Shown here one piece after another: positions 1 through 64,000 of a stretch of 64,000 bases of DNA. The translations under genes were made by a program, and so were the position numbers. Below the pieces are notes generated by a model, which was not told the DNA's origin, ran no database searches, and worked only from the letters and a program-made list of their open reading frames with translations. How positions within the stretch are numbered: position 1 is the stretch's first letter; the number at the start of each line of letters is the position of its first letter. The stretch is from Nitrososphaerota archaeon (GTDB lineage: Archaea; Thermoproteota; Nitrososphaeria; Nitrososphaerales; Gagatemarchaeaceae), in the NCBI GenBank assembly GCA_029785615.1, contig JAFLZH010000002.1:1-64000 (forward strand). Direction: 5' to 3'.

Positions 1-417
1 GGCGACGGCCGTGTCCCCGCCCTCGTCAGTGTACTCCTCACCGGGAGCCACATAGGGTGCGACACCACCAGCTGCGGGGCGTGCACGGTCCTCCTGGACG
101 GGAAGGCGGTGAAGTCGTGCACCGTGCTGGCTGTACAGGCAGACGGGAGGAAGGTGATGACGGTGGAAGGCCTGGGAGACCACGGGAAGCTGGACCCGGT
201 GCAGGAGGGCTTTGTGGCTAAGCACGGCCTGCAGTGCGGATTCTGCACCCCCGGGATGCTGATTTCAGCCTACGCTCTCCTCAAGGAGAACCCAGACCCT
301 ACCGAGGACGAGATCAGGACAGCGATATCAGGCAACATATGCAGGTGCACGGGCTACGAGAAGATCATCGAATCGGTGAAGTACGCAGCCAAGGCCCGAC
401 GCAGGCGCAAGGCCTAG
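1..417 (+). CDS. CO dehydrogenase/xanthine dehydrogenase family 2Fe-2S subunit (CoxS-like), 5' partial
   Basis: Small iron-sulfur subunit of a molybdenum hydroxylase; it passes electrons from the Mo site through two [2Fe-2S] clusters. Seen: the plant-type ferredoxin cysteines ([10 protein letters not shown], then a later Cys) and the C-terminal cluster motif CGFCTPG ... CRCTGYE. The frame is open from base 1 to the stop at 415-417, so the N-terminus lies outside the window. The first ~14 codons ([13 protein letters not shown]) do not look like this family, and bases 1-42 are an exact inverted copy of 2140-2181 inside moaB. True CoxS sequence therefore probably starts near base 40 and what precedes it is a join artefact. 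Followed by CoxG and XdhC genes, which fits a CODH/XDH-type cluster. The substrate cannot be told from this subunit. Confidence 0.9.
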
Positions 418-439
418 ACCTGCTCTGCCGGGGCCGCGC

Positions 440-889
440 CTAGGCCCGGTCGAACTTCGCCCGGAGGCACGCGAACATCTCCCTGATTATCTTCTCGGCC
501 TGACCCTCCAGGAGGCGCTCCCCGAGCGAGGCGATCTTCCCCCCCACCCTCGCCTCAGCGGACCACTTCATGGACGAACCTCCCCCTGCGGCTTCCGAGA
601 TGTCCATGGTCGCCTCGATGTCGACGACGCTCCCCATCCCAGACCCCCTCCCCATGAGCTTGGCGTGGGCAGGTTCCTTCGCCTCGACCATGCTGAACTT
701 GATTGTGAAGTCCCCCCTGATGAAAGAGACCCCGGCCTTAACCACCACGGTGAAGTCCCCAGGCGACCGCACTTCTGCCCTCTGGAAGCCAGGCATGCAG
801 GATGAGAGCTCGTTTGGGTCCATCAGGGCGCTGTAGACCTTCGCGGGTGGGGCCTTCGATTTGAAGTCCCCTTCGAAGTGCGCCGCCAC
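440..889 (-). CDS. coxG: CoxG family protein (SRPBCC fold)
   Basis: A 149-residue START/SRPBCC-fold protein of the CoxG (carbon monoxide dehydrogenase subunit G) family, which accompanies molybdenum hydroxylases and is thought to help membrane attachment or assembly. Seen: N-terminal FEGDFKSKAPPAKVYSALMDP and the ACMPG-like CMPGFQ segment typical of the family, then alternating beta strands and a long C-terminal helix (GERLLEGQAEKIIREMF). Full length for the family. It lies on the strand opposite to and converging with the CoxS-like gene, 22 bases from its end, so the two are not co-transcribed, but the linkage supports the Mo hydroxylase context. Confidence 0.85.
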   Translation of the reverse strand: MAAHFEGDFKSKAPPAKVYSALMDPNELSSCMPGFQRAEVRSPGDFTVVVKAGVSFIRGDFTIKFSMVEAKEPAHAKLMGRGSGMGSVVDIEATMDISEAAGGGSSMKWSAEARVGGKIASLGERLLEGQAEKIIREMFACLRAKFDRA

Positions 890-990
890 TCCCCCCCGCC
901 TAGATGTGAAAGCGGGTGGATGTAAGCGTCACGGCGTAGCGTCGCCGGGCCGCCATGCTTCCATTCATTCCTGCGACCGTCCCCGATAGT

Positions 991-998
991 TATAAAAT
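991..998 (+). promoter_or_regulatory. TATA box of the xdhC-like gene
   Basis: The sequence TATAAAAT is centred about 29 bases ahead of the TTG at 1023. That spacing fits a leaderless archaeal transcript and decides the start codon of the downstream gene. Confidence 0.6.
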
Positions 999-1022
999 CG
1001 GAAGCGTGCCGCCGACGACGGG

Positions 1023-1847
1023 TTGAACCAGGCGGAGTTCGCGAGGACGATGGGGAGGCTGGCCGAGAAAGGGGAGCCCTTCGCGGTTGCCATTGTGGTC
1101 AAGACCGAAGGCGGGGCCATGGGTTCCCAGGGGGCCAAGGCCATCGTCACGGGGACGGGGAAGGTGGTCTACGGGGGCCTTGTGGGGCTTCCAGAGTCCG
1201 CCCTTGGGTCCTATGCGAAGAAGGCGCTGGGGGCGGGGGTGCCAAGGACGGTCAAGGTGTACCTCGAGGAGGGGGAGGGCTCGGTCAGACCGGTCCTGAA
1301 GTCGCAGACGGAGGACGATGTCCACGTCGAGGCCACGGCCGGAGGGACGATGGAGGTCTACATCGAGCCATTCCTCCCCCCTCAAAGGCTCATCCTGATC
1401 GGCCAGGGAGGGAAGGACGACGTCGAAGACGCCCTGGTCAGGTTGGGCAAGGAGCTCGACTTCGAGGTGGTCGTGGTCGACCACAGCCCGGTGCTGGCCG
1501 TGCAACCTGACAGGCTGATCAGCGAGCCCTCCTTCGACCTGTCGGAGCTCGACCTCTCGCCGTCCGACTCCGTCGTGGTCCTCACCAAGGGGGAGAGAGA
1601 CGCCGCCGTCCTGCAGGCTCTGTCAAGGTCCGATCCGAGGTACGTCGCGCTGGTAGCTAGCGCCAAGAGGGCAGAGGAGGACCGGGCAAGGCTTAGAGAG
1701 ATGGGGGTCTCGGAGGCGTTCGTCAAATCCCTCCGGTCCCCAGCCGGGGCAGACATAGGCGCGGTGACCCCCTCCGAGATAGCACTGAGCATAATGGCAG
1801 AGGCGGTGGCGGAGAGATACGAGAAGAAGGTCCCGCCGAAGGCTTGA
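1023..1847 (+). CDS. XdhC/CoxI family molybdenum hydroxylase maturation factor
   Basis: 274-residue XdhC/CoxI family protein. Members bind and deliver sulfurated molybdenum cofactor to xanthine dehydrogenase or CO dehydrogenase-type enzymes. Seen: N-terminal XdhC domain (residues ~1-100, EPFAVAIVVKTEGG and GLPESALG) and a C-terminal Rossmann-like domain (from RLILIGQGG at ~122 through VVVVDHSP, SVVVLTKGERD, YVALVASAKRAE, and the PAGADIGAVTPSEIALSIMAE ending typical of the family). The TTG start is chosen because a TATA box lies about 29 bases upstream. With the CoxS-like, CoxG and Mo-cofactor genes it forms a coherent maturation cluster. Confidence 0.88.
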   Translation: MNQAEFARTMGRLAEKGEPFAVAIVVKTEGGAMGSQGAKAIVTGTGKVVYGGLVGLPESALGSYAKKALGAGVPRTVKVYLEEGEGSVRPVLKSQTEDDVHVEATAGGTMEVYIEPFLPPQRLILIGQGGKDDVEDALVRLGKELDFEVVVVDHSPVLAVQPDRLISEPSFDLSELDLSPSDSVVVLTKGERDAAVLQALSRSDPRYVALVASAKRAEEDRARLREMGVSEAFVKSLRSPAGADIGAVTPSEIALSIMAEAVAERYEKKVPPKA

Positions 1848-2043
1848 GCCGCGGGGGCGTCCACTGCGGGCAGGCGCTGCTAGGTCGCGCCCCCCAGACG
1901 TCACGCGGAGCCCTGGATGCGCCGTGGGCGGAGGATGACATCGCGTGGTAGCAGATATAACCGGACGGGCGAGGAAGGCTTACCGTGACGCCAGAGGCGC
2001 AGGGCCCCGCCCTGGGCTCCGGGGCCGAGGGGACGGAGACGCC

Positions 2044-2613
2044 ATGAAGCCGCACGAAGACCACAGGGCACACGCGGGCAAGGGGGTCAGGGTCAGGGTA
2101 GTCACCGTCAGTTCCAGCAGGTTCGCCAAGAAGGACGCGGGTGAGGAGTACACTGACGAGGGCGGGGACACGGCCGTCGCCGAGGTCCGCAGGGCCGGGC
2201 ATAGAGTGCGCGGGAGGGACCTGATCTCCGACGACCCGAAGATGATCAGGCACGCGGTGGAAGACTTCCTGTCTGGGGAGGACGACGTCCTCCTGTTCAC
2301 GGGTGGGACCGGCGTATCCCCGAGGGACGTCACCATCGAGTCGGTCAGGCCATACTTCGAGAAGGAGCTGGAGGGTTTTGGGGAGCTCCTGCGGAGGCTG
2401 AGCTACGACGAGATAGGCGCGGCCGGCGTACTGTCCAGGGCCGCAGCCGGGGTCGTGCAAGGGAGGCTGGTCGCCTGCATGCCGGGCTCGCCGGGGGCCG
2501 TGAAGACCTGTCTCGGGGCGTTCGCAGGTGAGTTCTCGCACGTGGTGTTCATCGCCGGGGGCCGGGGGCGGGCCGACGGCAGGAGACGTCGGCGTTCAGT
2601 ACACGGGGATTGA
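2044..2613 (+). CDS. moaB: Molybdenum cofactor biosynthesis protein MoaB/MogA
   Basis: Molybdopterin adenylyltransferase family; it activates molybdopterin with AMP before metal insertion. Seen: VRVVTVSSSR opening strand, the conserved FTGGTGVSPRDVT motif, SYDEIGAAGVLSRAAAG and the CMPGSPGAVK motif. 189 residues from the ATG at 2044, normal for an archaeal MoaB. The frame is open further upstream (ATG at 1945), but a TATA box (GATATAA) at about 1954-1960 lies inside that extension, so the 2044 start with a leader of roughly 60 bases is preferred. The last ~20 residues (arginine-rich) do not resemble the family. The 3' end overlaps the convergent MoeB gene by 18 bases. Confidence 0.88.
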   Translation: MKPHEDHRAHAGKGVRVRVVTVSSSRFAKKDAGEEYTDEGGDTAVAEVRRAGHRVRGRDLISDDPKMIRHAVEDFLSGEDDVLLFTGGTGVSPRDVTIESVRPYFEKELEGFGELLRRLSYDEIGAAGVLSRAAAGVVQGRLVACMPGSPGAVKTCLGAFAGEFSHVVFIAGGRGRADGRRRRRSVHGD

Positions 2614-3744
2614 CGGGTCCACTTCTTCAGCCCATGCCCTTATACCGCCTGTCAGGCTCCTCGCCTTCCCGAACCCCAGCGACTTCAGCAGGCTGACGGC
2701 GGACGCGCTCCTCATCCCCACATGGCAGTAGACCACCAGCTCATCCTCCCTGTGCAGTTCCCCTGCCCTCGCAGCGAGTTCCCCCAAGGGGATGTGCTTC
2801 GAACCTGGGAGGCTGCAGAGCTGCCGCTCGTAGGGTTGGCGGACGTCTAGTAAGACGACGCCTGCTCCCGAGTCGAGTAGGCGCTTGAGCTCTGATGGGC
2901 CGAGCTCCTCCTGGCGCTCCCTCTTCCTCCCCAGGCCGCAGAACGTGTCGTAGTCGATCAGCTCGCTTATCCGCGGGGACGGGGAGCAGACAGGGCAACC
3001 AGGGTCTTTGCGCACTCTGACCTCATCGAATTTCATCTCCGACCCGTTGAACAGCAACAGCCTCCCGACCAGGGCCCTGCCGTTCCCCAGAAGGATGTTC
3101 AGCGCCTGGGCCGCCTGGATGGTCCCCATGAGCCCCGGGAGGACCCCCATCACCCCAGACTCGGCGCAGTCCTGGACCGCGCCAGGGGGAGGAGGGACAG
3201 GGAAGAGGCACCGATAGCACGGCCCTGCTTTCGCAGCGAAGACCGACGACTGGCCGTCGAACCTGAAGACGCTGGCGTAGACGTCCGGCTTCCCTGTCAT
3301 CACGCATGCGTCGTTGACCAGGTAGCGCGTGGGGAAGTTGTCGGTGCAGTCCAAGACCACGTCGTACCCTTGGATAACCTCCGTCGCGTTCGTCCGGTCC
3401 AGCCTGGCGGCGTATGTCTCCACGACGACGTTTGGGTTTGTCTCGTGCAGCCTCTCCCGGGCGACATCCACCTTCCGCCTCCCCGCGTCCCCCTCGGAGT
3501 ACAGAGGCTGCCTGTGGATGTTACTCACTTCGACCACGTCTTGGTCGATGATGCCGACCTTCCCCACCCCGGCCGCGGCCAAGTAGGTCGAAGCTGGGAT
3601 CCCGAGCCCCCCAACCCCGACGACCAGGGCCTTGGACGACTTCAGCCTCCGCTGGCCTTCCACGCCGACTTCGGGGAGGACCAGCTGCCTGCTGTACCTC
3701 TCGAGCTCCTTCTTGGAGAGGCCGACCGGCTCGGTGGCTGTCAA
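2596..3744 (-). CDS. moeB: MoeB/ThiF-type adenylyltransferase with C-terminal rhodanese domain
   Basis: E1-like enzyme that adenylates the C-terminal glycine of a ubiquitin-like sulfur carrier (MoaD/ThiS), here fused to a sulfurtransferase domain. Seen: RYSRQLVLPEVG, the ATP-binding GVGGLGIPA, the adenylation segment DCTDNFPTRYLVND, two zinc-binding pairs (CYRC and CPVC), and at the C-terminus a rhodanese domain (from about residue 275: VVLLDVRQPYE and active-site CHVGMRS). 382 residues, usual for the fused form. A TATA-like CTCTTAAGA on the minus strand near 3771-3780 lies about 30 bases upstream of the ATG. The ubiquitin-like protein at 38317 is a candidate partner, though distant. Confidence 0.9.
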   Translation of the reverse strand: MTATEPVGLSKKELERYSRQLVLPEVGVEGQRRLKSSKALVVGVGGLGIPASTYLAAAGVGKVGIIDQDVVEVSNIHRQPLYSEGDAGRRKVDVARERLHETNPNVVVETYAARLDRTNATEVIQGYDVVLDCTDNFPTRYLVNDACVMTGKPDVYASVFRFDGQSSVFAAKAGPCYRCLFPVPPPPGAVQDCAESGVMGVLPGLMGTIQAAQALNILLGNGRALVGRLLLFNGSEMKFDEVRVRKDPGCPVCSPSPRISELIDYDTFCGLGRKRERQEELGPSELKRLLDSGAGVVLLDVRQPYERQLCSLPGSKHIPLGELAARAGELHREDELVVYCHVGMRSASAVSLLKSLGFGKARSLTGGIRAWAEEVDPSIPVY

Positions 3745-4103
3745 ACCTCCCTGGGGACCCCTTGCCCTGTCTTAAGAGCAGCGCGGGGCCTGGTTATGGC
3801 GTTCCTTCAAGGCCCGGCGCACGGACGTCCACCTGTGCCAGAGAGGGGAGCGATGAGTCGTGTCGAGGAGCTGTCGCAGAACGCCTGGCCCCCTCCAGAC
3901 GATGCTGCTGGATGGGTGGGTCCTACGGTTCTCAGAAGGGTACGCCAAGAGGGAAACTCGGTCAACTCCCTCTATCGAGGGGCAGTCGGGGCCGAGAGGA
4001 AGGCCTCTGTCTGTGAGGGGGCATATTCCAGGCGCGGGTTGGACATGGTCTTCAAGCTGGCCCCCGCGTCGGTCCCTGCCAATCTCCACCGCGGCGGACC
4101 TTG
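3745..4103. other. Intergenic region, no gene recognised
   Basis: Holds the moeB promoter (minus strand, TATA near 3771-3780). The open frames here, including a 105-codon minus frame, have no recognisable motif and an unnatural composition. I see nothing else. Confidence 0.4.
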
Positions 4104-4895
4104 CTAGGCCGCTCCCGCTCCTAGATCAGGGATCCGGGAGATAGCGTCGGCTATAGAAGCCGTGAGCTCCGCCCGCTCCTTGACCAGGTCGGCTCGTTCC
4201 TTCCTTTCCTCCTCGAGCGCCTCTAGCCGCGCCTGTGCAGTCCCGAGCCTCTCCCACTCCCCGGCAAACCTCCCCTCGCGGGTGCGGACGTCGACGTCTT
4301 TCAGCAACCTCTGCTGGTCGAGGACATCAGCGGAGAGGGCTGCCAGCCTCGCCTCCAGGGTCTCGATGCGTTCGGCTGATTCGTCCGCCGGGGAGCTCTT
4401 CCTGCCGAGGAGGCGACTGAAAAATGAGTCCGGCTTATATGCCTCGGCTGCATCTGACGCGCGTGCCTTCTCTGCGTCCAGATCGCCGGAACACTTCACA
4501 CGCTCGGCCTTGAGTTCTGCTATCTTCGCGGCCAGTCTCCCCCTCTCCGCCCCTATCTCATTTTCGATGCCTGAGATGGTCGCCCTGAGCCCCGATATCT
4601 CTTCGTCTATCGACGCGAGCGGGACGGGCCTCGATACGACGTCGGTCAACTCTTGGCGCCTGGCGCGGTAATCCTGGGACAGCCCTCCCTCGCCGGTCCT
4701 CTCCTCGAACTCGTCGAGGAGGACGTTCACGCCCCTGACCCAGTTCTCAAGCGCGTATCCGCCCGGCTCGGCGGAGAACCTCTGCCGCCCGAGGTTGTTC
4801 AGGGCGTTGACGGTCCTGGCCCTGAGCTGGCCTAAGTCCAGTTCCGGTGACTCCTGTATCCTCGCCCTGTGCCTGTGAAATGTCTGATGCTTCAT
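4104..4895 (-). CDS. Coiled-coil protein of unknown function
   Basis: I do not recognise a family. 263 residues: a basic N-terminal head (KHQTFHRHRARIQ ... LRARTVNALNNLGRQRF ... GGYALENWVRGVNVLLDEFEE, residues 1-65) followed by long predicted coiled coils (residues ~95-145 and ~170-255) rich in E, R, L and A, split by a short loop (SFFSRLLGRKSSPADE). No signal peptide or membrane segment. A broken paralogue lies at 24163-24441. Both copies share not only the N-terminal head but also the upstream element GATTTAAGCGGTCCATCT (here about 4953-4970), probably the promoter, 60-75 bases ahead of the ATG. The duplication therefore included the control region. Confidence 0.7.
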   Translation of the reverse strand: MKHQTFHRHRARIQESPELDLGQLRARTVNALNNLGRQRFSAEPGGYALENWVRGVNVLLDEFEERTGEGGLSQDYRARRQELTDVVSRPVPLASIDEEISGLRATISGIENEIGAERGRLAAKIAELKAERVKCSGDLDAEKARASDAAEAYKPDSFFSRLLGRKSSPADESAERIETLEARLAALSADVLDQQRLLKDVDVRTREGRFAGEWERLGTAQARLEALEEERKERADLVKERAELTASIADAISRIPDLGAGAA

Positions 4896-4952
4896 CCCTG
4901 GCTGGTCACCTTAGGGTCACGCTCGGCCGTCAGACAGGGCCAAGCAGGTGCG

Positions 4953-4970
4953 CGATTTAAGCGGTCCATC
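4953..4970 (-). promoter_or_regulatory. Conserved promoter element of the coiled-coil gene family
   Basis: GATTTAAGCGGTCCATCT (plus strand) contains an archaeal TATA-like CTTAAAT on the minus strand. The identical 18 bases occur upstream of the broken paralogue at about 24500-24517. Confidence 0.5.
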
Positions 4971-5002
4971 TCCGAGGCCGCCGCAGGCGTCCGTGGGGGC
5001 GG

Positions 5003-5578
5003 CTACAGCGACTGAATCTTCGGCCTTGGGACTCGGAGAACCGACAGCGTGAAGGTCGCGAGGGTGACAAGCCCGTCAGTGGCGTTGTGTATCCAGGCCG
5101 CCCCTGCGAGGTCCTGCGTTCTCTCGTAGCAACACCCGACGGCGAAGGCGAAGGCCAACGGGAAGACCGCCTCGCCGTCTGCGGACGAAGCCGCCTGGCC
5201 CAGGAACGCGTTGCCGAGATGCACCGCCCCGAAGACGACCGATGCGACCAAGGTCCCCCGGCGCATCCGGGGGATTGTCCGCCCCCGTGAGAACCTCTGG
5301 TTCAGGATGTTCTGAAGGGCCACATGAAATGGGAACTCTTCGCTCCAGCCTACGAAGAACCCTTGGAAAAGGAGCGTACGCGCCCAGCCCAGGGGGGACA
5401 TGGACACCTTTGTGAATGGCGGGCAAGGTTTGTGGTCACCGCGACGAGGGCGAACATGTTCGCTATGATCGCGAACCATCGGAGGTCGTTCCCCCTCTCT
5501 CGTCCTTGGGAACACGGACAGCCTCGGCATCCTCAAGCCGCTGGCCCGGATCGTGACGATGCCTCCAAGAATCAACAA
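5003..5578 (-). pseudogene. CPBP/CAAX-type intramembrane protease homologue, probably decayed
   Basis: The C-terminal two thirds carry degenerate motifs of the CPBP glutamic protease family: EEFPFHVALQN (family EExxxR, with the Arg lost), FGAVHLGN and a final HNATDGL, within hydrophobic segments. The open frame begins with TTG. Around 5420-5490 this frame turns polar and unnatural, whereas the frame next to it reads as a membrane segment (WFAIIANMFALVAVTTNLA). That suggests two compensating frameshifts. Upstream of 5578 the same frame remains open and protein-like without an ATG. I infer a degraded gene; a sequencing error or a diverged live gene is also possible. Confidence 0.45.
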
Positions 5579-5628
5579 GGAGCGGGTAGCGAAGTCGATG
5601 GCAGAGCATGTGACACCCTTCCCGACGC

Positions 5629-5947
5629 CTAGGCCGGCCAGATAGGACCCCGATAAAGAGGCGGAGGCAAGGGCCCCCCGGCAGGGTAACTACCAGGACG
5701 AGGAGAGCCGGACGAAGGCGTCGGGGTCCCTTCCCCTTGATCCTCGAGCGGTCGCCGAAGACCTTCTTCCCCCCTCTTTCCGCTGGCTGGGGGGAGCACT
5801 GGAAGAGATACCCAGGTCGAAGTCAGAGATTCTCCGAAGAGCATCATTGCAGGGGGGCCGCGGGTGCAGGTTCTGCACGCCGCAAACGTCTTTATCACCA
5901 CCCTTCCCTGCCAATAAATCGAAGGCGAGCCTGCGAGATTGGCAGTC
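5629..5947. other. Intergenic region before the membrane microprotein
   Basis: No gene recognised. AT-rich stretches CTTTATC (about 5890) and CCAATAAATCG (about 5909-5919) precede the microprotein ATG by 30-55 bases and are candidate promoter elements. Confidence 0.35.
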
Positions 5948-6073
5948 ATGACAACGGACAAGGCCATCCTCATAGTCGGGGTCACCGTCATAATCATCAT
6001 CCTGGCGTACTTCTTGCGCCTCGGAAGATTCTCCCGCCGCAAGCAACCGGGGGGCGACCCCGGCAAGGCTTGA
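5948..6073 (+). CDS. 41-residue single-pass membrane microprotein (paralogue A)
   Basis: ATG at 5948 opens a 41-residue peptide: a short polar start (MTTDKA), one membrane span (ILIVGVTVIIIILAYFL, residues ~7-23) and a basic tail with LGRFSRRKQ. A second gene at 34531 encodes the same pattern, with the core VIxIxLAYxxRxGRFSRxKQ conserved. That is strong evidence that both are real. In both places an ABC-transporter ATPase gene follows about 100 bases downstream (intact here, dead in the other copy). I infer a small accessory subunit or regulator of the exporter; no function is known to me. Confidence 0.7.
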   Translation: MTTDKAILIVGVTVIIIILAYFLRLGRFSRRKQPGGDPGKA

Positions 6074-6177
6074 CCGAGCCCTTCCGGCTCCGGCTCAGTC
6101 TACGCTCGTACGTGTACGGACGGGCGCGGTCGAGCGAGAGGTGCCGGAGCGTCAGCTGGCGAGCGTGATACAACACG

Positions 6178-7092
6178 ATAGACACAGAGAACCTTACGAA
6201 GAAGTTCGACAACACGACTGCCGTCGAGTCGGTCACCATGCACGTGGAGGAAGGAGAGGTGTTCGGGTTCCTCGGGCCCAACGGGGCCGGGAAGACCACC
6301 ACGGTCAGGATGCTGGCCTGCCTGGTCTCGAGAAGTTCTGGAACCGCCACGATAGGGGGGTACGAGATCTCGAACCGCGCGGACCAGCAGAAGATACGGA
6401 AGATGATCGGGCTGTTGACTGAGAACGTGGGGCTCTATGAGGAGCTGAGCGCCTACGACAACCTGGACTTCTACGGCCGCTACTACAAGATGGGGGAGCG
6501 GAATAGGCGCGAGAGGATCCAGTATCTCCTCGAAATGCTCGGGCTCTGGGACAGAAGGGACGCGCGTGCGGGGACGTTCTCCAAGGGTATGAAGCAGAAA
6601 CTGGCCATCGCGAGGGCTCTGATCCACGACCCACAGGTTCTTTTCCTTGACGAGCCGACGGCGAACTTGGATCCTGAAGCTTCGAAGACGATCAGGGATT
6701 TCATCCTTGAGTTGAAGAAGGAAAACAGGACGATCTTCCTCAACACCCACCTCCTCGACGAGGCGGAGCGTATCTGCGACCGTGTGGCCATACTCAAGAC
6801 GAGGGTGATCACGATAGGCAGCCCGCAGGATCTGAGGCGATCGCTTTCTGGGAGGAAGGTGAAGATCCAGCTTCAGCGCGTAGACGACTCGATGGTCGAG
6901 TCGGTAAGGAAGCTGGGGCATCGGATAGAGGATGTCACAGGGAACAGCTTCGTGGTGGACCTTAAGGAGCCGGAGAAGGAGAACCCGGCGATCCTGAGGG
7001 CCCTCCAAGGCGCCGGTGGGGACGTGGTGTTCGTCACCGAGGCCGGGTCCAGCCTAGAGGACGTGTATCTGAAGCTGATGAGGGAGGTGTAG
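6178..7092 (+). CDS. ABC transporter ATP-binding protein (exporter type), non-canonical start
   Basis: ATPase of an ABC-2 type exporter that works with the permease encoded 7 bases downstream. Seen: Walker A GPNGAGKTTT, Q-loop region, signature FSKGMKQKLA, Walker B VLFLDEPTANLD and switch His (NTHLLDEAE). The first ATG is at 6238, but family-typical sequence (TENLTKKFDNTTAVESVTM) is encoded upstream of it as far as a stop at 6166. No ATG, GTG or TTG is in frame there; the best placed codon is ATA at 6178. In the dead copy at 34773 the corresponding codon is ATG, so ATA looks like a mutated start. Translation may begin at ATA or produce a shortened protein from 6238. Confidence 0.85.
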   Translation: MDTENLTKKFDNTTAVESVTMHVEEGEVFGFLGPNGAGKTTTVRMLACLVSRSSGTATIGGYEISNRADQQKIRKMIGLLTENVGLYEELSAYDNLDFYGRYYKMGERNRRERIQYLLEMLGLWDRRDARAGTFSKGMKQKLAIARALIHDPQVLFLDEPTANLDPEASKTIRDFILELKKENRTIFLNTHLLDEAERICDRVAILKTRVITIGSPQDLRRSLSGRKVKIQLQRVDDSMVESVRKLGHRIEDVTGNSFVVDLKEPEKENPAILRALQGAGGDVVFVTEAGSSLEDVYLKLMREV

Positions 7093-7098
7093 CGGCGC

Positions 7099-7836
7099 AT
7101 GGACATTGGGAATGCGTGGAACGTCGCCCTGAAGGACTTCAAGATATACACAAGAAAGCCCTCTGTAATCTACGCTACCGTCGCCTTGCCCCTGATCGTG
7201 GGCGCCGTCTTCCCGCTCATCCTTGATTACTCCCTCCACAAGTCAGCCAAGGCCCTCAGCGCGGCGAGAGCCCCGGGGCTGATGGACGCTTTTTCGATCT
7301 GGTTCGTGATAGGAGCGGCAGTAATCCCGACGGCTATCGCCTCCTACAGCCTCGTCGGGGAGAAGATGCAGAAGAGCCTCGAGCCGATGCTCGCCACCCC
7401 GATGTCAGATGGGGACATACTCCTGGGGAAGACGATATCAGCCCTTCTTCTCCCTGTTGTGGCGCTCTATGCGGGGTCCATTTCGTACATGGCGCTCATG
7501 GACTACTTCACGCGCGGCACGCTGGGGTACTACTACTATCCGAACTGGCACATCGGCGCGATCCTCCTGGCCGCCCCTCTGGCCGCGCTCCTCAGCGTGG
7601 AGGTGAACGTCGTCATCTCTTCCAGGATGACCGACGTCAGAAGCGCGCAGCAGACTGGGGTCTTGTTCATGCTGCCGTTCATAGGCCTGTTCCTAGCGTC
7701 CGAGGTCGGCCTCTTCGTGATGAACGACACCAACCTGACCATCCTGGCGGGCGCGCTCGCTGCGATAAGCGTCGGGACGTTCTTCGTCGCGAAGGCGACC
7801 TTCCAAAGAGAAGAGATACTCACACGATGGAGATGA
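7099..7836 (+). CDS. ABC-2 type transporter permease
   Basis: 245-residue membrane partner of the preceding ATPase. Seen: six hydrophobic segments (beginning VIYATVALPLIVGAVFPLIL, AFSIWFVIGAAVIPTAIASY) and the ABC-2 family signature region GEKMQKSLEPMLATPMSDGDILLGK between spans 2 and 3, which binds the ATPase. Starts 7 bases after the ATPase stop, so the two form an operon. The cargo is unknown. The STAND regulator follows 25 bases later and may belong to the same unit. Confidence 0.88.
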   Translation: MDIGNAWNVALKDFKIYTRKPSVIYATVALPLIVGAVFPLILDYSLHKSAKALSAARAPGLMDAFSIWFVIGAAVIPTAIASYSLVGEKMQKSLEPMLATPMSDGDILLGKTISALLLPVVALYAGSISYMALMDYFTRGTLGYYYYPNWHIGAILLAAPLAALLSVEVNVVISSRMTDVRSAQQTGVLFMLPFIGLFLASEVGLFVMNDTNLTILAGALAAISVGTFFVAKATFQREEILTRWR

Positions 7837-7860
7837 CCGCGGTCCGAGTCTGACGAGTTT

Positions 7861-10503
7861 ATGCGTGAAAAATCTGGTGCACGGGATGCAGAAGCCAAAG
7901 CCGGGCCATCACGGGCTTACGCTGCAGGAGGGGCCGCGCATGGCACCTCTGCGAGCACGATGTACCTCATTTCGAACCCGGCCAACGCATCGATCCTGTC
8001 AGCCCTGATGGGGACGGAGTCATATCCCCGCGAGCTTGCAAGGCTGCTCGGCATGCGGGAGTCGCATGTCTCGGAGAGGCTCAAGAGGCTAGAACGAAAC
8101 GGACTCGTCAGAGGGCGGTGGACTCGAATGAAGGAGACTGGGAAGAACGTGAAGGTCTTCTCGTCGGCGGTCAGTTCGGTCAGCGTGGTCCTAGACGGGA
8201 GCGGGTTGAAGCTTGCCATCGAGAAGCGCGACGGCTGGAACGAGTCGCTCGAAGTGGGACAGCAGATTTACCGGGTGAAGGTCCCTCCCACCGCTGCGTT
8301 CGTGGGGAGGAAGAGGGAGCTCAGGTTCCTGCTGAAGAGCAAGGCAGGGCTCAGCGTAGTCACAGGCTTAGCTGGCATTGGTAAGACGACCCTCGTTTCC
8401 AGGTTCGCCAGCGAAGCCACGGAGAGGGGGCAGAAGGGCGGAAGCCCGTCCTGTCTGTTCTGGCACGACATCAGAGAATTCGATAGCCTGAGGTACGTGA
8501 TTGCCAAGGTTGCCGCTTTCCTGAGCGCGCATGGCTATCCCACGCTCTCCAGTATGATGAAAAAAGGAGTTTCAGAAGAGGGCACGCTGATAGGCGAGGC
8601 CCAACAGGGGCTCGAGCATGTCAATGCGCTCGTGGTGTTCGACGACTATCACTACTGCAGGGACACCGGGATCACGCATCTGCTGCAGCGACTTGGCGAT
8701 TCGGCGGTGGTCAGGACGGTCGTGGTGTCCAGGACCAAGCCGAGCGAGCTCTACGTCGGTAGCCGTCTCGTGCCCGTGCTAAATCTGGAGGGGCACACCG
8801 ACGCAGAGACGGCGGAACTCTTCGAAACGAACAGCGTGCGCCTCGCAAGGGACGAGGTGACTCGCGTCAACACGACGCTCAAGGGGAATCCTTTAGCGCT
8901 GAACCTGATGTGCGAGTCTGTGAAGGCGATGGGGAGGGAGAAGGCGCTGGAGACTGCACTGTCTGAAGTGAGAGACCACATTTCAGTCTGGCTAGAAAGC
9001 GTCCTTAGGCCGCCAGAGTTAGAGACTCTGCAGCGGTTGTCGGTGTTCAGGGGGCCTGTCCCCTTAGACGCAGCACGGGCGGTCGAAGCCTCTGACGTCA
9101 GAGACGAAGTTCTGGCGCAGAGATTAGGGGCGCTCGAACGTGCTGGAGTGGTGACTGGGTTGGAGGGGAGCTTCGCCGTCCACGACGCAGTTCGTGATGC
9201 CTTGTCCGTCATCCCTGGCCCGATGGCGGCTGCCCATGCGAAGGCTGGCTCTTACTATGCGTCGAGAGGGGACAGACGCTCGTCCCTCGAAGCAATCTAT
9301 CACTACGTGAGAGGGGGCCAGGCAACCCCGGCTCTCCACGTAATCCGTGACGACGATGCGTATACCAGGATTGTAGACGAGGGCTACGTCGAGCCTCTGC
9401 TGAGTCTCGCGGAGGAACTGCTCGCCGGCCCGCTGCCGTCGGCCGACGGGGGGAGCAGAGTCAGAGGGTGGCTGATGGCCGTCAGGGCGTACGCGCTCTG
9501 GAGGACGCAGAGACAGTACGCTCTTGTGCTCAGAAGCGCAAGAGAGGCGGAGGCTGCCGGAAGGAGGTGCGGAGATAGCGTGCTGATAGCCTCAGCCCTC
9601 ATGAACAAGTCGTACGTCCTATCGGCTCTCGGAGACACGAAAGGCGCTGAGCGCGCTCTTCGTACCGCCCTAGGCGTCCCTGGCCTCCAGCGCGACGGTC
9701 CTATCGTGGCTGCCTACCTTATGGAGAACCTTGTAGACGCGATGGTGACCGAAGGCAGATTCGGGGAAGCGATCCGATTCGGGTCGTCCGCCGTCGAGAT
9801 ATTCGAGCGGAACGGTGACATGAGAAACCTCGCTGGTGCGCTGGCCTCCCTTGGCGTCTGCCATTATATGAAAGGAGACTTCGACGATGCGCTTTCGCTC
9901 ATCGCCAGAGCGAGGCCAAGAGTACCCGCCGGGAACAAGGTCATCGGCGAGTACGTCGAAGAAGCAACCGGCCTGGTGCTCGAGCGCATGGGCAGGAGAC
10001 GGCAGGCGCTGGTGCACCTCAACAAGGGTCTACGCCTGGGAAGGGAGTCAGCGAATAGGCTCGTCACGCTTGAAGTTCTCTCGGAAAGGATCTTGCTAAG
10101 GGCCAAGCTTGGAGACTTCAGGAAGGCGAAAATGGAGTTAAGGGAGGGCACGGAGCTGAAGCGTGTCACCGAACGGAAGTACTCGCTCGGCGTCTTTGAA
10201 CTGGCTCAGGCGGGAATCTCGCTGGTGGACGGAGAATTGGATGAGTGTAGAACGCATCTCAGGAGAGCCGGCCGGCTGCTTTCAAGCGACGCCGTCTCGA
10301 TAGCGAGAGTCCTCTGGTGGCGTGGAGTTGTCGATGCGCAGGATGGGAACATAGCGTCTTCCAAGAGATGGCTCGCGAAGGCAAGGGTGACTTTCAAGAC
10401 GGTGGGCGCGGACGGCTACGTCCGGCAGATAGGGTCGGTCAGGGCGAAGATTGAGGCCTCTCCTCCCAGGAACGCGCGAGAAGCGCTGGCTCTTCTCTGG
10501 TGA
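7861..10503 (+). CDS. STAND-type regulator: winged helix + NTPase + TPR repeats
   Basis: 880-residue signal-transduction NTPase with numerous domains (STAND) of the AfsR/MalT-like architecture. Seen: a winged-helix DNA-binding domain of ArsR/MarR type at residues ~38-100 (NASILSALMGTESYPRELARLLGMRESHVSERLKRLERNGLV); an NTPase domain with Walker A GLAGIGKTTL (~170) and Walker B VVFDDYHY (~260); then about 350 residues of helical TPR-like repeats to the end (for example GDTKGAERALRTALG and GDFDDALSLIARARPR). The helix-turn-helix is N-terminal. Codon choice is less GC-biased at third positions than in neighbouring genes. The position right after the ABC exporter suggests it could control it; the ligand is unknown. 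The first ~30 residues may not be translated. Confidence 0.85.
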   Translation: MREKSGARDAEAKAGPSRAYAAGGAAHGTSASTMYLISNPANASILSALMGTESYPRELARLLGMRESHVSERLKRLERNGLVRGRWTRMKETGKNVKVFSSAVSSVSVVLDGSGLKLAIEKRDGWNESLEVGQQIYRVKVPPTAAFVGRKRELRFLLKSKAGLSVVTGLAGIGKTTLVSRFASEATERGQKGGSPSCLFWHDIREFDSLRYVIAKVAAFLSAHGYPTLSSMMKKGVSEEGTLIGEAQQGLEHVNALVVFDDYHYCRDTGITHLLQRLGDSAVVRTVVVSRTKPSELYVGSRLVPVLNLEGHTDAETAELFETNSVRLARDEVTRVNTTLKGNPLALNLMCESVKAMGREKALETALSEVRDHISVWLESVLRPPELETLQRLSVFRGPVPLDAARAVEASDVRDEVLAQRLGALERAGVVTGLEGSFAVHDAVRDALSVIPGPMAAAHAKAGSYYASRGDRRSSLEAIYHYVRGGQATPALHVIRDDDAYTRIVDEGYVEPLLSLAEELLAGPLPSADGGSRVRGWLMAVRAYALWRTQRQYALVLRSAREAEAAGRRCGDSVLIASALMNKSYVLSALGDTKGAERALRTALGVPGLQRDGPIVAAYLMENLVDAMVTEGRFGEAIRFGSSAVEIFERNGDMRNLAGALASLGVCHYMKGDFDDALSLIARARPRVPAGNKVIGEYVEEATGLVLERMGRRRQALVHLNKGLRLGRESANRLVTLEVLSERILLRAKLGDFRKAKMELREGTELKRVTERKYSLGVFELAQAGISLVDGELDECRTHLRRAGRLLSSDAVSIARVLWWRGVVDAQDGNIASSKRWLAKARVTFKTVGADGYVRQIGSVRAKIEASPPRNAREALALLW

Positions 10504-10513
10504 TCTTAGCAGG

Positions 10514-10996
10514 CTACAGAAAACCCGCGGCTACCATAACGGTAAACGTCGCGAGCATCAGGACGAGCTCGATCGCGGAAGCCTGACCGACTAGCCTCTG
10601 GGCGCCAATCAGCTCCTCTTCAGAGCCGCCGTCCTGGAGAAATATCGTGACCTTCCTGGCCGCGGGGACAAGCTTCGCGAGTGCGAAGAGGTAAGTCACC
10701 AGGCCCAGAGTCCCTCCAGCCACGACTGACCCGCTCCAAGCGTCCAGGACAAACCCATCACCCCAGGACATTACCGCGAACAGGGCCGCACCGGAAAGCA
10801 GGAGCAAGGGCACCACGAGGTTCATGAACCGTTCCATCTTAGGGAAGAACATGACCGTGAACTCGGCCCTCGAGACGGGGGTGAGCCGAGATACCACTGG
10901 CCCGAGCACCACAAAGAACATGATCGAGGATCCAATCCACACGACAGCGAAAAATAGGTGGAACCACGCCACCGCGGCGATAAGAAGGGGGCTCAA
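10514..10996 (-). CDS. CopD-like four-helix membrane protein
   Basis: 160 residues with four predicted membrane spans and a TTG start. The first span carries FHLFFAVVWIGSSIMF, resembling the H-xxx-A-x-x-W-x-G motif of the CopD/DUF4149-like group of small membrane proteins, some of which bind copper or haem. It converges on the STAND regulator gene, 10 bases apart. The function is not certain; a heme- or metal-binding membrane protein is the best guess. Confidence 0.6.
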   Translation of the reverse strand: MSPLLIAAVAWFHLFFAVVWIGSSIMFFVVLGPVVSRLTPVSRAEFTVMFFPKMERFMNLVVPLLLLSGAALFAVMSWGDGFVLDAWSGSVVAGGTLGLVTYLFALAKLVPAARKVTIFLQDGGSEEELIGAQRLVGQASAIELVLMLATFTVMVAAGFL

Positions 10997-11065
10997 CTCT
11001 CCGTATTCACTCTCAGCTCGACCAGTCTCCGTGCCTGAAGAGTGGGGGCGGTTCGCTCACTCCCG

Positions 11066-11212
11066 TCATAGCCCCAACGTGTCCATGAACCGCCGCACCG
11101 CGTCGTCCACTACCTCGTCCCTGCTCCTGTACCCTAGTCTGGAGGCGATATCGTCGAGCCTCGAAGCCAGTTCGCGCCTGATCTTCACGTTCACATACCC
11201 GGCCTCTTTCAT
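11066..11212 (-). CDS. Small ribbon-helix-helix (CopG-like) protein
   Basis: A 48-residue protein that is easy to miss. It reads MKEAGYVNVKIRRELASRLD, then DIASRLGYRSRDEVVDDAVR and RFMDTLGL. The strand YVNVKIRRELA followed by two amphipathic helices with the turn GYRSRDEVV is the classic RHH DNA-binding fold (dimeric, CopG/Arc type). No toxin-like gene is adjacent, so it is more likely a stand-alone regulator than an antitoxin. Coding bias matches the neighbours. Confidence 0.7.
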   Translation of the reverse strand: MKEAGYVNVKIRRELASRLDDIASRLGYRSRDEVVDDAVRRFMDTLGL

Positions 11213-11352
11213 GCTCCGCTCCTACGACGCAGAAAGAATCCGTACGTAGAGCGCCTGGACTTTATCCCCCGCCGAAATCGATTGTGGTCCTGGGTAATTG
11301 GGAAAGACACGGAGTGGTCTACTACACGAGTCAAAATAGGGATGGCCGGCCC

Positions 11353-12735
11353 CTAGCCACGCTTCCTCACAGAGAGGATTATGGCTGCGAGGCCGAGCAC
11401 TACTGCGACTCCTAGGGCTGCGTATGAAACGGCGCTGAGGGTGGAGACTTCGGCGTTCAGGCTGTTGACAGTCGAGGCCGAGGACGACTGGAGTTGGCTG
11501 AGGGTGCTCATCTCGCCGCCGAGTGCAGCGAGTGACAACTGAGACAGAACAGCCCCTTGGACAGGGACCGTGACCGAGGCGTCGAAGCTGTTGTCGGAGA
11601 GGACCGACGTGTCGGTCGCGTTCGAGGCGAGGATGCCGAAGAACTCGTTGTGCACGACGTTGCCTGAGATGGTGGTATCAGTCACTATTGTTGAGCCGTT
11701 GATGTTACCAATCAGGGTTATGCCCGTGGTTTTCGGACCAAAGCCTCTGTTACCGCTGACTATGTTCCCGACTATCTTGGTCCCCTGGACGACGTCCCCG
11801 GGGGTGTTGCTGTGGACGATGATGCCGGGGATGAGGTTGTTCAACACTGTGTTGTAGATCACGCTGTTGTTTACTGCAGAAGTGTGAGGGACGTCCGCCG
11901 CCACCACGATGCCGCCGGGTAGCCCATTGACCACGTAGTTGTTGCTGACGACGTTGTCGACGACTCCTTCACCGGGATTGTACGCTGCCACGACTATGCC
12001 GCACCCGACGGTGTTGCCAATCACGGTGTTGCCGCTGATGACGTTCCCGAGGCCTGGGCTCGGCGTCCCGCTCGCGAGGCCGCCAGGGTTCAGCTGGCCT
12101 TCGTCGCTGACACCTATGCCGCCGTCCGCCACGTTGTTGACCACCGTGTTATCCACCACCGTAGAATAGGAGGTCCCGCTGAGCTCGATTGCTTTGTTTT
12201 CCTCGATGCAGGGGCTTGAGGGAGGGGTAGGTGCTGCAGGGCAGGCGTCAGGGTGAAGGCCGTTGCTGACCACGGCGTTGTTCTCGACCGTCACGTCAGA
12301 AGCGTCTTGGACGAAGACCCCGTGGTTGTTAGCGTGCTCCACGGTGAGCCCCTCTATGACGGTGCCGCTCGCGGAGCTGCCCAGGACTTCTATGCCATAT
12401 GTCTGGCCGACAGCGTTGATGATCGTGCTCGAAGGCTGAGAGGTGAGCGACTCGAGGGTCAACTGTCTGGTGATGTTCACCATTTCGTTGTATACCCCGG
12501 GCATGACGATGACCGTCGCGTGCGGTGGAGCCACGGCAACGGCGTGAGATATGGTCGCATATGGGCTCGCAATCGAACCGCTCCCAGTCGTGTCGTTGCC
12601 AGACGGGCTGACGTAGAGCAGTGGAGGTGCCTGCTGGGCCTGGGTCGCTGGCGATGCCAAGGGGACAGCGCCGATGAGCCCGCCGAGAAGGAGCGTGCCT
12701 AGAAGAAGAGCTGTGTGGATGGTGTGTCTTTTCAT
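11353..12735 (-). CDS. Secreted right-handed beta-helix protein with C-terminal membrane anchor
   Basis: 460 residues. Seen: signal peptide (MKRHTIHTALLLGTLLLGGLIGAVPLA), DUF1565-like start (PPLLYVSPSGNDTTGSGSIASPYATISHAVAV), then about ten parallel beta-helix turns of the NosD/pectate-lyase type (repeats such as NNVVSNNYVVNG, GNIVSGNRGFG, GNVVHNEFFGI), a short coiled coil (LSQLQSSSASTVNSLNAEVSTLSAV) and a final membrane span with RKRG. Likely displayed on the cell surface, binding or cleaving polysaccharide; no catalytic residues can be assigned. A TATA-like CGCTTAACT (minus, 12762-12770) lies about 30 bases upstream of the ATG. Confidence 0.85.
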   Translation of the reverse strand: MKRHTIHTALLLGTLLLGGLIGAVPLASPATQAQQAPPLLYVSPSGNDTTGSGSIASPYATISHAVAVAPPHATVIVMPGVYNEMVNITRQLTLESLTSQPSSTIINAVGQTYGIEVLGSSASGTVIEGLTVEHANNHGVFVQDASDVTVENNAVVSNGLHPDACPAAPTPPSSPCIEENKAIELSGTSYSTVVDNTVVNNVADGGIGVSDEGQLNPGGLASGTPSPGLGNVISGNTVIGNTVGCGIVVAAYNPGEGVVDNVVSNNYVVNGLPGGIVVAADVPHTSAVNNSVIYNTVLNNLIPGIIVHSNTPGDVVQGTKIVGNIVSGNRGFGPKTTGITLIGNINGSTIVTDTTISGNVVHNEFFGILASNATDTSVLSDNSFDASVTVPVQGAVLSQLSLAALGGEMSTLSQLQSSSASTVNSLNAEVSTLSAVSYAALGVAVVLGLAAIILSVRKRG

Positions 12736-12761
12736 CTTCGCCGCTTAGGCAAGGTGAGTCC

Positions 12762-12795
12762 AGTTAAGCGCTGGGTTTCCCTGGAACAGGAAACC
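12762..12795 (-). promoter_or_regulatory. Promoter and inverted repeat of the beta-helix gene
   Basis: TATA-like CGCTTAACT at 12762-12770 (minus strand), with a perfect 7-bp inverted repeat GGTTTCC-N8-GGAAACC at 12774-12795 immediately upstream of it. Similar half-sites precede the TATA box of the giant surface protein gene. Confidence 0.45.
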
Positions 12796-12978
12796 TGGCC
12801 CAGCCTCAGGGCTAAGTTCTGCCAGACGGATTAGCCATACCAGTCCTCTCTGCATCGGTGTAGCGTTGTTGAGTCGAACTTCATCAGGAACGAGGCTCCA
12901 GGCTGAGTTTACAAGCCACAACATCGCGGGGCCGCAGTCTCGGGGCGCCCGTCCCGAGCCCGGACACTGTCGCAGGCT

Positions 12979-15900
12979 TCAATAATTCACGTGGTAGGCA
13001 GATGCACCTCTTCTCCTCGCCACGGCGAGTATGGCCGACGCGACGAGGACGACGATTATTATCGCGACTAGGGCCAGCGTATAATTCACTGAGAGGGGAA
13101 GGCCTGCGAAAGTCGTCGCTGAAGATGTGGCCGAAGTCGACTGGGCCGCCTGGGAGGTCGTCGTGGATGCCGTCGTGGTCGAGGTCGGAGTCGCATTGGC
13201 CGAGCTGACAGCGTTGGAGGTTGTGGTCGCCGAAGTCGACGTGATCGTTGCCGTTGAAGTGGCCGTGCTTGTCGTGGTCATTGTAGGGGTTGTTGTAGTG
13301 GTTGTCGTTGCGGGCGTAACAATGAGCGTCAGCATGGCAGATTCGCTATACCCTCCGCCGCTTCCAGTTACAACGACCGTGTAGCTGCCCGGTGACACGT
13401 ACGCGGACACGTCTATCGTCAGGGTTGAAGAGCATCCGGGCGTGCACGAGCCTTGGCTGAAGGAGACCGATGTTCCATTTGGAAGGCCGCTCGACGAAAG
13501 CGTGACGAGCTGCGCGCTCCCGGAGACGAGCGAGACACTTACAGTCGCAGTCACGGCGCTCCCCTGCTGCCCGGTCACCGTCGCCGGCGTCACGCCGACG
13601 GAGAAGCTGAAGGCAGGTGGCGGCGGAGGGGGAGTTGCTGGTGGGAGGACCGCGGCCATCGGCGTCCCGCTCAGCTCCGATGCAGCAATCGTGCCGCAGA
13701 CTGTGTCGGGCGGACTGAATGCGATGCCGGAAGCCAGCAGCCACTGGCCCGTGGAAGAGGAGTAGTAGTAGAGAAGATAGGAGGAGGTGACGGCCGCGCC
13801 GCTGAAGCAGACAGTCGCGGTGCCGGTGGACGCCCCCGAGACCTCCAGGTCGAAGTACGTGGCCGTGCCTGCCAGGCTGGGCGTCCCCGGCGGGACGGTC
13901 TGGTAGTCGAACGAGTTGACCGACAGACCTATCCCAGGAGCCAGGCCAGTGACGGTCACGCTGACGCCGTTTATGAGCGCGTCGTCGACGGACGCCGAGC
14001 CGCTGCTGTTGGCGGTGGCCGTGGCGAAGACGCCAGTGAGGGCAGCTGGCTCGACGACGTAGAAGGTGCGCGAGACAGTCTTGATCACGTTCGTCCCGTC
14101 TGTGAACGAGGCCTCCACCACCCAAGTCCCGTTCGAGTTGGGGGTGATCGAAGTAGAGCTCTCCGACGAGAGGAGGGCCGCGGTGGTTGAGGAGACAAGC
14201 GCGCCCGCGGGCGAGATCCAGGTGAACTGGACGTACTTCGCCAGTGGGTCGTTAGTCACGGCCGTGGCATTGACAGGCTCTCCTACCCCCACGTCGAGGG
14301 CATTGGTGCTCAGGGAGTAGCTCCTGACAGCCAGGCTCACTGACGCTGTGTGTGGAGCAGGCATCGTCATGTTCGCGTAGTTCGAGACGGTCGTAGAGAC
14401 GGCGACAGTGTAGTTGGTCCCAGCGGTCAGAGGTGAGCTCGGGACGAAGACCACCTCTGACGTGAGCGGGTCCCCGTCGGGGGCGGTCTGCGGCGCCACG
14501 GGCACGACCCTTCCTGAGACGGTCTGCCCCCCTGGTGCGCTGACCGTTATCGTGCTCCCGTTGAGGGAAGACGCCCTCATCAGCTGGTCGAACGAGAGCC
14601 CGATGTAGCTCCCCGTGGAGTTCGAGAAGGCGGACACCCCGCTCACTTCGGGAGAGGAGAGCGGGAGGAGGTTGATGTCCACCCCCGTGGCAGGAGGAGG
14701 GACGTAGACCACTATGCTCCTAGCCGTGGAGAAGCCAGGCGCCTGGACGACCACCATGTACCTGCCCGCCGGGACGAACCAGGCGTACCTCCCTTCAGGG
14801 TCCGTCTGCTGGGGGTTGAGCTGGCCGTAGCCCGAGGCGCCCCACGGGACCCACTGGCCCTCGGTGGAGTTGAACTGGAAGACCGTGACGGTGGCGTTCG
14901 CCACTGGGTTGGTGAGGAGGCCGGCGTACACCACGCCGCTCGGGTCTTCTATCGGGTTGACGTTGGCGGTGTCAGAGCCAGGAGGCGCGGAGTGCAAATC
15001 CTTTTCGCAGTTTGAGATGGCCGCGCTTATCTTTGCGCTTAGCTGTGACTCCCCGACCGAATAGGCTATTGAGGCGCCGCCTGAGATCATGCCAACCTCG
15101 GAGCCTGCCAAGGGGACAAATGAGAGTACGCCGCCAGCGACGTCGTTCGCCTCCGCGGTGTGGCCCAGCCCTGACACGGTCGCTGAATATTTGTTCGCCT
15201 CGTTGATGAAGTACTGGGACTGAGAAGCGAAGGCCCCCGGCGCGCTGCTGGCGCAGGACGTGAGCTGCTGCAGCTTGACGTCTTGAAGCTCGACCCACTG
15301 GTGGTCGTCAAGCCACCCCCATGCCGAGAAGAAAGCCCCGACGAATGGGATCGCCCTTCCCAATGGTTTGCCATCCTCAAGCAGCTTCGGGGCGACTTCC
15401 TCCACGACCTTTTGTCCGACGCTTACACCCTCGCCGCCCATAGTCGGGCAGTTCGAACAGGTGCTCATAGGCTGGTCGAGCTCCTTCACCATCGCAGGCG
15501 GCAGAGCGGAGTACGGGACGAAGAACGAAGCGTTGTATGAGGTCCCGTTGGGTGTCACCCTTGTGCTCGAGGTGATGTTGTAGAGAGGGTACCCAGTCTC
15601 CGTCAGGTTCCGTATGTCTCCTGCGGTGAGTGTGTAGAGCTCGTTCGGGGTGAACGTAGCCGAGACTTCGAGCGAAGTCCCCCCGAATACGTACGACATG
15701 TTGCTAGGCACGTTGATTAGCAGTTCGAATGAAGTCGTGGTGTTTGCGAGTACGGTGTAGTTGGCATGTTCTATGAGGCCAGGAGGCAAGCCCGAGAGTA
15801 TCTGAGCGGCGGTAGGAAAAGGCAGTGTCGCGCCGTTGCCCTTTGGAATCCTCAGCACGTTGTAGTTGATGTAGACGTCGCCGAACGCGTATGGCACCAT

Positions 15901-18900
15901 CGTCGCCCTGTAGAGCCCGTCCTGGTCCAGAGTGGCGTTCACCGTCCCGACGCCGGGGACGGAGACGCTCACGTCGTCAACAAGTGAGGGGAGGCTGAAC
16001 GTGATGGTGAATGTCATGGGCATCCCTGGCACGAAGACGTATGGGAAGTGGGGTATGCCGTCCTGCGGGTCCCAGCACATCAGCCGCCCGTCGGTCTGCT
16101 CCATGCATATCCTGGCGAGCTGTGGCTCGGTGTTGTCGTAGGCGACGGAGACGGAAGGGGAGTAGACGTGGACGCCAGACGTGGTGAGTGCGACGGCGTG
16201 TAGCTGGTACGTGGTCTGGCTTCCAGCGCTCGGGAGCGTGACGTTGAGCCCCCAGTATCCACCCGCGGGGACGGCCGTGGTACCGAGCAGCGTGTCGTTC
16301 GAATACAGGTCGAGCGCACTCCCAGGGGGCGCCTGGCCCGAGACAGTGGTGTTAAGGGTGGAGAGCGAGAGAGGGGCCGAGAGCGTGACCTGCTCCACGG
16401 TCTCGGTCGCGGTGGCGAGAGCCTCCTCGTACCCCTTCCCTCCCACCGTGTAGTTTACAAGCGCGAGGAGGGCGAGGGACGATCCGTTGTAACCGTCCCC
16501 TATCTGGAGCTCGTACCTCACCTCCCCTGACGCGCCCGAAGAGATGTCCCCGAGCGGGACCGAATAATAGCCTGACGAGGAGGGCGAGGCGTTGACCGGC
16601 TTTCCGCCCAGCAGGAAGCCTCCAGCCACGGCAGTCGTGCCCGCGGGCGCCGGCAAGAGCATCGAGACGTTGCCGAGGGCGAAGGAGCCAGTGTAGTTGT
16701 ACGTCGCCCTCAGGAAGAGTGTCCCGCCGGGCGCGGACTCGCCCGGGATGACGCTCAGCGTGTTCCCGGCCTTCCCTGTGAAGAGGTCTCCTGCCCCCAT
16801 GTAGAGGGCGATGTTACCGAGCTGGTAGACCTGCGAAGCTGAGGCATTGACCGTCACCTGCCCCCAGAGCTCGTCGGAGCCCACGTAGCTGAAGACGTCG
16901 AGCCTGTACTCGCCGAGCTGCGGGACGCCGTAGTACAGGGAGGAGGTGTAGTTGCTTATGCCTGTCACGAAGCTGGCGTAGCCTGTCGCGTTCAGCGAGT
17001 AGACGCTCGCGCTCCATGAAGAGACGGGTGAGCCCGTAGCCGCGTCTATGACGGCCCCCCTCAGCACGCCTGGCTGGATGAGCTTGATCACCGCGGTGGC
17101 GTTCCTGTAGATGTCGAAAGTGACTGGTACGCACTCAGAGGGGAGGTTTGCCTCGTAGCCGTGCACGCAGACTGTGAACTGCTCGCCCGAGTAGCCGGTG
17201 ACCTGGATTGTGTTCTCCAAGGATGAAAAGTAGGGAATCCTGTATTGGTATCCCTGTGGATCCTGCGCATAAATGCCGTAGTGCGCGCCGACCCTCCAGT
17301 CGACAGGGAGGGGACCCTGCAGCGTCCCTCCCAGATACTGGGTGTAGAGCTGGAGGTTGATGTACCCCGTCCCTATCAGCAGTATCGTGAAGTTCAGTGT
17401 CGTCACCCCGTTCGGCGGGATGGTCGCATACTCCGGGGAGGACGAGTTGGAGAGAGGCGAGAGAGCAGAAGCTGTGACGAAGCCTGCGTAGAATGTGGCC
17501 GAGTATCCGCCGGTGGAGTTTGTCGACGTGCTGTCTGTAAGCGTCAGGCCGTTGACCTGCTCGCTCAAAGTGACGCGAGCGCTAGCCACCAGAGTCCCGT
17601 TGCTGTAGACCACGACGCCCTGGAGCGTCCCGGTGGGCAGGGGCTGCAGCACTATCACCGGGGTGGTGCCGTTGACTGTGAACGACTCGGCAGGAGGCGT
17701 CTCGTATGGGAGACCCGTGCCGTACAGGTTGGTCGAGACCGTGAAGGTCGCTCCTGACGGCGAGAGGATGGACGGGGCGAGGCCGCTGGAGTTCGTGGTG
17801 AAGAGCCCTGCAATCCCCCCCGTACCTGAATAGGTCAGCTGCACCCCTCCCACAGGTCTCCCCTGCGGGTCCACGACAGAAGCCTGGACAGGCTGAACCT
17901 CGAATGAGATCGTGTTGCCTCCGGGAGCCAGTGTCACTGTCTTCGTGGTGCATAGGCCTGCGATGCACGCCTGGACAGGCTCGCTCGCCCCCGAGGGGAG
18001 GCCCGTGAAGGTCAGGGTTCCAGTGCTCCCCGTGATAAATTGAAGTCCGGCTACTGAAATCGACACCCCCGAAACCGGGCTCCCGTTGGGCAGCAAGGTG
18101 CTGACCTGGAGCGAGGACGAAGAGACAGGGACGAAGGAGACGTTGAGTGGGCGGATCATGGAGATGGCGCCTAATAGCGGGTAACCCGAAGAATACCAGG
18201 CTGAGGTGAAGAGCTCGTCGGCCGACGGGTCGTAGATCACTATCTGCTGTCCGGCAGTGCCCAGCCCGTTGAGGGAACGAGTGTCAGTAGGCCCCCCGTC
18301 ATAAATCACGCCTGTAGCCTTCGCCGCAGTGTCGTAGAAGGCGAGGATGGGAGACCCGCCCGCGATTACGGCGACATAGACCACGCCGTTCTCCGGGTCG
18401 TAGGCGGCAGCCGTGGTGCCACAGGTATCCACACCGGACTGGGAGGAGCATGGCAAGGGTGTGACAGTGATAACGCTCCCCGTGGTCGCGTTGATGGCGG
18501 CCAGCTCGAAAGAGAGGAAACCATCGCCTACAGTGTATATCGTTCCCGTATTGCTGTCCACTGCCATGGCATCGGAGAGCGGAACGCTGGAGTTGGTCAC
18601 GACTGTCTCTGTGGAGCCGTTTATTGCGTAGAGCCTGTCGCTCCCCTCCGCCTGACAGTAATAGTTGGTACTGATACATTCCTCTCCCCCGAGGGCATAT
18701 ACATACCCGGTGACTGGATTGTAAGCTATTGCGCCCGTCGCGGACGGCTGGGCGCCAAGGCTTATGTTCCCTACCAGCACGTTGGTGGATGCGTCTATCA
18801 CGAACACGAACCCTTCGTTGGCGTTAGTCCCAGTGACGAATATCCTGTTGCTCACAGGGTCGTAGGCTGCTGAGATCAGATTCACCCCCTCGAACGGACT

Positions 18901-21900
18901 GCCAGAGGTGGTGTTGACAGGTATCATCGTGACGACCGCGTCCGTCCTGGTGTTGAACACGGTGACGTTGTCATAAGTCAAGGAATTGCACGTGTATCCT
19001 CCGCCGCCAGGAAACGGGGTACAGCGGACCGAGGCCACGCTGCTCCGGCTGTCGACGACGTAGAGGTATCCATTGGTGGGGTCATATACCATCCCTCCGA
19101 TTGAAACGGTCGGAACAGGCACGTTACCCTCCACCTGGCCCGTGGTTGCGTTCAGGATCCACAGCGTGCTCGTCTGCTGGTCGGCGACGAAGACCATGCC
19201 GTCGCTGGAGTACGCCATCGTGCCTGGAGTCGCCCCGAGCAGGATTTCAGATGCGACAGTGTTCGACGAGCCGACGACTGAGACAGCATAGGAGTTAGAG
19301 GACGCCATGTACACCTCTCCGTTCGCGGCATTGACGCTAGTGATGGTGTTGACCGGGGATTCCTGCTCCCCAGCTAATTTAGTGATGTTCGCGACCATGG
19401 TGCCTGTGGCAGGGTTGACGACCGACATCCCGTACGCATTTTCATAGGGAGACTGAAAGACCGGGTTGGAGACGTACAGGTCCCCGTTCGCAGGATTGAA
19501 CGTTGCGGAAGCCGCGCACGCCATGCTCCCCACCTTGGCGGAAACTGACGTGCTTGCGTTGAATGAATACAATCCGCCACCGCTACACCCAAAGTCGTAA
19601 TACCCGAACGCAAGGTACGCCAAGCCGTTGCGGCTGTCGTATGATATTGAGTTGAGACCAGAGAGGTTCAGCGTAGCATTCGAGATCACCGTCCAGGGCG
19701 AAGGTTTCAACACGAGGATGGATGACCCGCGGAAGGTGCTGTTCTCGAACAGGCCTCCCAGGTATACCGTACCGTGCACCGGGTCGACCGACATCGAAGA
19801 GGCGCTGATGGGCACTGTGAAGTTGGATTCGACAGCGCCATTCGTGCCTGAGACCGCGTAGACCACCTGTCTGTAATATGTATCAGAAGAGTTGGTTATC
19901 TGGGCGAGAGCATAATAGGTGTCAGTCGAGCTGGCGAAGCCTGCTGATTGGACCTCGCCGATAAATTCGTTGGCAGAAGGATGCTGGAGGAGCGGGACAA
20001 CGGCAACCACAGCGCCTGTCACCGGATCTATGACTGTGACAGTTTCACCCAGGTAATAGCTCTTGACAGTGTTAGAAAGGACGGAGCTGTTCGTCACGAA
20101 GAGGTCGCCGCTCAACGGGTCTACGGTTAACGTGTCGACTGAGCCTCCGACGGTGAACTCCTGAGTTATGTGCTTGGTCGTCACGTTCACCCCCAGGATG
20201 GTGTTGCCTGCGTTGCCAGTCAGGACGTAGAGCAGCCCATCTGCGGAGTCATATGCAAGCTGCCCGACCTGCCAGTTATAGGCGCCGTACGAGGTCAGGA
20301 CAGGACCAGGGTACACGGTGCCGTTGTAGAGAAGCAACTGCTCGGAATATGTGAAGCCGATGTCCTCTGTGACACCTGAACCGTTGACCAGCACCATCTG
20401 CGTGCGGGGTGGGAGCTGAGGGACGTACGGCCCCACGTCGCGCACAGTGTACGGGTAGTAACCGTCGGGGAAACTGTAGCTGATGGTGCTAGACGTTGAT
20501 GTCTTCGTGGCGTTGGCGAAAGTCATTGTCCATGGAGTGCCCTGGGGCAGGCCTCCTTCCACGAATGTCACCTGGTAGGTGGGGCCGGAGGGGAGGTACC
20601 CGAACTGGTATATCGGCTGAGAGAAAGAACACTCGGAGAAGGAGGAGGTGCAGCCAGGACCGGTCGGCCAGTAAGCGGTCACAGTATATGTCCCGCCAAT
20701 CCAGCCCTGGCCGCCTGTGGTGAAGTTGTCCTGGAAGAGACCGGTCGTGGCGTTTACCGCGACGGTGTCAGAACGGATGACCGTGCCAAACGGGTTCGTC
20801 AAGGTAATCGTAGCGAAGGTGGTGAAATTGACATGCGGGCTCGTCGTTACGTTCCCGTTGACAAGTACTGTCTCGACGTCTGAGTAGAAGACAGCGTTCG
20901 TGTGGACGTTCACTGTCCACAGGCCTGCACCTCCACATATCGAGTACTGAATTGGGACGGAGACGTTGGTGCCTTGAAGCTCGACGTTGCCGCCATATGG
21001 CGACTGGCAGTAACTGATGACACCGAAATACCCGATGTTCATTACGTCATAGGTGTAGTTCCCGTTGGGCTCTGTGAAAGAGACGGTGGATGGCGCCGTC
21101 GCGGAGGAATTGAAACCGCTCAGTGTGACACCCCACAGCTCACCGGCCGGGAAACCTGACTCATCGAAGGTGACCGTGTGGCAGCCGGAGTTGGTGAACT
21201 GGATGGTCTGCGACACGTCGCTCCCGTTGATGACGAGCGTCCTCGACGAGGGTGAAGCGCAGTATCCGTCTCCCGCTGTCACGTTGAGCCGGTAGGCACC
21301 GTTAGGGGCGGAGTATGTGATGACGTCAGACGTCGTGTACTTCGGGAGCGCCCCGGCGATGACCGTGCCCCACCTGTCGCCGGGCGGGAGGCCAGACTCG
21401 GTCAAGGTAGCGTTGAAGCGACCATCGAAGATCACTGACAGGGTGCCGGAGTTGCCGTTGGTCTCGTAGAGCTGCCCGTTTGACTGGTCGAAGAGAATGC
21501 TCGACCGTCCGTAGCCCGTCGATAGCGAGCCTGCCGTCTTGTTGGTCGAAGAGTCGATCGCCGTCGTGTTGCTTTCAACCTGAGCGCAGCCTGAGCCGTA
21601 GCAAGAGTAATACCAACCCGCGTAGAGGTAGCCAGTCGCTGAGTCGTAGACCGCACCTGACGGCAAACACAGCATGCCATACGATTCTCCGAACGACCCG
21701 CAGGAGATTGACGTCGCTGAAGAGGAGTTAGTTTGCGGGCTGACTGTCACTAGAGGGACAGAGCAGGGGCAATTCGAGTCAGAGCCCAGGAATCCTGCGC
21801 CCGAGCCTTCCATATACACGACCCCCGAGGGCGCCACTTCGCCCTGTTGCGCGTCGCCTAGGTACGCCATCGGCGTCCTGCCCACGATGGCGTTCGTGTC

Positions 21901-23067
21901 GTTCAGCGCGAAGACCGACTCGGCTGGCGCTGCGACCCCACAGAGGTAGTACGAGACAGGGACGTACATCTCAGACCCTGAAGAGTAGAAGAGGGGCGAG
22001 TCAGCGTGAGCGCCGTATGGGGAGCCGCTGTTCTGCGAATTGCAACCATTGCTGACGAAATTGAAACCGAGGCTCGAGCTTCCAGCGAGCGAGTTACTGG
22101 CGGTGTCGACGAAGTCGACCAAGGGGTTCGAGTAGTACCCGTCTGAATTCGTGACATAGACCTCGCTGTTCGAAGCATCGTATGCAATCCCCGCGGGATC
22201 AAATGAAGATTGAAGCGGAATCTTGGCGACCACCGAGCCATTCACGGTACTGAGGACGATGACGTTGAGGCTGAAGCCGCAGTTGAGAGTGCTCACCGCG
22301 TACAGATACCCGTTCGTGGGGTCAAAGGCAGCGGTCGTAGGGATGCAGCTGCCGTAGACGCTCGAGTTGCCTACGACGAAGGACTTGGCGACGTGGTCGG
22401 TCAGGGTGTCGACAGCTTCTATCACGAGCGTGCTGTTGGGTCCGCCGCCAAGCACGTACAGAGTCCCTGCCTGCCCGAGAGTCGCCGAAAACGGCGAGAA
22501 TCCGCTCTGCATGCCTGTTGACGGCACGTTCCCCGGGAAGAGCGTGTTGTTGGCGAACGACAACGTGTACTCAACGTATCCGGCAGTGCTGTTCGGGGGG
22601 ATGCCCGGAGATGAGGAGCTCTGCTGCGACAGAGTCGTGGCTGGCTCTGGTACAGCGTTAGCGGGCGGGGCGCTGCTGCTATTGTGCGACCAGGCGCCAG
22701 ATAAGACGCCTCCGAGTGTTCCAGCCGTGCTGGAGAAAACCCTCCAGAGCGCACCACCGAGGGACCCGAGCGCTGAGAGGACCCCACTTAGTAGCGAGTT
22801 GCTGCTCTGAAACACCCACCCTAGCCGCGTCGTGGGACCTGAAGCCGAGGCTTCGGGGACGAGCTTGGCCACCAGGACATTTCTTTCCACGTATCCCTGA
22901 CCTGACTGCAGTTGGGAGGCGGGGGCGGAAGAGGGAGGATGTAGGAACCAACTCGACGTGCTCGCGATAGGGACGAACGGGCCGAGCGCCATCAACGCGG
23001 TCACGACGAGTGCGAGGGCCTTCATCCTGCCTGCCGCAGAACGCCGATACATGGGGAGCGGTGTCAA
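12979..23067 (-). CDS. Giant 3362-residue cell-surface protein with beta-propeller and Ig-like domains
   Basis: Seen in order: signal sequence (residues ~12-35); a first set of YVTN-type beta-propeller blades (~165-545; e.g. FDPTNGYLYAVST, YDASNSEVYVTNS); three Ig-like repeats with the archaeal motif TESGLPPGxxW (~550, 626, 829); a second, longer propeller region (~910-1645); carboxypeptidase-regulatory-like beta sandwiches (~1650-2020); DUF11/Ig-like repeats (~2090-2310); a helical segment (~2500-2680); further carboxypeptidase-regulatory, SbsA-like and PKD-like domains (~2710-3100); a proline run (~3149); a Thr/Ser stalk (~3250-3320); and a C-terminal membrane span ending in basic residues (~3324-3352). 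Very rich in NxS/T sequons. Probably an adhesin, S-layer-associated or sensing stalk protein. No protease active site seen. Confidence 0.88.
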   Translation of the reverse strand: MTPLPMYRRSAAGRMKALALVVTALMALGPFVPIASTSSWFLHPPSSAPASQLQSGQGYVERNVLVAKLVPEASASGPTTRLGWVFQSSNSLLSGVLSALGSLGGALWRVFSSTAGTLGGVLSGAWSHNSSSAPPANAVPEPATTLSQQSSSSPGIPPNSTAGYVEYTLSFANNTLFPGNVPSTGMQSGFSPFSATLGQAGTLYVLGGGPNSTLVIEAVDTLTDHVAKSFVVGNSSVYGSCIPTTAAFDPTNGYLYAVSTLNCGFSLNVIVLSTVNGSVVAKIPLQSSFDPAGIAYDASNSEVYVTNSDGYYSNPLVDFVDTASNSLAGSSSLGFNFVSNGCNSQNSGSPYGAHADSPLFYSSGSEMYVPVSYYLCGVAAPAESVFALNDTNAIVGRTPMAYLGDAQQGEVAPSGVVYMEGSGAGFLGSDSNCPCSVPLVTVSPQTNSSSATSISCGSFGESYGMLCLPSGAVYDSATGYLYAGWYYSCYGSGCAQVESNTTAIDSSTNKTAGSLSTGYGRSSILFDQSNGQLYETNGNSGTLSVIFDGRFNATLTESGLPPGDRWGTVIAGALPKYTTSDVITYSAPNGAYRLNVTAGDGYCASPSSRTLVINGSDVSQTIQFTNSGCHTVTFDESGFPAGELWGVTLSGFNSSATAPSTVSFTEPNGNYTYDVMNIGYFGVISYCQSPYGGNVELQGTNVSVPIQYSICGGAGLWTVNVHTNAVFYSDVETVLVNGNVTTSPHVNFTTFATITLTNPFGTVIRSDTVAVNATTGLFQDNFTTGGQGWIGGTYTVTAYWPTGPGCTSSFSECSFSQPIYQFGYLPSGPTYQVTFVEGGLPQGTPWTMTFANATKTSTSSTISYSFPDGYYPYTVRDVGPYVPQLPPRTQMVLVNGSGVTEDIGFTYSEQLLLYNGTVYPGPVLTSYGAYNWQVGQLAYDSADGLLYVLTGNAGNTILGVNVTTKHITQEFTVGGSVDTLTVDPLSGDLFVTNSSVLSNTVKSYYLGETVTVIDPVTGAVVAVVPLLQHPSANEFIGEVQSAGFASSTDTYYALAQITNSSDTYYRQVVYAVSGTNGAVESNFTVPISASSMSVDPVHGTVYLGGLFENSTFRGSSILVLKPSPWTVISNATLNLSGLNSISYDSRNGLAYLAFGYYDFGCSGGGLYSFNASTSVSAKVGSMACAASATFNPANGDLYVSNPVFQSPYENAYGMSVVNPATGTMVANITKLAGEQESPVNTITSVNAANGEVYMASSNSYAVSVVGSSNTVASEILLGATPGTMAYSSDGMVFVADQQTSTLWILNATTGQVEGNVPVPTVSIGGMVYDPTNGYLYVVDSRSSVASVRCTPFPGGGGYTCNSLTYDNVTVFNTRTDAVVTMIPVNTTSGSPFEGVNLISAAYDPVSNRIFVTGTNANEGFVFVIDASTNVLVGNISLGAQPSATGAIAYNPVTGYVYALGGEECISTNYYCQAEGSDRLYAINGSTETVVTNSSVPLSDAMAVDSNTGTIYTVGDGFLSFELAAINATTGSVITVTPLPCSSQSGVDTCGTTAAAYDPENGVVYVAVIAGGSPILAFYDTAAKATGVIYDGGPTDTRSLNGLGTAGQQIVIYDPSADELFTSAWYSSGYPLLGAISMIRPLNVSFVPVSSSSLQVSTLLPNGSPVSGVSISVAGLQFITGSTGTLTFTGLPSGASEPVQACIAGLCTTKTVTLAPGGNTISFEVQPVQASVVDPQGRPVGGVQLTYSGTGGIAGLFTTNSSGLAPSILSPSGATFTVSTNLYGTGLPYETPPAESFTVNGTTPVIVLQPLPTGTLQGVVVYSNGTLVASARVTLSEQVNGLTLTDSTSTNSTGGYSATFYAGFVTASALSPLSNSSSPEYATIPPNGVTTLNFTILLIGTGYINLQLYTQYLGGTLQGPLPVDWRVGAHYGIYAQDPQGYQYRIPYFSSLENTIQVTGYSGEQFTVCVHGYEANLPSECVPVTFDIYRNATAVIKLIQPGVLRGAVIDAATGSPVSSWSASVYSLNATGYASFVTGISNYTSSLYYGVPQLGEYRLDVFSYVGSDELWGQVTVNASASQVYQLGNIALYMGAGDLFTGKAGNTLSVIPGESAPGGTLFLRATYNYTGSFALGNVSMLLPAPAGTTAVAGGFLLGGKPVNASPSSSGYYSVPLGDISSGASGEVRYELQIGDGYNGSSLALLALVNYTVGGKGYEEALATATETVEQVTLSAPLSLSTLNTTVSGQAPPGSALDLYSNDTLLGTTAVPAGGYWGLNVTLPSAGSQTTYQLHAVALTTSGVHVYSPSVSVAYDNTEPQLARICMEQTDGRLMCWDPQDGIPHFPYVFVPGMPMTFTITFSLPSLVDDVSVSVPGVGTVNATLDQDGLYRATMVPYAFGDVYINYNVLRIPKGNGATLPFPTAAQILSGLPPGLIEHANYTVLANTTTSFELLINVPSNMSYVFGGTSLEVSATFTPNELYTLTAGDIRNLTETGYPLYNITSSTRVTPNGTSYNASFFVPYSALPPAMVKELDQPMSTCSNCPTMGGEGVSVGQKVVEEVAPKLLEDGKPLGRAIPFVGAFFSAWGWLDDHQWVELQDVKLQQLTSCASSAPGAFASQSQYFINEANKYSATVSGLGHTAEANDVAGGVLSFVPLAGSEVGMISGGASIAYSVGESQLSAKISAAISNCEKDLHSAPPGSDTANVNPIEDPSGVVYAGLLTNPVANATVTVFQFNSTEGQWVPWGASGYGQLNPQQTDPEGRYAWFVPAGRYMVVVQAPGFSTARSIVVYVPPPATGVDINLLPLSSPEVSGVSAFSNSTGSYIGLSFDQLMRASSLNGSTITVSAPGGQTVSGRVVPVAPQTAPDGDPLTSEVVFVPSSPLTAGTNYTVAVSTTVSNYANMTMPAPHTASVSLAVRSYSLSTNALDVGVGEPVNATAVTNDPLAKYVQFTWISPAGALVSSTTAALLSSESSTSITPNSNGTWVVEASFTDGTNVIKTVSRTFYVVEPAALTGVFATATANSSGSASVDDALINGVSVTVTGLAPGIGLSVNSFDYQTVPPGTPSLAGTATYFDLEVSGASTGTATVCFSGAAVTSSYLLYYYSSSTGQWLLASGIAFSPPDTVCGTIAASELSGTPMAAVLPPATPPPPPPAFSFSVGVTPATVTGQQGSAVTATVSVSLVSGSAQLVTLSSSGLPNGTSVSFSQGSCTPGCSSTLTIDVSAYVSPGSYTVVVTGSGGGYSESAMLTLIVTPATTTTTTTPTMTTTSTATSTATITSTSATTTSNAVSSANATPTSTTTASTTTSQAAQSTSATSSATTFAGLPLSVNYTLALVAIIIVVLVASAILAVARRRGASAYHVNY

Positions 23068-23929
23068 GGATCAGGCCTTCGCGCACAAACCCAAGCCGCA
23101 CTCGTCTGTGGCCCTGTTACGCAAGATACAACGCGGCGGCTCCCCCCGAGCATCTTGCTCATTGTGGCTCACCCAAAATATAAGAGGCGGTTTTCCTGAA
23201 ACCAGTAAACCCACATTTCGGAACTCCCATGAAGCGCACGGGAACCGACGATGGGGACGGGCGTTCAGACACAGCTTGCGATGGTGGCGTTCGATGGCGA
23301 CGGGGCTGGCCGAGGGAGGCAACTTTCGCCACCTGGGTCGTTGACCGCACACGATTCTACTTCGCGACGGCGCTTTGCCGCGGTGGCGTGGTCTGGCTCG
23401 TCAGAGTGCGCCAGATTGGTTCTAGGGAGCGGGGATAAACTCGGAATTGCTCGATGCGACCGTGGCTCCGCGGCTTGTAGTTGGAGCCCTCTGAGCACGA
23501 CAGAGTATGGAACGGATGTCGCTAGGTTCCGACCCTAACTGGCGCGTATGAGAAATCAGCAGACCCGCCTTCACTCTGCCTCGCAGGTCACGCGTCTCCC
23601 GTGAACCCAGGTTAGCCTAGTTATTCCCAGATGTGGCCGCTTTGGACCTGCAACAGAAGAGAATCGTGAGGGCTAGAAATCCGGCTGCAGGTCAAGCCGT
23701 CACACATACGACTTGGCAGTCGAATCGGTCATGAAAATTGGCCGGCTTGATGCAGATTCGGGGGTCCCACGGCAAAGCTCCGGTCGTGGAGGGTGCTGGA
23801 TTCTATCCTTCTAGGTTAGCTGAAGAGAGTGTGTAGGTTTAATGCCCCGGGCGGGATGCTCCTACCGCGATGGCTAATCCCCGCCTCCAAGGCTGGCCCG
23901 TCTTAAATATCCCAAGGGGGCCATATCGC
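23068..23929. other. 860-base intergenic region
   Basis: The left edge holds the promoter of the giant surface gene. The right edge holds the TATA box of the integrase fragment (CTTAAATAT at about 23902-23910, ~25 bases before its ATG). Between them I see no gene with recognisable motifs and no tRNA. Confidence 0.4.
23173..23203 (-). promoter_or_regulatory. Promoter and inverted repeat of the giant surface protein gene
   Basis: Minus-strand TATA box CTTATATTTTGG at 23173-23184, about 105-115 bases ahead of the ATG, so a leader of roughly 85 bases is expected. A perfect inverted repeat GGTTT-N5-AAACC at 23189-23203 abuts it upstream. Confidence 0.5.
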
Positions 23930-24149
23930 ATGACGCCGGACAAGATACACGACTACGAGTACGAACTGAGGAATGCGACAGAGAGGCTTGACAGAGACGC
24001 TTGACAGAGACGTCCTCGTGAGGGCGGCGGACAGGAAGCTGATCCAGGCGTTCCTGCGGCACATCAAGGCCCAGGACGTCTCAACCGGGAGGCTCGCGAA
24101 GTACACCAACATGCTCCACACCGCGTCGACCCTGATCCGGGTCCCCTGA
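23930..24149 (+). pseudogene. Tyrosine recombinase/integrase N-terminal fragment, frameshifted
   Basis: The peptide MTPDKIHDYEYELRNATERLD, continued after a frame change by RKLIQAFLRHIKAQ and STGRLAKYTNMLHTASTLI, is the N-terminal SAM-like DNA-binding domain of archaeal XerA/phage-type integrases. The frame is broken by a perfect 13-base tandem duplication (GCTTGACAGAGAC at 23986-23998 and 23999-24011); removing one copy restores the reading frame. The catalytic domain (R..H.R..Y) is absent because the frame stops at 24147-24149. A TATA box CTTAAATAT lies ~25 bases ahead of the ATG. A scar of a mobile element. Confidence 0.7.
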
Positions 24150-24162
24150 AGTCAGAGCCGGT

Positions 24163-24441
24163 TCATCCTGGGATGGAGAAGAACCTGGTCGCGGCGGCCG
24201 AGTTGGGGAAGGACTTCGAGTTGAAGGCGCCGGTGGAGGTGGAGGAGACGCTGAGGATGGCGAGGATTGCGCCGAACCCTCTGGCCCAGCTCTCGAGCGA
24301 ATAGCCTCCCGGTTCGTCGGAGAACTTCTGTCTCCCGAGGTTGTTCAGGGCGTTGACGGTCCTGTCCCTGAGCTGACGGAAGTCAAGCTCTGGGGACCCT
24401 TGAATCCTCGTCCTGTGCCTGTGGTATGATTGGTTCTTCAC
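24163..24441 (-). pseudogene. Truncated paralogue of the coiled-coil protein at 4104-4895
   Basis: The first ~54 residues (HRHRTRIQGSPELDFRQLRD, then RTVNALNNLGRQKFSDEPGG and YSLESWARG) match the N-terminal head of the 4104-4895 product almost residue for residue. After about 24280 the match ends abruptly and the coiled-coil region is missing. The plus strand of the replaced part (24173-24304) is itself open and reads as a plausible but unrecognised protein end (ELGKDFELKAPVEVEETLRM). This looks like a breakpoint where another fragment was inserted. The shared promoter element is retained near 24500-24517. Confidence 0.65.
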
Positions 24442-24633
24442 CTCTCGTTCATCTCCTGAGGGCCGACTTCAACTGGCACGCAGAGCTTAGCAGGAACCGG
24501 ATTTAAGCGGTCCATCTGGCGATGTTCGTCGGGGGCGGAGTGGAAGGTGAGCGGGAACCAGGCGCGCAGGAGGCTAGCCATCGGGCCGTCGGAGCGCCGG
24601 GGGAGCGAAGGGCCGCCCACCGTTCCAGTTCAG

Positions 24634-24656
24634 TGTAACGGCGGTTACCTTATATC
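24634..24656 (+). promoter_or_regulatory. Palindromic operator next to the TATA box of the universal stress protein gene
   Basis: TGTAACGGCGGTTACC at 24634-24649 (half-sites GTAAC/GTTAC with a 4-base spacer) is followed at once by TTATAT (24650-24655). The same palindrome and arrangement occur at the Ehr operon and the ChrB-like gene. Confidence 0.6.
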
Positions 24657-24669
24657 CCCACGATAGCTG

Positions 24670-25113
24670 ATGCCCGAGCTGACAGGTGGGAGAGCCCTGC
24701 TGAGAAAGCTGCTTTTGGGGTACGACGGGTCGGCCCAGTCGGAACGCGCCCTCGCCCTCGCGGTCGAGATCGCCTCGCAGAACGAGGTCTCGGTGATTCA
24801 CATCGCATATGTGGTTCGGAAGCCGGCCGGAGCCCCAGACCCCGTCCCCGACGAGCTTGTGGAGTCGCTGAAGAGGTCAGCCGCTGAGACCCTGCTGAAC
24901 GCCGAGCGGACGGTGAAGAAGGGCCTGCTCGACGCAGCGTCCCACATAGAAGTCGGGGACCCGGGGGAGAAGCTTCTGGAGCTGGCATCCGCGTTGAAGC
25001 CAGACCTCGTTGTCCTCGGGGCCCTACAGCACTCCGCTTCCGAGAAGCTTGTCGGGACGACGTCTTCGCATTTCCTGAAGTCCAGGCCCTACTCTCTGCT
25101 CATAGTGCCCTGA
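24670..25113 (+). CDS. Universal stress protein (UspA family)
   Basis: 147-residue single-domain Usp. Seen: opening strand KLLLGYDGSAQSERALALAVEIA, VSVIHIAYVV, and the C-terminal nucleotide-binding region DLVVLGALQHSASEKLVGTTSSHFLKSRPYSLLIVP. The usual G-x2-G-x9-G(S/T) ATP motif is altered at its first glycines (GALQHSASEKLVGTTS), so ATP binding is uncertain. The promoter carries the TGTAAC-N4-GTTAC palindrome, so it is probably co-regulated with the convergent Ehr-type operon whose last gene ends 6 bases away. Confidence 0.87.
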   Translation: MPELTGGRALLRKLLLGYDGSAQSERALALAVEIASQNEVSVIHIAYVVRKPAGAPDPVPDELVESLKRSAAETLLNAERTVKKGLLDAASHIEVGDPGEKLLELASALKPDLVVLGALQHSASEKLVGTTSSHFLKSRPYSLLIVP

Positions 25114-25119
25114 TCTCTC

Positions 25120-27171
25120 TCAGCCTGCGGTGAGCAGGATGTAGGTCAGCACAAAGACGAGGGCGGCCATTATGTAGACGATGTAGAGGCCCAGCTTCCC
25201 AGGCATCACCTTCCTGCTCGTATAGGCGGATAGCCCCAAGGCCCACTTGGCGAGGACGTCGTAGAACTTCTTGAACACGTCGAGCACCTCGAGGTCCACC
25301 ACATACTCCTCTGGGGACCTGATGACCGTCCGCTGCACAGGGCCTACCTGGACCACGCTCTCCTTGGTCCTGAAGAGGAACCTCAGCATGACTCTGATCG
25401 GCGTGCTGTAGCCGAAGGAGTTGTACATGGCGGAGGAGTCGTCCGCCAGGGCCGCTCCCGCGAACCATCCGGGGGTCCTCCTGACGCGGAGCCCGAATCG
25501 GGGGGGACGCGCTCGGACGGCACCGGCGACGGCCAGGGTGACCATCAGGATGGAGAGGAACGCCAGGGCTGTGAAGGTGGGGGAGAAGCCGCCGAACGGG
25601 CTGCCTGAGAGGATCACGAACGGGGCGGGGACGCCCAGCAGCCCTGTGACGAACAGCCCATATGGGTTCGCCCCCAGCATCCGCGATGCCGCCTGAGAGG
25701 CGAGGTAGAACACGCCCGGCGCCGCTACGCCGACCGCGACGATGAGCGCTGCGAAGTAGGCGAGGCCCCCCTCGATGTACCCCCCTCCCTTTTCGCCAGG
25801 CGCAGCGATCCTCTTCGGCCAGAGTATTCCGAACCCATAGACTTTGGTCATGGTGACCACCATTATGCCAGCGGCGAGGGCGACCACCGCCCCCACCAAG
25901 GCACCCAAGATCTGGCTGGCCAGATCTCCGAACCTGAACGACTGGAACAGCGCTTCGAGGATCATCCACTCCGAGACGAATCCGGCGAGTGGGGGGACGG
26001 CCGCGAGCGAGAGGGCGGTGAAGATTCCGATGGCGCCTACCCCCCTCACCCCACCCGCGGGGACCGGGTTTGCGCTGGTCAGGTCGAAGGTCCCCCTGAG
26101 CTTGCTCATCCACCCGTTCAACAGGAAGAGGGACGCCTTCGAGACGGAGTGAGAGAAAGCGTGGAAGAGGGCTGCCACCAGGGCGAAGTCAGCCAGGAAG
26201 GTGAGCCTATAGTAGGTGGCGATGAGATACACACCGATGGCCACCACTATCATCCCGTTGTTCTCTATGGTGCTGTACGCGGGCAGGCCCTTCGAGTGCT
26301 CGGAGACCGAGCTGAACAGGGCCCCCAGGAGGGCCGACACCCCCCCGACGGTCAGGGCGAGCCATCCCCACCACAGTTGATACCCTCCCAGGTGCGAGAC
26401 GACGTCGATGATGCCGTAGACCCCCATGAGGGTGAGCGTTGAAGAGAGCAGGGCTGACGCGTTCGAAGGGGCGCTCGAGTGAGCTATCGGGAGCCATTCG
26501 CTCATATGGAACGGGGCCAGCCCCATCTTCAGGCCGAAGCCCAGGAGGGCGGTGACGAAGATCCAAGGACCCAGAGGCGTGACAACCCTGGCGGCGGGGC
26601 CCATGAAGCTGAAGGTGCCTGCGGCGGAGAAGAGTCCGGCAAAGGAGAGCATGATGAGCACGCTGCTCCCTTCCCCGAAGGCCAGGAAGAGGTAAGCCGC
26701 GTTCCTCACCCCCTCCTTGTCCCCCTTCCCTTCGAGGATCATGAAGAAGGAAGCGATGGTCATCGACTCCCAGCCGATCAGGAAGGTGAACGCGTCACCG
26801 CTCACCAGTACGATGACCATCGACAGGATGGTGAGGAGCAGGAGAGAAGAGAGGGAATTAGGATAGTCGTCATCGTACCTCACAGAGTACAGGCAGGTCC
26901 CTAGCCAGACCAGCGAAGAAATCAGGAGGAAATAGGCGTTGAGCGAGGAGACCTGGAGTTGGGCGTGGCTCGTGGAGTTCACCAGCCAGAGGTCGATGGA
27001 GACCGTCCTGCCCGACGTCAGAGCGATAAGCGAGAGCGCCACCCCCAGGGCGGAACCCACGCCCCCCAGCACGTATGCGGCCTTCTTGGCGAACAGCCCT
27101 AGCGCGAAACCCGCACCGAACAGCGCTAGGGTCCCGAAGAGGAGGCCGGAGATCAGGTATGCCGGGATCAT
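25120..27171 (-). CDS. Ehr/Hyf-type complex antiporter-like subunit (NuoL/HyfB-like)
   Basis: 683-residue proton-conducting membrane protein of the NuoL/MrpA/HyfB family and last gene of the six-gene operon. Seen: about 16 membrane spans; the proton-translocation hallmark GWESMTIASFFMI (Glu in span 5); the Lys-containing segment GLKMGLAPFHMSEWLPIAHSSAPSNASALLSS; YSTIENNGMI; and the long C-terminal extension with further spans. The open frame extends to 27249, but the natural start is ATG at 27171, which overlaps the stop of the small subunit gene (ATGA). The preceding in-frame residues are polar and unlike the family. Confidence 0.88.
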   Translation of the reverse strand: MIPAYLISGLLFGTLALFGAGFALGLFAKKAAYVLGGVGSALGVALSLIALTSGRTVSIDLWLVNSTSHAQLQVSSLNAYFLLISSLVWLGTCLYSVRYDDDYPNSLSSLLLLTILSMVIVLVSGDAFTFLIGWESMTIASFFMILEGKGDKEGVRNAAYLFLAFGEGSSVLIMLSFAGLFSAAGTFSFMGPAARVVTPLGPWIFVTALLGFGLKMGLAPFHMSEWLPIAHSSAPSNASALLSSTLTLMGVYGIIDVVSHLGGYQLWWGWLALTVGGVSALLGALFSSVSEHSKGLPAYSTIENNGMIVVAIGVYLIATYYRLTFLADFALVAALFHAFSHSVSKASLFLLNGWMSKLRGTFDLTSANPVPAGGVRGVGAIGIFTALSLAAVPPLAGFVSEWMILEALFQSFRFGDLASQILGALVGAVVALAAGIMVVTMTKVYGFGILWPKRIAAPGEKGGGYIEGGLAYFAALIVAVGVAAPGVFYLASQAASRMLGANPYGLFVTGLLGVPAPFVILSGSPFGGFSPTFTALAFLSILMVTLAVAGAVRARPPRFGLRVRRTPGWFAGAALADDSSAMYNSFGYSTPIRVMLRFLFRTKESVVQVGPVQRTVIRSPEEYVVDLEVLDVFKKFYDVLAKWALGLSAYTSRKVMPGKLGLYIVYIMAALVFVLTYILLTAG

Positions 27172-27911
27172 CGCATCGCCCCCGTCTCCTTCAACCGGCC
27201 GGCGGCCAGTAGCAGCCCCTCCAGAATCTGAACTGGCGAAGGAGGGCAACCGGGGACGACGACGTCCACGGGGATAGCGTCGCCCACGGGGGAGACGAAG
27301 CCTTCCGCGCTCCTGAAGATCCCTCCGCTTATGGCGCAGGCGCCGACGGAGAGAACCAGCTTCGGCTCTGGCATGCTCTCATAGGTCATCTTGAGGGCGT
27401 CCACCATCGCCGGGTTGAGGGCCCCCACGACGATCAGGGCGTCAGCGTGCTTGGGAGAGTTCGTGAAGGCGATACCGAGCCTCGAGAGGTCGTAGTATGG
27501 GTTTGAGAGGTTCAGCACCTCGAGGTTGCAGGCGTTGCACGACCCGACGTCGATCATCATGACGTGGAGCGACCTCCCGAAGATACGTCGGGCTCCCGCG
27601 GCGTGCCTCCCTGTGAGGCCAGCCTGCAGGGCCCCTGCGCGGCTCCCGGACCCGTCATCGAAGGTGAACCCAGCCGAAGAACAGAGACGGCAGTAGACAC
27701 AGCGCCCCAGGTCTACCCTCTTGCCCCCTGAATCAATGGCGCCGGTTGGGCAGCCCCTCTCTCCGGCGGACCAGTCCACGGCGTCGGTGGGCCTCGGCGG
27801 GAGCGAAGCTGTCGGGACCTCCTCTGACGTCGGCTGAGACTTCGGGTACGCCGTGGTGAGTATCCCTTTCTTCAGCCCGCGGAAGACCCAGATCTTTGGC
27901 ATGTCCCACAT
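27168..27911 (-). CDS. Ehr/Hyf-type complex small subunit (NuoB-like) with N-terminal ferredoxin domain
   Basis: 247 residues. The C-terminal part (from ~115) is a NuoB/HycG-like electron-transfer subunit with the proximal [4Fe-4S] ligands intact: CNACNLEVL (C125, C128), GACA (C192) and PGCPPSP (C222). The N-terminal part (~residues 45-85) holds a remnant ferredoxin domain with CPTGAID (C54) and CVYCRLC (C71, C74, C77), enough for one extra cluster. In most complexes this lies in a separate HycF/NuoI-like subunit, and none is found in the operon. Overlaps the next gene by 4 bases and starts 1 base after the large subunit gene ends. Confidence 0.87.
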   Translation of the reverse strand: MWDMPKIWVFRGLKKGILTTAYPKSQPTSEEVPTASLPPRPTDAVDWSAGERGCPTGAIDSGGKRVDLGRCVYCRLCSSAGFTFDDGSGSRAGALQAGLTGRHAAGARRIFGRSLHVMMIDVGSCNACNLEVLNLSNPYYDLSRLGIAFTNSPKHADALIVVGALNPAMVDALKMTYESMPEPKLVLSVGACAISGGIFRSAEGFVSPVGDAIPVDVVVPGCPPSPVQILEGLLLAAGRLKETGAMR

Positions 27912-29267
27912 TCACCTGTCTGAGTCCGCGAACGAGAGGCCGAAGCTTTCGAAGGCGAATTGGAAGTCGGTGAACACCGTGCCTTCAAGGCTCCGTGCGA
28001 ATGGGAGCCAGTTCACCAGGGAAGGTGGCCGAACGTGCAAGCTGCCCACCCTCCCGCCGCCGTCGAGTTGGACCGCCTGTATCAGGTCCCCGCTGGGGCT
28101 TTCGACCCTGCAGAAGGAGAAGCCCGCCCCAAGGCTGTCGGCTCGTCGTCGATGGGGGCCGCTCTTCGTTCCGTCCGAAGGCATCCTGTCCAGCAGCTCC
28201 CTCAGCGCGATTGTGCTGGACTCGACCTCCTTCACTCTCACCATGGTCCTCGCCATGGTGTCCTCTCCATCCTCGGTCTCCAGGTTGACGTAGATGTCTT
28301 CGTAGGGCTCTAGGGGAAAGGTCAGCCTGTCGTCCCACTGCACGCCCGACCCTCGGGCCGAGGGCCCGACCGTTCCGAGGCCGAGGGCGTCCTTCCTCGT
28401 GAGCTTCGCAGTCCCCTGGAGCCTGTCAAGGAATATGCGCGAAGAGAGGAAGTACTGTACGAGCTCGGAAAACTCCCTGCCGATCAGCCTGACCTCCGTC
28501 GTCAAGGTTCTCCGCTCGTCCTTGGGAAGGCCCCGGCTCACCCCACCGATCGAATTGATGCCGAAGAGGTACCTGTGCCCGAAGTGCCTGGAGTTCAATC
28601 TCAGGACCCTCTCCCGAAGCGCGTGTGCCTGGGTAGCCGCAATGTTCTGGGACGCTGCCTCCGCCAGGCGGCCGAAGACGTACAGGTGGTTGTGGATCCT
28701 TTCGAGCTCCAGGGCCACGGCCCTGGTCCACCTTGCCTCCGAGGGGACCTCCAGGCCGAGTGAGTCCTCCACCGCAGCCGCGAAACAGGTCGAGTAAGCC
28801 GCGGAGAAGTTGCCCGCCGACCTCTCGACGAAAAGGAGCGCGTCCTCCGGGGTGCGCCCCAGGACTGCCCGCTCTATGCCGCGCTTCTTGAAATTGAGCC
28901 TGGGGACCACCTTGAGGACCCTCTCGCCGTAGGTCATGAGGCTGAACGCGCCTGCCTCTGGGACGCCCCAGCTGACCGGGCCGTAGGGGAACTCGAACAC
29001 CCCATAGCCCTCGACCCTGCCGCTGGCCTCGAGCACCAGCGGGGACCCTGGCTTCGCGCCGCTGCCTCGGAGCAGCGCGCCGAACTCTTCGCTGAGGGTC
29101 AGGGGGAGCTCGCTGATGATGGTCTTGTTGGTCTCAGTGTCAGAGATCAGCGCGTAGTTGAGGCCTCCGGCCTGGAAGACCGATGAGAGCTGCATCTTCT
29201 CGCCGAGGCGTTCCAAGTTGCGCATCTCTACGCGACCACCGCCCAGGGTTCCCGGCCCGCGGCTCAA
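27912..29267 (-). CDS. Ehr-type large subunit (NuoD/HycE-like) lacking [NiFe] ligands
   Basis: 451 residues from a TTG overlapping the previous stop (437 from the ATG at 29225). The fold belongs to the NuoD/[NiFe]-hydrogenase large subunit family: N-terminal NuoC-like part, then ERAVLGRTPEDALLFVERSAGNFSAAYSTCFAAAVEDSL and LELERIHNHLYVFGRLAE. The hydrogenase L1 motif RxCGxC is here RSAGNF (residues 149-154). The C-terminal L2 motif DPCxxC is replaced by GLSFADS at the very end. So no Cys ligand for Ni or Fe remains and hydrogenase activity is not expected. This matches energy-converting hydrogenase-related (Ehr) complexes or complex I-like modules of unknown electron acceptor. Confidence 0.85.
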   Translation of the reverse strand: MSRGPGTLGGGRVEMRNLERLGEKMQLSSVFQAGGLNYALISDTETNKTIISELPLTLSEEFGALLRGSGAKPGSPLVLEASGRVEGYGVFEFPYGPVSWGVPEAGAFSLMTYGERVLKVVPRLNFKKRGIERAVLGRTPEDALLFVERSAGNFSAAYSTCFAAAVEDSLGLEVPSEARWTRAVALELERIHNHLYVFGRLAEAASQNIAATQAHALRERVLRLNSRHFGHRYLFGINSIGGVSRGLPKDERRTLTTEVRLIGREFSELVQYFLSSRIFLDRLQGTAKLTRKDALGLGTVGPSARGSGVQWDDRLTFPLEPYEDIYVNLETEDGEDTMARTMVRVKEVESSTIALRELLDRMPSDGTKSGPHRRRADSLGAGFSFCRVESPSGDLIQAVQLDGGGRVGSLHVRPPSLVNWLPFARSLEGTVFTDFQFAFESFGLSFADSDR

Positions 29268-30706
29268 GGCACCATCCCCTGGGCCGCCTGTAGGAGCATC
29301 GGGCTCATGTACACGCCAATGACGAGCGCCACGGCCAAGTTGGCCAGCGGGATTGCGACCGAGACCCAGTGTTCATGCTGCGGTGCGGCGCGCGGGGCCG
29401 GCCCGGGGGTCGTCCCATCTGCCTGTTGGCCTGCGCTGCCCTGGCCGAATACCATCCTCACTGACTGCCTGTTCAGGCCGATGAACCCGTAGATGTAGAC
29501 GGCCGCGAGCAGCAGGACGAGCGCGACGTTTCCTGTGCTCAGCGCCATCGTGAGTATCATGAATTCTCCCACGAAGACGCCGAACGGCGGGGCGCCGGTC
29601 ACGGCAAGGCAGGAGAGCGCGAAGAGGTGGCCGCTGTACTTCAGCCTCCACGCCACCCCCTGGACTTCGGCCATGCTCTTGCTTTCGTAGGCGACGAGTA
29701 TGTTGCCTGACTCGTAGAAGGCGGAGGACTTTGCGAAGGCGTGGGCGACTATCTGGACAGCGGCGCCTACAATCCCGATGCCGCCGAGCGCGAAGCCGAC
29801 CAGTATGATGCCCATGTTCTCCATGCTGGAATACGCGAGCATCCTCTTGTAGTTCCGCTGGTGTCCCATTATGATGGCGGCGAGCAGAGCAGTGAATATC
29901 CCGAACCCGATGAGAAGGTTCCGCATGGCCCCGAAGGAGGCCAGCCCCTGCAGCAGGTTGAACGTCCTCACGAGGGCATAGATTGACGTCGGAAGTAGGA
30001 TGCCCGAGAACATGGCGCTGACTGGCGAGGGAGCTTCGCTGTGGGCGTCTGGGAGCCAGGCGTGCATAGGCGCGATGCCTGCCTTGGTCCCGTAGCCAAC
30101 GAGTGCGAAGCCGACGGCAATAGGCATGAGCAGCCCGGCGCGTATGGAGGACCCGGTGAGGTCGGAAATCAAGAGAGTGCCCTGCGAGTAGTAGACGAAG
30201 ACGACGGAGAGTAGCGAAGCTACGAGGCCCGCGGAGACGATGAGGGTGTAGCGCCAGGCCGCTTCTACGCTGGTCCTCTGGCGTTCCAGGGCGACGAGGA
30301 GGGCGCTGGTCACGGTCGTTGCCTCAATCGCAATCCACACGAGGCCGAGGTCGTTCACCGTGACGGCCAGGAGCATGGTGAAGGCGAAGAGGTCGAGCAG
30401 GGAGTAGTACCATCTGAAGCGTATGAGCGGCTCGTTGATCCGTCTCACGTAGAACCAAGAATAAGCCACGGAAGTGAAGAACACTGAGGAGATGGTAATC
30501 GCCATTATCCGCGTGAGGCCGTCTGAATAGAACAGGCCGAACGCCCCCGATGCGCCGGAGGCTAGCAGGAACAGAGAGACGAGGACGGCCGCGGCCGAAG
30601 AGGCCAGGGATGCGGCGACCTCCACCCCGTCCCTGGGCACAAGAGAGATGGCCGCCCCGGCGGCCGGGGCAGCCAGCAGCGCGACAAAGATCAGGCTCTG
30701 GTCCAT
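29264..30706 (-). CDS. Ehr/Hyf-type antiporter-like subunit (NuoN/HyfF/MrpD-like)
   Basis: 480-residue proton-conducting subunit with about 14 membrane spans. Seen: WIAIEATTVTSALLVALERQ (key Glu of span 5), GYGTKAGIAPMHAWLPDAHSEAPSPVSAMFSG (conserved Lys and the family signature), YSSMENMGII and AHAFAKSSAFYESGNI. It is the second proton channel of the complex beside the NuoL-like subunit. Third gene of the operon; its stop overlaps the start of the large subunit gene, and it begins 6 bases after the HyfE-like gene. Confidence 0.88.
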   Translation of the reverse strand: MDQSLIFVALLAAPAAGAAISLVPRDGVEVAASLASSAAAVLVSLFLLASGASGAFGLFYSDGLTRIMAITISSVFFTSVAYSWFYVRRINEPLIRFRWYYSLLDLFAFTMLLAVTVNDLGLVWIAIEATTVTSALLVALERQRTSVEAAWRYTLIVSAGLVASLLSVVFVYYSQGTLLISDLTGSSIRAGLLMPIAVGFALVGYGTKAGIAPMHAWLPDAHSEAPSPVSAMFSGILLPTSIYALVRTFNLLQGLASFGAMRNLLIGFGIFTALLAAIIMGHQRNYKRMLAYSSMENMGIILVGFALGGIGIVGAAVQIVAHAFAKSSAFYESGNILVAYESKSMAEVQGVAWRLKYSGHLFALSCLAVTGAPPFGVFVGEFMILTMALSTGNVALVLLLAAVYIYGFIGLNRQSVRMVFGQGSAGQQADGTTPGPAPRAAPQHEHWVSVAIPLANLAVALVIGVYMSPMLLQAAQGMVP

Positions 30707-30712
30707 TCGATA

Positions 30713-31372
30713 TCACCCGGTGAGTTGCTCCAACTCGGGCTCTTCAAGCGACTTCAGGACGTCACGGGTGGCGGACAGGATCACCCCCACCAGGATGACC
30801 CCCAGAACGTCCAGAACCACCGCGAACTCGATCAGCAGGGGCATCGACGGGGCGATGAGGGCCCCCGCATAGAGCACGGCGTTCTCCTCCTCCAGAAACC
30901 CGGTCATCTGGGTGAGGGCGTTCCGTCGGGTGGCTATGAGGAGGAGGCTGAGGAGCACCAGGACGAAGGGGACCGAGGCGGACGGGTTGGAAAGGGTAGG
31001 CAGCAGCGCCGTCTTGAACAGGGCGTATCCTCCGATCACCACGATGACCCCTGCTATCACCAGCGAAGGCACCCTCTGGCCGGGTCCGCTCTCCCTCAGG
31101 CTGTGCCTGAAGCGGCGCACCTGGTACAACATCACCCTGGGGATGAGGAGCCCGCGTATCCCTGCGGTTATCGCTGCCAGGTAGAGGAGGTTCACGTCCC
31201 CCGACCCCAGGAAGAGAACCACGAAGAGGAGGGCTAGGAGCAGCGACTGGACGGCCACGCCCCGTATCGTGGGGTCCACGAAGGTCTGGCTCTGCAGGTA
31301 GAGGGCCGTCAGGAGCACCAGTATCCCCAGGAGCCCGGAGAGCTCGCCGAGGAGAAGCTGAGGGAGGATCAT
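30713..31372 (-). CDS. HyfE-like membrane subunit of the Ehr-type complex
   Basis: 219 residues with six to seven membrane spans; resembles hydrogenase-4 component E (HyfE), which combines NuoK/MrpC-like features. Seen: LLLALLFVVLFLGSGDVNLLYLAAITAGIRGLLIPRVMLYQVRR and a C-terminal segment MTGFLEEENAVLYAGALIAPSMPLLIEFAVVLDVLGVILVGVIL with the conserved EEENA-x4-G and E-F-x-V-x-L-D motifs. Second gene of the operon; it overlaps the NuoH-like gene by 4 bases. Contributes to the proton path or links antiporter subunits to the core. Confidence 0.85.
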   Translation of the reverse strand: MILPQLLLGELSGLLGILVLLTALYLQSQTFVDPTIRGVAVQSLLLALLFVVLFLGSGDVNLLYLAAITAGIRGLLIPRVMLYQVRRFRHSLRESGPGQRVPSLVIAGVIVVIGGYALFKTALLPTLSNPSASVPFVLVLLSLLLIATRRNALTQMTGFLEEENAVLYAGALIAPSMPLLIEFAVVLDVLGVILVGVILSATRDVLKSLEEPELEQLTG

Positions 31373-32340
31373 GACAGCGGCCCCCCTCCGACCAGGAAGA
31401 ACGCGATGACCGCGAGGAGCCCGAGGCTGAACGAGATGGCGAGGAAGTCGAGAATCTTAAAGAGGCGGAGCTTCGCGAAAGTCTCTTCTGTTATCACGAT
31501 CACGACTGCTAGGCCAAGAAGTTTGAGGACCAGCGTCCCGACGGAATACAGCGCCCCCTGGACTGAGACAGCGCTGGACATCCACCACGGGAGGAGGAAG
31601 ACGTTGAGGAACACCGACATGAGCATGAACTGCTTCATGTAGCCGCCCCACGTGGACATCGCCAGGAGCCTTCCTGAGTGCTCCATCACTTTGGCGTCAT
31701 CGAGCATCCCCAGCTCCATCAGGCCGGAGCTCTCCACCGGCAGGCGACCGGTCTCCACCAGCAGGAGCATGAAGAAGGATGACAGGACGAGGATGTGGGT
31801 GGCCGAGAGGTACCAGGCTGTCGAGGCGGCCAGGAGGTTGTTGGTCACGTAGGGGTTGTTGGTCCCGGTGATTAGCGCGACCCCGAAGAAGACCATGATC
31901 AGCGTCGGCTCGGCCAGGGCGGAGAAGGAGGCGCTCCTGCTCGCCCCGAGGGCAGTGTAGTTCGTGTGGGCGTCTATCGCCGCGACTATCCCTACCACCC
32001 CGGCCAGGCCGAACATCAGGGCCCCGCCCAGCAGGTCGAGGAGGATGCCGTAGGGGAGAGGGTACGGAGTCACGACGGGTATGACCAGCGAGATCACGAC
32101 GTACGCTGTGAACGAGAGGAACGGTGCCAGCATGAAGAAGGCCGAAGCCCTTTCGGGAATGACAGTCTCTTTCTTGAACAGCTTGGCAAGGTCATAGTAA
32201 GGCTGGAGGACGGGAGGCCCTCGCTTGGACTCCAGGATCGCCTTCAGCCGGTTGATGACCCCGGCTATGAGCGGCGAGAGGGCAAGGACCGTCCCCACCT
32301 GGATGGCGTTTATGGCCTGAAGTGTGAGCTGGTCTGGCAA
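31369..32340 (-). CDS. Ehr/Hyf-type complex membrane anchor subunit (NuoH/HyfC-like)
   Basis: 323 residues, eight membrane spans, first gene of the operon. NuoH/HyfC-type subunits couple the soluble arm to the ion-pumping arm. Seen: AGVINRLKAILESKRGPPVLQPYYDLAKLFKKE, the family hallmark near the N-terminus; LVETGRLPVESSGLMELGMLDDAKVMEHSGRLLA, the conserved acidic loop; and VITEETFAKLRLFKILDFLAISF at the end. The ATG start gives a standard N-terminus. The promoter with its palindrome lies 150-180 bases upstream, leaving a long leader of about 130 bases with no clear gene. Confidence 0.9.
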   Translation of the reverse strand: MPDQLTLQAINAIQVGTVLALSPLIAGVINRLKAILESKRGPPVLQPYYDLAKLFKKETVIPERASAFFMLAPFLSFTAYVVISLVIPVVTPYPLPYGILLDLLGGALMFGLAGVVGIVAAIDAHTNYTALGASRSASFSALAEPTLIMVFFGVALITGTNNPYVTNNLLAASTAWYLSATHILVLSSFFMLLLVETGRLPVESSGLMELGMLDDAKVMEHSGRLLAMSTWGGYMKQFMLMSVFLNVFLLPWWMSSAVSVQGALYSVGTLVLKLLGLAVVIVITEETFAKLRLFKILDFLAISFSLGLLAVIAFFLVGGGPLS

Positions 32341-32491
32341 TCTGGTATCGCTCCGATGCGGGCTACCCGAATCCTGCGCCGGGTCTCACATCCCCAGCGG
32401 CGCCGGGGAGTTCTCCATAGCTGAAACTGCGCTACAAGAGGCAGCGTTAGGCTTGACGGGGCGCATGAGGGGTTTACGGCGCCTCCCCATA

Positions 32492-32520
32492 CTTGGTAAT
32501 TAAATGTAACTGTTGTTACA
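32492..32520 (-). promoter_or_regulatory. Ehr operon promoter with perfect palindromic operator
   Basis: TGTAACTGTTGTTACA at 32505-32520 is a perfect palindrome with a 4-base spacer. Read on the minus strand it is directly followed by the TATA-like TTTAATTA (about 32493-32504). The next gene downstream is the NuoH-like gene at 32340. Confidence 0.65.
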
Positions 32521-32532
32521 TCAAGGTTTTGG

Positions 32533-33078
32533 CTATCTGTTGAGTCTCCGAGGCTGCGCCTTCTCGGCGAAGCCTGCCAGCGCCTTCATGCACCTGGATA
32601 GTATCTCCTCCACTTTGGAGGAGTCCTCGCCTCGCCCGTACCCCTTCTCTCGCACGCTCTTGTACCACTTTTCGAGAGACTCTAGAATCTGCTCGAGCTC
32701 GTCGGTCTCCTCATAGGTGATTTTCTTGCTTGCCAGGTTCTCGCTTATCTCGTCTAGGAACTCCTGGCACTCTTCATAGATCTCTTCGAACTGCTTCCGC
32801 CTGTCATCCTGGAACATTCTGGAGAGCACGTCCGAATCCCGGGCGTCCAGGGCGCCGGCGTTCATCGCCAGGACGGTCCCGTGCTTCCTGAATTCCGACA
32901 TGAACTGGCCGATTTCTTTTCTTGCCTGCGGCGTGTTGGGGAGGATGCAGAGGGACACCGGCGGATAGAGGGCGCCGAGCTTCTTGAGGTTCCTCCAGGC
33001 CCTGACTCGGAGCTTTGAGGGCTCGTTCGGCAGGTCGTAGGCCACCACAATCCACTTGTCGGCGGGCTGCCTGCTCAC
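32533..33078 (-). CDS. ChrB-like (ChrB N-terminal domain) putative transcriptional regulator
   Basis: 181 residues resembling the N-terminal domain of ChrB, a DNA-binding regulator distantly like PaaX. Seen: WIVVAYDLPNEPSKLRVRAWRNLKKLGALYPPVSLCILPNTPQARKEIGQF, matching the family pattern of LPxxPSxxRVxxWRxLKxLGA followed by a strand and a Pro-Asn/Asp-x-P turn, then a long helical C-terminus (ERRKQFEEIYEECQEFLDE-like). The chromate-associated C-terminal domain of ChrB is absent. Its own promoter has the TGTAAC-N4-GTTACA palindrome against the TATA box, as do the Ehr operon and the Usp gene. I infer that it binds this site and regulates itself and those units. Confidence 0.75.
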   Translation of the reverse strand: MSRQPADKWIVVAYDLPNEPSKLRVRAWRNLKKLGALYPPVSLCILPNTPQARKEIGQFMSEFRKHGTVLAMNAGALDARDSDVLSRMFQDDRRKQFEEIYEECQEFLDEISENLASKKITYEETDELEQILESLEKWYKSVREKGYGRGEDSSKVEEILSRCMKALAGFAEKAQPRRLNR

Positions 33079-33140
33079 TGGCGGAAACCTCCACCCAGGC
33101 GATTCAAGCAGGTCATGGCCGGAACTCGCATGGAGAGTCA

Positions 33141-33171
33141 GCTATATATTCCTCTTGTAACTGCTGTTACA
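33141..33171. promoter_or_regulatory. Divergent promoter with palindromic operator (ChrB-like gene / 33182 gene)
   Basis: The palindrome TGTAACTGCTGTTACA at 33156-33171 lies next to CTATATATT (33142-33150). For the leftward ChrB-like gene the palindrome is just upstream of the TATA box. The near-symmetric TATATA could also drive the rightward TTG gene at 33182, and then the palindrome would sit between TATA box and start. Confidence 0.65.
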
Positions 33172-33181
33172 GCGGTCGATT

Positions 33182-33499
33182 TTGCGTCACAAGGGAAGGG
33201 GGAAGGCGGCGGCCGAAGTTGTGGAGTTCTCCGTGGACAGGGAGGACTACGAAGGCTTCGAGCGCCTCTCAGATTCCCGCCATCTCGATAGGGAGGACGC
33301 GCTGAAGGTCGTCCTTACCGAGGGCATCGGCAGGTACTGGCCCCTGCAGCTCGCCTACATGGAGAAGGACTACGCCGAGCTGAAAGAGAGCTTCAAAGAA
33401 TACAGCAGAGACAACGAGATTCTGAGGAAGATATACGCGCAGAACAACGGGCTTAGGAAGCTGCTGGAGCCCGCGAAGTCTGCGGGGAGGGGCGGGTAG
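33182..33499 (+). CDS. Unknown protein, RHH-like start plus coiled coil (tandem paralogue 1)
   Basis: No family recognised. 105 residues from TTG. The N-terminal half (VEFSVDREDYEGFERLSDSRHLDREDALKVVLTEGIGRY) has the strand-helix-helix look of ribbon-helix-helix proteins. The second half (LAYMEKDYAELKESFKEYSRDNEILRKIYAQNNGLRKLLE) is helical and probably coiled-coil. The next gene has the same two-part layout and shared positions (…K…E…Y…DN…L…I/M…N…LRKL), so they are tandem paralogues. Divergent from the ChrB-like regulator and sharing its operator, it is probably part of the same control circuit. Confidence 0.65.
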   Translation: MRHKGRGKAAAEVVEFSVDREDYEGFERLSDSRHLDREDALKVVLTEGIGRYWPLQLAYMEKDYAELKESFKEYSRDNEILRKIYAQNNGLRKLLEPAKSAGRGG

Positions 33500-33988
33500 G
33501 TGTTCCATCTGTTCGGCACCGCCGGAGAGAGGCGGCGTGGCGAGGAGGTCGACGTTCACTCGATCCTCGAGGCGCGCGTCACGGGTGAGTCGGTCAAGAT
33601 CACAGCGAGGTTCGAGGGGAGGACATGGCAACAGATAACCGACTTCGCCAGGCGGATGGGATACACCGACATGAAGGAGCTGATTCCGATACTCTTCTCG
33701 TATGGAGTCTCGGAGAAGGAGGGCGCCGACGTCGAGAGACGCCGCCTGGAACTGTACTCACTGGGTAGCAAGTATGCAGCAATGAAGTTCGAGGCGTACC
33801 AGCTATTCAATGACAACCGGGCGCTATCTATGGCCCTCTCTACGATGCTGCCAGAGAATAGGAGGCTCAGGAAGCTTGCTGCCGAGAGAAGCCTCGGCCC
33901 ATATAGACAAGAATCGTGGGACGACTGGTCGCAGGAAGACATCGACAGGTTCCACAAGAAGTACGTCTACAGCCTGAAAGGGACCTAG
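33500..33988 (+). CDS. Unknown protein, RHH-like start plus coiled coil (tandem paralogue 2)
   Basis: No family recognised. 162 residues from GTG, directly abutting the stop of the previous gene, so co-transcribed. An RHH-like segment (VKITARFEGRTWQQITDFARRMGYTDMKELIPILFSYGVSE, residues ~32-73) is followed by a helical segment (LYSLGSKYAAMKFEAYQLFNDNRALSMALSTMLPENRRLRKLAAE) and an acidic/aromatic tail (DDWSQEDIDRFHKKYVYS). The layout repeats that of the preceding protein with an added N-terminus and tail. A heteromeric DNA-binding pair is possible (inference). Confidence 0.62.
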   Translation: MFHLFGTAGERRRGEEVDVHSILEARVTGESVKITARFEGRTWQQITDFARRMGYTDMKELIPILFSYGVSEKEGADVERRRLELYSLGSKYAAMKFEAYQLFNDNRALSMALSTMLPENRRLRKLAAERSLGPYRQESWDDWSQEDIDRFHKKYVYSLKGT

Positions 33989-34530
33989 GTGAAGCTGAGT
34001 TTGGTCCCTGACGGAGTCAGAAGTTCAGCGCGGGTTGGCGAGTTCGGGGCCTCCCCGCCGTTCCGGCCGTCATTCAAAGGGGGTCGCAGGATGTGCGCAC
34101 GGACGTCAAAGAGGAGGAGGGACGGCAGGGCAACCGTGAGCGGGGCCGGGGAAGACGACCTTCGTTTGGCAATAGCGGCCTGGAGGACCGCGAGCTCACA
34201 GAAGCATTGAGCGGGGCCTCTGAGTGTTTGAGGGCGTGAGAAGGCCGTTCCAGCTGGCAAGCGACGTCGCTGCGAGTCTCCGGCCAATATGGCGCAGGGA
34301 CGCGTCCCGCCTGATTGCCCCACGCAGCGACGTGGGGGGCGGAAAGGGGCCGGGAGAGAGATATGCCGACGAGGCGGAAGACACCGCTGATTCGATGGCT
34401 CTTTTCATTGACACTGTAAGGCCTCCGCTGCGCGTACGCAGAGGTCACACCCTACCAGTCAGATAGCCTTACGCACCGAACGTATTTAGTGCCGCATTGG
34501 AAGGTGGTAGCTGGGAGCCGACATTACGAA
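33989..34530. other. 540-base region without a convincing gene
   Basis: Short open frames here lack motifs. A GTATTTAG TATA-like stretch at about 34478-34485 is ~50 bases ahead of the microprotein ATG. No homology to the region upstream of the first microprotein copy could be seen by eye. Confidence 0.35.
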
Positions 34531-34677
34531 ATGGCGATCGTCACCGTGGACAAAGTTGTCCTGATCGTAGTCGTCACCGTCATTGTGATCGTCCTGGCAT
34601 ACGTCTTTCGCTTCGGGAGATTCTCCCGATCGAAGCAGACAGGGACGGCCTCCGGCAAGGGTCGGCAGAGCCTATAA
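34531..34677 (+). CDS. 48-residue single-pass membrane microprotein (paralogue B)
   Basis: From ATG at 34531: MAIVTVDK, one membrane span (VVLIVVVTVIVIVLAYVFRF) and a basic tail GRFSRSKQTGTASGKGRQSL. It is homologous over its core to the 41-residue protein at 5948, including the conserved LAYxxRxGRFSRxKQ. The frame is open to 34489, but the extra N-terminal residues (MPHWKVVAGSRHYE) have no counterpart in paralogue A, so the internal ATG is chosen. About 95 bases downstream lie the remains of an ABC ATPase gene, mirroring the arrangement at 5.9-7.1 kb. Confidence 0.7.
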   Translation: MAIVTVDKVVLIVVVTVIVIVLAYVFRFGRFSRSKQTGTASGKGRQSL

Positions 34678-34772
34678 GATCCCGACGAGGGCTGCGCCAC
34701 GCCGAGCGACGTAGAAGGGCCGCTTTAATGGGCGAAAGAGGGTCGGCCAGATGGGCAAGACAGGCATGACCG

Positions 34773-34925
34773 ATGCCCGAGAACCGGACGAAGCCAGGCG
34801 ACAGCACCGCCGTCGACTCCGCCACGCTGCGTGTGGGCAGAGGAGAGGCGTTTGGCGTCCGTGTGGCCCAGTGGCGCCGGCACGACGACCACTGTAAGGA
34901 CGCTGGCGCCTGCGCTGCGCAAGGT
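34773..34925 (+). pseudogene. Remnant of an ABC transporter ATPase gene (dead copy of 6178-7092)
   Basis: From ATG at 34773 the sequence aligns base for base with the start of the ABC ATPase at 6178: PENRTKPGDSTAVDSATLRVGRGEAFG against TENLTKKFDNTTAVESVTMHVEEGEVFG. A frameshift follows near 34870. The continuing frame reads SGAGTTTTVRTLA against NGAGKTTTVRMLA, so the Walker A lysine has also been lost. The match ends at about 34920, where the toxin-antitoxin promoter begins. It keeps an ATG where the intact gene has ATA. Confidence 0.75.
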
Positions 34926-34954
34926 TTATCTGATATGCTATGATTTCTTATGAT

Positions 34955-35323
34955 ATGGCCCAGATACTAGTCAGGGTGGATGAAGATCTCGCAAAGGAGG
35001 TGAGAAGGATAGTCAAAGAGAAGTACGGAGGGAGGAGAGGGGCCCTGAGTTTCGTGGTGGAGGAGGCGCTGCGGGAAGTCGTCTCGCCTCCTGCTGAAAT
35101 CTCGGCGTCATCCCTTCTCGAGGTGATCGATTACGTCTCCAGGGCTTCGAAGGAAGGGCAGCCGAAGGACCAGATACTTACGAATGTCTTCTTGATGCTG
35201 GACAGAGAGTTCGAGCAGAGCATCATAGCCGGGGTGGAAGACGTCGACAAGGGGAGGATTCGCGAGGTGCCGAAGGGGCACGACGCTGTCGAGTTCCTGA
35301 GAGAGCTCGCAAAGCAGGCGTGA
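34955..35323 (+). CDS. RHH-type antitoxin of a RelE/ParE-like module
   Basis: 122 residues from ATG 34955. Seen: N-terminal ribbon-helix-helix (AQILVRVDEDLAKEVRRIVKEKYGGRRGALSFVVEEALREVV) followed by a helical toxin-binding tail rich in D/E and K. An ATG at 34940 is also in frame, but a TATA-like GTTTATC at about 34924-34930 lies ~27 bases ahead of 34955, favouring the latter as a leaderless start. The toxin gene follows after 3 bases. The dimer is expected to repress its own promoter. Confidence 0.75.
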   Translation: MAQILVRVDEDLAKEVRRIVKEKYGGRRGALSFVVEEALREVVSPPAEISASSLLEVIDYVSRASKEGQPKDQILTNVFLMLDREFEQSIIAGVEDVDKGRIREVPKGHDAVEFLRELAKQA

Positions 35324-35326
35324 GCC

Positions 35327-35596
35327 GTGCTGAGACGCGTGAGGTACACGGACGAGTTCGTCAGAAGACACCGCGAACTCACTCCGTCCCAGCGAGGGCT
35401 GGTCGAAGAAGCCGTCAGGCTGATCCTGTCTGCCGACGACCCGACGCTGCTGGCTCACCACATGGAGCGGAAGGCGTACTTCTGCAATTGGAGCCACCGG
35501 GTTAGGGGTAACCTACTGGTGGTGTTTGGAATGTCGCAGAGGGAGGTGACGTTCCTATCGACAGGCACCCACTCCCAGGCCTACCGCCCCAGATAG
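35327..35596 (+). CDS. RelE/ParE-superfamily toxin (YafQ-like)
   Basis: 89 residues from GTG, 3 bases after the antitoxin stop. Seen: RRVRYTDEFVRRHRELTPSQRGLVEEAVRLILSADDP, the helical hairpin of RelE-fold toxins; HMERKAYFCNWSHRVRGNLLVVFGM, with the conserved W-S-H-R-V-x-G-x-L beta core; and EVTFLSTGTHSQAY, the final strand with G-T-H-x-x-A/V-Y. RelE-family members cleave mRNA at the ribosome; ParE members target gyrase. The His-x-x-Y-type ending favours an RNase. Confidence 0.78.
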   Translation: MLRRVRYTDEFVRRHRELTPSQRGLVEEAVRLILSADDPTLLAHHMERKAYFCNWSHRVRGNLLVVFGMSQREVTFLSTGTHSQAYRPR

Positions 35597-35932
35597 ATGG
35601 CCTAGTTGCGCCTCCCTCGAGGGTGCTTTGGCGTTGGTCTATGATGAGCAGACGAAGCCCGGTCCTCGCCAGACTCGCGTCGCCCGAACCCGCCGCGCTT
35701 AGGGCCTGTTGCGCATCGGCCTGGAATAGCTCTCGCCGAAGGACCAGGCCTTCGAAAGGAGCGTCATTGTGCCAAGGTTTGACTCGCACGTGCTATCTCA
35801 AATCCGACCCGCATCAAATGGACGGGGGGTGTCCGACCCGCGGAGTTCGACCAGCAATACTCTTGCGTTTTGATGCCCCAATGGGTGTTATCAGATTCGG
35901 CAGGGAAAGGGGCACACGACCATATCGTAGGC
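35597..35932. other. Intergenic region between the toxin gene and tRNA-Glu
   Basis: About 335 bases. I see no gene or RNA here. Confidence 0.35.
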
Positions 35933-36007
35933 TGCCCCGGGCGAGATTTGAACTCGCGTCGCTAGCTCGAGAGGCTAACATGCTTGACCGGGCTACACCA
36001 CCGGGGC
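35933..36007 (-). tRNA. tRNA-Glu (CTC)
   Basis: 75 bases forming a complete cloverleaf on the minus strand: acceptor GCCCCGG/CCGGGGC with discriminator A, anticodon stem TTAGC/GCTAG with loop CTCTCGA (anticodon CTC), T stem GCGAG/CTCGC with loop TTCAAAT. CCA is not encoded. A TATA-like GCTATATCC at about 36030-36038 (minus) lies upstream. Confidence 0.88.
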
Positions 36008-36089
36008 CCGGCGTGCCTTCCTAGGGTGCGGATATAGCGGTTGCTGGTGCAAACTCGAGGTTTTCAGGCAGGAAGCGCGACGGTTGCCC

Positions 36090-36317
36090 CTATGCGTTGG
36101 GCTTCAGTATCTCTTCGGCGGCCAGTTTGATGTCCGCCGGCTTCACCGTCTTCCGTCCCGCATGGGCCGCCAGAGTCACAGCACGCCTTGATATCTGGAC
36201 CCCCAGGGCCTCGAGTTCAGACCTGAGTTCGATGGCCGCGTCGTCCCCCACCCTCTCAGCCCCCGCCTTCTTTATCACCCTGTAGACGGCTGCGAGGCCG
36301 AACTCCGAGCTGGACAT
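36090..36317 (-). CDS. Archaeal histone
   Basis: 75-residue histone-fold protein: SSSEFGLAAVYRVIKKAGAERVGDDAAIELRSELEALGVQISRRAVTLAAHAGRKTVKPADIKLAAEEIL. Helix-strand-helix layout with the R-V-x-x-x-A segment, RKTVKPADIKLA motif and C-terminal residues typical of HMf-like histones. The frame stays open to 36698, but the ATG at 36317 is the natural start: a strong TATA box (minus strand GTTTTTTAACA, 36341-36351) lies ~28 bases upstream, giving a leaderless transcript. It packages DNA by forming tetramers or longer filaments. Confidence 0.92.
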   Translation of the reverse strand: MSSSEFGLAAVYRVIKKAGAERVGDDAAIELRSELEALGVQISRRAVTLAAHAGRKTVKPADIKLAAEEILKPNA

Positions 36318-36340
36318 GCGCCTTTGAGTTAGTCGCGGTG

Positions 36341-36351
36341 TGTTAAAAAAC
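36341..36351 (-). promoter_or_regulatory. TATA box of the histone gene
   Basis: AT-rich GTTTTTTAACA (minus strand) centred about 28 bases before the histone ATG; it fixes that start and implies a leaderless mRNA. Confidence 0.6.
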
Positions 36352-36518
36352 TTTTGGCAGGTTTCACCCCCTCTGCTGGCCGTTTTAGGCTTAGAAACGC
36401 CCAAGTCCACCCCTATTTGTGAAATGGGTAAGAAAATTAGGGTCCGCAGTTGCTGCGTTCGTGTTTGGGACTCGGCTGGATGTAGTGGCCTGAAATACCT
36501 CTTTGCCCAAGGCTGGGC

Positions 36519-37292
36519 GTGCGTTTCTTCGATTCCCACCTCCACCTTGACTCCCCTGACTCGGCCCTGGCCATGGCCAACGCCAGCAGCGCAGGGGTGG
36601 TCCTCCTGGCCTGCGGGGTCGACCGCGAGACCTCTGAGGGGGTGGTTGCCGCCTCGGCAGCTCATCCCGGGACGGTGGTGCCGTTTGTGGGGCTGCACCC
36701 CTCGGAGGCGGAGAAGTGCAAGGACCTAGCGTGGGTTCCCGGAATGCTGGAGCGGTCCAGGGGGCTCGGGGAGGTGGGGCTCGATCCATCCTACTCCCCC
36801 ACTGCGGAGGGGAGCGCCCAGCTGAACGCGTTCAGGTATCAGCTCCAGGCGGCGGAGGGTGCGGAGGTCCCCGTGCAGGTCCACTCGCGGGGGGCCGAGG
36901 CCCAGGTCTTGGAGGTGCTGGGGTCGTTCAGGGTAGGTCCCCTGCTCATGCACTGGCTCGAGGCTGAGGATGCCCTCCCCGCGGTCATTCAGAGAGGATA
37001 CTTCGTCTCATTCGGCCCTGCCCTACTGTACTCGAAGAAGCTTCAGCGCATGGCCAGGAGGTGCGACCCCGCCTTCACGCTCGTCGAATCCGACTCCCCA
37101 GTCGCCTACGGGCCCTTGGGAGGAGTCCACGGGCCCGCGCTCGTCCCATCGGTCGCGTTCAGGCTGGCCGAGCTCTGGGGGGTCCCCCCTCTGGACGCCA
37201 TCTCTTTGACCTCAGGCAACGCCCTGCGCTACCTGGGGACGACTCGAAAGGTTAATGACGCCAATCTGTCGGGCTTGACGGAAGTTGGATAG
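36519..37292 (+). CDS. TatD family metal-dependent hydrolase (DNase-like)
   Basis: 257 residues from GTG. Seen: metal-binding HLHLD near the start, FVGLHP, GEVGLD, QVHSRGA, LMHWL and VESDSP, the ordered metal and catalytic motifs of the TatD amidohydrolase family. The N-terminus FFDSHLHLD confirms the start. TatD enzymes are Mg-dependent 3'-5' nucleases that act in DNA repair and degradation. Its 3' end overlaps the eS17 gene by 8 bases, so they are co-transcribed. Confidence 0.85.
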   Translation: MRFFDSHLHLDSPDSALAMANASSAGVVLLACGVDRETSEGVVAASAAHPGTVVPFVGLHPSEAEKCKDLAWVPGMLERSRGLGEVGLDPSYSPTAEGSAQLNAFRYQLQAAEGAEVPVQVHSRGAEAQVLEVLGSFRVGPLLMHWLEAEDALPAVIQRGYFVSFGPALLYSKKLQRMARRCDPAFTLVESDSPVAYGPLGGVHGPALVPSVAFRLAELWGVPPLDAISLTSGNALRYLGTTRKVNDANLSGLTEVG

Positions 37293-37497
37293 GACTCGTA
37301 GGCTGTCGGAAGAGATCTTGCAGCGGCACCCCGAGGCCTTCGGCACAGACTTCGAAGAGAACAAGAAGTCGCTCGAGGGTCTGGCGGTCATCCCGTCCAA
37401 GCAGCTCAGGAACCGCATTGCGGGATATATCACGAAGAAGAATGAGGCCGAGACCGAGGAGCCCGAAGGCCCGGCCGTCGAAGAGCCGCCGGTGTAG
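37285..37497 (+). CDS. rps17e: Ribosomal protein eS17
   Basis: 70 residues. The core SEEILQRHPEAFGTDFEENKKSLEGLAVIPSKQLRNRIAGYITK matches archaeal/eukaryotic eS17 closely; found only in archaea and eukaryotes. The N-terminus is short: TTG gives MDRTRRLSEE, a few residues fewer than the family's basic start (xVRTxxxKR), and an in-frame stop just upstream rules out a longer form. The C-terminal tail (EAETEEPEGPAVEEPPV) is acidic. Small-subunit protein; overlaps tatD and is followed closely by the SerK-like gene. Confidence 0.88.
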   Translation: MDRTRRLSEEILQRHPEAFGTDFEENKKSLEGLAVIPSKQLRNRIAGYITKKNEAETEEPEGPAVEEPPV

Positions 37498-37501
37498 ATC
37501 C

Positions 37502-38320
37502 TTGGCCCTGGCGACGGCGGGCTTCAGTCTAGGGATCAGGCCCGTGAGTTCGCTTCGTCCCCATGAAAACACGATCCCGCGGCGCGTCAAAGAGCTTGTG
37601 CAGGAGATGACGCGCGACGGCGTCCAGAAGGACCCCATCATAATCGACAGGGAGTCGGCGACGGTCCTGGATGGCATGCACAGGTTGGCCGCGTTTCATG
37701 AGCTCAAGATCGAGAACGCGGTCTGCTGCGCCGTGGACTACAGTTCTCGGGCCATAACCCTAGGGAGGTGGGCCCGGGTCTACACGCCGAGGCAGACTGA
37801 CAGCCTGCACGACGTCCTGAGGGCCCTGCCGAGCGCGAGGAGGACGACCCTGGCCGAGGCGTTCTCAGCCCTTGAGCGGAGGGAGACCGCTTTGGCTGTT
37901 CTGACAAGCGATGCAGCTTACCTGGTAGGCAGTCCGTCCATGGAAGAGGTCAGAGAGGTCGTGGCGTCCTTCGACCGGATCGCTGAGCAGTTCGGCTGGG
38001 AGAGGCGCTTCGTCCCCGAGGACGACATCGATATAGAGCTGCAGGAGCGCAGGAAGTTCGTGCTGCTCCCCAGGAAGCTGATGAAGGACGACGTGGTCGC
38101 AGCCGCCAGGTCGGGGAAGCTCTTCCCCTGCAAGACGTCCATGCATGCGATAGACCCGAGGCCGGTCTCCGTAAGGTTCCCCATCGGAGAGCTCGGCGAC
38201 GCGGACAGCGATACACTCAGACTCAGGCTCAAGGGGCGCCGAACTCGCCTGTCGCCCCCTGGGTCCGCCTACGAAGGGAGAAGGTATAAGGAAAGGCTGC
38301 TGTTCTTGGACCAGGGATGA
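37502..38320 (+). CDS. SerK-like ParB/Srx-fold kinase (free serine kinase family)
   Basis: About 272 residues from TTG 37502. Seen: ParB/sulfiredoxin-like fold with GIRPVSSLRPHENT, DPIIIDRESATVLDGMHRLAAFHEL (the D-G-x-H-R catalytic motif) and the C-terminal segment GKLFPCKTSMHAIDPRPVSVRFPI that matches SerK enzymes (ADP-dependent serine kinase). SerK makes O-phosphoserine for cysteine synthesis. A ParB-like DNA-partition role is less likely because no helix-turn-helix follows. The start could also be GTG at 37544. It ends in a 4-base overlap with the ubiquitin-like gene. Confidence 0.7.
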   Translation: MALATAGFSLGIRPVSSLRPHENTIPRRVKELVQEMTRDGVQKDPIIIDRESATVLDGMHRLAAFHELKIENAVCCAVDYSSRAITLGRWARVYTPRQTDSLHDVLRALPSARRTTLAEAFSALERRETALAVLTSDAAYLVGSPSMEEVREVVASFDRIAEQFGWERRFVPEDDIDIELQERRKFVLLPRKLMKDDVVAAARSGKLFPCKTSMHAIDPRPVSVRFPIGELGDADSDTLRLRLKGRRTRLSPPGSAYEGRRYKERLLFLDQG

Positions 38321-38574
38321 TCAAAGTCAGGTGCCTGGGCCACATTGGCACCGCCGTCGGGGCCAGGGACGTCACCATCCAAGACGGGGGGCTAGACGCC
38401 TCCGACCTCGTCGACCGGGTGAGGGCGATGACCGGGCTCAGGGACCCGGGGTTCAGCAGATACAACACCCTGGTCATGGTCGAGGATGGGGAGGCCTTCG
38501 TCCCTGCTGGAAGGGCGGTTCGCATAGCGGACGGGGCCAAGGTGGCGTTACTGCCGTTCTCGCATGGTGGATGA
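38317..38574 (+). CDS. Ubiquitin-like beta-grasp protein (MoaD/ThiS/SAMP family)
   Basis: 85 residues ending in Gly-Gly (PFSHGG), the signature of sulfur carriers and archaeal ubiquitin-like modifiers. Seen: KVRCLGHIGTAVGARDVTI first hairpin, helix DASDLVDRVRAMTG, VRIADGAKVALLPFSHGG ending. It is activated by an E1-like enzyme such as the one at 2596. Its start overlaps the upstream stop (ATGA) and its end overlaps the Cgi121 gene by 11 bases. The tight coupling with a KEOPS gene points to a tRNA-modification role (sulfur transfer) or protein tagging; the sequence does not decide. Confidence 0.8.
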   Translation: MIKVRCLGHIGTAVGARDVTIQDGGLDASDLVDRVRAMTGLRDPGFSRYNTLVMVEDGEAFVPAGRAVRIADGAKVALLPFSHGG

Positions 38575-39001
38575 TATGGAGAGAGTGACAGCCCGAGCCT
38601 ACCTCTGCGAGGGGATGGACCCGGACGAAGCGAAGGGCGCCCTGGCCCGTGCGAACCCGGGGGCGGTGGTCCAGACGGTGAAGGCGGGTTCAGTGAAGAA
38701 CGAGTTCCTGGCTGAGATGGTCGCCGCCCAGACGCTGCAGGCGATGGAGTCCGGAGGCCTCCTGGCCAAGAAGCCAGAGATCGACCTGCTGCTGAGGCTC
38801 GCTGGGACCACCCAGATCTCGAGGGCCATCCGCCTGGAAGGGTCGGTGAATGGAGGGAGGTTCCTCGTCATCGTGGCAGGACACATGGCGCTCACCTCGC
38901 CGCCCGGGTTCACGGGGGCCCAACTCCCAAGAAGGCTGCTCTCGCGCTCTGAGCTCGCCAGGGTCGAAGGGGCGGCGCTCCTCGGCGCCGAAAGGTCCTA
39001 G
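38564..39001 (+). CDS. cgi121: KEOPS complex subunit Cgi121
   Basis: 145 residues. Seen: ANPGAVVQTVKAGSVKNEFLAEMVAAQTLQAME, LLLRLAGTTQISRAIRLEGSV (the conserved family motif) and FLVIVAGH. Cgi121 recruits tRNA to KEOPS (Kae1/Bud32/Cgi121/Pcc1), which transfers the threonylcarbamoyl group to A37 of ANN-decoding tRNAs. Sua5, which makes the donor TC-AMP, is encoded 500 bases away on the opposite strand. The ATG at 38576 is an alternative start. Converges with the THUMP gene (4-base overlap). Confidence 0.88.
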   Translation: MVDDMERVTARAYLCEGMDPDEAKGALARANPGAVVQTVKAGSVKNEFLAEMVAAQTLQAMESGGLLAKKPEIDLLLRLAGTTQISRAIRLEGSVNGGRFLVIVAGHMALTSPPGFTGAQLPRRLLSRSELARVEGAALLGAERS

Positions 39002-39501
39002 GCTGCGCGCTTCAGCTTCTGGATGCTCACTATCTCGCTGGGCGAGATGACAGAGACGCCCGCGTACTCCCCAAAGATCTCCAGGAGGACGACCTTGTCC
39101 GGGGAGTCCAGGTTGACTTGCCTGTCGATGGCGTCAGCGAGGGAGTCTATGAGCTCCCTGTCTGAGTAGGGGGAGTCCCTCGCCTCTATGGTTATCCTGA
39201 AGGTCTCGCCGGGCCCGATGGCGTCCGAGAGGTCTTTCACCGCCTTCACGATGTCGTCCAGCTTGGTGTCCACCACCCGGCCGACCGGGATTATCCTCAG
39301 GATGTACCTGACCCTGAACGGCTCCGAGCGGACGTAGTCTGTGATGAACGCGAGAAGCGCCTTGGGGTCCTCGACATCCACCTCTATGACGCCGTCGTAG
39401 GCAGACCTATCTATGACCAGCTTCCTGATACCTGACAGTAGGGCTATCTCCTTGAACTCGGCCGAGGCCCTCGCCTCGAGTCCCTTGGCTGAAGTTACTA
39501 T
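38998..39501 (-). CDS. THUMP-domain RNA-binding protein (Tan1-like), start uncertain
   Basis: THUMP proteins bind tRNA and help its modification; archaeal Tan1-like ones are stand-alone. Seen: VRYILRIIPVGRVVDTKLDDIVKAVKDL, GETFRITIEARDSPYSDRELIDSLADAI and VNLDSPDKVVLLEIFGEYAGVSVIS, the THUMP core. The first canonical start is GTG at 39381, but coding sequence clearly extends upstream (NLIVTSAKGLEARASAEFKEIALLSGIRKLVIDRSAYDGVIE) to a stop at 39523-39525, with no ATG, GTG or TTG. ATA at 39501 is the best placed codon. A one-base error after the ATG that overlaps the end of sua5 would also explain it. Confidence 0.75.
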   Translation of the reverse strand: MVTSAKGLEARASAEFKEIALLSGIRKLVIDRSAYDGVIEVDVEDPKALLAFITDYVRSEPFRVRYILRIIPVGRVVDTKLDDIVKAVKDLSDAIGPGETFRITIEARDSPYSDRELIDSLADAIDRQVNLDSPDKVVLLEIFGEYAGVSVISPSEIVSIQKLKRAA

Positions 39502-39517
39502 TAGGTTCGTCCTTCTC

Positions 39518-40108
39518 TCAGCTCATTTCGACCCCGATTTGACCGGTTCTTAAGATTGTGAGAGTCCCCCCTACCACGCTGACTACGGTCGACCCGGCCC
39601 CTGGCGATGGCCCGCCGTCCAGAATCAGGTCCACCGTGCCACCCAGTTGCCTCAGCGCGTCCCCGGCGCTCCTGGCCGACGGCGCCCCCGAGACGTTGGC
39701 GCTCGTCCCCGCTAGCCACCCCCCGCAGGAGGCCACTAACTCGAGGCAGAGCGCATGGTCGGGCACCCTGACGCCCAGATGGGGCCCCTGGCTGAGCATA
39801 TCCGGCACCCTCATCTTCAGCGGCGCGACTATGGTCAGGGCCCCTGGCCAGTAGCGCCTGGCCAGCTCGCCCCCCCTGGGCCCCAGGTCGACCAGGTCGG
39901 CCGCCTTCTCGCGGGAGCTGCAGAGGACGGGGACAGCCTTGGCTCCCCTCCCCTTGGCCGAGAAGAGCCTCCGCACGGCCTCCTCGTTGAATGGGTCGCA
40001 GCCGAGGCCATAGACCGTGTCAGTCGGGTAGACGACCAGGCCCCCGCGCATCACCGTCTCCGCGGCCCTCGATATCGCCCTCCCGTCCATAGCCAAGACC
40101 TGGCCCAT
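39518..40108 (-). CDS. Threonylcarbamoyl-AMP synthase (Sua5/YwlC/TsaC)
   Basis: 196 residues from ATG 40108 (GTG 40123 also in frame). Makes threonylcarbamoyl-AMP from threonine, bicarbonate and ATP, the donor for t6A37 in tRNA. Seen: GGLVVYPTDTVYGLGCDPFNEEAVRRLFSAKGRG, the family signature; YWPGALTIV; LGVRVPDHAL; and LAGTSANVSGAPSA. A single-domain form without the C-terminal Sua5 domain. The TATA box ATTAAAT at about 40130-40137 is ~26 bases ahead of the ATG, supporting a leaderless start. Partner Cgi121 is encoded nearby. Confidence 0.9.
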   Translation of the reverse strand: MGQVLAMDGRAISRAAETVMRGGLVVYPTDTVYGLGCDPFNEEAVRRLFSAKGRGAKAVPVLCSSREKAADLVDLGPRGGELARRYWPGALTIVAPLKMRVPDMLSQGPHLGVRVPDHALCLELVASCGGWLAGTSANVSGAPSARSAGDALRQLGGTVDLILDGGPSPGAGSTVVSVVGGTLTILRTGQIGVEMS

Positions 40109-40128
40109 GGCGTCCCCGTGCACCGCGA

Positions 40129-40150
40129 CATTTAATAGTGGAATAAAAAG
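40129..40150. promoter_or_regulatory. Compact divergent promoter of sua5 and the acidic micropeptide gene
   Basis: ATTTAATAG (40130-40138) and GAATAAAAAG (40141-40150) lie between two divergent start codons only 54 bases apart (40108 minus and 40163 plus). The TTTAAT/ATTAAA core is at leaderless spacing for both genes. Confidence 0.5.
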
Positions 40151-40162
40151 CGCGGGGGCGAC

Positions 40163-40255
40163 ATGTCCGAAGAGGACCAGGAACTCGACGAGGACCTAGA
40201 CGACGACTTGGACGAAGACGGCTGGGAAGAGGACTCGGACGACGAAGGGTTCTAG
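40163..40255 (+). CDS. 30-residue highly acidic micropeptide
   Basis: ATG at 40163 gives MSEEDQELDEDLDDDLDEDG then WEEDSDDEGF and a TAG stop. Twenty of thirty residues are D or E, with one Trp and no basic residue. A TATA-like element lies ~28 bases upstream, as for real leaderless genes here, and no other gene covers the stretch. I do not recognise a family. Possible roles (inference): partner of a basic protein such as a histone or ribosomal protein, or a metal-binding peptide. A chance open frame is the alternative. Confidence 0.5.
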   Translation: MSEEDQELDEDLDDDLDEDGWEEDSDDEGF

Positions 40256-40334
40256 CAAGAACCTCCCTCTACCGGAGCATCTCCTCCACGCCATCCTTTT
40301 AGACACCTAGCGGAGGCTGTATCCAGCGGTCGGT

Positions 40335-40997
40335 TTGGGGACTATCATAGTCAACTGCAAGAATTATCCCGAGGTCCTGGGCGAAGGAGCGGTGAAGCTC
40401 GCCCGGGCCGTCAAGAAGGTCTCCGACGAGCTGGGCGTAACCGGGGTCACGGTCCCGCCGACCCCCATGCTCTCTCTGGTCGCCAAGTCCGGGGCGAAGG
40501 TCTACAGCCAGGCGGTTGGATGGGAGGAAGGGGACAAGACCACGGGGGCCGTGATCCCGGCGGCGGTCAAGGCTGCGGGAGCGTCCGGGACCCTCCTCAA
40601 CCACAGCGAAGCCCGCGTCTCGCCTGGGGTGCTCGCGAAGCTTGTCCCGAGGCTCTTGGCGGCAGGGCTGGAGGTCTGCCTGTGCGCGCAGACCAGCCGG
40701 GAGGCCGCAGAGCTGGCCCTGTTCGGACCGAAGTTCGTCGCCATCGAGCCGCCAGAGCTGATAGGCAGTGGGATGGCCGTGTCCCGGGCCAGGCCGGAGC
40801 TCGTGGAGGAGACTGTGGTGGCCGCCCGAAGGGCAGGGTTCAAAGGCGGGATACTCTGCGGCGCCGGGATAGTCACGGGCGAGGACGTGAAGAAGGCCGT
40901 GAGCCTCGGCGTCGACGGGGTGTTGGTGGCCAGCAGCGTGGTGAAGGCCAAGGACTGGGAGGCCAAGGTCCGCGAGCTCTCTCGTTCCCTTCGTTGA
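40335..40997 (+). CDS. tpiA: Triosephosphate isomerase (archaeal short type)
   Basis: 220 residues from TTG, the typical length of archaeal TIMs (shorter than bacterial ones). Interconverts DHAP and glyceraldehyde 3-phosphate. Seen: substrate Asn and Lys in IIVNCKNYPE, catalytic His in LLNHSEAR, catalytic Glu in AIEPPELIGSG, and the phosphate-gripping GAGIVTGEDV and GVLVASSVVKAK. With FBP aldolase and FBPase in the same stretch it belongs to the lower gluconeogenic/glycolytic segment. Confidence 0.92.
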   Translation: MGTIIVNCKNYPEVLGEGAVKLARAVKKVSDELGVTGVTVPPTPMLSLVAKSGAKVYSQAVGWEEGDKTTGAVIPAAVKAAGASGTLLNHSEARVSPGVLAKLVPRLLAAGLEVCLCAQTSREAAELALFGPKFVAIEPPELIGSGMAVSRARPELVEETVVAARRAGFKGGILCGAGIVTGEDVKKAVSLGVDGVLVASSVVKAKDWEAKVRELSRSLR

Positions 40998-41012
40998 GAA
41001 ACGTAGACTCGC

Positions 41013-41020
41013 ATTATATA
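41013..41020 (+). promoter_or_regulatory. TATA box of the glutamate dehydrogenase gene
   Basis: ATTATATA about 27 bases ahead of the ATG at 41043. A GGAG is also present 8-11 bases before the ATG; with a leaderless start it would not be in the mRNA. Confidence 0.6.
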
Positions 41021-41042
41021 GAATGTTAAAAGGAGCCGGTTT

Positions 41043-42332
41043 ATGGCCCAAAAATACGAAGTGAAACAGTTGCAGACACAGCAACAGGTTAAGCCAAACC
41101 CGTTTGAGAACTCTCTCGAGCAGCTGAGGATTGCTGCAGAGTACCTCAAGCTGGATGAAGGTATCCATCAGATCCTTGCCCATCCCAAGAGGCAGCTTAT
41201 CGCCTCCCTCCCCGTCAAAATGGACGACGGGAGCATCAGGGTGTTCACCGGGTACAGGGTCCAGTACAACGATGCGAGGGGCCCCTTCAAGGGAGGGATC
41301 AGATACCACCCGGGCGTCACCCTCGACGAGGTCAAAGCGCTGGCCGCGTGGATGACATGGAAGACCAGCGTGGCCAACATCCCCTATGGCGGCGCCAAGG
41401 GAGGCATCATCTGCGACCCGAAGCACATGTCAGCCGGGGAGAACGAGCGCATGACCCGCCGCTTCGCCGCATCCATCGCGCCCATCATCGGACCGTACAA
41501 GGATATACCAGCGCCCGACGTCTACACCAACTCTCAGACGATGGCCTGGATCCTTGACACCTTCAGCACCATTGAAGGGTTCATGTCCCCTGCCGTCATC
41601 ACAGGCAAGCCCATCTCGCTCGGGGGCTCGCTCGGAAGAGACAAGGCCACCGGACGCGGAGCGGTGTACACCACCGTCGAAGCGGCCAAGGTGAGAAAGG
41701 TCGACCTGAAGAAGGCGACATTCGCGGTGCAGGGGTTCGGCAATGCGGGCTCGAACTTCGCCGAGATACTCGAGTCCTACGGCCCCAAGCTGATGGGAGC
41801 CAGCGACTCCAGAGGCTCGATCATGAGCAAGAGCGGCATGGACACCGCCAAGCTCATCGCCTACAAGGAGAAGACCGGCTCGGTCGTCGGGTTCCCCGGG
41901 AGCCAGGCGATCTCTGACAAGGAGCTCCTGCAGATGGACGTAGACATCCTGAGTCCTTCCGCTCTCGAGAACGCAATCCTACCTGACATCGCCAGGGGAG
42001 TCAAGGCCAAGATAATCACAGAGTGCGCCAACGGACCGACCACCCCTGAGGCAGACAAGATCCTGCACGCCAACAATGTCTTCATGATCCCAGACATCCT
42101 GGCCAACTCGGGCGGCGTGATCGTCAGCTACCTCGAGTGGGTCCAGAACCTCGAGAGGAACTACTGGACCGAGGACGAAGTCAACTCCATGCTGGAGAAG
42201 AAGATCACCTCCGCCTTCCACGACGTGCACGCCGCCAGCCTGAAGCACGACGTGGACATGAGGACCGGCGCCATGATAGTCGGCGTCGGAAGGGTGGCGG
42301 AAGCGGTCAAGACCCTGGGCGTGTTCCCCTAG
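41043..42332 (+). CDS. gdhA: Glutamate dehydrogenase
   Basis: 429 residues, hexameric GDH size. Oxidatively deaminates glutamate to 2-oxoglutarate and ammonium or the reverse. Seen: GYRVQYNDARGPFKGGIRYHPGVTLDEV (substrate Lys), MTWKTSVANIPYGGAKGGI with the catalytic Lys, DVYTNSQTMAWILDTF, then the Rossmann domain with AVQGFGNAGSNFAEIL, CANGPTTPEAD and PDILANSGGVIVSYLEWVQN. The dinucleotide motif GFGNAG with a following Ser/Asp does not by itself settle NAD versus NADP. Strongly biased codons and the promoter suggest high expression. A T-run (CTGTTTTTGC, ~42380) after a GC-rich stretch could be its terminator. Confidence 0.92.
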   Translation: MAQKYEVKQLQTQQQVKPNPFENSLEQLRIAAEYLKLDEGIHQILAHPKRQLIASLPVKMDDGSIRVFTGYRVQYNDARGPFKGGIRYHPGVTLDEVKALAAWMTWKTSVANIPYGGAKGGIICDPKHMSAGENERMTRRFAASIAPIIGPYKDIPAPDVYTNSQTMAWILDTFSTIEGFMSPAVITGKPISLGGSLGRDKATGRGAVYTTVEAAKVRKVDLKKATFAVQGFGNAGSNFAEILESYGPKLMGASDSRGSIMSKSGMDTAKLIAYKEKTGSVVGFPGSQAISDKELLQMDVDILSPSALENAILPDIARGVKAKIITECANGPTTPEADKILHANNVFMIPDILANSGGVIVSYLEWVQNLERNYWTEDEVNSMLEKKITSAFHDVHAASLKHDVDMRTGAMIVGVGRVAEAVKTLGVFP

Positions 42333-42401
42333 CCACCGGACGGTTGGACGCCCCGGCGGCCTGCCGGCGGCGCCCGTCCCTGTTTTTGCAAGGCGGGGCC
42401 C

Positions 42402-43295
42402 TTAGGTCGGCGAGATGCTCTTTTCGATCTCGTGGACGAGGCCTGCGCTCCCGATGTAGAGCGGCGACGTTTCGGCCAGCGCTCTAGGCTCTATGTCAAG
42501 CACGTCGCCTGAGCCGTCGCTGGCATACCCTCCTGCCTGCTCGTTGATGTAAGCCATGGGTGCGCACTCGTACAGCACCCGGAGCTTCCCCTTCGGTCTC
42601 TTGACCAGCGCCGGATATGAGAAGATCCCGCCCCTGGCAAGGACCTGGTTGTAGTCGCCGACGAATGTCCCGCAATACCTGTTCCTCAGCCCTCTGCCGT
42701 CGAAGGAGTCCCAGAACCTGGCTACGGCGGGGATCCACTCGCTCCTCGAGCCCCCGAAACCATAGACCTCGGGCTTCTCCGGCAGTTTCAGGCCCACCCC
42801 GAAGAGCTGGAAGGACGTCCCCGCTCCCTCCCTCAGCGCGACGAACCGGTGGACCCCCTTTCCGAAAGAGAAGGTCAGCGTGAGCGAAGCCCCATAGGTG
42901 ACGTAGAGGGCCCCTGCCAGGCGCCTCCCGGACGCCGGGAGCCTGTCTGAGTAGAAGCCGAAGATGCTCCCCAGCGGATTGTTGGTCTCCACGTTGGAGC
43001 TCCCGTCGAGCGGGTCCATTGCCACGCTGACCCCTCCCTTGGACTCCACTGGCTCCTCCATCTCCTCTGAAGCGACCTCAGCGGCGTGCCCTGTAGCAAT
43101 GAGGGCCTCGACGAACACGTCGTTGGAGTAAACGTCGATCGCCTTCTGAGCCTCCCCGGACGGGTTGGTCTCCTCTAGGAGCCCTGTCTTGAACGGTATG
43201 CTCCCCCAGACCTCCAAGCTGGCCTTCGCGACGGCGGCGGTGAGGGCGGCCAGGTCTTCGGGCGCGTTGAGCCTCAGGAACTCTTCCAGTTTCAT
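42402..43295 (-). CDS. fbp: Fructose-1,6-bisphosphatase class I
   Basis: 297 residues. Hydrolyses FBP to fructose 6-phosphate in gluconeogenesis. Seen: metal-binding SEEMEEPV and DPLDGSSNVETNNPLGSIFGFY, later YCGTFVGDYNQVLARGGIFSYPA, and KLRVLYECAPMAYINEQAGGYASDG, all diagnostic of class I FBPase (not the IMPase-like or bifunctional archaeal enzymes). Class I is common in bacteria and eukaryotes and found in some archaea, so lateral gain is possible. A TATA-like GCCTAAAAG (minus, ~43320-43328) lies ~29 bases before the ATG. Divergent from the aldolase gene with 104 bases between. Confidence 0.9.
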   Translation of the reverse strand: MKLEEFLRLNAPEDLAALTAAVAKASLEVWGSIPFKTGLLEETNPSGEAQKAIDVYSNDVFVEALIATGHAAEVASEEMEEPVESKGGVSVAMDPLDGSSNVETNNPLGSIFGFYSDRLPASGRRLAGALYVTYGASLTLTFSFGKGVHRFVALREGAGTSFQLFGVGLKLPEKPEVYGFGGSRSEWIPAVARFWDSFDGRGLRNRYCGTFVGDYNQVLARGGIFSYPALVKRPKGKLRVLYECAPMAYINEQAGGYASDGSGDVLDIEPRALAETSPLYIGSAGLVHEIEKSISPT

Positions 43296-43368
43296 CGGTC
43301 GCCGCTGATCGGGGCGGGGCTTTTAGGCGTATGGACAGGCTGCCTGAATGTATGTCGAACGGTGAGAG

Positions 43369-43378
43369 CGTTAAATAG
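43369..43378 (+). promoter_or_regulatory. TATA box of the FBP aldolase gene
   Basis: GTTAAATAGG centred about 27 bases ahead of the ATG at 43400, the standard leaderless spacing seen throughout this window. Confidence 0.6.
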
Positions 43379-43399
43379 GCCAAGGGCGGCTTCCCCCTC

Positions 43400-44149
43400 A
43401 TGAAGCGCGACCTGATGGAGAAGTTCCTCACCGGGGGGAAGAGCATGATCCTCGCCTATGACCAGGGGCTGGAGCACGGGCCTTCGTCCGACTTCAACGA
43501 CAAGAACGTCGACCCAGCCTATATCATGGACATAGCCGCCAAGGGGAGGTTCAACGGTGTCGTGTTCCAGAAGGGGGTGGCCGAGCGGTTCTACGACGGG
43601 AGGGTCCCCTTGATTGTCAAGCTCAACGGAAAGTCCAGCCTCCTCAAGGGAGAGCCAGTCTCGCGGCAGGTGTGCAGCGTGGAGCAGGCGGTGTCGCTCG
43701 GGGCGAAGGGAGTCGGGTACACCATCTACCTGGGGAGCGAACACGAGCCGAGGATGTTCAGCGAGTTCGGAGAGATACAGGAGGAGGCGCACGAGAGGGG
43801 GATGCCCGCCATAGCCTGGATCTACCCCCGAGGCGCGGCGGTCCAAAACGACACCTCGAAGGAGACGGTCGCCTACGCCGCCCGGGCCGGGCTGGAGCTT
43901 GGGGCGGACGCGGTCAAGATCAAGTACACTGGTGACCCGGAGAGCTTCTCCTGGGCTGTGAAGGCTGCGGCGGGGGTCAGGGTCTTCATGAGCGGCGGGC
44001 CTAAGGCACCCACCGACAACGACTTCCTGCGCCAGGTGGAGGGGGTCGTCCGCGCTGGCGGGACAGGCGTAGCCGTCGGGAGGAACGTCTGGCAGAACCA
44101 GGACCCCCTAGCCATGGCCGGGAAGCTCGGAAAGGCAATCTTCGGCTGA
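43400..44149 (+). CDS. Archaeal class I fructose-bisphosphate aldolase (DeoC/LacD-like family)
   Basis: 249 residues. Cleaves or forms fructose 1,6-bisphosphate through a Schiff base. Seen: MILAYDQGLEHGPSSDF at the start, GVGYTIYLGSEHE, AIAWIYPRGAAV, the Schiff-base lysine in GADAVKIKYTGDP (K175 by count), and the phosphate-binding FMSGGPKAPT and GGTGVAVGRNVWQ. Together with the class I FBPase on the other strand it gives a full route from triose phosphates to fructose 6-phosphate; the bifunctional FBPA/P is thus not required here. Confidence 0.92.
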   Translation: MKRDLMEKFLTGGKSMILAYDQGLEHGPSSDFNDKNVDPAYIMDIAAKGRFNGVVFQKGVAERFYDGRVPLIVKLNGKSSLLKGEPVSRQVCSVEQAVSLGAKGVGYTIYLGSEHEPRMFSEFGEIQEEAHERGMPAIAWIYPRGAAVQNDTSKETVAYAARAGLELGADAVKIKYTGDPESFSWAVKAAAGVRVFMSGGPKAPTDNDFLRQVEGVVRAGGTGVAVGRNVWQNQDPLAMAGKLGKAIFG

Positions 44150-44156
44150 CCTTCAG

Positions 44157-45146
44157 TCAGTTCGACAGAAGTCTCCAGGACAGGACTATCCCAAGCGCGG
44201 AGAGGACCGCTGCGAAGCCTGCAAGGACGCTGAAGTCTACCCAGAGGGGGGCCAGGACATGGTAGCCCGCGGCGGCTGCCGACGCGGACCCTGAGCCCAG
44301 CAGCATCTGCCTCACCCCGTCGACGGCGTAGCTCACGGGGTTATACTTCACCACGGACTGGAGCCAAGAGGGCATCATGGCGACCGGGAGCATGGCGTTG
44401 CTGGCAAAGAGGAGAGGGAGGTTGAGGAGGTTGATGATGGCCATCTGGGTCTGCCAGTCGCTGGACCTCAGAGCCAGCATGACGAACAGCGAGGAGAGCC
44501 CGAAGGACATCAGGAACAGCAACACGAACGACCCCCCTATGGTAAGCACGCTGAAGTAGGAAGTGTCCATCTGGACCCCGCCCACGCTCCCCAAGACCAC
44601 CGCAATGACGAGGACTATCGCCGCTTGGATGAGAGACCGCACCGTGCTCTGAGAAATCTTCGCGACCACGATGGCTCCCCGCCCGACCGGGGTGCTTAGC
44701 GCCTTGTTCATGAACCCGAATCTCCTGTCCCAGACGACCGACATCCCTGAGAAGGCGGCGGTGAACAGGATGATGAACGCCAGCATCCCGGCGGCGAGGT
44801 AGGAGAAGTAGCTGCTGGTGCCGAAGGTGCCGAGGTTGAGGACACTCGCCTCTGCGGGTGTCACCCCGGGGAGGCTCGTGAAGATCTTGCCGATGTTGAA
44901 CGCGAGGCCGAACAGGCCCAGCCAGACCACGGGCTGGACCAGGGATATGATCAGCTGGATGGGATTCTTGTACCACTTTACCAGGTCCCTGTTGGTCAGC
45001 GCCCACAGGCCGTGAAGGGGGCTCTTGTTGAGCGTCGGAGCCGCGCGGAACGACCTCTCCATCTCCCGTTCCTTCTGCTCCTCCTCTATCGCCTGCTCTT
45101 GCGTCGTGACCGTGGACCTTGCCGGGACGTCCTCCGCCATCTTCAC
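44157..45146 (-). CDS. ABC-2 type transporter permease (DrrB-like)
   Basis: 329 residues with six membrane spans: a long cytosolic N-terminus (EEEQKEREMERSFRAAP), then TNRDLVKWYKNPIQLIISLVQPVVWLGLFGLAFNIGKIF, FSYLAAGMLAFIILFTAAFSGMSVVWDRRFGFMNKALSTPVGRGAIVVAK (ABC-2 signature) and the closing AVDGVRQMLLG region. Daunorubicin-resistance-like export permease. Starts 1 base after the ATPase gene ends; third gene of a PadR-ATPase-permease operon. The cargo is unknown (drug, lipid or glycan). Confidence 0.9.
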   Translation of the reverse strand: MKMAEDVPARSTVTTQEQAIEEEQKEREMERSFRAAPTLNKSPLHGLWALTNRDLVKWYKNPIQLIISLVQPVVWLGLFGLAFNIGKIFTSLPGVTPAEASVLNLGTFGTSSYFSYLAAGMLAFIILFTAAFSGMSVVWDRRFGFMNKALSTPVGRGAIVVAKISQSTVRSLIQAAIVLVIAVVLGSVGGVQMDTSYFSVLTIGGSFVLLFLMSFGLSSLFVMLALRSSDWQTQMAIINLLNLPLLFASNAMLPVAMMPSWLQSVVKYNPVSYAVDGVRQMLLGSGSASAAAAGYHVLAPLWVDFSVLAGFAAVLSALGIVLSWRLLSN

Positions 45147-45147
45147 G

Positions 45148-46152
45148 TCACCTGCGGGCCCTCATCATCGTCACCCTCTGCTTGAACGCGTCCATCTTGT
45201 TGGACTCTTCCTCTCTGATGCTGCGCCCGGTGAACTCCAGGTATGCTTCGTCGAGGGTGGGCTTGGTGAGCGATATCTTGGTCACGTGCAGCCCCTTCGA
45301 CCTGATCAGGTCGATGACCTTGATGGAGGACTCCTCGCCTGCCTCCGACTTTATCCTGTATTCATGGCCGTTCTTCTTGACCTCCCTCACCAGCGGTATC
45401 TTCTTGATGTCCTCTGAGATGTCCGGCTCCGCCTCCGCTACGCCCACGACTAAGACGTCCCCGCCTATGCTGGCCTTCAGCTCGTCCGGGGAGCCTATCT
45501 TCACTATGCGGCCGTGGTCCACGATCGCTATCCGGTCGCAGAGGGAGTCGGCCTCCTCCAGGTAGTGGGTGGTGAGGAAGAGGGTCATCTTGTACTCCTC
45601 CTTCAGCATCTTGATGTAGCTCCATACGGCGGTCCTTGTCTGCACATCCAGTCCAAGCGTCGGCTCGTCGAGGAAGAGCAGCTTGGGGTAGTTGATCAGC
45701 CCGCTGGCGAGCTCCAACCTTCGCCTCATCCCGCCGGAGTAGGTGCTGACCTTCCTGTTCGCGGCGTCTTGCAGTTCGACGAGCTTCAGGAGCTCCATGG
45801 CGTGCGGCTTGGAGTTGCTCCTCGGTATGCCATAGAGGTCTGCGCAGAGCACTATGTTCTGCAGGCCGGTCAGGTCCTCGTCGGCGGTATACTCCTGAGG
45901 GACGACCCCGACCACCCTCCTGACCTCGTTGGGGTGCCTGTGGATGTCCAGTCCTGCTATCTCCGCCTGCCCGCCCGAAGGCTTCAGCAGCGTCGTGAGC
46001 ATGCTTATGGTGGTGGTCTTCCCTGCCCCGTTGGGTCCTAGGAACCCGAAGACTTCGCCTTCCTTGATTTCAAAGGAGACGCCGTCCACTGCCTTCAGTG
46101 CCCCGAAGTTCTTTGACAGCCCCTCCACCCTGACCAGCGGCCGTTGGCTCAT
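45148..46152 (-). CDS. ABC transporter ATP-binding protein (DrrA-like)
   Basis: 334 residues. Seen: VEGLSKNFGALKAVDGVSFEIKEGEVFGFLGPNGAGKTTTISML (Walker A), VVGVVPQEYTADEDLTGLQN (Q-loop), signature YSGGMRRRLELASGL, Walker B LLFLDEPTLGLD and switch His in LTTHYLEEAD. The C-terminal ~90-residue extension (after about residue 230) is typical of DrrA-type ATPases. Start overlaps the PadR gene stop by 4 bases. Confidence 0.92.
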   Translation of the reverse strand: MSQRPLVRVEGLSKNFGALKAVDGVSFEIKEGEVFGFLGPNGAGKTTTISMLTTLLKPSGGQAEIAGLDIHRHPNEVRRVVGVVPQEYTADEDLTGLQNIVLCADLYGIPRSNSKPHAMELLKLVELQDAANRKVSTYSGGMRRRLELASGLINYPKLLFLDEPTLGLDVQTRTAVWSYIKMLKEEYKMTLFLTTHYLEEADSLCDRIAIVDHGRIVKIGSPDELKASIGGDVLVVGVAEAEPDISEDIKKIPLVREVKKNGHEYRIKSEAGEESSIKVIDLIRSKGLHVTKISLTKPTLDEAYLEFTGRSIREEESNKMDAFKQRVTMMRARR

Positions 46153-46586
46153 TGCTTCTCTCCCAGCTTTGAAAGCCTGCTCGCGAGCTTCCTTATCTCG
46201 TTCCCCCCGCCCGCGAGTTTTGGATCGTTGGACCGCGAAAGGTCTTCCAGATATGACGTGTAGCTGGAGATCACTTCAATGGCGCCTTCTACGGACTTCG
46301 GCGCCTGCCCCATCTGCTCCGGCCACGGCCAGGGGTGGTCTACCTCTTCCTTCCCGCTCGTGGTGAGGGAGTATCTGTCGTCCGCGGAACGGCTGAGGAC
46401 GCCCTCCTCCACCATGCGCTTCAGCAGGGGATAGATCGAGCCAGGGGACGGCCTCCACCAGCCTTGGAGATTCGCCTCCATCACGTCCATTATCTCCGCA
46501 CCCGACTTCGCACTGTCCCGCACGATGTAGAGGATCCAGCGGCGCAGACCCTTGTGCGTGCGCTTGGCCCAGTCGAAGTTGAACAT
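46149..46586 (-). CDS. PadR family transcriptional regulator
   Basis: 145 residues. Seen: winged helix LRRWILYIVRDSAKSGAEIMDVMEANLQGWWRPSPGSIYPLLKRMVEEGVLSR, with the diagnostic W-x-P-S-P-G-S-I-Y-P-x-L-x-x-M motif, and a C-terminal dimerisation helix (SVEGAIEVISSYTSYLEDL). PadR repressors usually control adjacent exporter genes. The two CCGATATCGG palindromes directly upstream are the likely operators, so the operon is probably self-repressed until a ligand binds. Confidence 0.9.
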   Translation of the reverse strand: MFNFDWAKRTHKGLRRWILYIVRDSAKSGAEIMDVMEANLQGWWRPSPGSIYPLLKRMVEEGVLSRSADDRYSLTTSGKEEVDHPWPWPEQMGQAPKSVEGAIEVISSYTSYLEDLSRSNDPKLAGGGNEIRKLASRLSKLGEKQ

Positions 46587-46598
46587 GGTCTCTATTTT

Positions 46599-46622
46599 CC
46601 GATATCGGAACTCCGATATCGG
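46599..46622. promoter_or_regulatory. Tandem palindromic operators upstream of padR
   Basis: Two identical 10-bp palindromes CCGATATCGG at 46599-46608 and 46613-46622, with centres 14 bases apart, 13-36 bases ahead of the padR ATG. GATATC in the distal copy may itself act as the TATA-like element. Confidence 0.65.
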
Positions 46623-46860
46623 GTAGATTTCAAGTTATCTGAAGGCTCCCTGCGGCAGGGAGCGCGGCGGAGGAGGGGGCGGCTCTGAGAGCGTAGCCTG
46701 TCTCATGGTCGACTTCACCACCCTGAGACGGCGCCCCGCAGGAGAGCCTGTCCTCAAATACCTATCCGGTGCCCCCCCACCAGGCTTGAAGGCTCAATGT
46801 CAGCTCGGCCGCGCAGGGGACCCTGGAAGGCCGAAGCACTGGTCTTGGAGTTGACCCCTG

Positions 46861-48405
46861 TTGGCGCTCTCTCCTGAGACGTTCCTGCTAGTTCTATCCT
46901 CGATCATATTCATCGGGTTCGTGGGGAACATCCTGCTGAACAAGAAGGGGATACCCCAGACTCTGTTCCTCATAGCCGCGGGGATCGCGACCCGCTGGTT
47001 CGCGGTCCTACCCACGTCCACGGTCAACGCGATGCTGCCGCTGCTTTCCCAGGTCACCCTCGCCATGGTGGTCTTCGACATAGGCATGAGCATGAAGATC
47101 AGGGAGGTAGTTTCGGAAGGGAGGTCGGCGATCACCCGGTCGAGCGTCTACATGATTCTCTCCATCTTGGTGACCTCCTTTCTGTTCACCGCGGTCCTGC
47201 ACTGGAACCTGTACCAGTCCCTCTTCCTCGGCTCGGTAGTCGGAGGAGAGATCTCGATGGTCATAATCCCCTACATGGGGAACAGGATTTCGCAACGGGG
47301 GCTGGTCTCCAACCTGTCGATGGAGTCCGTCTACGATTCGCTCGTGCTGATCATACTGTTCACGGTCCTGCTGAACGGATACAGCCAGAACGCGCCCCTG
47401 GACTTCAGCGGGTTGTCCCTCATCTCCTCGAGCTTCTTCCAGCAGCTCTCCATCGGCCTGGTCGGAGGGGTCCTCCTCGGGTTCGCCTGGGTCAGAGTTG
47501 CCAAAGCGCTCGGGCAGTCGGAATACTTCTACGTCGCGACTGTGGGTTATGTCCTCCTGGCCTACGTGCTGATAGGGAACATTGGCGGGAGTGGCGTGAT
47601 AACGGTCCTAGCCATAGGGCTGGTGATGAAGAACATGACAGACATCCCCGCTTCATTGGGCTTCGGGACTGCCATGCCTGCGGTCTCGCTCAACTACATC
47701 TCGGCGTTCCAGACCGAAATCTCATTCTTCTTGAGGACGTTCTTCCTCTTCTTCCTCGGATTCTCCCTCCCCCTCGGCGTCCTGACGTCGCCCCTGGTGT
47801 ACTTCGAGTCGATTGCGGTGGTGGGGACCCTGGTGGTCACCAGGGTGCTCAGCACGGAAGCGGTCGACTGGAAGAAGACGACCAAGGACAGAAGGGTAAT
47901 CGAGTCGATGATGGCCCAGGGACTGACGCCAGCCCTCCTGGCCACCACGCTGGTTGCGGACTCGATCGCAGGCTCCAACCAGATACTCCCCATCGCAACT
48001 CTGGTAATCATCGGGACTAACGTGATCACAGCTGTCGGGGCGAGGCGGTTCAAAGGCCAGACCGAAGGGCTCGACCTGGCTTCGCTCGCCACCATCAGCC
48101 CGCTGGTCAAGGAGCTGAGCGGGATGGTCGAAGGGCTCGACCAGAACCAGCTGGAGAGCTGGGCTGAGAAGGTGGAGGAGGATGCAAGGAACGCGGCTCC
48201 CCCCGACGTGAAGGCCAGGGTAGGCCTCCCCAGGCCGAGCACAGGAAGCGACAAGCGGGTTGAGCTGAAGGTTTCGTCGAGCGCCCTCCCTTACATCATC
48301 GACGCGATCCGGAAGAATAAGGAGTCGATGCCGCAGGGGACGAGGTCATACTTCGAGACTCTGGAAGAAGTCCTGACCAGGCAACTCGGCGCCCGCCAGC
48401 CGTGA
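46861..48405 (+). CDS. Na+/H+ antiporter (CPA family, PF00999-like)
   Basis: 514 residues from TTG with about 12-13 membrane spans (residues 1-395) and a soluble C-terminal tail (~120 residues). Seen: IIFIGFVGNILLNKKGIPQTLFLIAAGI (first spans), LLSQVTLAMVVFDIGMSMKIREV (equivalent of the F-x-x-G motif span), GSVVGGEISMVIIPYMGNR and NLSMESVYDSLVLIILF (conserved acidic residue region). Monovalent cation/proton exchange is the likely activity. Span 6 carries ESVYDS rather than a clear ND or DD pair, so stoichiometry is uncertain. Confidence 0.82.
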   Translation: MALSPETFLLVLSSIIFIGFVGNILLNKKGIPQTLFLIAAGIATRWFAVLPTSTVNAMLPLLSQVTLAMVVFDIGMSMKIREVVSEGRSAITRSSVYMILSILVTSFLFTAVLHWNLYQSLFLGSVVGGEISMVIIPYMGNRISQRGLVSNLSMESVYDSLVLIILFTVLLNGYSQNAPLDFSGLSLISSSFFQQLSIGLVGGVLLGFAWVRVAKALGQSEYFYVATVGYVLLAYVLIGNIGGSGVITVLAIGLVMKNMTDIPASLGFGTAMPAVSLNYISAFQTEISFFLRTFFLFFLGFSLPLGVLTSPLVYFESIAVVGTLVVTRVLSTEAVDWKKTTKDRRVIESMMAQGLTPALLATTLVADSIAGSNQILPIATLVIIGTNVITAVGARRFKGQTEGLDLASLATISPLVKELSGMVEGLDQNQLESWAEKVEEDARNAAPPDVKARVGLPRPSTGSDKRVELKVSSSALPYIIDAIRKNKESMPQGTRSYFETLEEVLTRQLGARQP

Positions 48406-48461
48406 CCCGGCTCTGCCTCCTGGACGCTTCCGACGACCCTCACCAGAACCAAGGCTCGGAG

Positions 48462-49574
48462 TCAGGCTTCGTTCTCCCTGAAGCCCAGCTCACTCAGCGC
48501 GCGCTCGAGCGCCAGCATAGCCCTCCTCGCCTGACGAGGGCGGGCGTTGTATCCCATGTTCCCGAGCCTGAGCACCTTTCCGGAGAGCTTACCCCAGGAC
48601 CCTGCGATCATCACCCCATGGCGCTCCTCCATGAGCCGCAGCAGCCTGGCCTCGGGGACTTGCGCCGGGCGCCTGACCGCGGTCACAGTGGGAGAGTGAT
48701 AGTCATCCCTCTTCGGATAGGGGACCAGCCCCATCCCCCTGCAGCCTGACAGGATGAGCTTTGAGACCCGCCTGTGGCGCTCGAAGGCGCGCGGGAGCCC
48801 CTCCTCGAGGGCGATGTCCAGCGCCTCGTCCAGGGCGGCGATGTCAGAGACCGACGGGGTGTACGGGAACAGCCTCTTCTTGTTCCACCACTCTTCCCAC
48901 TGCCAGAGGCTCGCGTAGTACGCAGGGACGCGGGGGCCGCGCCGTCTCACGACGCCCCATGCCCTCTCGCTCACTGAAACCAGAGCCAGGCCAGGGGGCG
49001 CGCTCAAGCACTTCTGGCTCCCACCTAGGCAGACGTCGACCCCCCAGGAGTCTGTCTCAACCGGAGTTCCGCCCAAGGACGAAACGGCGTCGGCGATGAG
49101 CATGACGCCTCGCTTCCGGCAGGCCGCGGCAACCTCCCGCAGCGGGTTCAGGACACCGCTGGGTGTCTCGCAGTGAACGAAGGTGGCGACCTCTATCTCT
49201 CTGTCGGCGTCGAGGGCTGCCGCCACCGACTCGGGGTCCACCGGCCGGTCATAGGGTCCCCGGACCGCAACCGGGATCCCGCCGTACATCTTCACGAAGT
49301 CTACGAAGCCGTCGCCGAAGACCCCGTTGGTGACGGTCAGCACCTTCTGCCCCCTCGCCACGAGAGACGCGACCGCGGCCTCCAGTCCGAGGAGTCCCTC
49401 CCCGGACATGATTAGGACGTCGTTCTTGGTCTTCATCAGCCGCCTCAGCTTCCCCTGGGTCAACTCGTAGGACTTCGCGAAGGCTGGGTCCAGGTCGGGG
49501 TTCGTTATGGGCCGCGCCATCCTCCTCAGAACTCTAGGGGGGACCTCCGTCGGACCGGGGGTGTAGATCAGCAA
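48462..49574 (-). CDS. Class V aminotransferase (alanine/serine-glyoxylate aminotransferase-like)
   Basis: 370 residues, fold type I PLP enzyme. Seen: YTPGPTEVPPRVLRRMARPITNPD at the N-terminus, MSGEGLLGLEAAVASLV, VHCETPSGVLNPLREVAAACR, DAVSSLGGTPVETDSWGVDVCLGGSQKCLSAPPGLALVSVS with the PLP lysine in SQK, and C-terminal LRLGNMGYNARP. Related to the enzyme at 54873 (same family, different subgroup). Substrates such as alanine, serine or phosphoserine cannot be told apart by eye. Divergent from the amino acid permease gene. Confidence 0.88.
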   Translation of the reverse strand: MLIYTPGPTEVPPRVLRRMARPITNPDLDPAFAKSYELTQGKLRRLMKTKNDVLIMSGEGLLGLEAAVASLVARGQKVLTVTNGVFGDGFVDFVKMYGGIPVAVRGPYDRPVDPESVAAALDADREIEVATFVHCETPSGVLNPLREVAAACRKRGVMLIADAVSSLGGTPVETDSWGVDVCLGGSQKCLSAPPGLALVSVSERAWGVVRRRGPRVPAYYASLWQWEEWWNKKRLFPYTPSVSDIAALDEALDIALEEGLPRAFERHRRVSKLILSGCRGMGLVPYPKRDDYHSPTVTAVRRPAQVPEARLLRLMEERHGVMIAGSWGKLSGKVLRLGNMGYNARPRQARRAMLALERALSELGFRENEA

Positions 49575-49610
49575 GTGGTTGGTTCGCCCGGGCGCTGCGG
49601 AGACATGAAT

Positions 49611-49620
49611 CGTTTATACA
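49611..49620 (+). promoter_or_regulatory. TATA box of the amino acid permease gene
   Basis: CGTTTATACA about 27 bases ahead of TTG 49644. It lies inside the longer open frame that starts at 49575 and so argues against that earlier start. Confidence 0.55.
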
Positions 49621-49643
49621 TTGTCTCTGGGCCTGAGACCTGT

Positions 49644-51296
49644 TTGACGGAAGAGAAGGTCTTCGTCAGGGAGTCGACCGGCCTTGTGAAGGCGATGTCC
49701 CCACACCACGCTTTCATCTACAACATGATGGCGGTGGGCCTGACCGGGTTCACCGAAGCCGTCCTCTTCAGCTATGGGCCCGCCGTCCTCCCTGGCGGGG
49801 ACGTTGGCCTCGGTATACTGACCACGGTCCTGGCCGCCGTCCCTTTCTACGTCGTCGTCTCCATGCTTGCGTCGTCGATGCCCAGGGCAGGCGGCGACTA
49901 TGTGTGGCAGAGCAGGGTCCTGAACCCCGCGGTCGGGTTCGCCGCCACCTTCAGCGCGTGGTCGATCTGGCAGTGGTTCTTCTCGGCGTTCCTCGGATCA
50001 GTGATGGTGACGCTCTGCCTGCAGCCGCTCTTCGCTGAGCTGGCTCATGCCACAGGGATCGCCGGATACGCCTCGCTGGCCACGGAGCTCCAGGCTCCCG
50101 CGGCGACCTTCGCGGTCACCACCGTCATCCTCCTGCTGGGGCTCTTGGTGGCAGCCCGGGGGATGCGGTTCTATGTGAAGGTGCAGTACGTCCTCTTCGG
50201 GGGCGCACTCCTCTCGCTCCTGACCATGTTGGGGCTGCTACTGGCGAGCACCCATCAAGACTTCGTCAGCAGCTTCAACGCCGCCGTATACTCATACAAC
50301 AGAACGATCGGGCCGGACGCATACCAGACCATCATCAGCGCCGCCCAGGGGAGCGGGGTGGCGCTGGGGCAGAAGTTCAGCGCGTATGAGACGATCACCC
50401 TCTGGGCCATCGCCTGGCTGTCGCTGGGGTACGCCGGATGGTCCATCTACAACCTCGGCGAGATCAAGCGCGCCGGGAACTTCAGGCTTCAGCTCTTCCA
50501 GATAGTTGGGTCCTACCTTGCCATAGGCGCCCTTTGGGCCCTGACCTGGTACGCCTATTCCGGGACAGTCGGCCTCCAGTTCATCCACGCGTTCAACGGG
50601 CTCTGGTTCGGGAGCAACCCCGGTCCGGTCGGAGCGGTCCTGAACGTAGTGCCGGACCCGTTCTTCCCATACATCATCAGCCTCCTGTCAGGTAATCCGC
50701 TCGTCCTCGCGGTGATCTTCATCGGGATGATGATGGGGATATTCCAGGTGGTCCTGATAGTCTACTTCGCCAGCACGAGGATCATGCTTGGGGCCGCCAT
50801 GGACAGGGTGCTTCCGAGCAGGGTGTCGTCGGTCAGCCCCCGGTCGGGCGCACCGCTGTTGGCGCTGCTGGTGTCCTTCGCCGGGAGCATGGCCTGGCTC
50901 TACTTCGTGGTCTACCAGTTCAACGCCATAGGGTCCTACGTTGCTTCGGCGGGGTTCGGGACAGAGGTCGCATACCTGCTCATCTGCGTCACCGCCATGG
51001 TGTTCCCGTTCAGGCTGAAGGACGTGTACGAATCGTCCCCGATAAGCAGGTACACGGTCTGGAAGATTCCCGCCGTCTCGGTGGCGGGAGCCCTCGCGCT
51101 GGCATTCAACCTCTTCCTCGCCTACGAGTACGTGGCGGGGCCGAACCTCTTCCTGACCTACCCGCTTCTGCAGTCGGACGAGTTCGTGCTCGGGCTTTTC
51201 GTCGCCTGCCTCCTGGTCTACCTAGTCGCCAGGGCGGTCAGAAGGAGGCAGGGGATTGAGCTGGGCCTCTCATACAGACAGATCCCGCCGGAGTGA
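49644..51296 (+). CDS. APC superfamily amino acid permease
   Basis: 550 residues from TTG 49644 (chosen because a TATA box sits 27 bases upstream; an upstream ATG at 49608 and the frame from 49575 would overlap the promoter). Seen: about 12-13 spans; SPHHAFIYNMMAVGLTGFTEAVLF in place of the usual first-span GSG motif; PRAGGDYVWQSRVLNPAVGF, the classic PxxGGxYxW motif of the APC family; and LGYAGWSIYNLGEIKRAGNFRLQ (span 6 to 7). Imports amino acids or related amines. Neighbouring aminotransferase and ureohydrolase genes fit amino acid use. Confidence 0.88.
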   Translation: MTEEKVFVRESTGLVKAMSPHHAFIYNMMAVGLTGFTEAVLFSYGPAVLPGGDVGLGILTTVLAAVPFYVVVSMLASSMPRAGGDYVWQSRVLNPAVGFAATFSAWSIWQWFFSAFLGSVMVTLCLQPLFAELAHATGIAGYASLATELQAPAATFAVTTVILLLGLLVAARGMRFYVKVQYVLFGGALLSLLTMLGLLLASTHQDFVSSFNAAVYSYNRTIGPDAYQTIISAAQGSGVALGQKFSAYETITLWAIAWLSLGYAGWSIYNLGEIKRAGNFRLQLFQIVGSYLAIGALWALTWYAYSGTVGLQFIHAFNGLWFGSNPGPVGAVLNVVPDPFFPYIISLLSGNPLVLAVIFIGMMMGIFQVVLIVYFASTRIMLGAAMDRVLPSRVSSVSPRSGAPLLALLVSFAGSMAWLYFVVYQFNAIGSYVASAGFGTEVAYLLICVTAMVFPFRLKDVYESSPISRYTVWKIPAVSVAGALALAFNLFLAYEYVAGPNLFLTYPLLQSDEFVLGLFVACLLVYLVARAVRRRQGIELGLSYRQIPPE

Positions 51297-51311
51297 GCGA
51301 CGGCGGGCGGC

Positions 51312-51632
51312 TCAGCGCGGTGGCTCGAACGCGCCCAGCACCAAGTTGACGAACCTGTAGCACTGGAGCTTGGCTATGAAGAAGCCGACGAGGACGAGCA
51401 TCACGAACTCCAAGGTGGCGAAGGAGAATAAAGACGCGAAGACTAGGAGAGGTATCAGCGCAGCCCTCTCCCGCCTGGAGGAGGTGAGCAGCTGGGCCGC
51501 CAGGTAGAGCGTCCAGCCCCTGGACATCCTGACCTGCGCCTTCGCTCTAGACTTCCAGCCGTCGATCGCCCGCCGCGTGGAAGCGGTCTTCGCCTTCAAG
51601 TCTCCAGAACCACTCGACGGCAACTGCGACAA
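51312..51632 (-). CDS. Small membrane protein of unknown function
   Basis: About 106 residues. Polar, basic N-terminal half (GDLKAKTASTRRAIDGWKSRAKAQVRMSRGWTLYLAAQLLTSSRRER) followed by two membrane spans (AALIPLLVFASLFSFATLEFVMLVLVGFFIAKL). No family recognised. Minus-strand TATA-like GGATAAACAT at 51637-51646. The frame is open to 51659, but starts at TTG 51632 or 51623 fit the promoter better. Convergent with the amino acid permease gene, 16 bases apart. Confidence 0.5.
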   Translation of the reverse strand: MSQLPSSGSGDLKAKTASTRRAIDGWKSRAKAQVRMSRGWTLYLAAQLLTSSRRERAALIPLLVFASLFSFATLEFVMLVLVGFFIAKLQCYRFVNLVLGAFEPPR

Positions 51633-51891
51633 AGCGATGTTTATCCTTTGTTGACACAATGGCGGGTCGAGCCATCTGGGGGACGGGCATGGGCACGGGG
51701 TGACCGAGGTCCCTGGCTGATTTCATTCACCAGACGAAGAAATAAAAAAGGAAGCAGGTCCTGCTGCACGATGGCTGGAGGAGCGCTCATTTCAGCTGCG
51801 CAGCGCATCAGTTCCGTCGAACCTAATGGACATGGATTCCCTAGAGTCGGGTGATAGCTTGTCAGCGGCCTCACCGACGGCGGTGGATTAG

Positions 51892-52803
51892 ATGGTATGC
51901 CTGATTTCTGCCCCGTCTAGCCTCGGCCTCCGACCCCCCAGGACCGGAGCCATACCAGGCTGCTACAAGGCTCCTGAAGCATTGCGTAGAGCGGGACTCT
52001 TCGAGTCGTTCGAGCGGAGAGGCGGGTCTGATTGCGGGACGGTGGAACCAGGCAGTTATCTGCAAGAGGTCTTGCCTGGCTCGGTGCGCAATCAGACCAG
52101 GATCGTCGAGTTTTCGAGACTGCTTTCTTCTAAGATACTGGACACACTTCGGGGAGGCGACGCCCCGCTGGTCGTGGGAGGGGACTGCAGCATCCTGATA
52201 GGATCAGGAATCGCTCTCAAGAAGGCGGGCCGCTATGGGCTCGTCCATCTCGACGGGCATACAGACTTCAGGAACCCTGGCAACAGCGACTTGGTGGCGA
52301 GTCTCGCGGGGGAGGACCTCGCTGCGGCTGTGGGCTTGCACTGGGACGGGGTATCGGACATCGACGGTCTCCGACCGTACTTCGAACCTGAGGCCACAGT
52401 CCATGCGGGGTGCCGAGACGGCGACGAGCACATTTCAGAGGTCGCCGAGAAGATAGGGGCGGTTCTGCCAGCCTCGGAGATGCGACGCCGGGGGATGAAG
52501 AGCGCGGCCTCAACGATACGGGCGACCGTGGAAAGGACCGGCCTTGACGGGTTCTGGCTCCATTTGGATGTGGACATACTGGACCCGACGGTGATGCCCG
52601 CCGTGGACTCTCCATCACCTGGAGGGCTGGACTGCGGACAGCTCGTGGAGCTGGTGGAGCGGCTCTCCCCTGGCGCAGTGGGAGCAGAGGTCACCATTTT
52701 CGACCCTGAGCTCGACCCCACTGGAAGATATGCACGAGTGGTCGCCGGCCTGGTGGACGAGGGCATGATGCACCTGGGCGAGGAGTCCCAGGCCCGAGTC
52801 TGA
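51892..52803 (+). CDS. Ureohydrolase family protein (arginase/agmatinase-like)
   Basis: 303 residues. The Mn-dependent ureohydrolase fold hydrolyses arginine, agmatine or related guanidino compounds. Seen metal-ligand motifs: VVGGDCSILIG (family GGDHS; Cys replaces His), VHLDGHTDFRNP (family DAHxD) and LHLDVDILDPTVMPAVDSPSPGGLD. The GGDCS variant with DGHTD is known in some arginase-like subgroups; it loses one usual Mn ligand, so activity or metal use may differ. The ATG start is well placed. AT-rich AAGAAATAAAAAAGG lies at about 51737-51751, too far for a leaderless start. Confidence 0.82.
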   Translation: MVCLISAPSSLGLRPPRTGAIPGCYKAPEALRRAGLFESFERRGGSDCGTVEPGSYLQEVLPGSVRNQTRIVEFSRLLSSKILDTLRGGDAPLVVGGDCSILIGSGIALKKAGRYGLVHLDGHTDFRNPGNSDLVASLAGEDLAAAVGLHWDGVSDIDGLRPYFEPEATVHAGCRDGDEHISEVAEKIGAVLPASEMRRRGMKSAASTIRATVERTGLDGFWLHLDVDILDPTVMPAVDSPSPGGLDCGQLVELVERLSPGAVGAEVTIFDPELDPTGRYARVVAGLVDEGMMHLGEESQARV

Positions 52804-53027
52804 GGGCGGATCCGCTCCGCCCTGCGCTTACGGTATCAACGGAGCACGCTGACTGGACCAGCCCAATCAAGGAGACTCGAGCCGCTTTCTGCAAACGGGA
52901 TTCGCCATGTGCGTCACCAGCTAGCAAGGCAAGGCGAGGGCGCGGTTAGCCCGGTTTCGGAGGCCGTTCGACAACGCGCTCGTAATGCGTAGCGGGTCTG
53001 CGCTCTGGGCTCCTTTGGCAGCCAGGC

Positions 53028-53549
53028 CTATCTCGTCGAAGTGTAGCCGCTGACTGCCCCGACGAGGCCCCCGGCTAATCCGAATGCCACCGCTGCAAAG
53101 GGACCGAAGAACACGCCGACGACGATTCCGATGATCGTGCCCACGGCGAAGTCTTTCACGACCGCGCTGGACCAGTTCTGGGCGACCACAAGCCCTGTCA
53201 GGGCATAGTTCGTGAGGTACAGGCCCACGTACTCGGGGGAGAACGCGCGTATCACTACCAGGTCCAGATACCACAGGTAACCCGTGAGGATGTTCCCGAC
53301 AGAGAGGAGAACCAGGAGTTCCCTCCTCAGACTGTCGCGACCGAGGCGGGTGACCAAGAGCCCCACCACCAGCACGAGGGGGAACCAGACTACGCCTAAT
53401 CCCCAGTAAGGGACGCCAAGGAGTGAAGCATACGGAGAGAATTGCACGTGGGACCAGTATGTGGTGAACGCGTTTTCCTGCCAGGCGTGCACTAACGCCT
53501 CGGCCACCCCGACCACCGAAAGGAAGATGAAGACAACTGACGCCTTCAT
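53028..53549 (-). CDS. Vitamin K epoxide reductase (VKOR) family homologue without cysteines
   Basis: 173 residues, four to five membrane spans. Family resemblance: TTYWSHVQFSPYASLLGVPYWGLGVVWFPLVLVVGLL matches the VKOR segment that carries the loop cysteine, S-P-Y-x-x-x-x-G-V-P and the following span. Later, EYVGLYLTNYALTGLVVAQ stands where the CxxC active site (IxxxCxxC) should be. The whole protein has no cysteine, so it cannot be a thiol oxidoreductase. A C-terminal Gly/Ala-rich span pair is added. TATA box GCTTAATAC (minus, ~53573-53582) is ~27 bases before the ATG, consistent with an expressed gene. Confidence 0.68.
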   Translation of the reverse strand: MKASVVFIFLSVVGVAEALVHAWQENAFTTYWSHVQFSPYASLLGVPYWGLGVVWFPLVLVVGLLVTRLGRDSLRRELLVLLSVGNILTGYLWYLDLVVIRAFSPEYVGLYLTNYALTGLVVAQNWSSAVVKDFAVGTIIGIVVGVFFGPFAAVAFGLAGGLVGAVSGYTSTR

Positions 53550-53900
53550 GCAGCAGCTCTACGAGCCGTCAGTGTATTAAGCGGCAAAGACGTTTTCCAA
53601 GGTTGAGAACAGGCCACAGGATTCATCATCGAGTAGGCGCGCGTCGATAGTCTGGCCGTGCGGGGCCGAACGCTGACTCTCTCAGAAAAGGCCGGGAGCT
53701 CGTCATTCACGAGGTCCGGCATCGCCTTCGTGCCAGGCACCCTCGTGCAGCCCTCCTCAGACTCTCTGAGCCCAAGGTGATGTAGCGCCTGTGGAGTGAG
53801 TCTGAGCCCTTCCAGCCAAAGTGGGTTGTGGAAAACCTCCCCGAGCGAGCCAGGGCGCGGACAGCAGGGCACGCCTGAGGTTACAGGCACGCCTCCGTGA
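53550..53900. other. Intergenic region between the VKOR homologue and the cupredoxin
   Basis: Contains the VKOR-side promoter. A 114-codon minus frame (53546-53890) covers most of it but has no recognisable motif and overlaps that promoter; I do not call it a gene. Confidence 0.35.
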
Positions 53901-53938
53901 TTCTCAGTTCTGAGAACCGCCTTGGGGGCTTAAATGAT
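53901..53938 (+). promoter_or_regulatory. Promoter and palindrome of the cupredoxin gene
   Basis: Perfect inverted repeat TTCTCAG-TT-CTGAGAA at 53901-53916 followed by the TATA box CTTAAATGAT (53929-53938), 20-30 bases ahead of the ATG candidates at 53953 and 53962. Confidence 0.55.
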
Positions 53939-53952
53939 TCTATGGCGAGAAA

Positions 53953-54555
53953 ATGCGGTCCATGAAACTGGCGGCAATCGTCCTGATAGCGATGATTGCG
54001 CTCGGGATAGTGGGGTGGGGATGGGTCATCGGAACCACCACGAGCGTGAACGTAGCTGTAGGCGCCCCCCAGCCATTCAAGCTGACATTGCTGATAACAG
54101 CAGATTCGCCGTGGAATGCCACTACCAGCGGCCCCCGCTATTGGGTAGTCACGCCGCAAGGATTGGAGTCGTCTGCCAACATCACCCTTCCGGTCAACAC
54201 GGTCATCCAACTGACCATCATAGACCAAGACGGAGCTACACCAATTCCAGCGCAATACAGCAATGTTGAAGGGACGATAACCAACGTGATCTCCGTGACC
54301 AATGACACGACGGGCGCCATGCAAACCGCTACTTCGCTGGATAACGATACGCAGATCGGGCATACATTCACCATTCAGCAGCTGAACCTGAACATTCCAG
54401 TGGGAGCCCATGTGAATGAAACCGCGGAATTCATTCTGACCCAGACGGGAACGTTCACTTGGCGTTGCGAAGTCCCATGCGGGTTCGGGCCTGCTGGATT
54501 GAATGGGCCAATGGACGGGCCAGGCTGGATGCAGGGAACTGTCACAGTCAGATAG
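53953..54555 (+). CDS. Membrane-anchored cupredoxin-like protein
   Basis: 200 residues: an N-terminal membrane anchor or signal (MKLAAIVLIAMIALGIVGWGWVIG), then a cupredoxin beta-sandwich outside the cell. Ligand candidates: His in QIGHTFTIQQL and, near the C-terminus, CEVPCGFG ... GWMQGTVTV, which looks like the cytochrome oxidase subunit II/nitrosocyanin end (C-x-E-x-C-x3-H-x2-M) but with two Cys and no His after them, the loop to Met being enlarged. A CuA-like or variant type-1 site is possible. Role: periplasmic electron carrier or copper handling. A palindrome upstream suggests regulation. Confidence 0.72.
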   Translation: MRSMKLAAIVLIAMIALGIVGWGWVIGTTTSVNVAVGAPQPFKLTLLITADSPWNATTSGPRYWVVTPQGLESSANITLPVNTVIQLTIIDQDGATPIPAQYSNVEGTITNVISVTNDTTGAMQTATSLDNDTQIGHTFTIQQLNLNIPVGAHVNETAEFILTQTGTFTWRCEVPCGFGPAGLNGPMDGPGWMQGTVTVR

Positions 54556-54760
54556 GACGGCCCCACAGATCTGGCGAACGACTCCTTTCCGTTCAAGGAC
54601 GGCGACCCTCCTGGAGTTCGAGACCGAAGGCAGAATCTTCGAGTCAAGAAAGGCCTTGCGTCCTAGCCAAAGGGTCGAGTTCTCGGGCGGCGGGGGCTGA
54701 TTTTGGTTATCGGTAGCCTTGGAGTTTGATATATGCTCCGATTCATAGAAAGTCTAAGAA

Positions 54761-54833
54761 TAGCCCGGCTAGGATTCGAACCTAGGTCGAAGGCTCCAGA
54801 GGCCCCCATCCTTGACCACTAGACGACCGGGCT
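54761..54833 (-). tRNA. tRNA-Gln (CTG)
   Basis: 73-base cloverleaf on the minus strand: acceptor AGCCCGG/CCGGGCT with discriminator A, D arm with GTCTAGTGGTCAAGGAT, anticodon loop CTCTGGA (anticodon CTG), T arm CTAGG-TTCGAAT-CCTAG. CCA is not encoded. TATA-like CTTTTAT (minus, about 54862-54870) upstream. Confidence 0.88.
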
Positions 54834-54872
54834 GCAGTTCGGGAGTGCGACCGCGGTGCCGATAAAAGCGTT

Positions 54873-56015
54873 CTATCGAGTGTTCCGTCGTTTCGCAACA
54901 GCCACGGGCCGCGCCGACGCCCCTGTCTCTTCCATCACATCCCCCATGTGGCCCAGCGCCTTCCCGAGCACGTCGGGCTGCAGGATCCCGAAGTGGCCTA
55001 TCCTGATCATCCTGTCCTTGTCGTCGTAGATCCCCCTCGACACCATCACATGGTGCTCGCTCTCGAGGTTCTTCTGTATCTGGCCCGCCTTCCCATCCTC
55101 AACCCAGAAAGAGGTGACCGTGTCCGCCCTGTGGCCTTCCTCTGCCACGAATTCCTGGCCCCACTCCGCCACCTTGGCTCTGGTGATCTCCCCCAATTTC
55201 CTGTGCCTCTCCCACCTGTTCTCGATCCCTTCCTCCTTCGCCTCCAGGAGCGACTCCCTCAGGGCCAGCAGGACCTGGGTGGCGGGCGTTGCCAGGTACA
55301 TCTTGGGGTCGTCCATGATTGGCTTCCACCTGAGGAGGTTCATGTAGTATCCTTCTATCGGGCTCTTGCGGTTCTCCATGTGCTCCAGGGCGCGCGTAGA
55401 TACGGCCAGGAGGACCGCGCCAGGAGGCCCGGCCAGGGCCTTCTGTGAGGCCGTGAAGACCACGTCCGCACCGAGCCTGTCGAAGTCCAGTGGGACGCCT
55501 CCCACGGCGCAGACCGAGTCGACCACCGACATAGCCCCCGCTTTCTCGCACTCTTCCACCAGTTCGGCGACGGGGTTCAGTATCGAGCTCGAAGTGTCTA
55601 CGTGGGTGATGAACACCGTTGAATACTTCGACTTGCGGAGCTGCCGCCTCAGGGCGTCGGGGTCCGCCGCGCTCCCTCCCTTGAATTCGAGCTTGTCAGC
55701 CTTCGCCCCGTGGACCTCGTTGAGCATCAGCATCCTGTGGCCGAAGTAACCGTTGATCAGCGTCAGTGTCCTGTCCCCCCTGGACACAAGGCTGACCACC
55801 GACGACTCCATCCCGATGGTCCCAGACCCCGTGAACACGAACTGTACACCCGCCTCGTTCTTGAAGACGTACCTGGCCAGGGCTACCGTCTCCTTGAACG
55901 TCGAGTAGAACTCCGCGCCGACGTGCGGGAGCTGGGGGCGGGCCATGGCGTCCCTTACGCGCTTGGAGAGGTTCGTCGGTCCCGGTATCAGCAGGAGCGT
56001 GTCATCCAACATCAC
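54873..56015 (-). CDS. Class V aminotransferase (AGT/phosphoserine aminotransferase-like)
   Basis: 380 residues, PLP-dependent. Seen: LLLIPGPTNLSKRVRDAMARPQLPHVGAEF, FTGSGTIGMESSVVSLV, FITHVDTSSSILNPVAELVEECEKAG, VVDSVCAVGGVPLDFDRLGADVVFTASQKALAGPPGAVLLAVS with the PLP lysine in SQK, and the C-terminal MIRIGHFG. It lies just downstream of a phosphoserine-phosphatase-like HAD gene on the same strand, so serine synthesis (3-phosphohydroxypyruvate transamination) is an attractive inference; alanine- or serine-glyoxylate activity is the alternative. Confidence 0.87.
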   Translation of the reverse strand: MMLDDTLLLIPGPTNLSKRVRDAMARPQLPHVGAEFYSTFKETVALARYVFKNEAGVQFVFTGSGTIGMESSVVSLVSRGDRTLTLINGYFGHRMLMLNEVHGAKADKLEFKGGSAADPDALRRQLRKSKYSTVFITHVDTSSSILNPVAELVEECEKAGAMSVVDSVCAVGGVPLDFDRLGADVVFTASQKALAGPPGAVLLAVSTRALEHMENRKSPIEGYYMNLLRWKPIMDDPKMYLATPATQVLLALRESLLEAKEEGIENRWERHRKLGEITRAKVAEWGQEFVAEEGHRADTVTSFWVEDGKAGQIQKNLESEHHVMVSRGIYDDKDRMIRIGHFGILQPDVLGKALGHMGDVMEETGASARPVAVAKRRNTR

Positions 56016-56060
56016 AAGTGCCCCCCTCGTCTTGGGCCACCGTGTGTAAAAACCCTCCCC

Positions 56061-56693
56061 CTATCTGAGGTGGCCGAGGACATCGGAGAGCGCGTCTATG
56101 TGTATGATCTCCGGGTCAGGGACGCGGGTGGTGTGGGCGAGCATGAACCCGAGCCCTGCCGACTTCAGGAAGGCGAGGTCGTAGATGGTGTCCCCGACGG
56201 CTATGGTCCTCTTCGCCGGGATCCCCACCTTCTTCAGGAGCCTGGCGTAGGCGCGGTCCTTCCGGGTAGGGTCGACGCGGCCGACGCCGGTCGGGAGGAG
56301 CTCGCCAGATCCGTCGAACCTGAGCCCGTTGGCCACCCAGTAGTCTATCTCCAGCTCCTCTGCCACCTCCTTCGCCAGGATGTCGATACCGGACGTCACC
56401 AAGGCGGTCTTCATCCCCCGCGACCTGAGTTCTTCGAAGAGCCCCGGCGCCTCCTTCCTGATCCTGTACCCCGACAGTATCTCGGCAACCTGGCCGCGGG
56501 TGACCCTCCTCGGCCAGCAGGCGATGTCCCTGCGCATGAACTCCTTGTAGTCGATCTTCCCCTCTGTGTAGAGCTTCAGGGAAGCCTCGCCGAGACGCTC
56601 TGTCCCGAAAGCCTTGTGCAACGCCACCCAGCTCCCGTTGTGCTCGAGGACAGTCCCGTCCAGATCGAACGCGGCCAACCTGAACTGGCTCAT
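56061..56693 (-). CDS. HAD-superfamily phosphatase, phosphoserine phosphatase-like
   Basis: 210 residues. Seen HAD motifs: I AAFDLDGTVLEHNGSW (nucleophile Asp), II LVTSG, III the Lys around RKDRAYARLLKK and IV AVGDTIYDLAFLKSAG. The cap domain (WVALHKAFG ... YKEFMRRDIACWP) resembles SerB-type enzymes. The last codons overlap nothing; the start overlaps the end of argS by 4 bases, so it is translated with it. With the neighbouring class V aminotransferase it could complete the phosphorylated serine pathway. Confidence 0.8.
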   Translation of the reverse strand: MSQFRLAAFDLDGTVLEHNGSWVALHKAFGTERLGEASLKLYTEGKIDYKEFMRRDIACWPRRVTRGQVAEILSGYRIRKEAPGLFEELRSRGMKTALVTSGIDILAKEVAEELEIDYWVANGLRFDGSGELLPTGVGRVDPTRKDRAYARLLKKVGIPAKRTIAVGDTIYDLAFLKSAGLGFMLAHTTRVPDPEIIHIDALSDVLGHLR

Positions 56694-58585
56694 ATCCTGT
56701 CCCTGACAGGTATCCCCATCAGGCTCATCGCCTCTGCCAGCACCCTGCTCGACGCGTCGACCAGGGCAAGACGCGCGTCCCTGGTGTCCGGGTCGGGCTC
56801 TTGGTTGACCGGGACGCTCTCGTAGAAGTCGTTGAAGGCCTTGGCGAGGTCATGCGAGAACTTTGCTATCTCCCTGGGGGAGAGGAACTCCCCCGCGGTC
56901 TCGGCCGCGAGGTCCAGCATCGACATCTTCTTCGCTAGCTTCGCCTCCTGAGGCCTGGTCAGCTTTGAAGCAGACTCTAGCGAGACCCTGGGCTTGCCCT
57001 CGGTCTTCCCGAGGATCCGTCGCGCCCTCGCGTAGGTATAGAGGAGGTAGGGGCCTGTGTCCCCCTGGAACTGGAGGGCGTCGTCCATGTCGAAGACGAT
57101 CATCTTGTCAGGGTCCTGCTTGAGGAGGTCATACCTCAGCGCTGCCACCGCCACCCCCTCGGCCACCCCGTCGACCCACGCCTCGGACTCCGAGAGGTTG
57201 CGCTTCCTGGTCTCTGCCTTTGCCTTCTCCTTCAGTCGTTCGAGGACAGTGTCGACGTTGACATAGAGCCCCTTCCTCCCGGACATATGGACGAACTCGC
57301 CGTCGATCCCGAACCCCAGCTGCGAGGCGGTCTTCTTCGACAGCGCCACCACCTCGTAGCTCCTGTGCAGATAGCGTCTCGATGCCCCCTCTCGGAGCCT
57401 GTCCAGCACCTTCGCCACTATCTTCTGAAGGTAGCTCTGCCTGGTGTCTATGACCGAGACGGCCAACTCCGCCCCTCCGAAGTGGACCCTGGCCTTGCCA
57501 CCTGAGAGGGTCGTGGAGTAGACCGGCCCGTCGGGCTGGACCTCGGGATAGACTTCGTAGCCGAATGGGTCCCCTATCAGTCCGATCTTCCAGGCTGCAT
57601 ATGGGATGTCTTTCGCCACGTACACGGCCGTCCCGTCTGACCTCACAACCACCTTCTCCTCCCCCGTGTCTGGGTCGGGTATGACCCAGCATCCCTTGTT
57701 CTCCCCCTCCGGCTGGAACCTGACGTACCCCAGCTTCTTCAGGGACTCGAAGATCTTCTCCCACATCCCCGAATGCACCAGCTGCGACTCCCAGTTGAGC
57801 AGGTCGTAGCGGGCCCCAAGCCTCCAGCAGGTGACAAGCTGGGCCGCGAGTATCTTCCTCACTATCCCCCGCGTGTATTCGGCCAGGTCTCCCGAGCCCT
57901 TCTCGATCTCTCTCAGCACCAGGGACCTCTTCTCCTTCAGGGGCGGGTTGGTCTCGTACTCCTTGGTCACCCTGGTGTATACGCTATCGCCGCAGTACAC
58001 GTCATACTTTGCGCCCGGCGGAGCCTCGTCTGGGAGCCCCAGGAACTTGAACCCGACGATGATGTCCGCCACCTGGGCCCCGGAGTCGTCCACGTAGTTC
58101 AGGGCCTGGACCCTCTCGCCTAGGTAGCGCATCACGCGGACCAGCGAGTCGCCGAGGACGAGGTTGCGCGCGTGGCCTATGTGGAGTGCCTTGTTGGGAT
58201 TGACGTTGGTGTGCTCGATCGCCACCGGCTCCCCCTTCTCCTTGGAAGCCCCCAGGTCCCCCGCCGAGATTTCCTCTATGGCGTCGAGGACGAACCTCGG
58301 GACGTTGATGCCGAAGTTGATGAACCCTCCCCTATGCGGGGACACCAGTCCGATGTACTTCGACTTCTTCGCCAGCTCCATGGCCTCGGCGGCTATCTCC
58401 AGGGCCAGGGCCCCCGGCTCCTTACCCGACTCCTTGGCCAGGCGGATCGGGACGGCGCTCGCTAGGTCCCCGTAGCCGTCGTTGGGCGGGAGGGCGACGT
58501 CTACCGCGGCGTCCTTGTAGCCCAGCGCCCTGCAGGCATCGGCCAGGACCTCTTCCACCTCCGCCTGGAAGTCGAGGAACTTCAA
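56690..58585 (-). CDS. argS: Arginyl-tRNA synthetase
   Basis: 631 residues from TTG 58585. Class Ia synthetase charging tRNA-Arg. Seen: N-terminal additional domain (NDGYGDLASAVPIRLAKE), HIGH motif HIGHARN, EFVHMSGRKGLYVNVD (KMSKS equivalent, family-typical MSGRKG), and C-terminal anticodon-binding DALQFQGDTGPYLLYTYARARRIL plus the closing ALVDASSRVLAEAMSLMGI. The frame is open to 58732, but those residues are unlike the family and a TATA box (minus CCTTTTATCG, 58609-58618) lies ~27 bases before 58585, which fixes a leaderless TTG start. Confidence 0.93.
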   Translation of the reverse strand: MKFLDFQAEVEEVLADACRALGYKDAAVDVALPPNDGYGDLASAVPIRLAKESGKEPGALALEIAAEAMELAKKSKYIGLVSPHRGGFINFGINVPRFVLDAIEEISAGDLGASKEKGEPVAIEHTNVNPNKALHIGHARNLVLGDSLVRVMRYLGERVQALNYVDDSGAQVADIIVGFKFLGLPDEAPPGAKYDVYCGDSVYTRVTKEYETNPPLKEKRSLVLREIEKGSGDLAEYTRGIVRKILAAQLVTCWRLGARYDLLNWESQLVHSGMWEKIFESLKKLGYVRFQPEGENKGCWVIPDPDTGEEKVVVRSDGTAVYVAKDIPYAAWKIGLIGDPFGYEVYPEVQPDGPVYSTTLSGGKARVHFGGAELAVSVIDTRQSYLQKIVAKVLDRLREGASRRYLHRSYEVVALSKKTASQLGFGIDGEFVHMSGRKGLYVNVDTVLERLKEKAKAETRKRNLSESEAWVDGVAEGVAVAALRYDLLKQDPDKMIVFDMDDALQFQGDTGPYLLYTYARARRILGKTEGKPRVSLESASKLTRPQEAKLAKKMSMLDLAAETAGEFLSPREIAKFSHDLAKAFNDFYESVPVNQEPDPDTRDARLALVDASSRVLAEAMSLMGIPVRDRI

Positions 58586-58608
58586 GACAAGATGTCCTAG
58601 AACGTTCA

Positions 58609-58618
58609 CGATAAAAGG
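58609..58618 (-). promoter_or_regulatory. TATA box of argS
   Basis: CCTTTTATCG on the minus strand, ~27 bases ahead of TTG 58585; it lies within the over-extended open frame and so excludes the longer reading. Confidence 0.55.
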
Positions 58619-58634
58619 TATCTTTGAGGGCGCG

Positions 58635-60431
58635 TCACGCCTGCTTGGACTGGAGGGCGTACATCTCGGCGAAAGCGCCGCCTGGCACAGAAACGAGCTG
58701 GTCGAAGGTCCCCTCCTCCACCACCCGCCCATGGTCGAGAACCACTATCCTGTCAGCCAGCCTGATGGTAGAAAGCCTGTGCGCCACCATGATGGCTGTC
58801 CTCCCCTTGATCATGGCGCCGAGCGACCTCTGGATCTTCAACTCAGTGAAGGGGTCGAGGCCTGACGTTGCCTCGTCCAAAATCAGCACCTTCGGGTCCC
58901 GCATGAGGGCCCGGGCGAAGCAGATCAGCTGCTTTTGGCCCATGGAGAGGTTCGTGGCCCCCTCGGCGACCATGGTCGCGTATCCGTCCGGGAGGGACGA
59001 GATGAAATCGTCAACCCCGAGCGCCCTGGCCACGCCCTTCACCTCCTCGATGGAAGCGCCCGGCCTGCCGTACCTGATGTTGTCTGCCACGCTGGCCGTG
59101 AAGAGGATCGGATCCTGGGGGACCACGCTCATCCGCCCCCGGAAGTCCCTGAACCTGAGCGTCTTCAGGTCGACCCCTCCGACGAGGACCGACCCCTGCT
59201 GAGGGTCGTAGAAGCGCTGGACCAGGCTGACGATGCTGGACTTCCCTGCTCCGGTCGCCCCGACTATAGCCACCACCTCCCTGGGCTCGACCTTCAGGTT
59301 GATGTCGTTGAGGACGGGTGGGCCTTTGGAATAACCGAAGGTCACGCCCCTGAGCTCGACCCCCCAGTCTGCCTGCGGGTCGATGGAGACAGGGTCGGCG
59401 GGCTCCTTGACCTCCACCTGGGTGTTGACTAGTTGCGTCACCCTGTCGAGCCCGGCGACCGCCGACTGGAACGAGTTGTAGAACGTGGTCAACTGGATTA
59501 TCGGGTTGAAGAAGGCGTTCACGTAGAGCATGAAGGTCACTATGGTCCCGACGAGGAGGCGGCCGGCGAGGACCTCGGTGGCGCCGTACCACAGGACGAG
59601 GGCGAGACCTACCGCCTCTATCGCCTGGACGATGGAGTTGAACGCTGAGGTGTACTTGGTGGCCCGCAGGTTCGCCAGCATGTTCTCGCTGTTCACTGCG
59701 TCGAAGTTCTCCGAGACCCGGTCTTCGCTGACGAAGGCCTGCGTCACCCTCACCCCGCTTATCCCTTCCTGCAGCTTTGCCGTGACCGCGGCGATCTTCT
59801 TCCTGGTCTCCACGAAGCTCCTGGAGATCCTCCCCTGGAAGAGGAGGGTGGTCACGACCAGGGTCGGGATCACCGTGAAGGAGACGAGGCTGAGGTCGAT
59901 GTTGAAGACGAGCATTATGATCACGATGGAGACTATGGTCAGGAAGCCCGAGAGGACCTGGGGGAGCTGGAACGTGACGAAGTCTTCCACCGCGTCTACG
60001 TCATTCATTATGTAGGACATGATGCGCCCGGTCTCCTTGGAGGAGAAGTAGGACGGCGAGAGGCGCTGGAGGTGGTCGAAGGCGTCCCTCCTGATGTCCC
60101 TCAGGGAGTTCTGTCCCACCACCTGCATGGCGTAGGTCCTCCTGTTGTCTGCCGCGTAGTTGGCGACGTAGAGCAGGGCGTAGGAGCCGGTGAGAAGGGC
60201 GACCCCTTCGTAGTTGCCCGCAAGCATGTCGTCCACCGCGAAGCCCAGCAGGACCGGTCCTACGATACCGACCGCCGAGATGGAGAGCAGGCCACCCAGG
60301 GTGACGGCCAGGTCCCGCCGGTAGCCCATGACGTAACCCACCAGCTTCCTGATGAGGTAGCCGTCGCTGTATCTCCGGTCCTTGCGCGTGTCGGGGTCGT
60401 CGTCGCTGATGTACATCCCGCGAGTCCCCAC
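58635..60431 (-). CDS. ABC exporter half-transporter, canonical ATP site subunit
   Basis: 598 residues: six-span exporter domain (residues ~30-340) and NBD. Seen: Walker A VGATGAGKSSIVSL, signature NLSMGQKQLICFARALM (LSMGQ for LSGGQ), Walker B VLILDEATSGLD with catalytic Glu, H-loop MVAHRLSTI. The partner gene directly upstream overlaps its start by 1 base and has a degenerate Walker B, so the pair is predicted to be a heterodimer of the TmrAB/BmrCD type, exporting lipids, drugs or peptides. Possible start at ATG 60422 (MYISDDD). Confidence 0.92.
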   Translation of the reverse strand: MGTRGMYISDDDPDTRKDRRYSDGYLIRKLVGYVMGYRRDLAVTLGGLLSISAVGIVGPVLLGFAVDDMLAGNYEGVALLTGSYALLYVANYAADNRRTYAMQVVGQNSLRDIRRDAFDHLQRLSPSYFSSKETGRIMSYIMNDVDAVEDFVTFQLPQVLSGFLTIVSIVIIMLVFNIDLSLVSFTVIPTLVVTTLLFQGRISRSFVETRKKIAAVTAKLQEGISGVRVTQAFVSEDRVSENFDAVNSENMLANLRATKYTSAFNSIVQAIEAVGLALVLWYGATEVLAGRLLVGTIVTFMLYVNAFFNPIIQLTTFYNSFQSAVAGLDRVTQLVNTQVEVKEPADPVSIDPQADWGVELRGVTFGYSKGPPVLNDINLKVEPREVVAIVGATGAGKSSIVSLVQRFYDPQQGSVLVGGVDLKTLRFRDFRGRMSVVPQDPILFTASVADNIRYGRPGASIEEVKGVARALGVDDFISSLPDGYATMVAEGATNLSMGQKQLICFARALMRDPKVLILDEATSGLDPFTELKIQRSLGAMIKGRTAIMVAHRLSTIRLADRIVVLDHGRVVEEGTFDQLVSVPGGAFAEMYALQSKQA

Positions 60432-62215
60432 TACGGCCCGACCTCCTCTGACGACACTTCCTGGGGGGCATACTGTGACCGGTACAGCTTTGCATAGGTG
60501 CCTCCGAGCGCCAGGAGGTCCTCGTGGGTCCCGTCCTCCACCACGTTTCCTCCGTCGAAAACCACTATGCGGTGGGCCAGCCTTAGGGTCGAAAGCCGCT
60601 GGGTGATGATGATGGTGGTCCTCTGCTTGACCACCTCTTCCATGGCGTCGGCGATGGCATACTCGGTCCCCGCGTCGACGCTGGAGAGCGAGTCGTCGAG
60701 GATGAGAACGCGAGGGTCAGTCAGGAGGGTCCTGGCGATGGCGATCCTCTGCTTCTGGCCCCCGGAGAGGGTCACCCCTCGCTCCCCGACCCGCGTCTCA
60801 TACCTCTCTGGGAAGCGGTCAATGAACTCGTCAGCCCGGGCGAGCCTGCAGACGTTCTCCACCTCCTCCTGGGGGGCGTCGGTCCTTCCGTAGCAGACGT
60901 TCTCCCTGATGGTCGCCGAGAAGAGGAAGATGTCTTGGCTCACCAGCCCCACAGACCCCCTGAGGGACTTCAGGGTCACGTCCCTGACGTCTATCCCGTC
61001 GATTTTCACTGCCCCCTTGGTCGCGTCGTAGAACCGCGGGATGAGGTTCGCCATGGTGGTCTTCCCTGAGCCGGAGACACCCACGAACGCCGCGACCTGG
61101 CCTGGAGGGATGACCAGGTCGACCCCCTTCAGCACCTCCCTCCCGGCGCTGCCGTACCCGAACCTGACGCCTTCGAACCTGAGCTCCCCCTTCACCTCGC
61201 CGAGCTGCACCGCGCCGGGTCTGTCCTTCACCTCCGCCTTCGCGTCGGTGACCTCGAGTATGCGGTCGAACCCGGCCATACCGTTCTGCCCTATGAGGAT
61301 GAGCTGCCCCAGAAACCTGCTGGGTCCGGACAAGAGGGCGAGCAGGCTGGCGGCGGCGACGAGCTCCCCCAGCTTGGAGGCTGCGATGAGGGGTTCCCCC
61401 GCCCTTGAGGCCGCGATGACCGGGCCGCTCCCGATGTAGTAAAGCACGGCCACGGCGAGGCTGATGACGAGGCTCAGCAGTGGGACGTAGACGGCCCTGA
61501 CGGCGGACGAGCCGACGATGCCGTCTCTGTAAGCCTGGTTGGCGGCAGCGAAGCGCGACGCCTCGCCATCTTCGGCGGTGAACGACCTCACTATCCGGGC
61601 CCCCGTGACGTTCTGCTGGAGGACCGAGTTCATCGTCCCGTAGTTCTTTCTGGTGAGCCGCCAGAAGGGGCCCTGGGTCTGGCTGAACTTCCAGCTGAGC
61701 GCCAGGATGACAGGGAAGACGACCGAGACGATGGCCGCCAAGCGAAGGTTGAGGTAGAAGAGCGACACGACCACTCCCCCTACGAGGAAGGCGTTCGAGA
61801 GGAGCTGGCCCAGGCCGAATGCGACGAACCTGCGGACCGCCTCCACGTCCCCCGTGGCCCTCGACATCAGCTGGCCGGTCTCGTTGCGGTCGTAGAAGCT
61901 GAACGACTGCGACTGGATGGAGTTGAAGATGATGTTTCGCAGGTCGTAGACCAGTTTCTGCCCCAGCGTCTGCCCTCCGTAGCTGAGCCCGAAGCTGAAG
62001 GCCGCGGAGGCTGCGCTGACAGCCACGATCTCCACGGCGAGGAAGGCTACGGACGAGACCGGCGACTTGGCCACTATGTCACTGACCGCCTCGCCGGTGA
62101 GGAACGGGACCAGGACCCTGAACCCGGTGAGAGCGGTTACGCTGACAAGCATCACGACTACTGTGCGCCAGTGCCCTTTCGCGAGCGAAATCAGACGGAA
62201 GTACTTACCGAACAT
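60431..62215 (-). CDS. ABC exporter half-transporter, degenerate ATP site subunit
   Basis: About 594 residues from ATG 62215 (TTG 62218 and GTG 62221 are equally possible; the open frame to 62359 adds non-family residues and covers the promoter, minus TATA GTTTTTAAGA at ~62255-62264). Seen: MFGKYFRLISLAKGHWRTVVVMLVS start of span 1; Walker A GVSGSGKTTMANLI; signature TLSGGQKQRIAIARTLL; Walker B VLILDDSLSSVD, where Asp replaces the catalytic Glu; H-loop replaced (TIIITQRLSTL has Gln instead of His). Both losses mark the non-hydrolysing site of a heterodimeric exporter. Confidence 0.92.
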   Translation of the reverse strand: MFGKYFRLISLAKGHWRTVVVMLVSVTALTGFRVLVPFLTGEAVSDIVAKSPVSSVAFLAVEIVAVSAASAAFSFGLSYGGQTLGQKLVYDLRNIIFNSIQSQSFSFYDRNETGQLMSRATGDVEAVRRFVAFGLGQLLSNAFLVGGVVVSLFYLNLRLAAIVSVVFPVILALSWKFSQTQGPFWRLTRKNYGTMNSVLQQNVTGARIVRSFTAEDGEASRFAAANQAYRDGIVGSSAVRAVYVPLLSLVISLAVAVLYYIGSGPVIAASRAGEPLIAASKLGELVAAASLLALLSGPSRFLGQLILIGQNGMAGFDRILEVTDAKAEVKDRPGAVQLGEVKGELRFEGVRFGYGSAGREVLKGVDLVIPPGQVAAFVGVSGSGKTTMANLIPRFYDATKGAVKIDGIDVRDVTLKSLRGSVGLVSQDIFLFSATIRENVCYGRTDAPQEEVENVCRLARADEFIDRFPERYETRVGERGVTLSGGQKQRIAIARTLLTDPRVLILDDSLSSVDAGTEYAIADAMEEVVKQRTTIIITQRLSTLRLAHRIVVFDGGNVVEDGTHEDLLALGGTYAKLYRSQYAPQEVSSEEVGP

Positions 62216-62315
62216 CAACACGGACCGCTGGATTGTAGCCCCGCCGTGCTCGCTTCTTAAAAACCGCGAAACCCCCGACTTATAGCGACCAGCCTGGGCG
62301 GGGCATCTTCGTACC

Positions 62316-63545
62316 TTGAGCGGCGACCAGCCTGTGAACAGCGAGCACGAGACGGACAAGCGGTCCCTGGGCTACCTCGCCGCCCTTCGCGTCCTCAGGA
62401 GCGTGGCCGCAGGGATGATCAACGTCGCGTTCCCGTTCCTGGTGCTCACCGAGTTGCACTTGGGCACCTTCATCCTGGGGGTGATGTACTCCGCCGCGAC
62501 GATGGCCACTGCCCTCATGGGGCTCGGCGTGGGGGTCGCCGCAGACTTGGTGGGGAGGAGGATCTCGTTCGTGGTCGCCCTGGCGCTCCTGCCGCTGTCC
62601 GCATTCCTGGTGGTGGCGAGCACCAGCGTCCCCTCGCTATTCGTCGCGGCGATCGTCGGCGGGATCTCAGCCACGGGGTCCCTCCCCGGCGGAGGGGTCG
62701 GAGGGGCGGCCCAGCCCATACAATCCATCCTCACCACGGAGCTCACGTCGAGGAAGGACAGGACCAGATACTACTCGCTCCTGGCGTTCATATCGGGCGT
62801 CGCCTCAGCCGGAGGCGCCTACCTCGGAGGTTTCGGTGCGATACAGGACGTCTTCGCGGTCGCCGCCGTCCTGGGCGCGGCCTCGGTGCTTCTCACTCCA
62901 CTGGTGAGGATGGAGAAGTCTGTGCGGCGCTCGTTCAGGATAAAGTCTGGCTCGGCCATAGGCAAATTCAGCATCACTGGGATGCTGAACGGCCTGAGCC
63001 AGGGCCTGGTCACCCCCTTCCTGATACCGTTCTTCATCGTGCTCTATGGGGTGACCAGGCAGGAGATGAACGTCTTCGCCGCCGCGTCTGGGCTCATAGC
63101 GTCCTTCGCGCTCCTCCTCGCCCCTAGGATAGAGAGGCGACTGGGATTCCTCCGCGGGATGCTGGCCACCCGCGGCTTTTCGGTGGTGCTTTCTGTCTTG
63201 ATGCCCCTGATCCGCCTGTTCCCGGTGTCCCTCTCGATCTATCTGCTGCTGCCTGCCACCAGGGTGATGGCATTGCCGGTCCAGCAGGCGGCCATGATGG
63301 ACATGGTCTCCGGAGACGAGAGGGGGACCGCATTCGGCATCAACCAGACGACCAGGCTCGTGGCCTCGTCAGGCGGCACCTACTTCTCAGGGTTCGAGTT
63401 CGCGGCCGCGGACGCCGATCCGTTGGCCATAGACTACCCGTTCGCGCTGTACGGGGTGGTCCTCGCGCTCAACCTCGGCCTCTACTGGTGGTTCTTCAAG
63501 AGGTACAGGCCCCCGCCCGGGGTGACCGGCGCGGCTGCGAAGTGA
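62316..63545 (+). CDS. Major facilitator superfamily transporter
   Basis: 409 residues from TTG, 12 membrane spans. Seen: N-terminal LAALRVLRSVAAGMINVAFPFLVLTELHLGTFILGVMYSAATMATALMGLGVGVAADLVGRRISFV with the MFS loop 2-3 motif (DLVGRR), the central basic loop (MEKSVRRSFRIKSG) and C-terminal domain with a second related motif (APRIERRLGFLRG). The substrate is unknown; a drug/metabolite efflux role is common. It runs divergently from the ABC exporter pair. Confidence 0.85.
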   Translation: MSGDQPVNSEHETDKRSLGYLAALRVLRSVAAGMINVAFPFLVLTELHLGTFILGVMYSAATMATALMGLGVGVAADLVGRRISFVVALALLPLSAFLVVASTSVPSLFVAAIVGGISATGSLPGGGVGGAAQPIQSILTTELTSRKDRTRYYSLLAFISGVASAGGAYLGGFGAIQDVFAVAAVLGAASVLLTPLVRMEKSVRRSFRIKSGSAIGKFSITGMLNGLSQGLVTPFLIPFFIVLYGVTRQEMNVFAAASGLIASFALLLAPRIERRLGFLRGMLATRGFSVVLSVLMPLIRLFPVSLSIYLLLPATRVMALPVQQAAMMDMVSGDERGTAFGINQTTRLVASSGGTYFSGFEFAAADADPLAIDYPFALYGVVLALNLGLYWWFFKRYRPPPGVTGAAAK

Positions 63546-63588
63546 GATTGGAGGCGTGCTTAACTCGTCGGCCCCAGAAGGGTGACGC

Positions 63589-63678
63589 GGGCCCGTAGCC
63601 CAGCACGGACAGGGCGTCAGCCTCCGAAGCTGAAGCGCGAAAGCTCAGAGACCGTGGGTTCGAATCCCACCGGGCCCG
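63589..63678 (+). tRNA. tRNA-Arg (CCG) with probable 15-base intron
   Basis: 90 bases. Acceptor GGGCCCG/CGGGCCC with discriminator G, D arm GCCCAGCACGGACAGGGC, anticodon stem TCAGC/GCTGA with loop CTCCGAA (anticodon CCG), T arm GTGGG-TTCGAAT-CCCAC. Between the anticodon stem and the variable loop lie 15 extra bases (AGCGCGAAAGCTCAG) forming a small hairpin AGC-GCGAAA-GCT; removing them restores a normal 75-base tRNA. Archaeal introns at such non-canonical positions are known. A class II variable arm is the alternative but does not fit Arg. Confidence 0.8.
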
Positions 63679-63756
63679 TTCAGTTTCTCCGGACATCACC
63701 TGTGAGCAAAGCCGTAGATTTGTGGCTGTTAAATAGCAGACCGCGCCTTGTTATTT

Positions 63757-64000
63757 ATGATGGCCACGAAGGTCCCCGGCTGGCTCGAACGGGTGCTCCT
63801 CCCTCAGATGAACGAGTTGAAAGGGGAAATAAAAGCGCTCGATGCGAAGGTTGGTGGGTTCGAGAGCAAAGTAGAAGGAGAGTTCAGAGCCGTTCATTCC
63901 GAAATAGGACGACTAGACGAGAAGATAGAGTCTCTGGACAAGCGACTCGAGACCAAGATTGACGGCTTGGACAAGCGAATGGATGTGACCCAACGTGTCG
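63757..64000 (+). CDS. Coiled-coil protein of unknown function, 3' partial
   Basis: ATG 63757 (or the second ATG 63760) opens a frame that runs off the window: MMATKVPGWLERVLLPQMNE, then LKGEIKALDAKVGGFESKV, HSEIGRLDEKIESLDKRLET and so on, a regular heptad coiled coil rich in K, E, L, I and D. A TATA box GTTAAATAG at about 63728-63736 is ~25 bases upstream, again leaderless. No family is recognised with confidence; short coiled-coil proteins of this type often sit beside integrated elements or nuclease genes. Confidence 0.7.
   Translation, partial: MMATKVPGWLERVLLPQMNELKGEIKALDAKVGGFESKVEGEFRAVHSEIGRLDEKIESLDKRLETKIDGLDKRMDVTQRV

Follow-up and report, generated by a model that had tools for sequence, protein, structure and literature searches.

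A short ChrB protein encoded in the genome of a Nitrososphaerota archaeon is, judging from comparisons between genomes, almost certainly the regulator of the palindrome TGTAAC-N4-GTTACA. Taken as a whole, our preferred reading, in which this protein is an autoregulated repressor of a fluoride-stress regulon, seems reasonably probable. The gene lies in a stretch of DNA of 64,000 nucleotides, hereafter the window. Its product (32533-33078) would be a DNA-binding regulator consisting solely of the ChrB_N domain, and would bind the palindrome beside the TATA box in archaea or inside the promoter in bacteria. It would repress its own gene and the genes of the ion-pumping complex Ehr, an RHH-like protein pair and, in part, a universal stress protein (Usp); in relatives the regulon may include crcB-DUF190, a MutS-type gene pair, phosphoesterases, an MFS transporter and others. 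The repression would be lifted when fluoride rises, this being sensed directly or by way of consequences such as metal-fluoride complexes or acidification. Comparison shows that gene and site travel together, that the site lies at promoters and that the putative target set overlaps known fluoride genes; it also shows that in relatives the fluoride riboswitch and the palindrome replace each other at the same operons. DNA binding, repression and the fluoride signal we infer.

According to sections of a 2024 review, only about 15% of Fluc and about 30% of CLC-F exporters are under riboswitches, and other mechanisms exist (PMC11139923). A ChrB-type protein whose operator is defined offers a specific candidate for fluoride control and could be put to use as part of a biosensor. 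The regulon would also offer a possible role for the orphan ion-pumping complex Ehr within an archaeal stress response, and the regulator-operator pair would be one kept across two domains of life. That the short ChrB itself senses fluoride, or a metal-fluoride complex, and acts on a single operator in archaea and bacteria is a tentative proposition, possible rather than probable; it would then be the protein equivalent of the fluoride riboswitch and might account for some of the fluoride regulation outside riboswitches. In kind, the circuit is a variant of ChrB regulation in which the known sensing half is absent and the regulon is a different one. No description of it was found in those parts of the literature that were searched on ChrB with fluoride, chromate, archaea, palindromes and PaaX/Cas2.

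Genes and palindromes of the locus

The genes and promoter elements of the locus are listed in Table 1. The name Ehr (energy-converting hydrogenase related) was taken over from an earlier note on this DNA. Nickel-binding CxxC motifs are absent from the hydrogenase-like large subunit (window 27915-29267) and from its counterpart in the relative G063. Elsewhere in the window, a single minus-strand ORF of 3362 amino acids (12979-23067) has repeated YVTN/NHL-like stretches and looks like a large secreted or surface protein, and two small plus-strand ORFs (34940-35596) read like an antitoxin-toxin pair (RHH-like, RelE/ParE-like).

Table 1. Genes and putative promoter elements of the locus (window positions) and DUF6062 proteins of related loci
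Feature	Position	Strand	Remarks
Palindromic operator, one mismatch, Usp promoter	24634-24649		TATA box TTATAT follows directly
Usp, universal stress protein (PF00582)	24670-25113	+	Pfam E 9e-18
Ehr operon, antiporter-like subunit (PF00361)	25120-27249	-	
Ehr operon, NuoB-like small subunit (PF01058)	27168-27911	-	
Ehr operon, NuoD/hydrogenase-like large subunit	27912-29267	-	no CxxC motif
Ehr operon, second antiporter-like subunit (PF00361)	29264-30706	-	
Ehr operon, small membrane subunit	30713-31372	-	no Pfam match; same place in related loci
Ehr operon, first gene, NuoH-like subunit (PF00146)	31369-32340	-	
TATA box of Ehr promoter, TTTAATTA	32497-32504	-	adjoins operator directly
Palindromic operator, exact, Ehr promoter, TGTAACTGTTGTTACA	32505-32520		TATA box adjoins
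Short ChrB regulator, ChrB_N domain only	32533-33078	-	181 aa
TATA-like box ATATATA between operator and ChrB gene	33143-33149		ATATATAG, 7 nt past operator toward ChrB
Palindromic operator, exact, between ChrB gene and RHH-like pair, TGTAACTGCTGTTACA	33156-33171		
RHH-like protein a (RHHa)	33182-33499	+	RHH_1 E 0.014, below cut-off
RHH-like protein b (RHHb)	33500-33988	+	no Pfam match
DUF6062 proteins	L065 2443-3351 and 5282-6025; L183 10769-11554; L066 4853-5608		

The earlier note had placed the palindrome at the promoters of Usp, Ehr and ChrB, each time beside a TATA box. Positions and mismatches were reproduced, and so was the neighbouring box, which adjoins directly toward Ehr and Usp and lies 7 nt off toward ChrB. 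This last box could also serve the RHH-like gene in the opposite direction. The site at 33156-33171, ending 10 nt ahead of that divergent gene, can thus act in either direction. Tolerating two mismatches at most, we found four matches in the window; 100 shuffles of it gave a mean of 0.47 and at most two. The whole assembly of the source genome (1,394,177 bases in 32 contigs, 90.9% complete) holds two exact sites, both inside the window, and two with one mismatch. Three of these four are the sites at the three promoters, and the fourth (C13:3499, one mismatch), within an ORF, looks like chance. The palindrome thus occurs well beyond chance expectation, with two exact copies in 1.39 Mb and no match to the reversed pattern in the whole assembly.

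Co-occurrence of gene and palindrome in archaea

Among 61 related genomes, 24 contain the exact palindrome and 13 a ChrB-like protein, and the two co-occur. The palindrome is found in all 13 genomes with the gene and in 11 of the 48 without it (p=3.8e-7); within the genus the figures are 11 of 11 and 1 of 20 (p=1.4e-7), both p values being nominal because the genomes share ancestry. The sole exception in the genus is a 60% complete assembly (G006), whose site matches the one ahead of the dynamin-like gene in its relatives. The 13 genomes with the gene have 43 exact sites and no match to the reversed pattern; the 48 others have 14 exact sites and all five reversed-pattern matches.

In the class, ChrB_N was found in 17 of 300 genomes. 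Of 11 loci outside the genus, six have an exact site no farther than 1.5 kb from ChrB_N, or within a shorter range where contigs end, and nine have one with at most one mismatch. Only a two-mismatch site is near a ChrB_N fragment in G075, and G287, which departs from the pattern, has ChrB_N and no palindrome, its crcB keeping the riboswitch match. A set of nine genomes with ChrB_N contains 11 exact matches against four of the reversed pattern, so that some of the sites there are due to chance. In G015, ChrB is left only as pieces (L059 16936-17284, G015:C4); the stretch still has four exact and two one-mismatch palindromes, and crcB with a riboswitch match is on another contig. A search for ChrB on viral contigs gave 31 pattern matches, none of which was confirmed.

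That the palindromes are a chance or structural repeat without any regulator has next to no probability. Such a repeat would account for the exact matches in genomes lacking the gene, which outnumber the reversed-pattern matches of all 61 genomes; it would not account for the 43-to-nil ratio in genomes with the gene, for the adjacency to TATA boxes or, most strongly, for the conservation across domains at a distance from the gene that, in bacteria, mostly falls in one narrow range. A chance origin was rejected on the basis of the shuffles, the reversed pattern, the gene co-occurrence and the random-place control in bacteria described below.

Position at promoters and putative targets

Site position was compared for 44 distinct exact sites on 34 archaeal stretches, all picked for ChrB or the palindrome, some of the sites being near-identical orthologues. 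Thirty-seven of the 44 have a TATA-like box no more than 14 nt from an edge, versus 105 of 2167 control places (4.8%) 60-400 nt away. Among the 39 boxes found, 21 begin right at the edge of the palindrome and nine begin 7 nt off.

The place directly beside a TATA-like box is also used by some archaeal activators. The 21 directly adjoining boxes would suit a short ChrB that activates, recruiting TBP/TFB while bound beside BRE/TATA, an alternative that cuts across the main reading and whose likelihood is counted apart. We regard it as rather improbable: the site stands at the short ChrB's own promoter, it fills the promoter spacer in two bacterial loci, and the ChrB of O. tritici represses. Repression by the short ChrB we take to be probable.

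Autoregulation and control of Ehr, both put forward in the earlier note, are consistent with the site at the gene's own promoter and, in each of the 11 Ehr loci examined, with an exact copy no more than about 205 nt ahead of the operon's first gene. In G229 a site precedes a ferredoxin-like gene 1.5 kb ahead of Ehr. For Usp the case for shared control is weaker; the window has its one-mismatch copy, but the site is poorly kept: within 200 nt upstream, at most one mismatch was seen in three of ten Usp loci, two mismatches in two and a worse match in five. The RHHa gene has an exact palindrome upstream in 11 of 16 loci, one with a single mismatch in two, and none within 250 nt in three.

The putative regulon is larger than the earlier note proposed and points to fluoride. 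Within 200 nt upstream the palindrome is also found at crcB-DUF190 in ChrB-bearing G257 and G280, and at a HAD-type gene in ChrB-bearing G277, whose apparent operon ends in crcB-DUF190. Further genes with such a site encode, in G015, the MutS-type pair and a dynamin-like GTPase, and in the same genome a one-mismatch site precedes a DUF4129-MoxR-DUF58 operon. G002 and G063 have the site before a calcineurin-like phosphoesterase gene, G002 also before the gene of an MFS transporter (as does G044, with one mismatch), and G060 before that of a DUF6062 protein. No palindrome was found within 200 nt upstream of the MutS pair of G063 or of the enolase genes of G015 and G004, though all of these lie within such clusters. 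Enolase was considered as a direct target and rejected; the nearest palindrome is about 370 nt upstream and its TATA box faces the opposite way, and for this reason direct control is not claimed.

The two proteins of the MutS-type tandem pair, of about 510 aa each, have MutS domain V as sole clear domain (L187 9623-12668; L059 2266-5348) and are tied to the ChrB/fluoride cluster. DUF6062 proteins, candidate stress proteins, recur in three archaeal lineages as neighbours of ChrB, following the palindrome or lying near it.

Could the RHH-like pair bind the palindrome, with ChrB as a passenger or co-factor? The distance of 10 nt between palindrome and RHHa recurs identically in six other loci, and all 11 ChrB-bearing genomes of the genus also have RHHb. 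We nevertheless judge this very improbable. RHHb was searched in 39 genomes with profile A3 (E <= 0.001), in which the G063 and G023 rows are partly included. Outside the genus the search covered 11 genomes with ChrB_N, and 10 of them gave no match; G044, G060, G071, G257, G277 and G280 all lack a match to it and all have ChrB and exact palindromes. It was found in G023 and G034, both without a ChrB match, and G023 has no exact palindrome anywhere. In bacteria the site precedes ChrB, with no RHH pair noted among the annotations there. By this search the pair was rejected as main binder, and its part as co-regulator of the site, suggested in the earlier note, was not borne out.

The short ChrB protein

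The window protein matches ChrB_N (PF20229) with 99.6 bits, the curated cut-off being 23, and a scan of 30 short ChrBs (10 archaeal, 20 of 23 bacterial) found this domain in every one. PF20803 PaaX_M, the Cas2-like middle domain of PaaX, is also matched by 21 of the 30 (E <= 0.01). The remaining Pfam matches are weak and concern one or two members each, and no second domain recurs; the short ChrBs differ from PaaX regulators in that no PaaX winged-helix domain is among these matches. Likeness to PaaX and Cas2-like regulators extends to an AlphaFold2 model (alignment of 5 rows, mean pLDDT 62.6), in which a b-a-b-b-a-b strand order gives a low-confidence hint of a Cas2-like fold. A sequence search of solved structures with the short ChrB gave no credible match (best E 0.11).

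Arginines R24 and R29 of the window protein align with R25/R30 and R29/R34 of two long ChrBs, with a spacing of 5 in all, and the long ChrB of Cupriavidus CH34 has the pair R27/R32. R29 is invariant in the 30 short ChrBs and R24 is kept in at least 90%. By way of the two long ChrBs aligned, this pair would be equivalent to R18/R23 of O. tritici ChrB. In the sections available to us of the study of that protein (PMC3817168), it binds its own promoter and represses, the R18A and R23A exchanges derepress, and the response to chromate depends on R180, R187 and H229 of the C-terminal half. A different inverted repeat was proposed there, mutation of which did not abolish binding. In vitro the protein was not freed from DNA by chromate, so that simple release does not fit.

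In the alignment the long ChrBs continue past the end of the 181-aa window protein, and the short form is without the half that holds the chromate residues. Since the arginine pair is kept and the sensing half absent, ChrB-like DNA binding by the short form is likely, while chromate sensing through the known residues would not be possible. With the ChrB of O. tritici and Cupriavidus the short form thus shares ChrB_N and its arginine pair and, as predicted, regulation of its own promoter. It differs in the missing C-terminal half, in the sequence of its operator, which is also unlike the O. tritici repeat as described in those sections, and in the rarity of chromate transporters in archaea that carry it. 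ChrA (PF02417) was not found in the source genome; it was found in two of 22 archaeal genomes with ChrB, on contigs other than that of ChrB. With the search negative in 20 of the 22, chromate was rejected as the signal.

Fluoride riboswitch and palindrome at the same operons

The fluoride riboswitch was searched with RF01734 (gathering score 34). Matches precede crcB-DUF190 in six genomes (G015, G019, G022, G023, G024, G287), those of G015 and G019 being just below gathering. In the ChrB-bearing genomes G257 and G280 the palindrome, not the riboswitch, precedes crcB-DUF190, and RF01734 was not detected in either; in G277 the palindrome does so via the apparent operon, and a weak RF01734 match lies on another contig.

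The RHH-like pair shows the same exchange. A match of 42.3 bits precedes the pair in G063, 6 kb from ChrB, and matches below gathering precede it in G023 (two, of 26.3 and 28.2 bits) and G007 (24.3 bits, with the conserved core visible in the alignment). Two of the three RHHa loci without palindrome (G007, G063) have a riboswitch match there instead. RHHa homologues stand behind fluoride-riboswitch matches in L054, L190 and L191 and, by weak homology, in L187. The G063 pair is the best of 85 ORFs yet weak (E 1e-4 and 0.014 with a profile lacking its own row), so that its position carries part of the argument there; riboswitch, RHH-like pair, phosphoesterase, MutS pair, ChrB and Ehr lie in one 14-kb stretch with three palindromes. 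Since the pair stands behind riboswitch matches in G023, G007 and, with weaker homology, G063, it looks like a target of the regulon.

Neither CrcB nor a fluoride riboswitch was detected in the source genome, and therefore its fluoride link rests on the relatives, all 61 of which the CrcB search covered. The source genome has one CLC gene, on a contig without palindrome. In G034, a genome without ChrB match, the RHH-like pair is divergent from a CLC channel gene (L247 4308-7384), and an RF01734 match of 28.5 bits, below gathering, lies about 6.5 kb away; this is a candidate CLC-F locus.

Known fluoride genes, as listed in the sections available to us of three articles (PMC11139923, PMC8004769, PMC5533749), comprise exporters, enolase, pyrophosphatase, formate hydrogenlyase, haloacid-dehalogenase-type phosphatases, Na/H antiporters and DNA repair, and UspA is among the fluoride genes of the FRM island. 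Ehr presumably corresponds to the formate-hydrogenlyase annotation in these lists. The circuit proposed here shares crcB-DUF190 and the RHH-like pair as target operons with the RF01734 regulon, whose targets, in the published portions consulted, include enolase, pyrophosphatase, formate hydrogenlyase and DNA repair. The two differ in that an RNA in the leader acts there, whereas a protein and a promoter DNA operator are predicted here. The fluoride island FRM of Enterobacter cloacae has eno, uspA and Mn-pyrophosphatase together, as does the Pantoea locus L200 below; as far as its published account was available, it is described with a riboswitch, and its gene table has no ChrB.

The short ChrB might also control these genes in response to another signal, such as chromate or another oxyanion, phosphate imbalance, or acid or metal stress, in which case the fluoride genes would belong to a broader group of stress genes. 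In favour of this, chromate sensing gave the family its name, 3.5 kb separate one short ChrB (L236) from chrA, the genes next to bacterial short ChrB often encode cation transporters, PAP2 phosphatases or MFS proteins instead of CrcB, and a role in general stress is conceivable for the dynamin-like, MoxR-DUF58 and MutS-type genes. Weighed against the absent chromate residues, the rare and unlinked ChrA of archaea and the exchange of palindrome and riboswitch before crcB and the RHH-like pair, this alternative appears unlikely, though it is to be taken seriously. Fluoride or a direct consequence of it is probably the physiological signal of the short ChrB.

The same protein and site in bacteria

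A tblastn search with the window protein gave 109 plasmid records, and one with a second archaeal ChrB 98. From the bacterial short-ChrB plasmid loci, 23 were examined, chosen for taxonomic spread. The archaeal site recurs upstream of these genes: within 80 nt it is exact in seven loci, has one mismatch in 12, two in three, and is missing in one, so that 19 of 23 have it with at most one mismatch, a match reached by 0.6% of random places in the same loci. It mostly lies 25-46 nt before the gene, a distance of 25-30 nt from the start codon being common. On two Agrobacterium plasmids the space between TTGACT/TTGACA and a -10-like box, promoter elements that were read by eye, is taken up by the site.

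The bacterial loci were read over 3 kb a side in four cases and up to 6 kb in the rest. Within these stretches short ChrB is near crcB, CLC, eno or Mn-pyrophosphatase in five of 23 loci, and RF01734 exceeds the gathering score in four: in the Pantoea locus L200 with eno-usp-pyrophosphatase, on two Agrobacterium plasmids with CLC-crcB, and in a Mesorhizobium locus with crcB. A Cereibacter locus has crcB twice and DUF190 and no RF01734 match. The other 18 show no annotated fluoride gene within the stretch read; among them, L240 and L241 carry no annotation and L236 has chrA. Cation transporters, PAP2 phosphatases and an MFS transporter are frequent neighbours, the latter being homologous to the archaeal ones in five of six compared (about 30% identity).

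No site with up to two mismatches was found at three loci of long, chromate-type ChrB. Upstream of the long ChrB of Cupriavidus CH34 (pMOL28, L212), at a distance of 54 nt, there is a perfect palindrome, TGTAGA-GATC-TCTACA, of the same 6-4-6 form as the short-ChrB site and with other letters, which is a possible operator of the chromate regulator.
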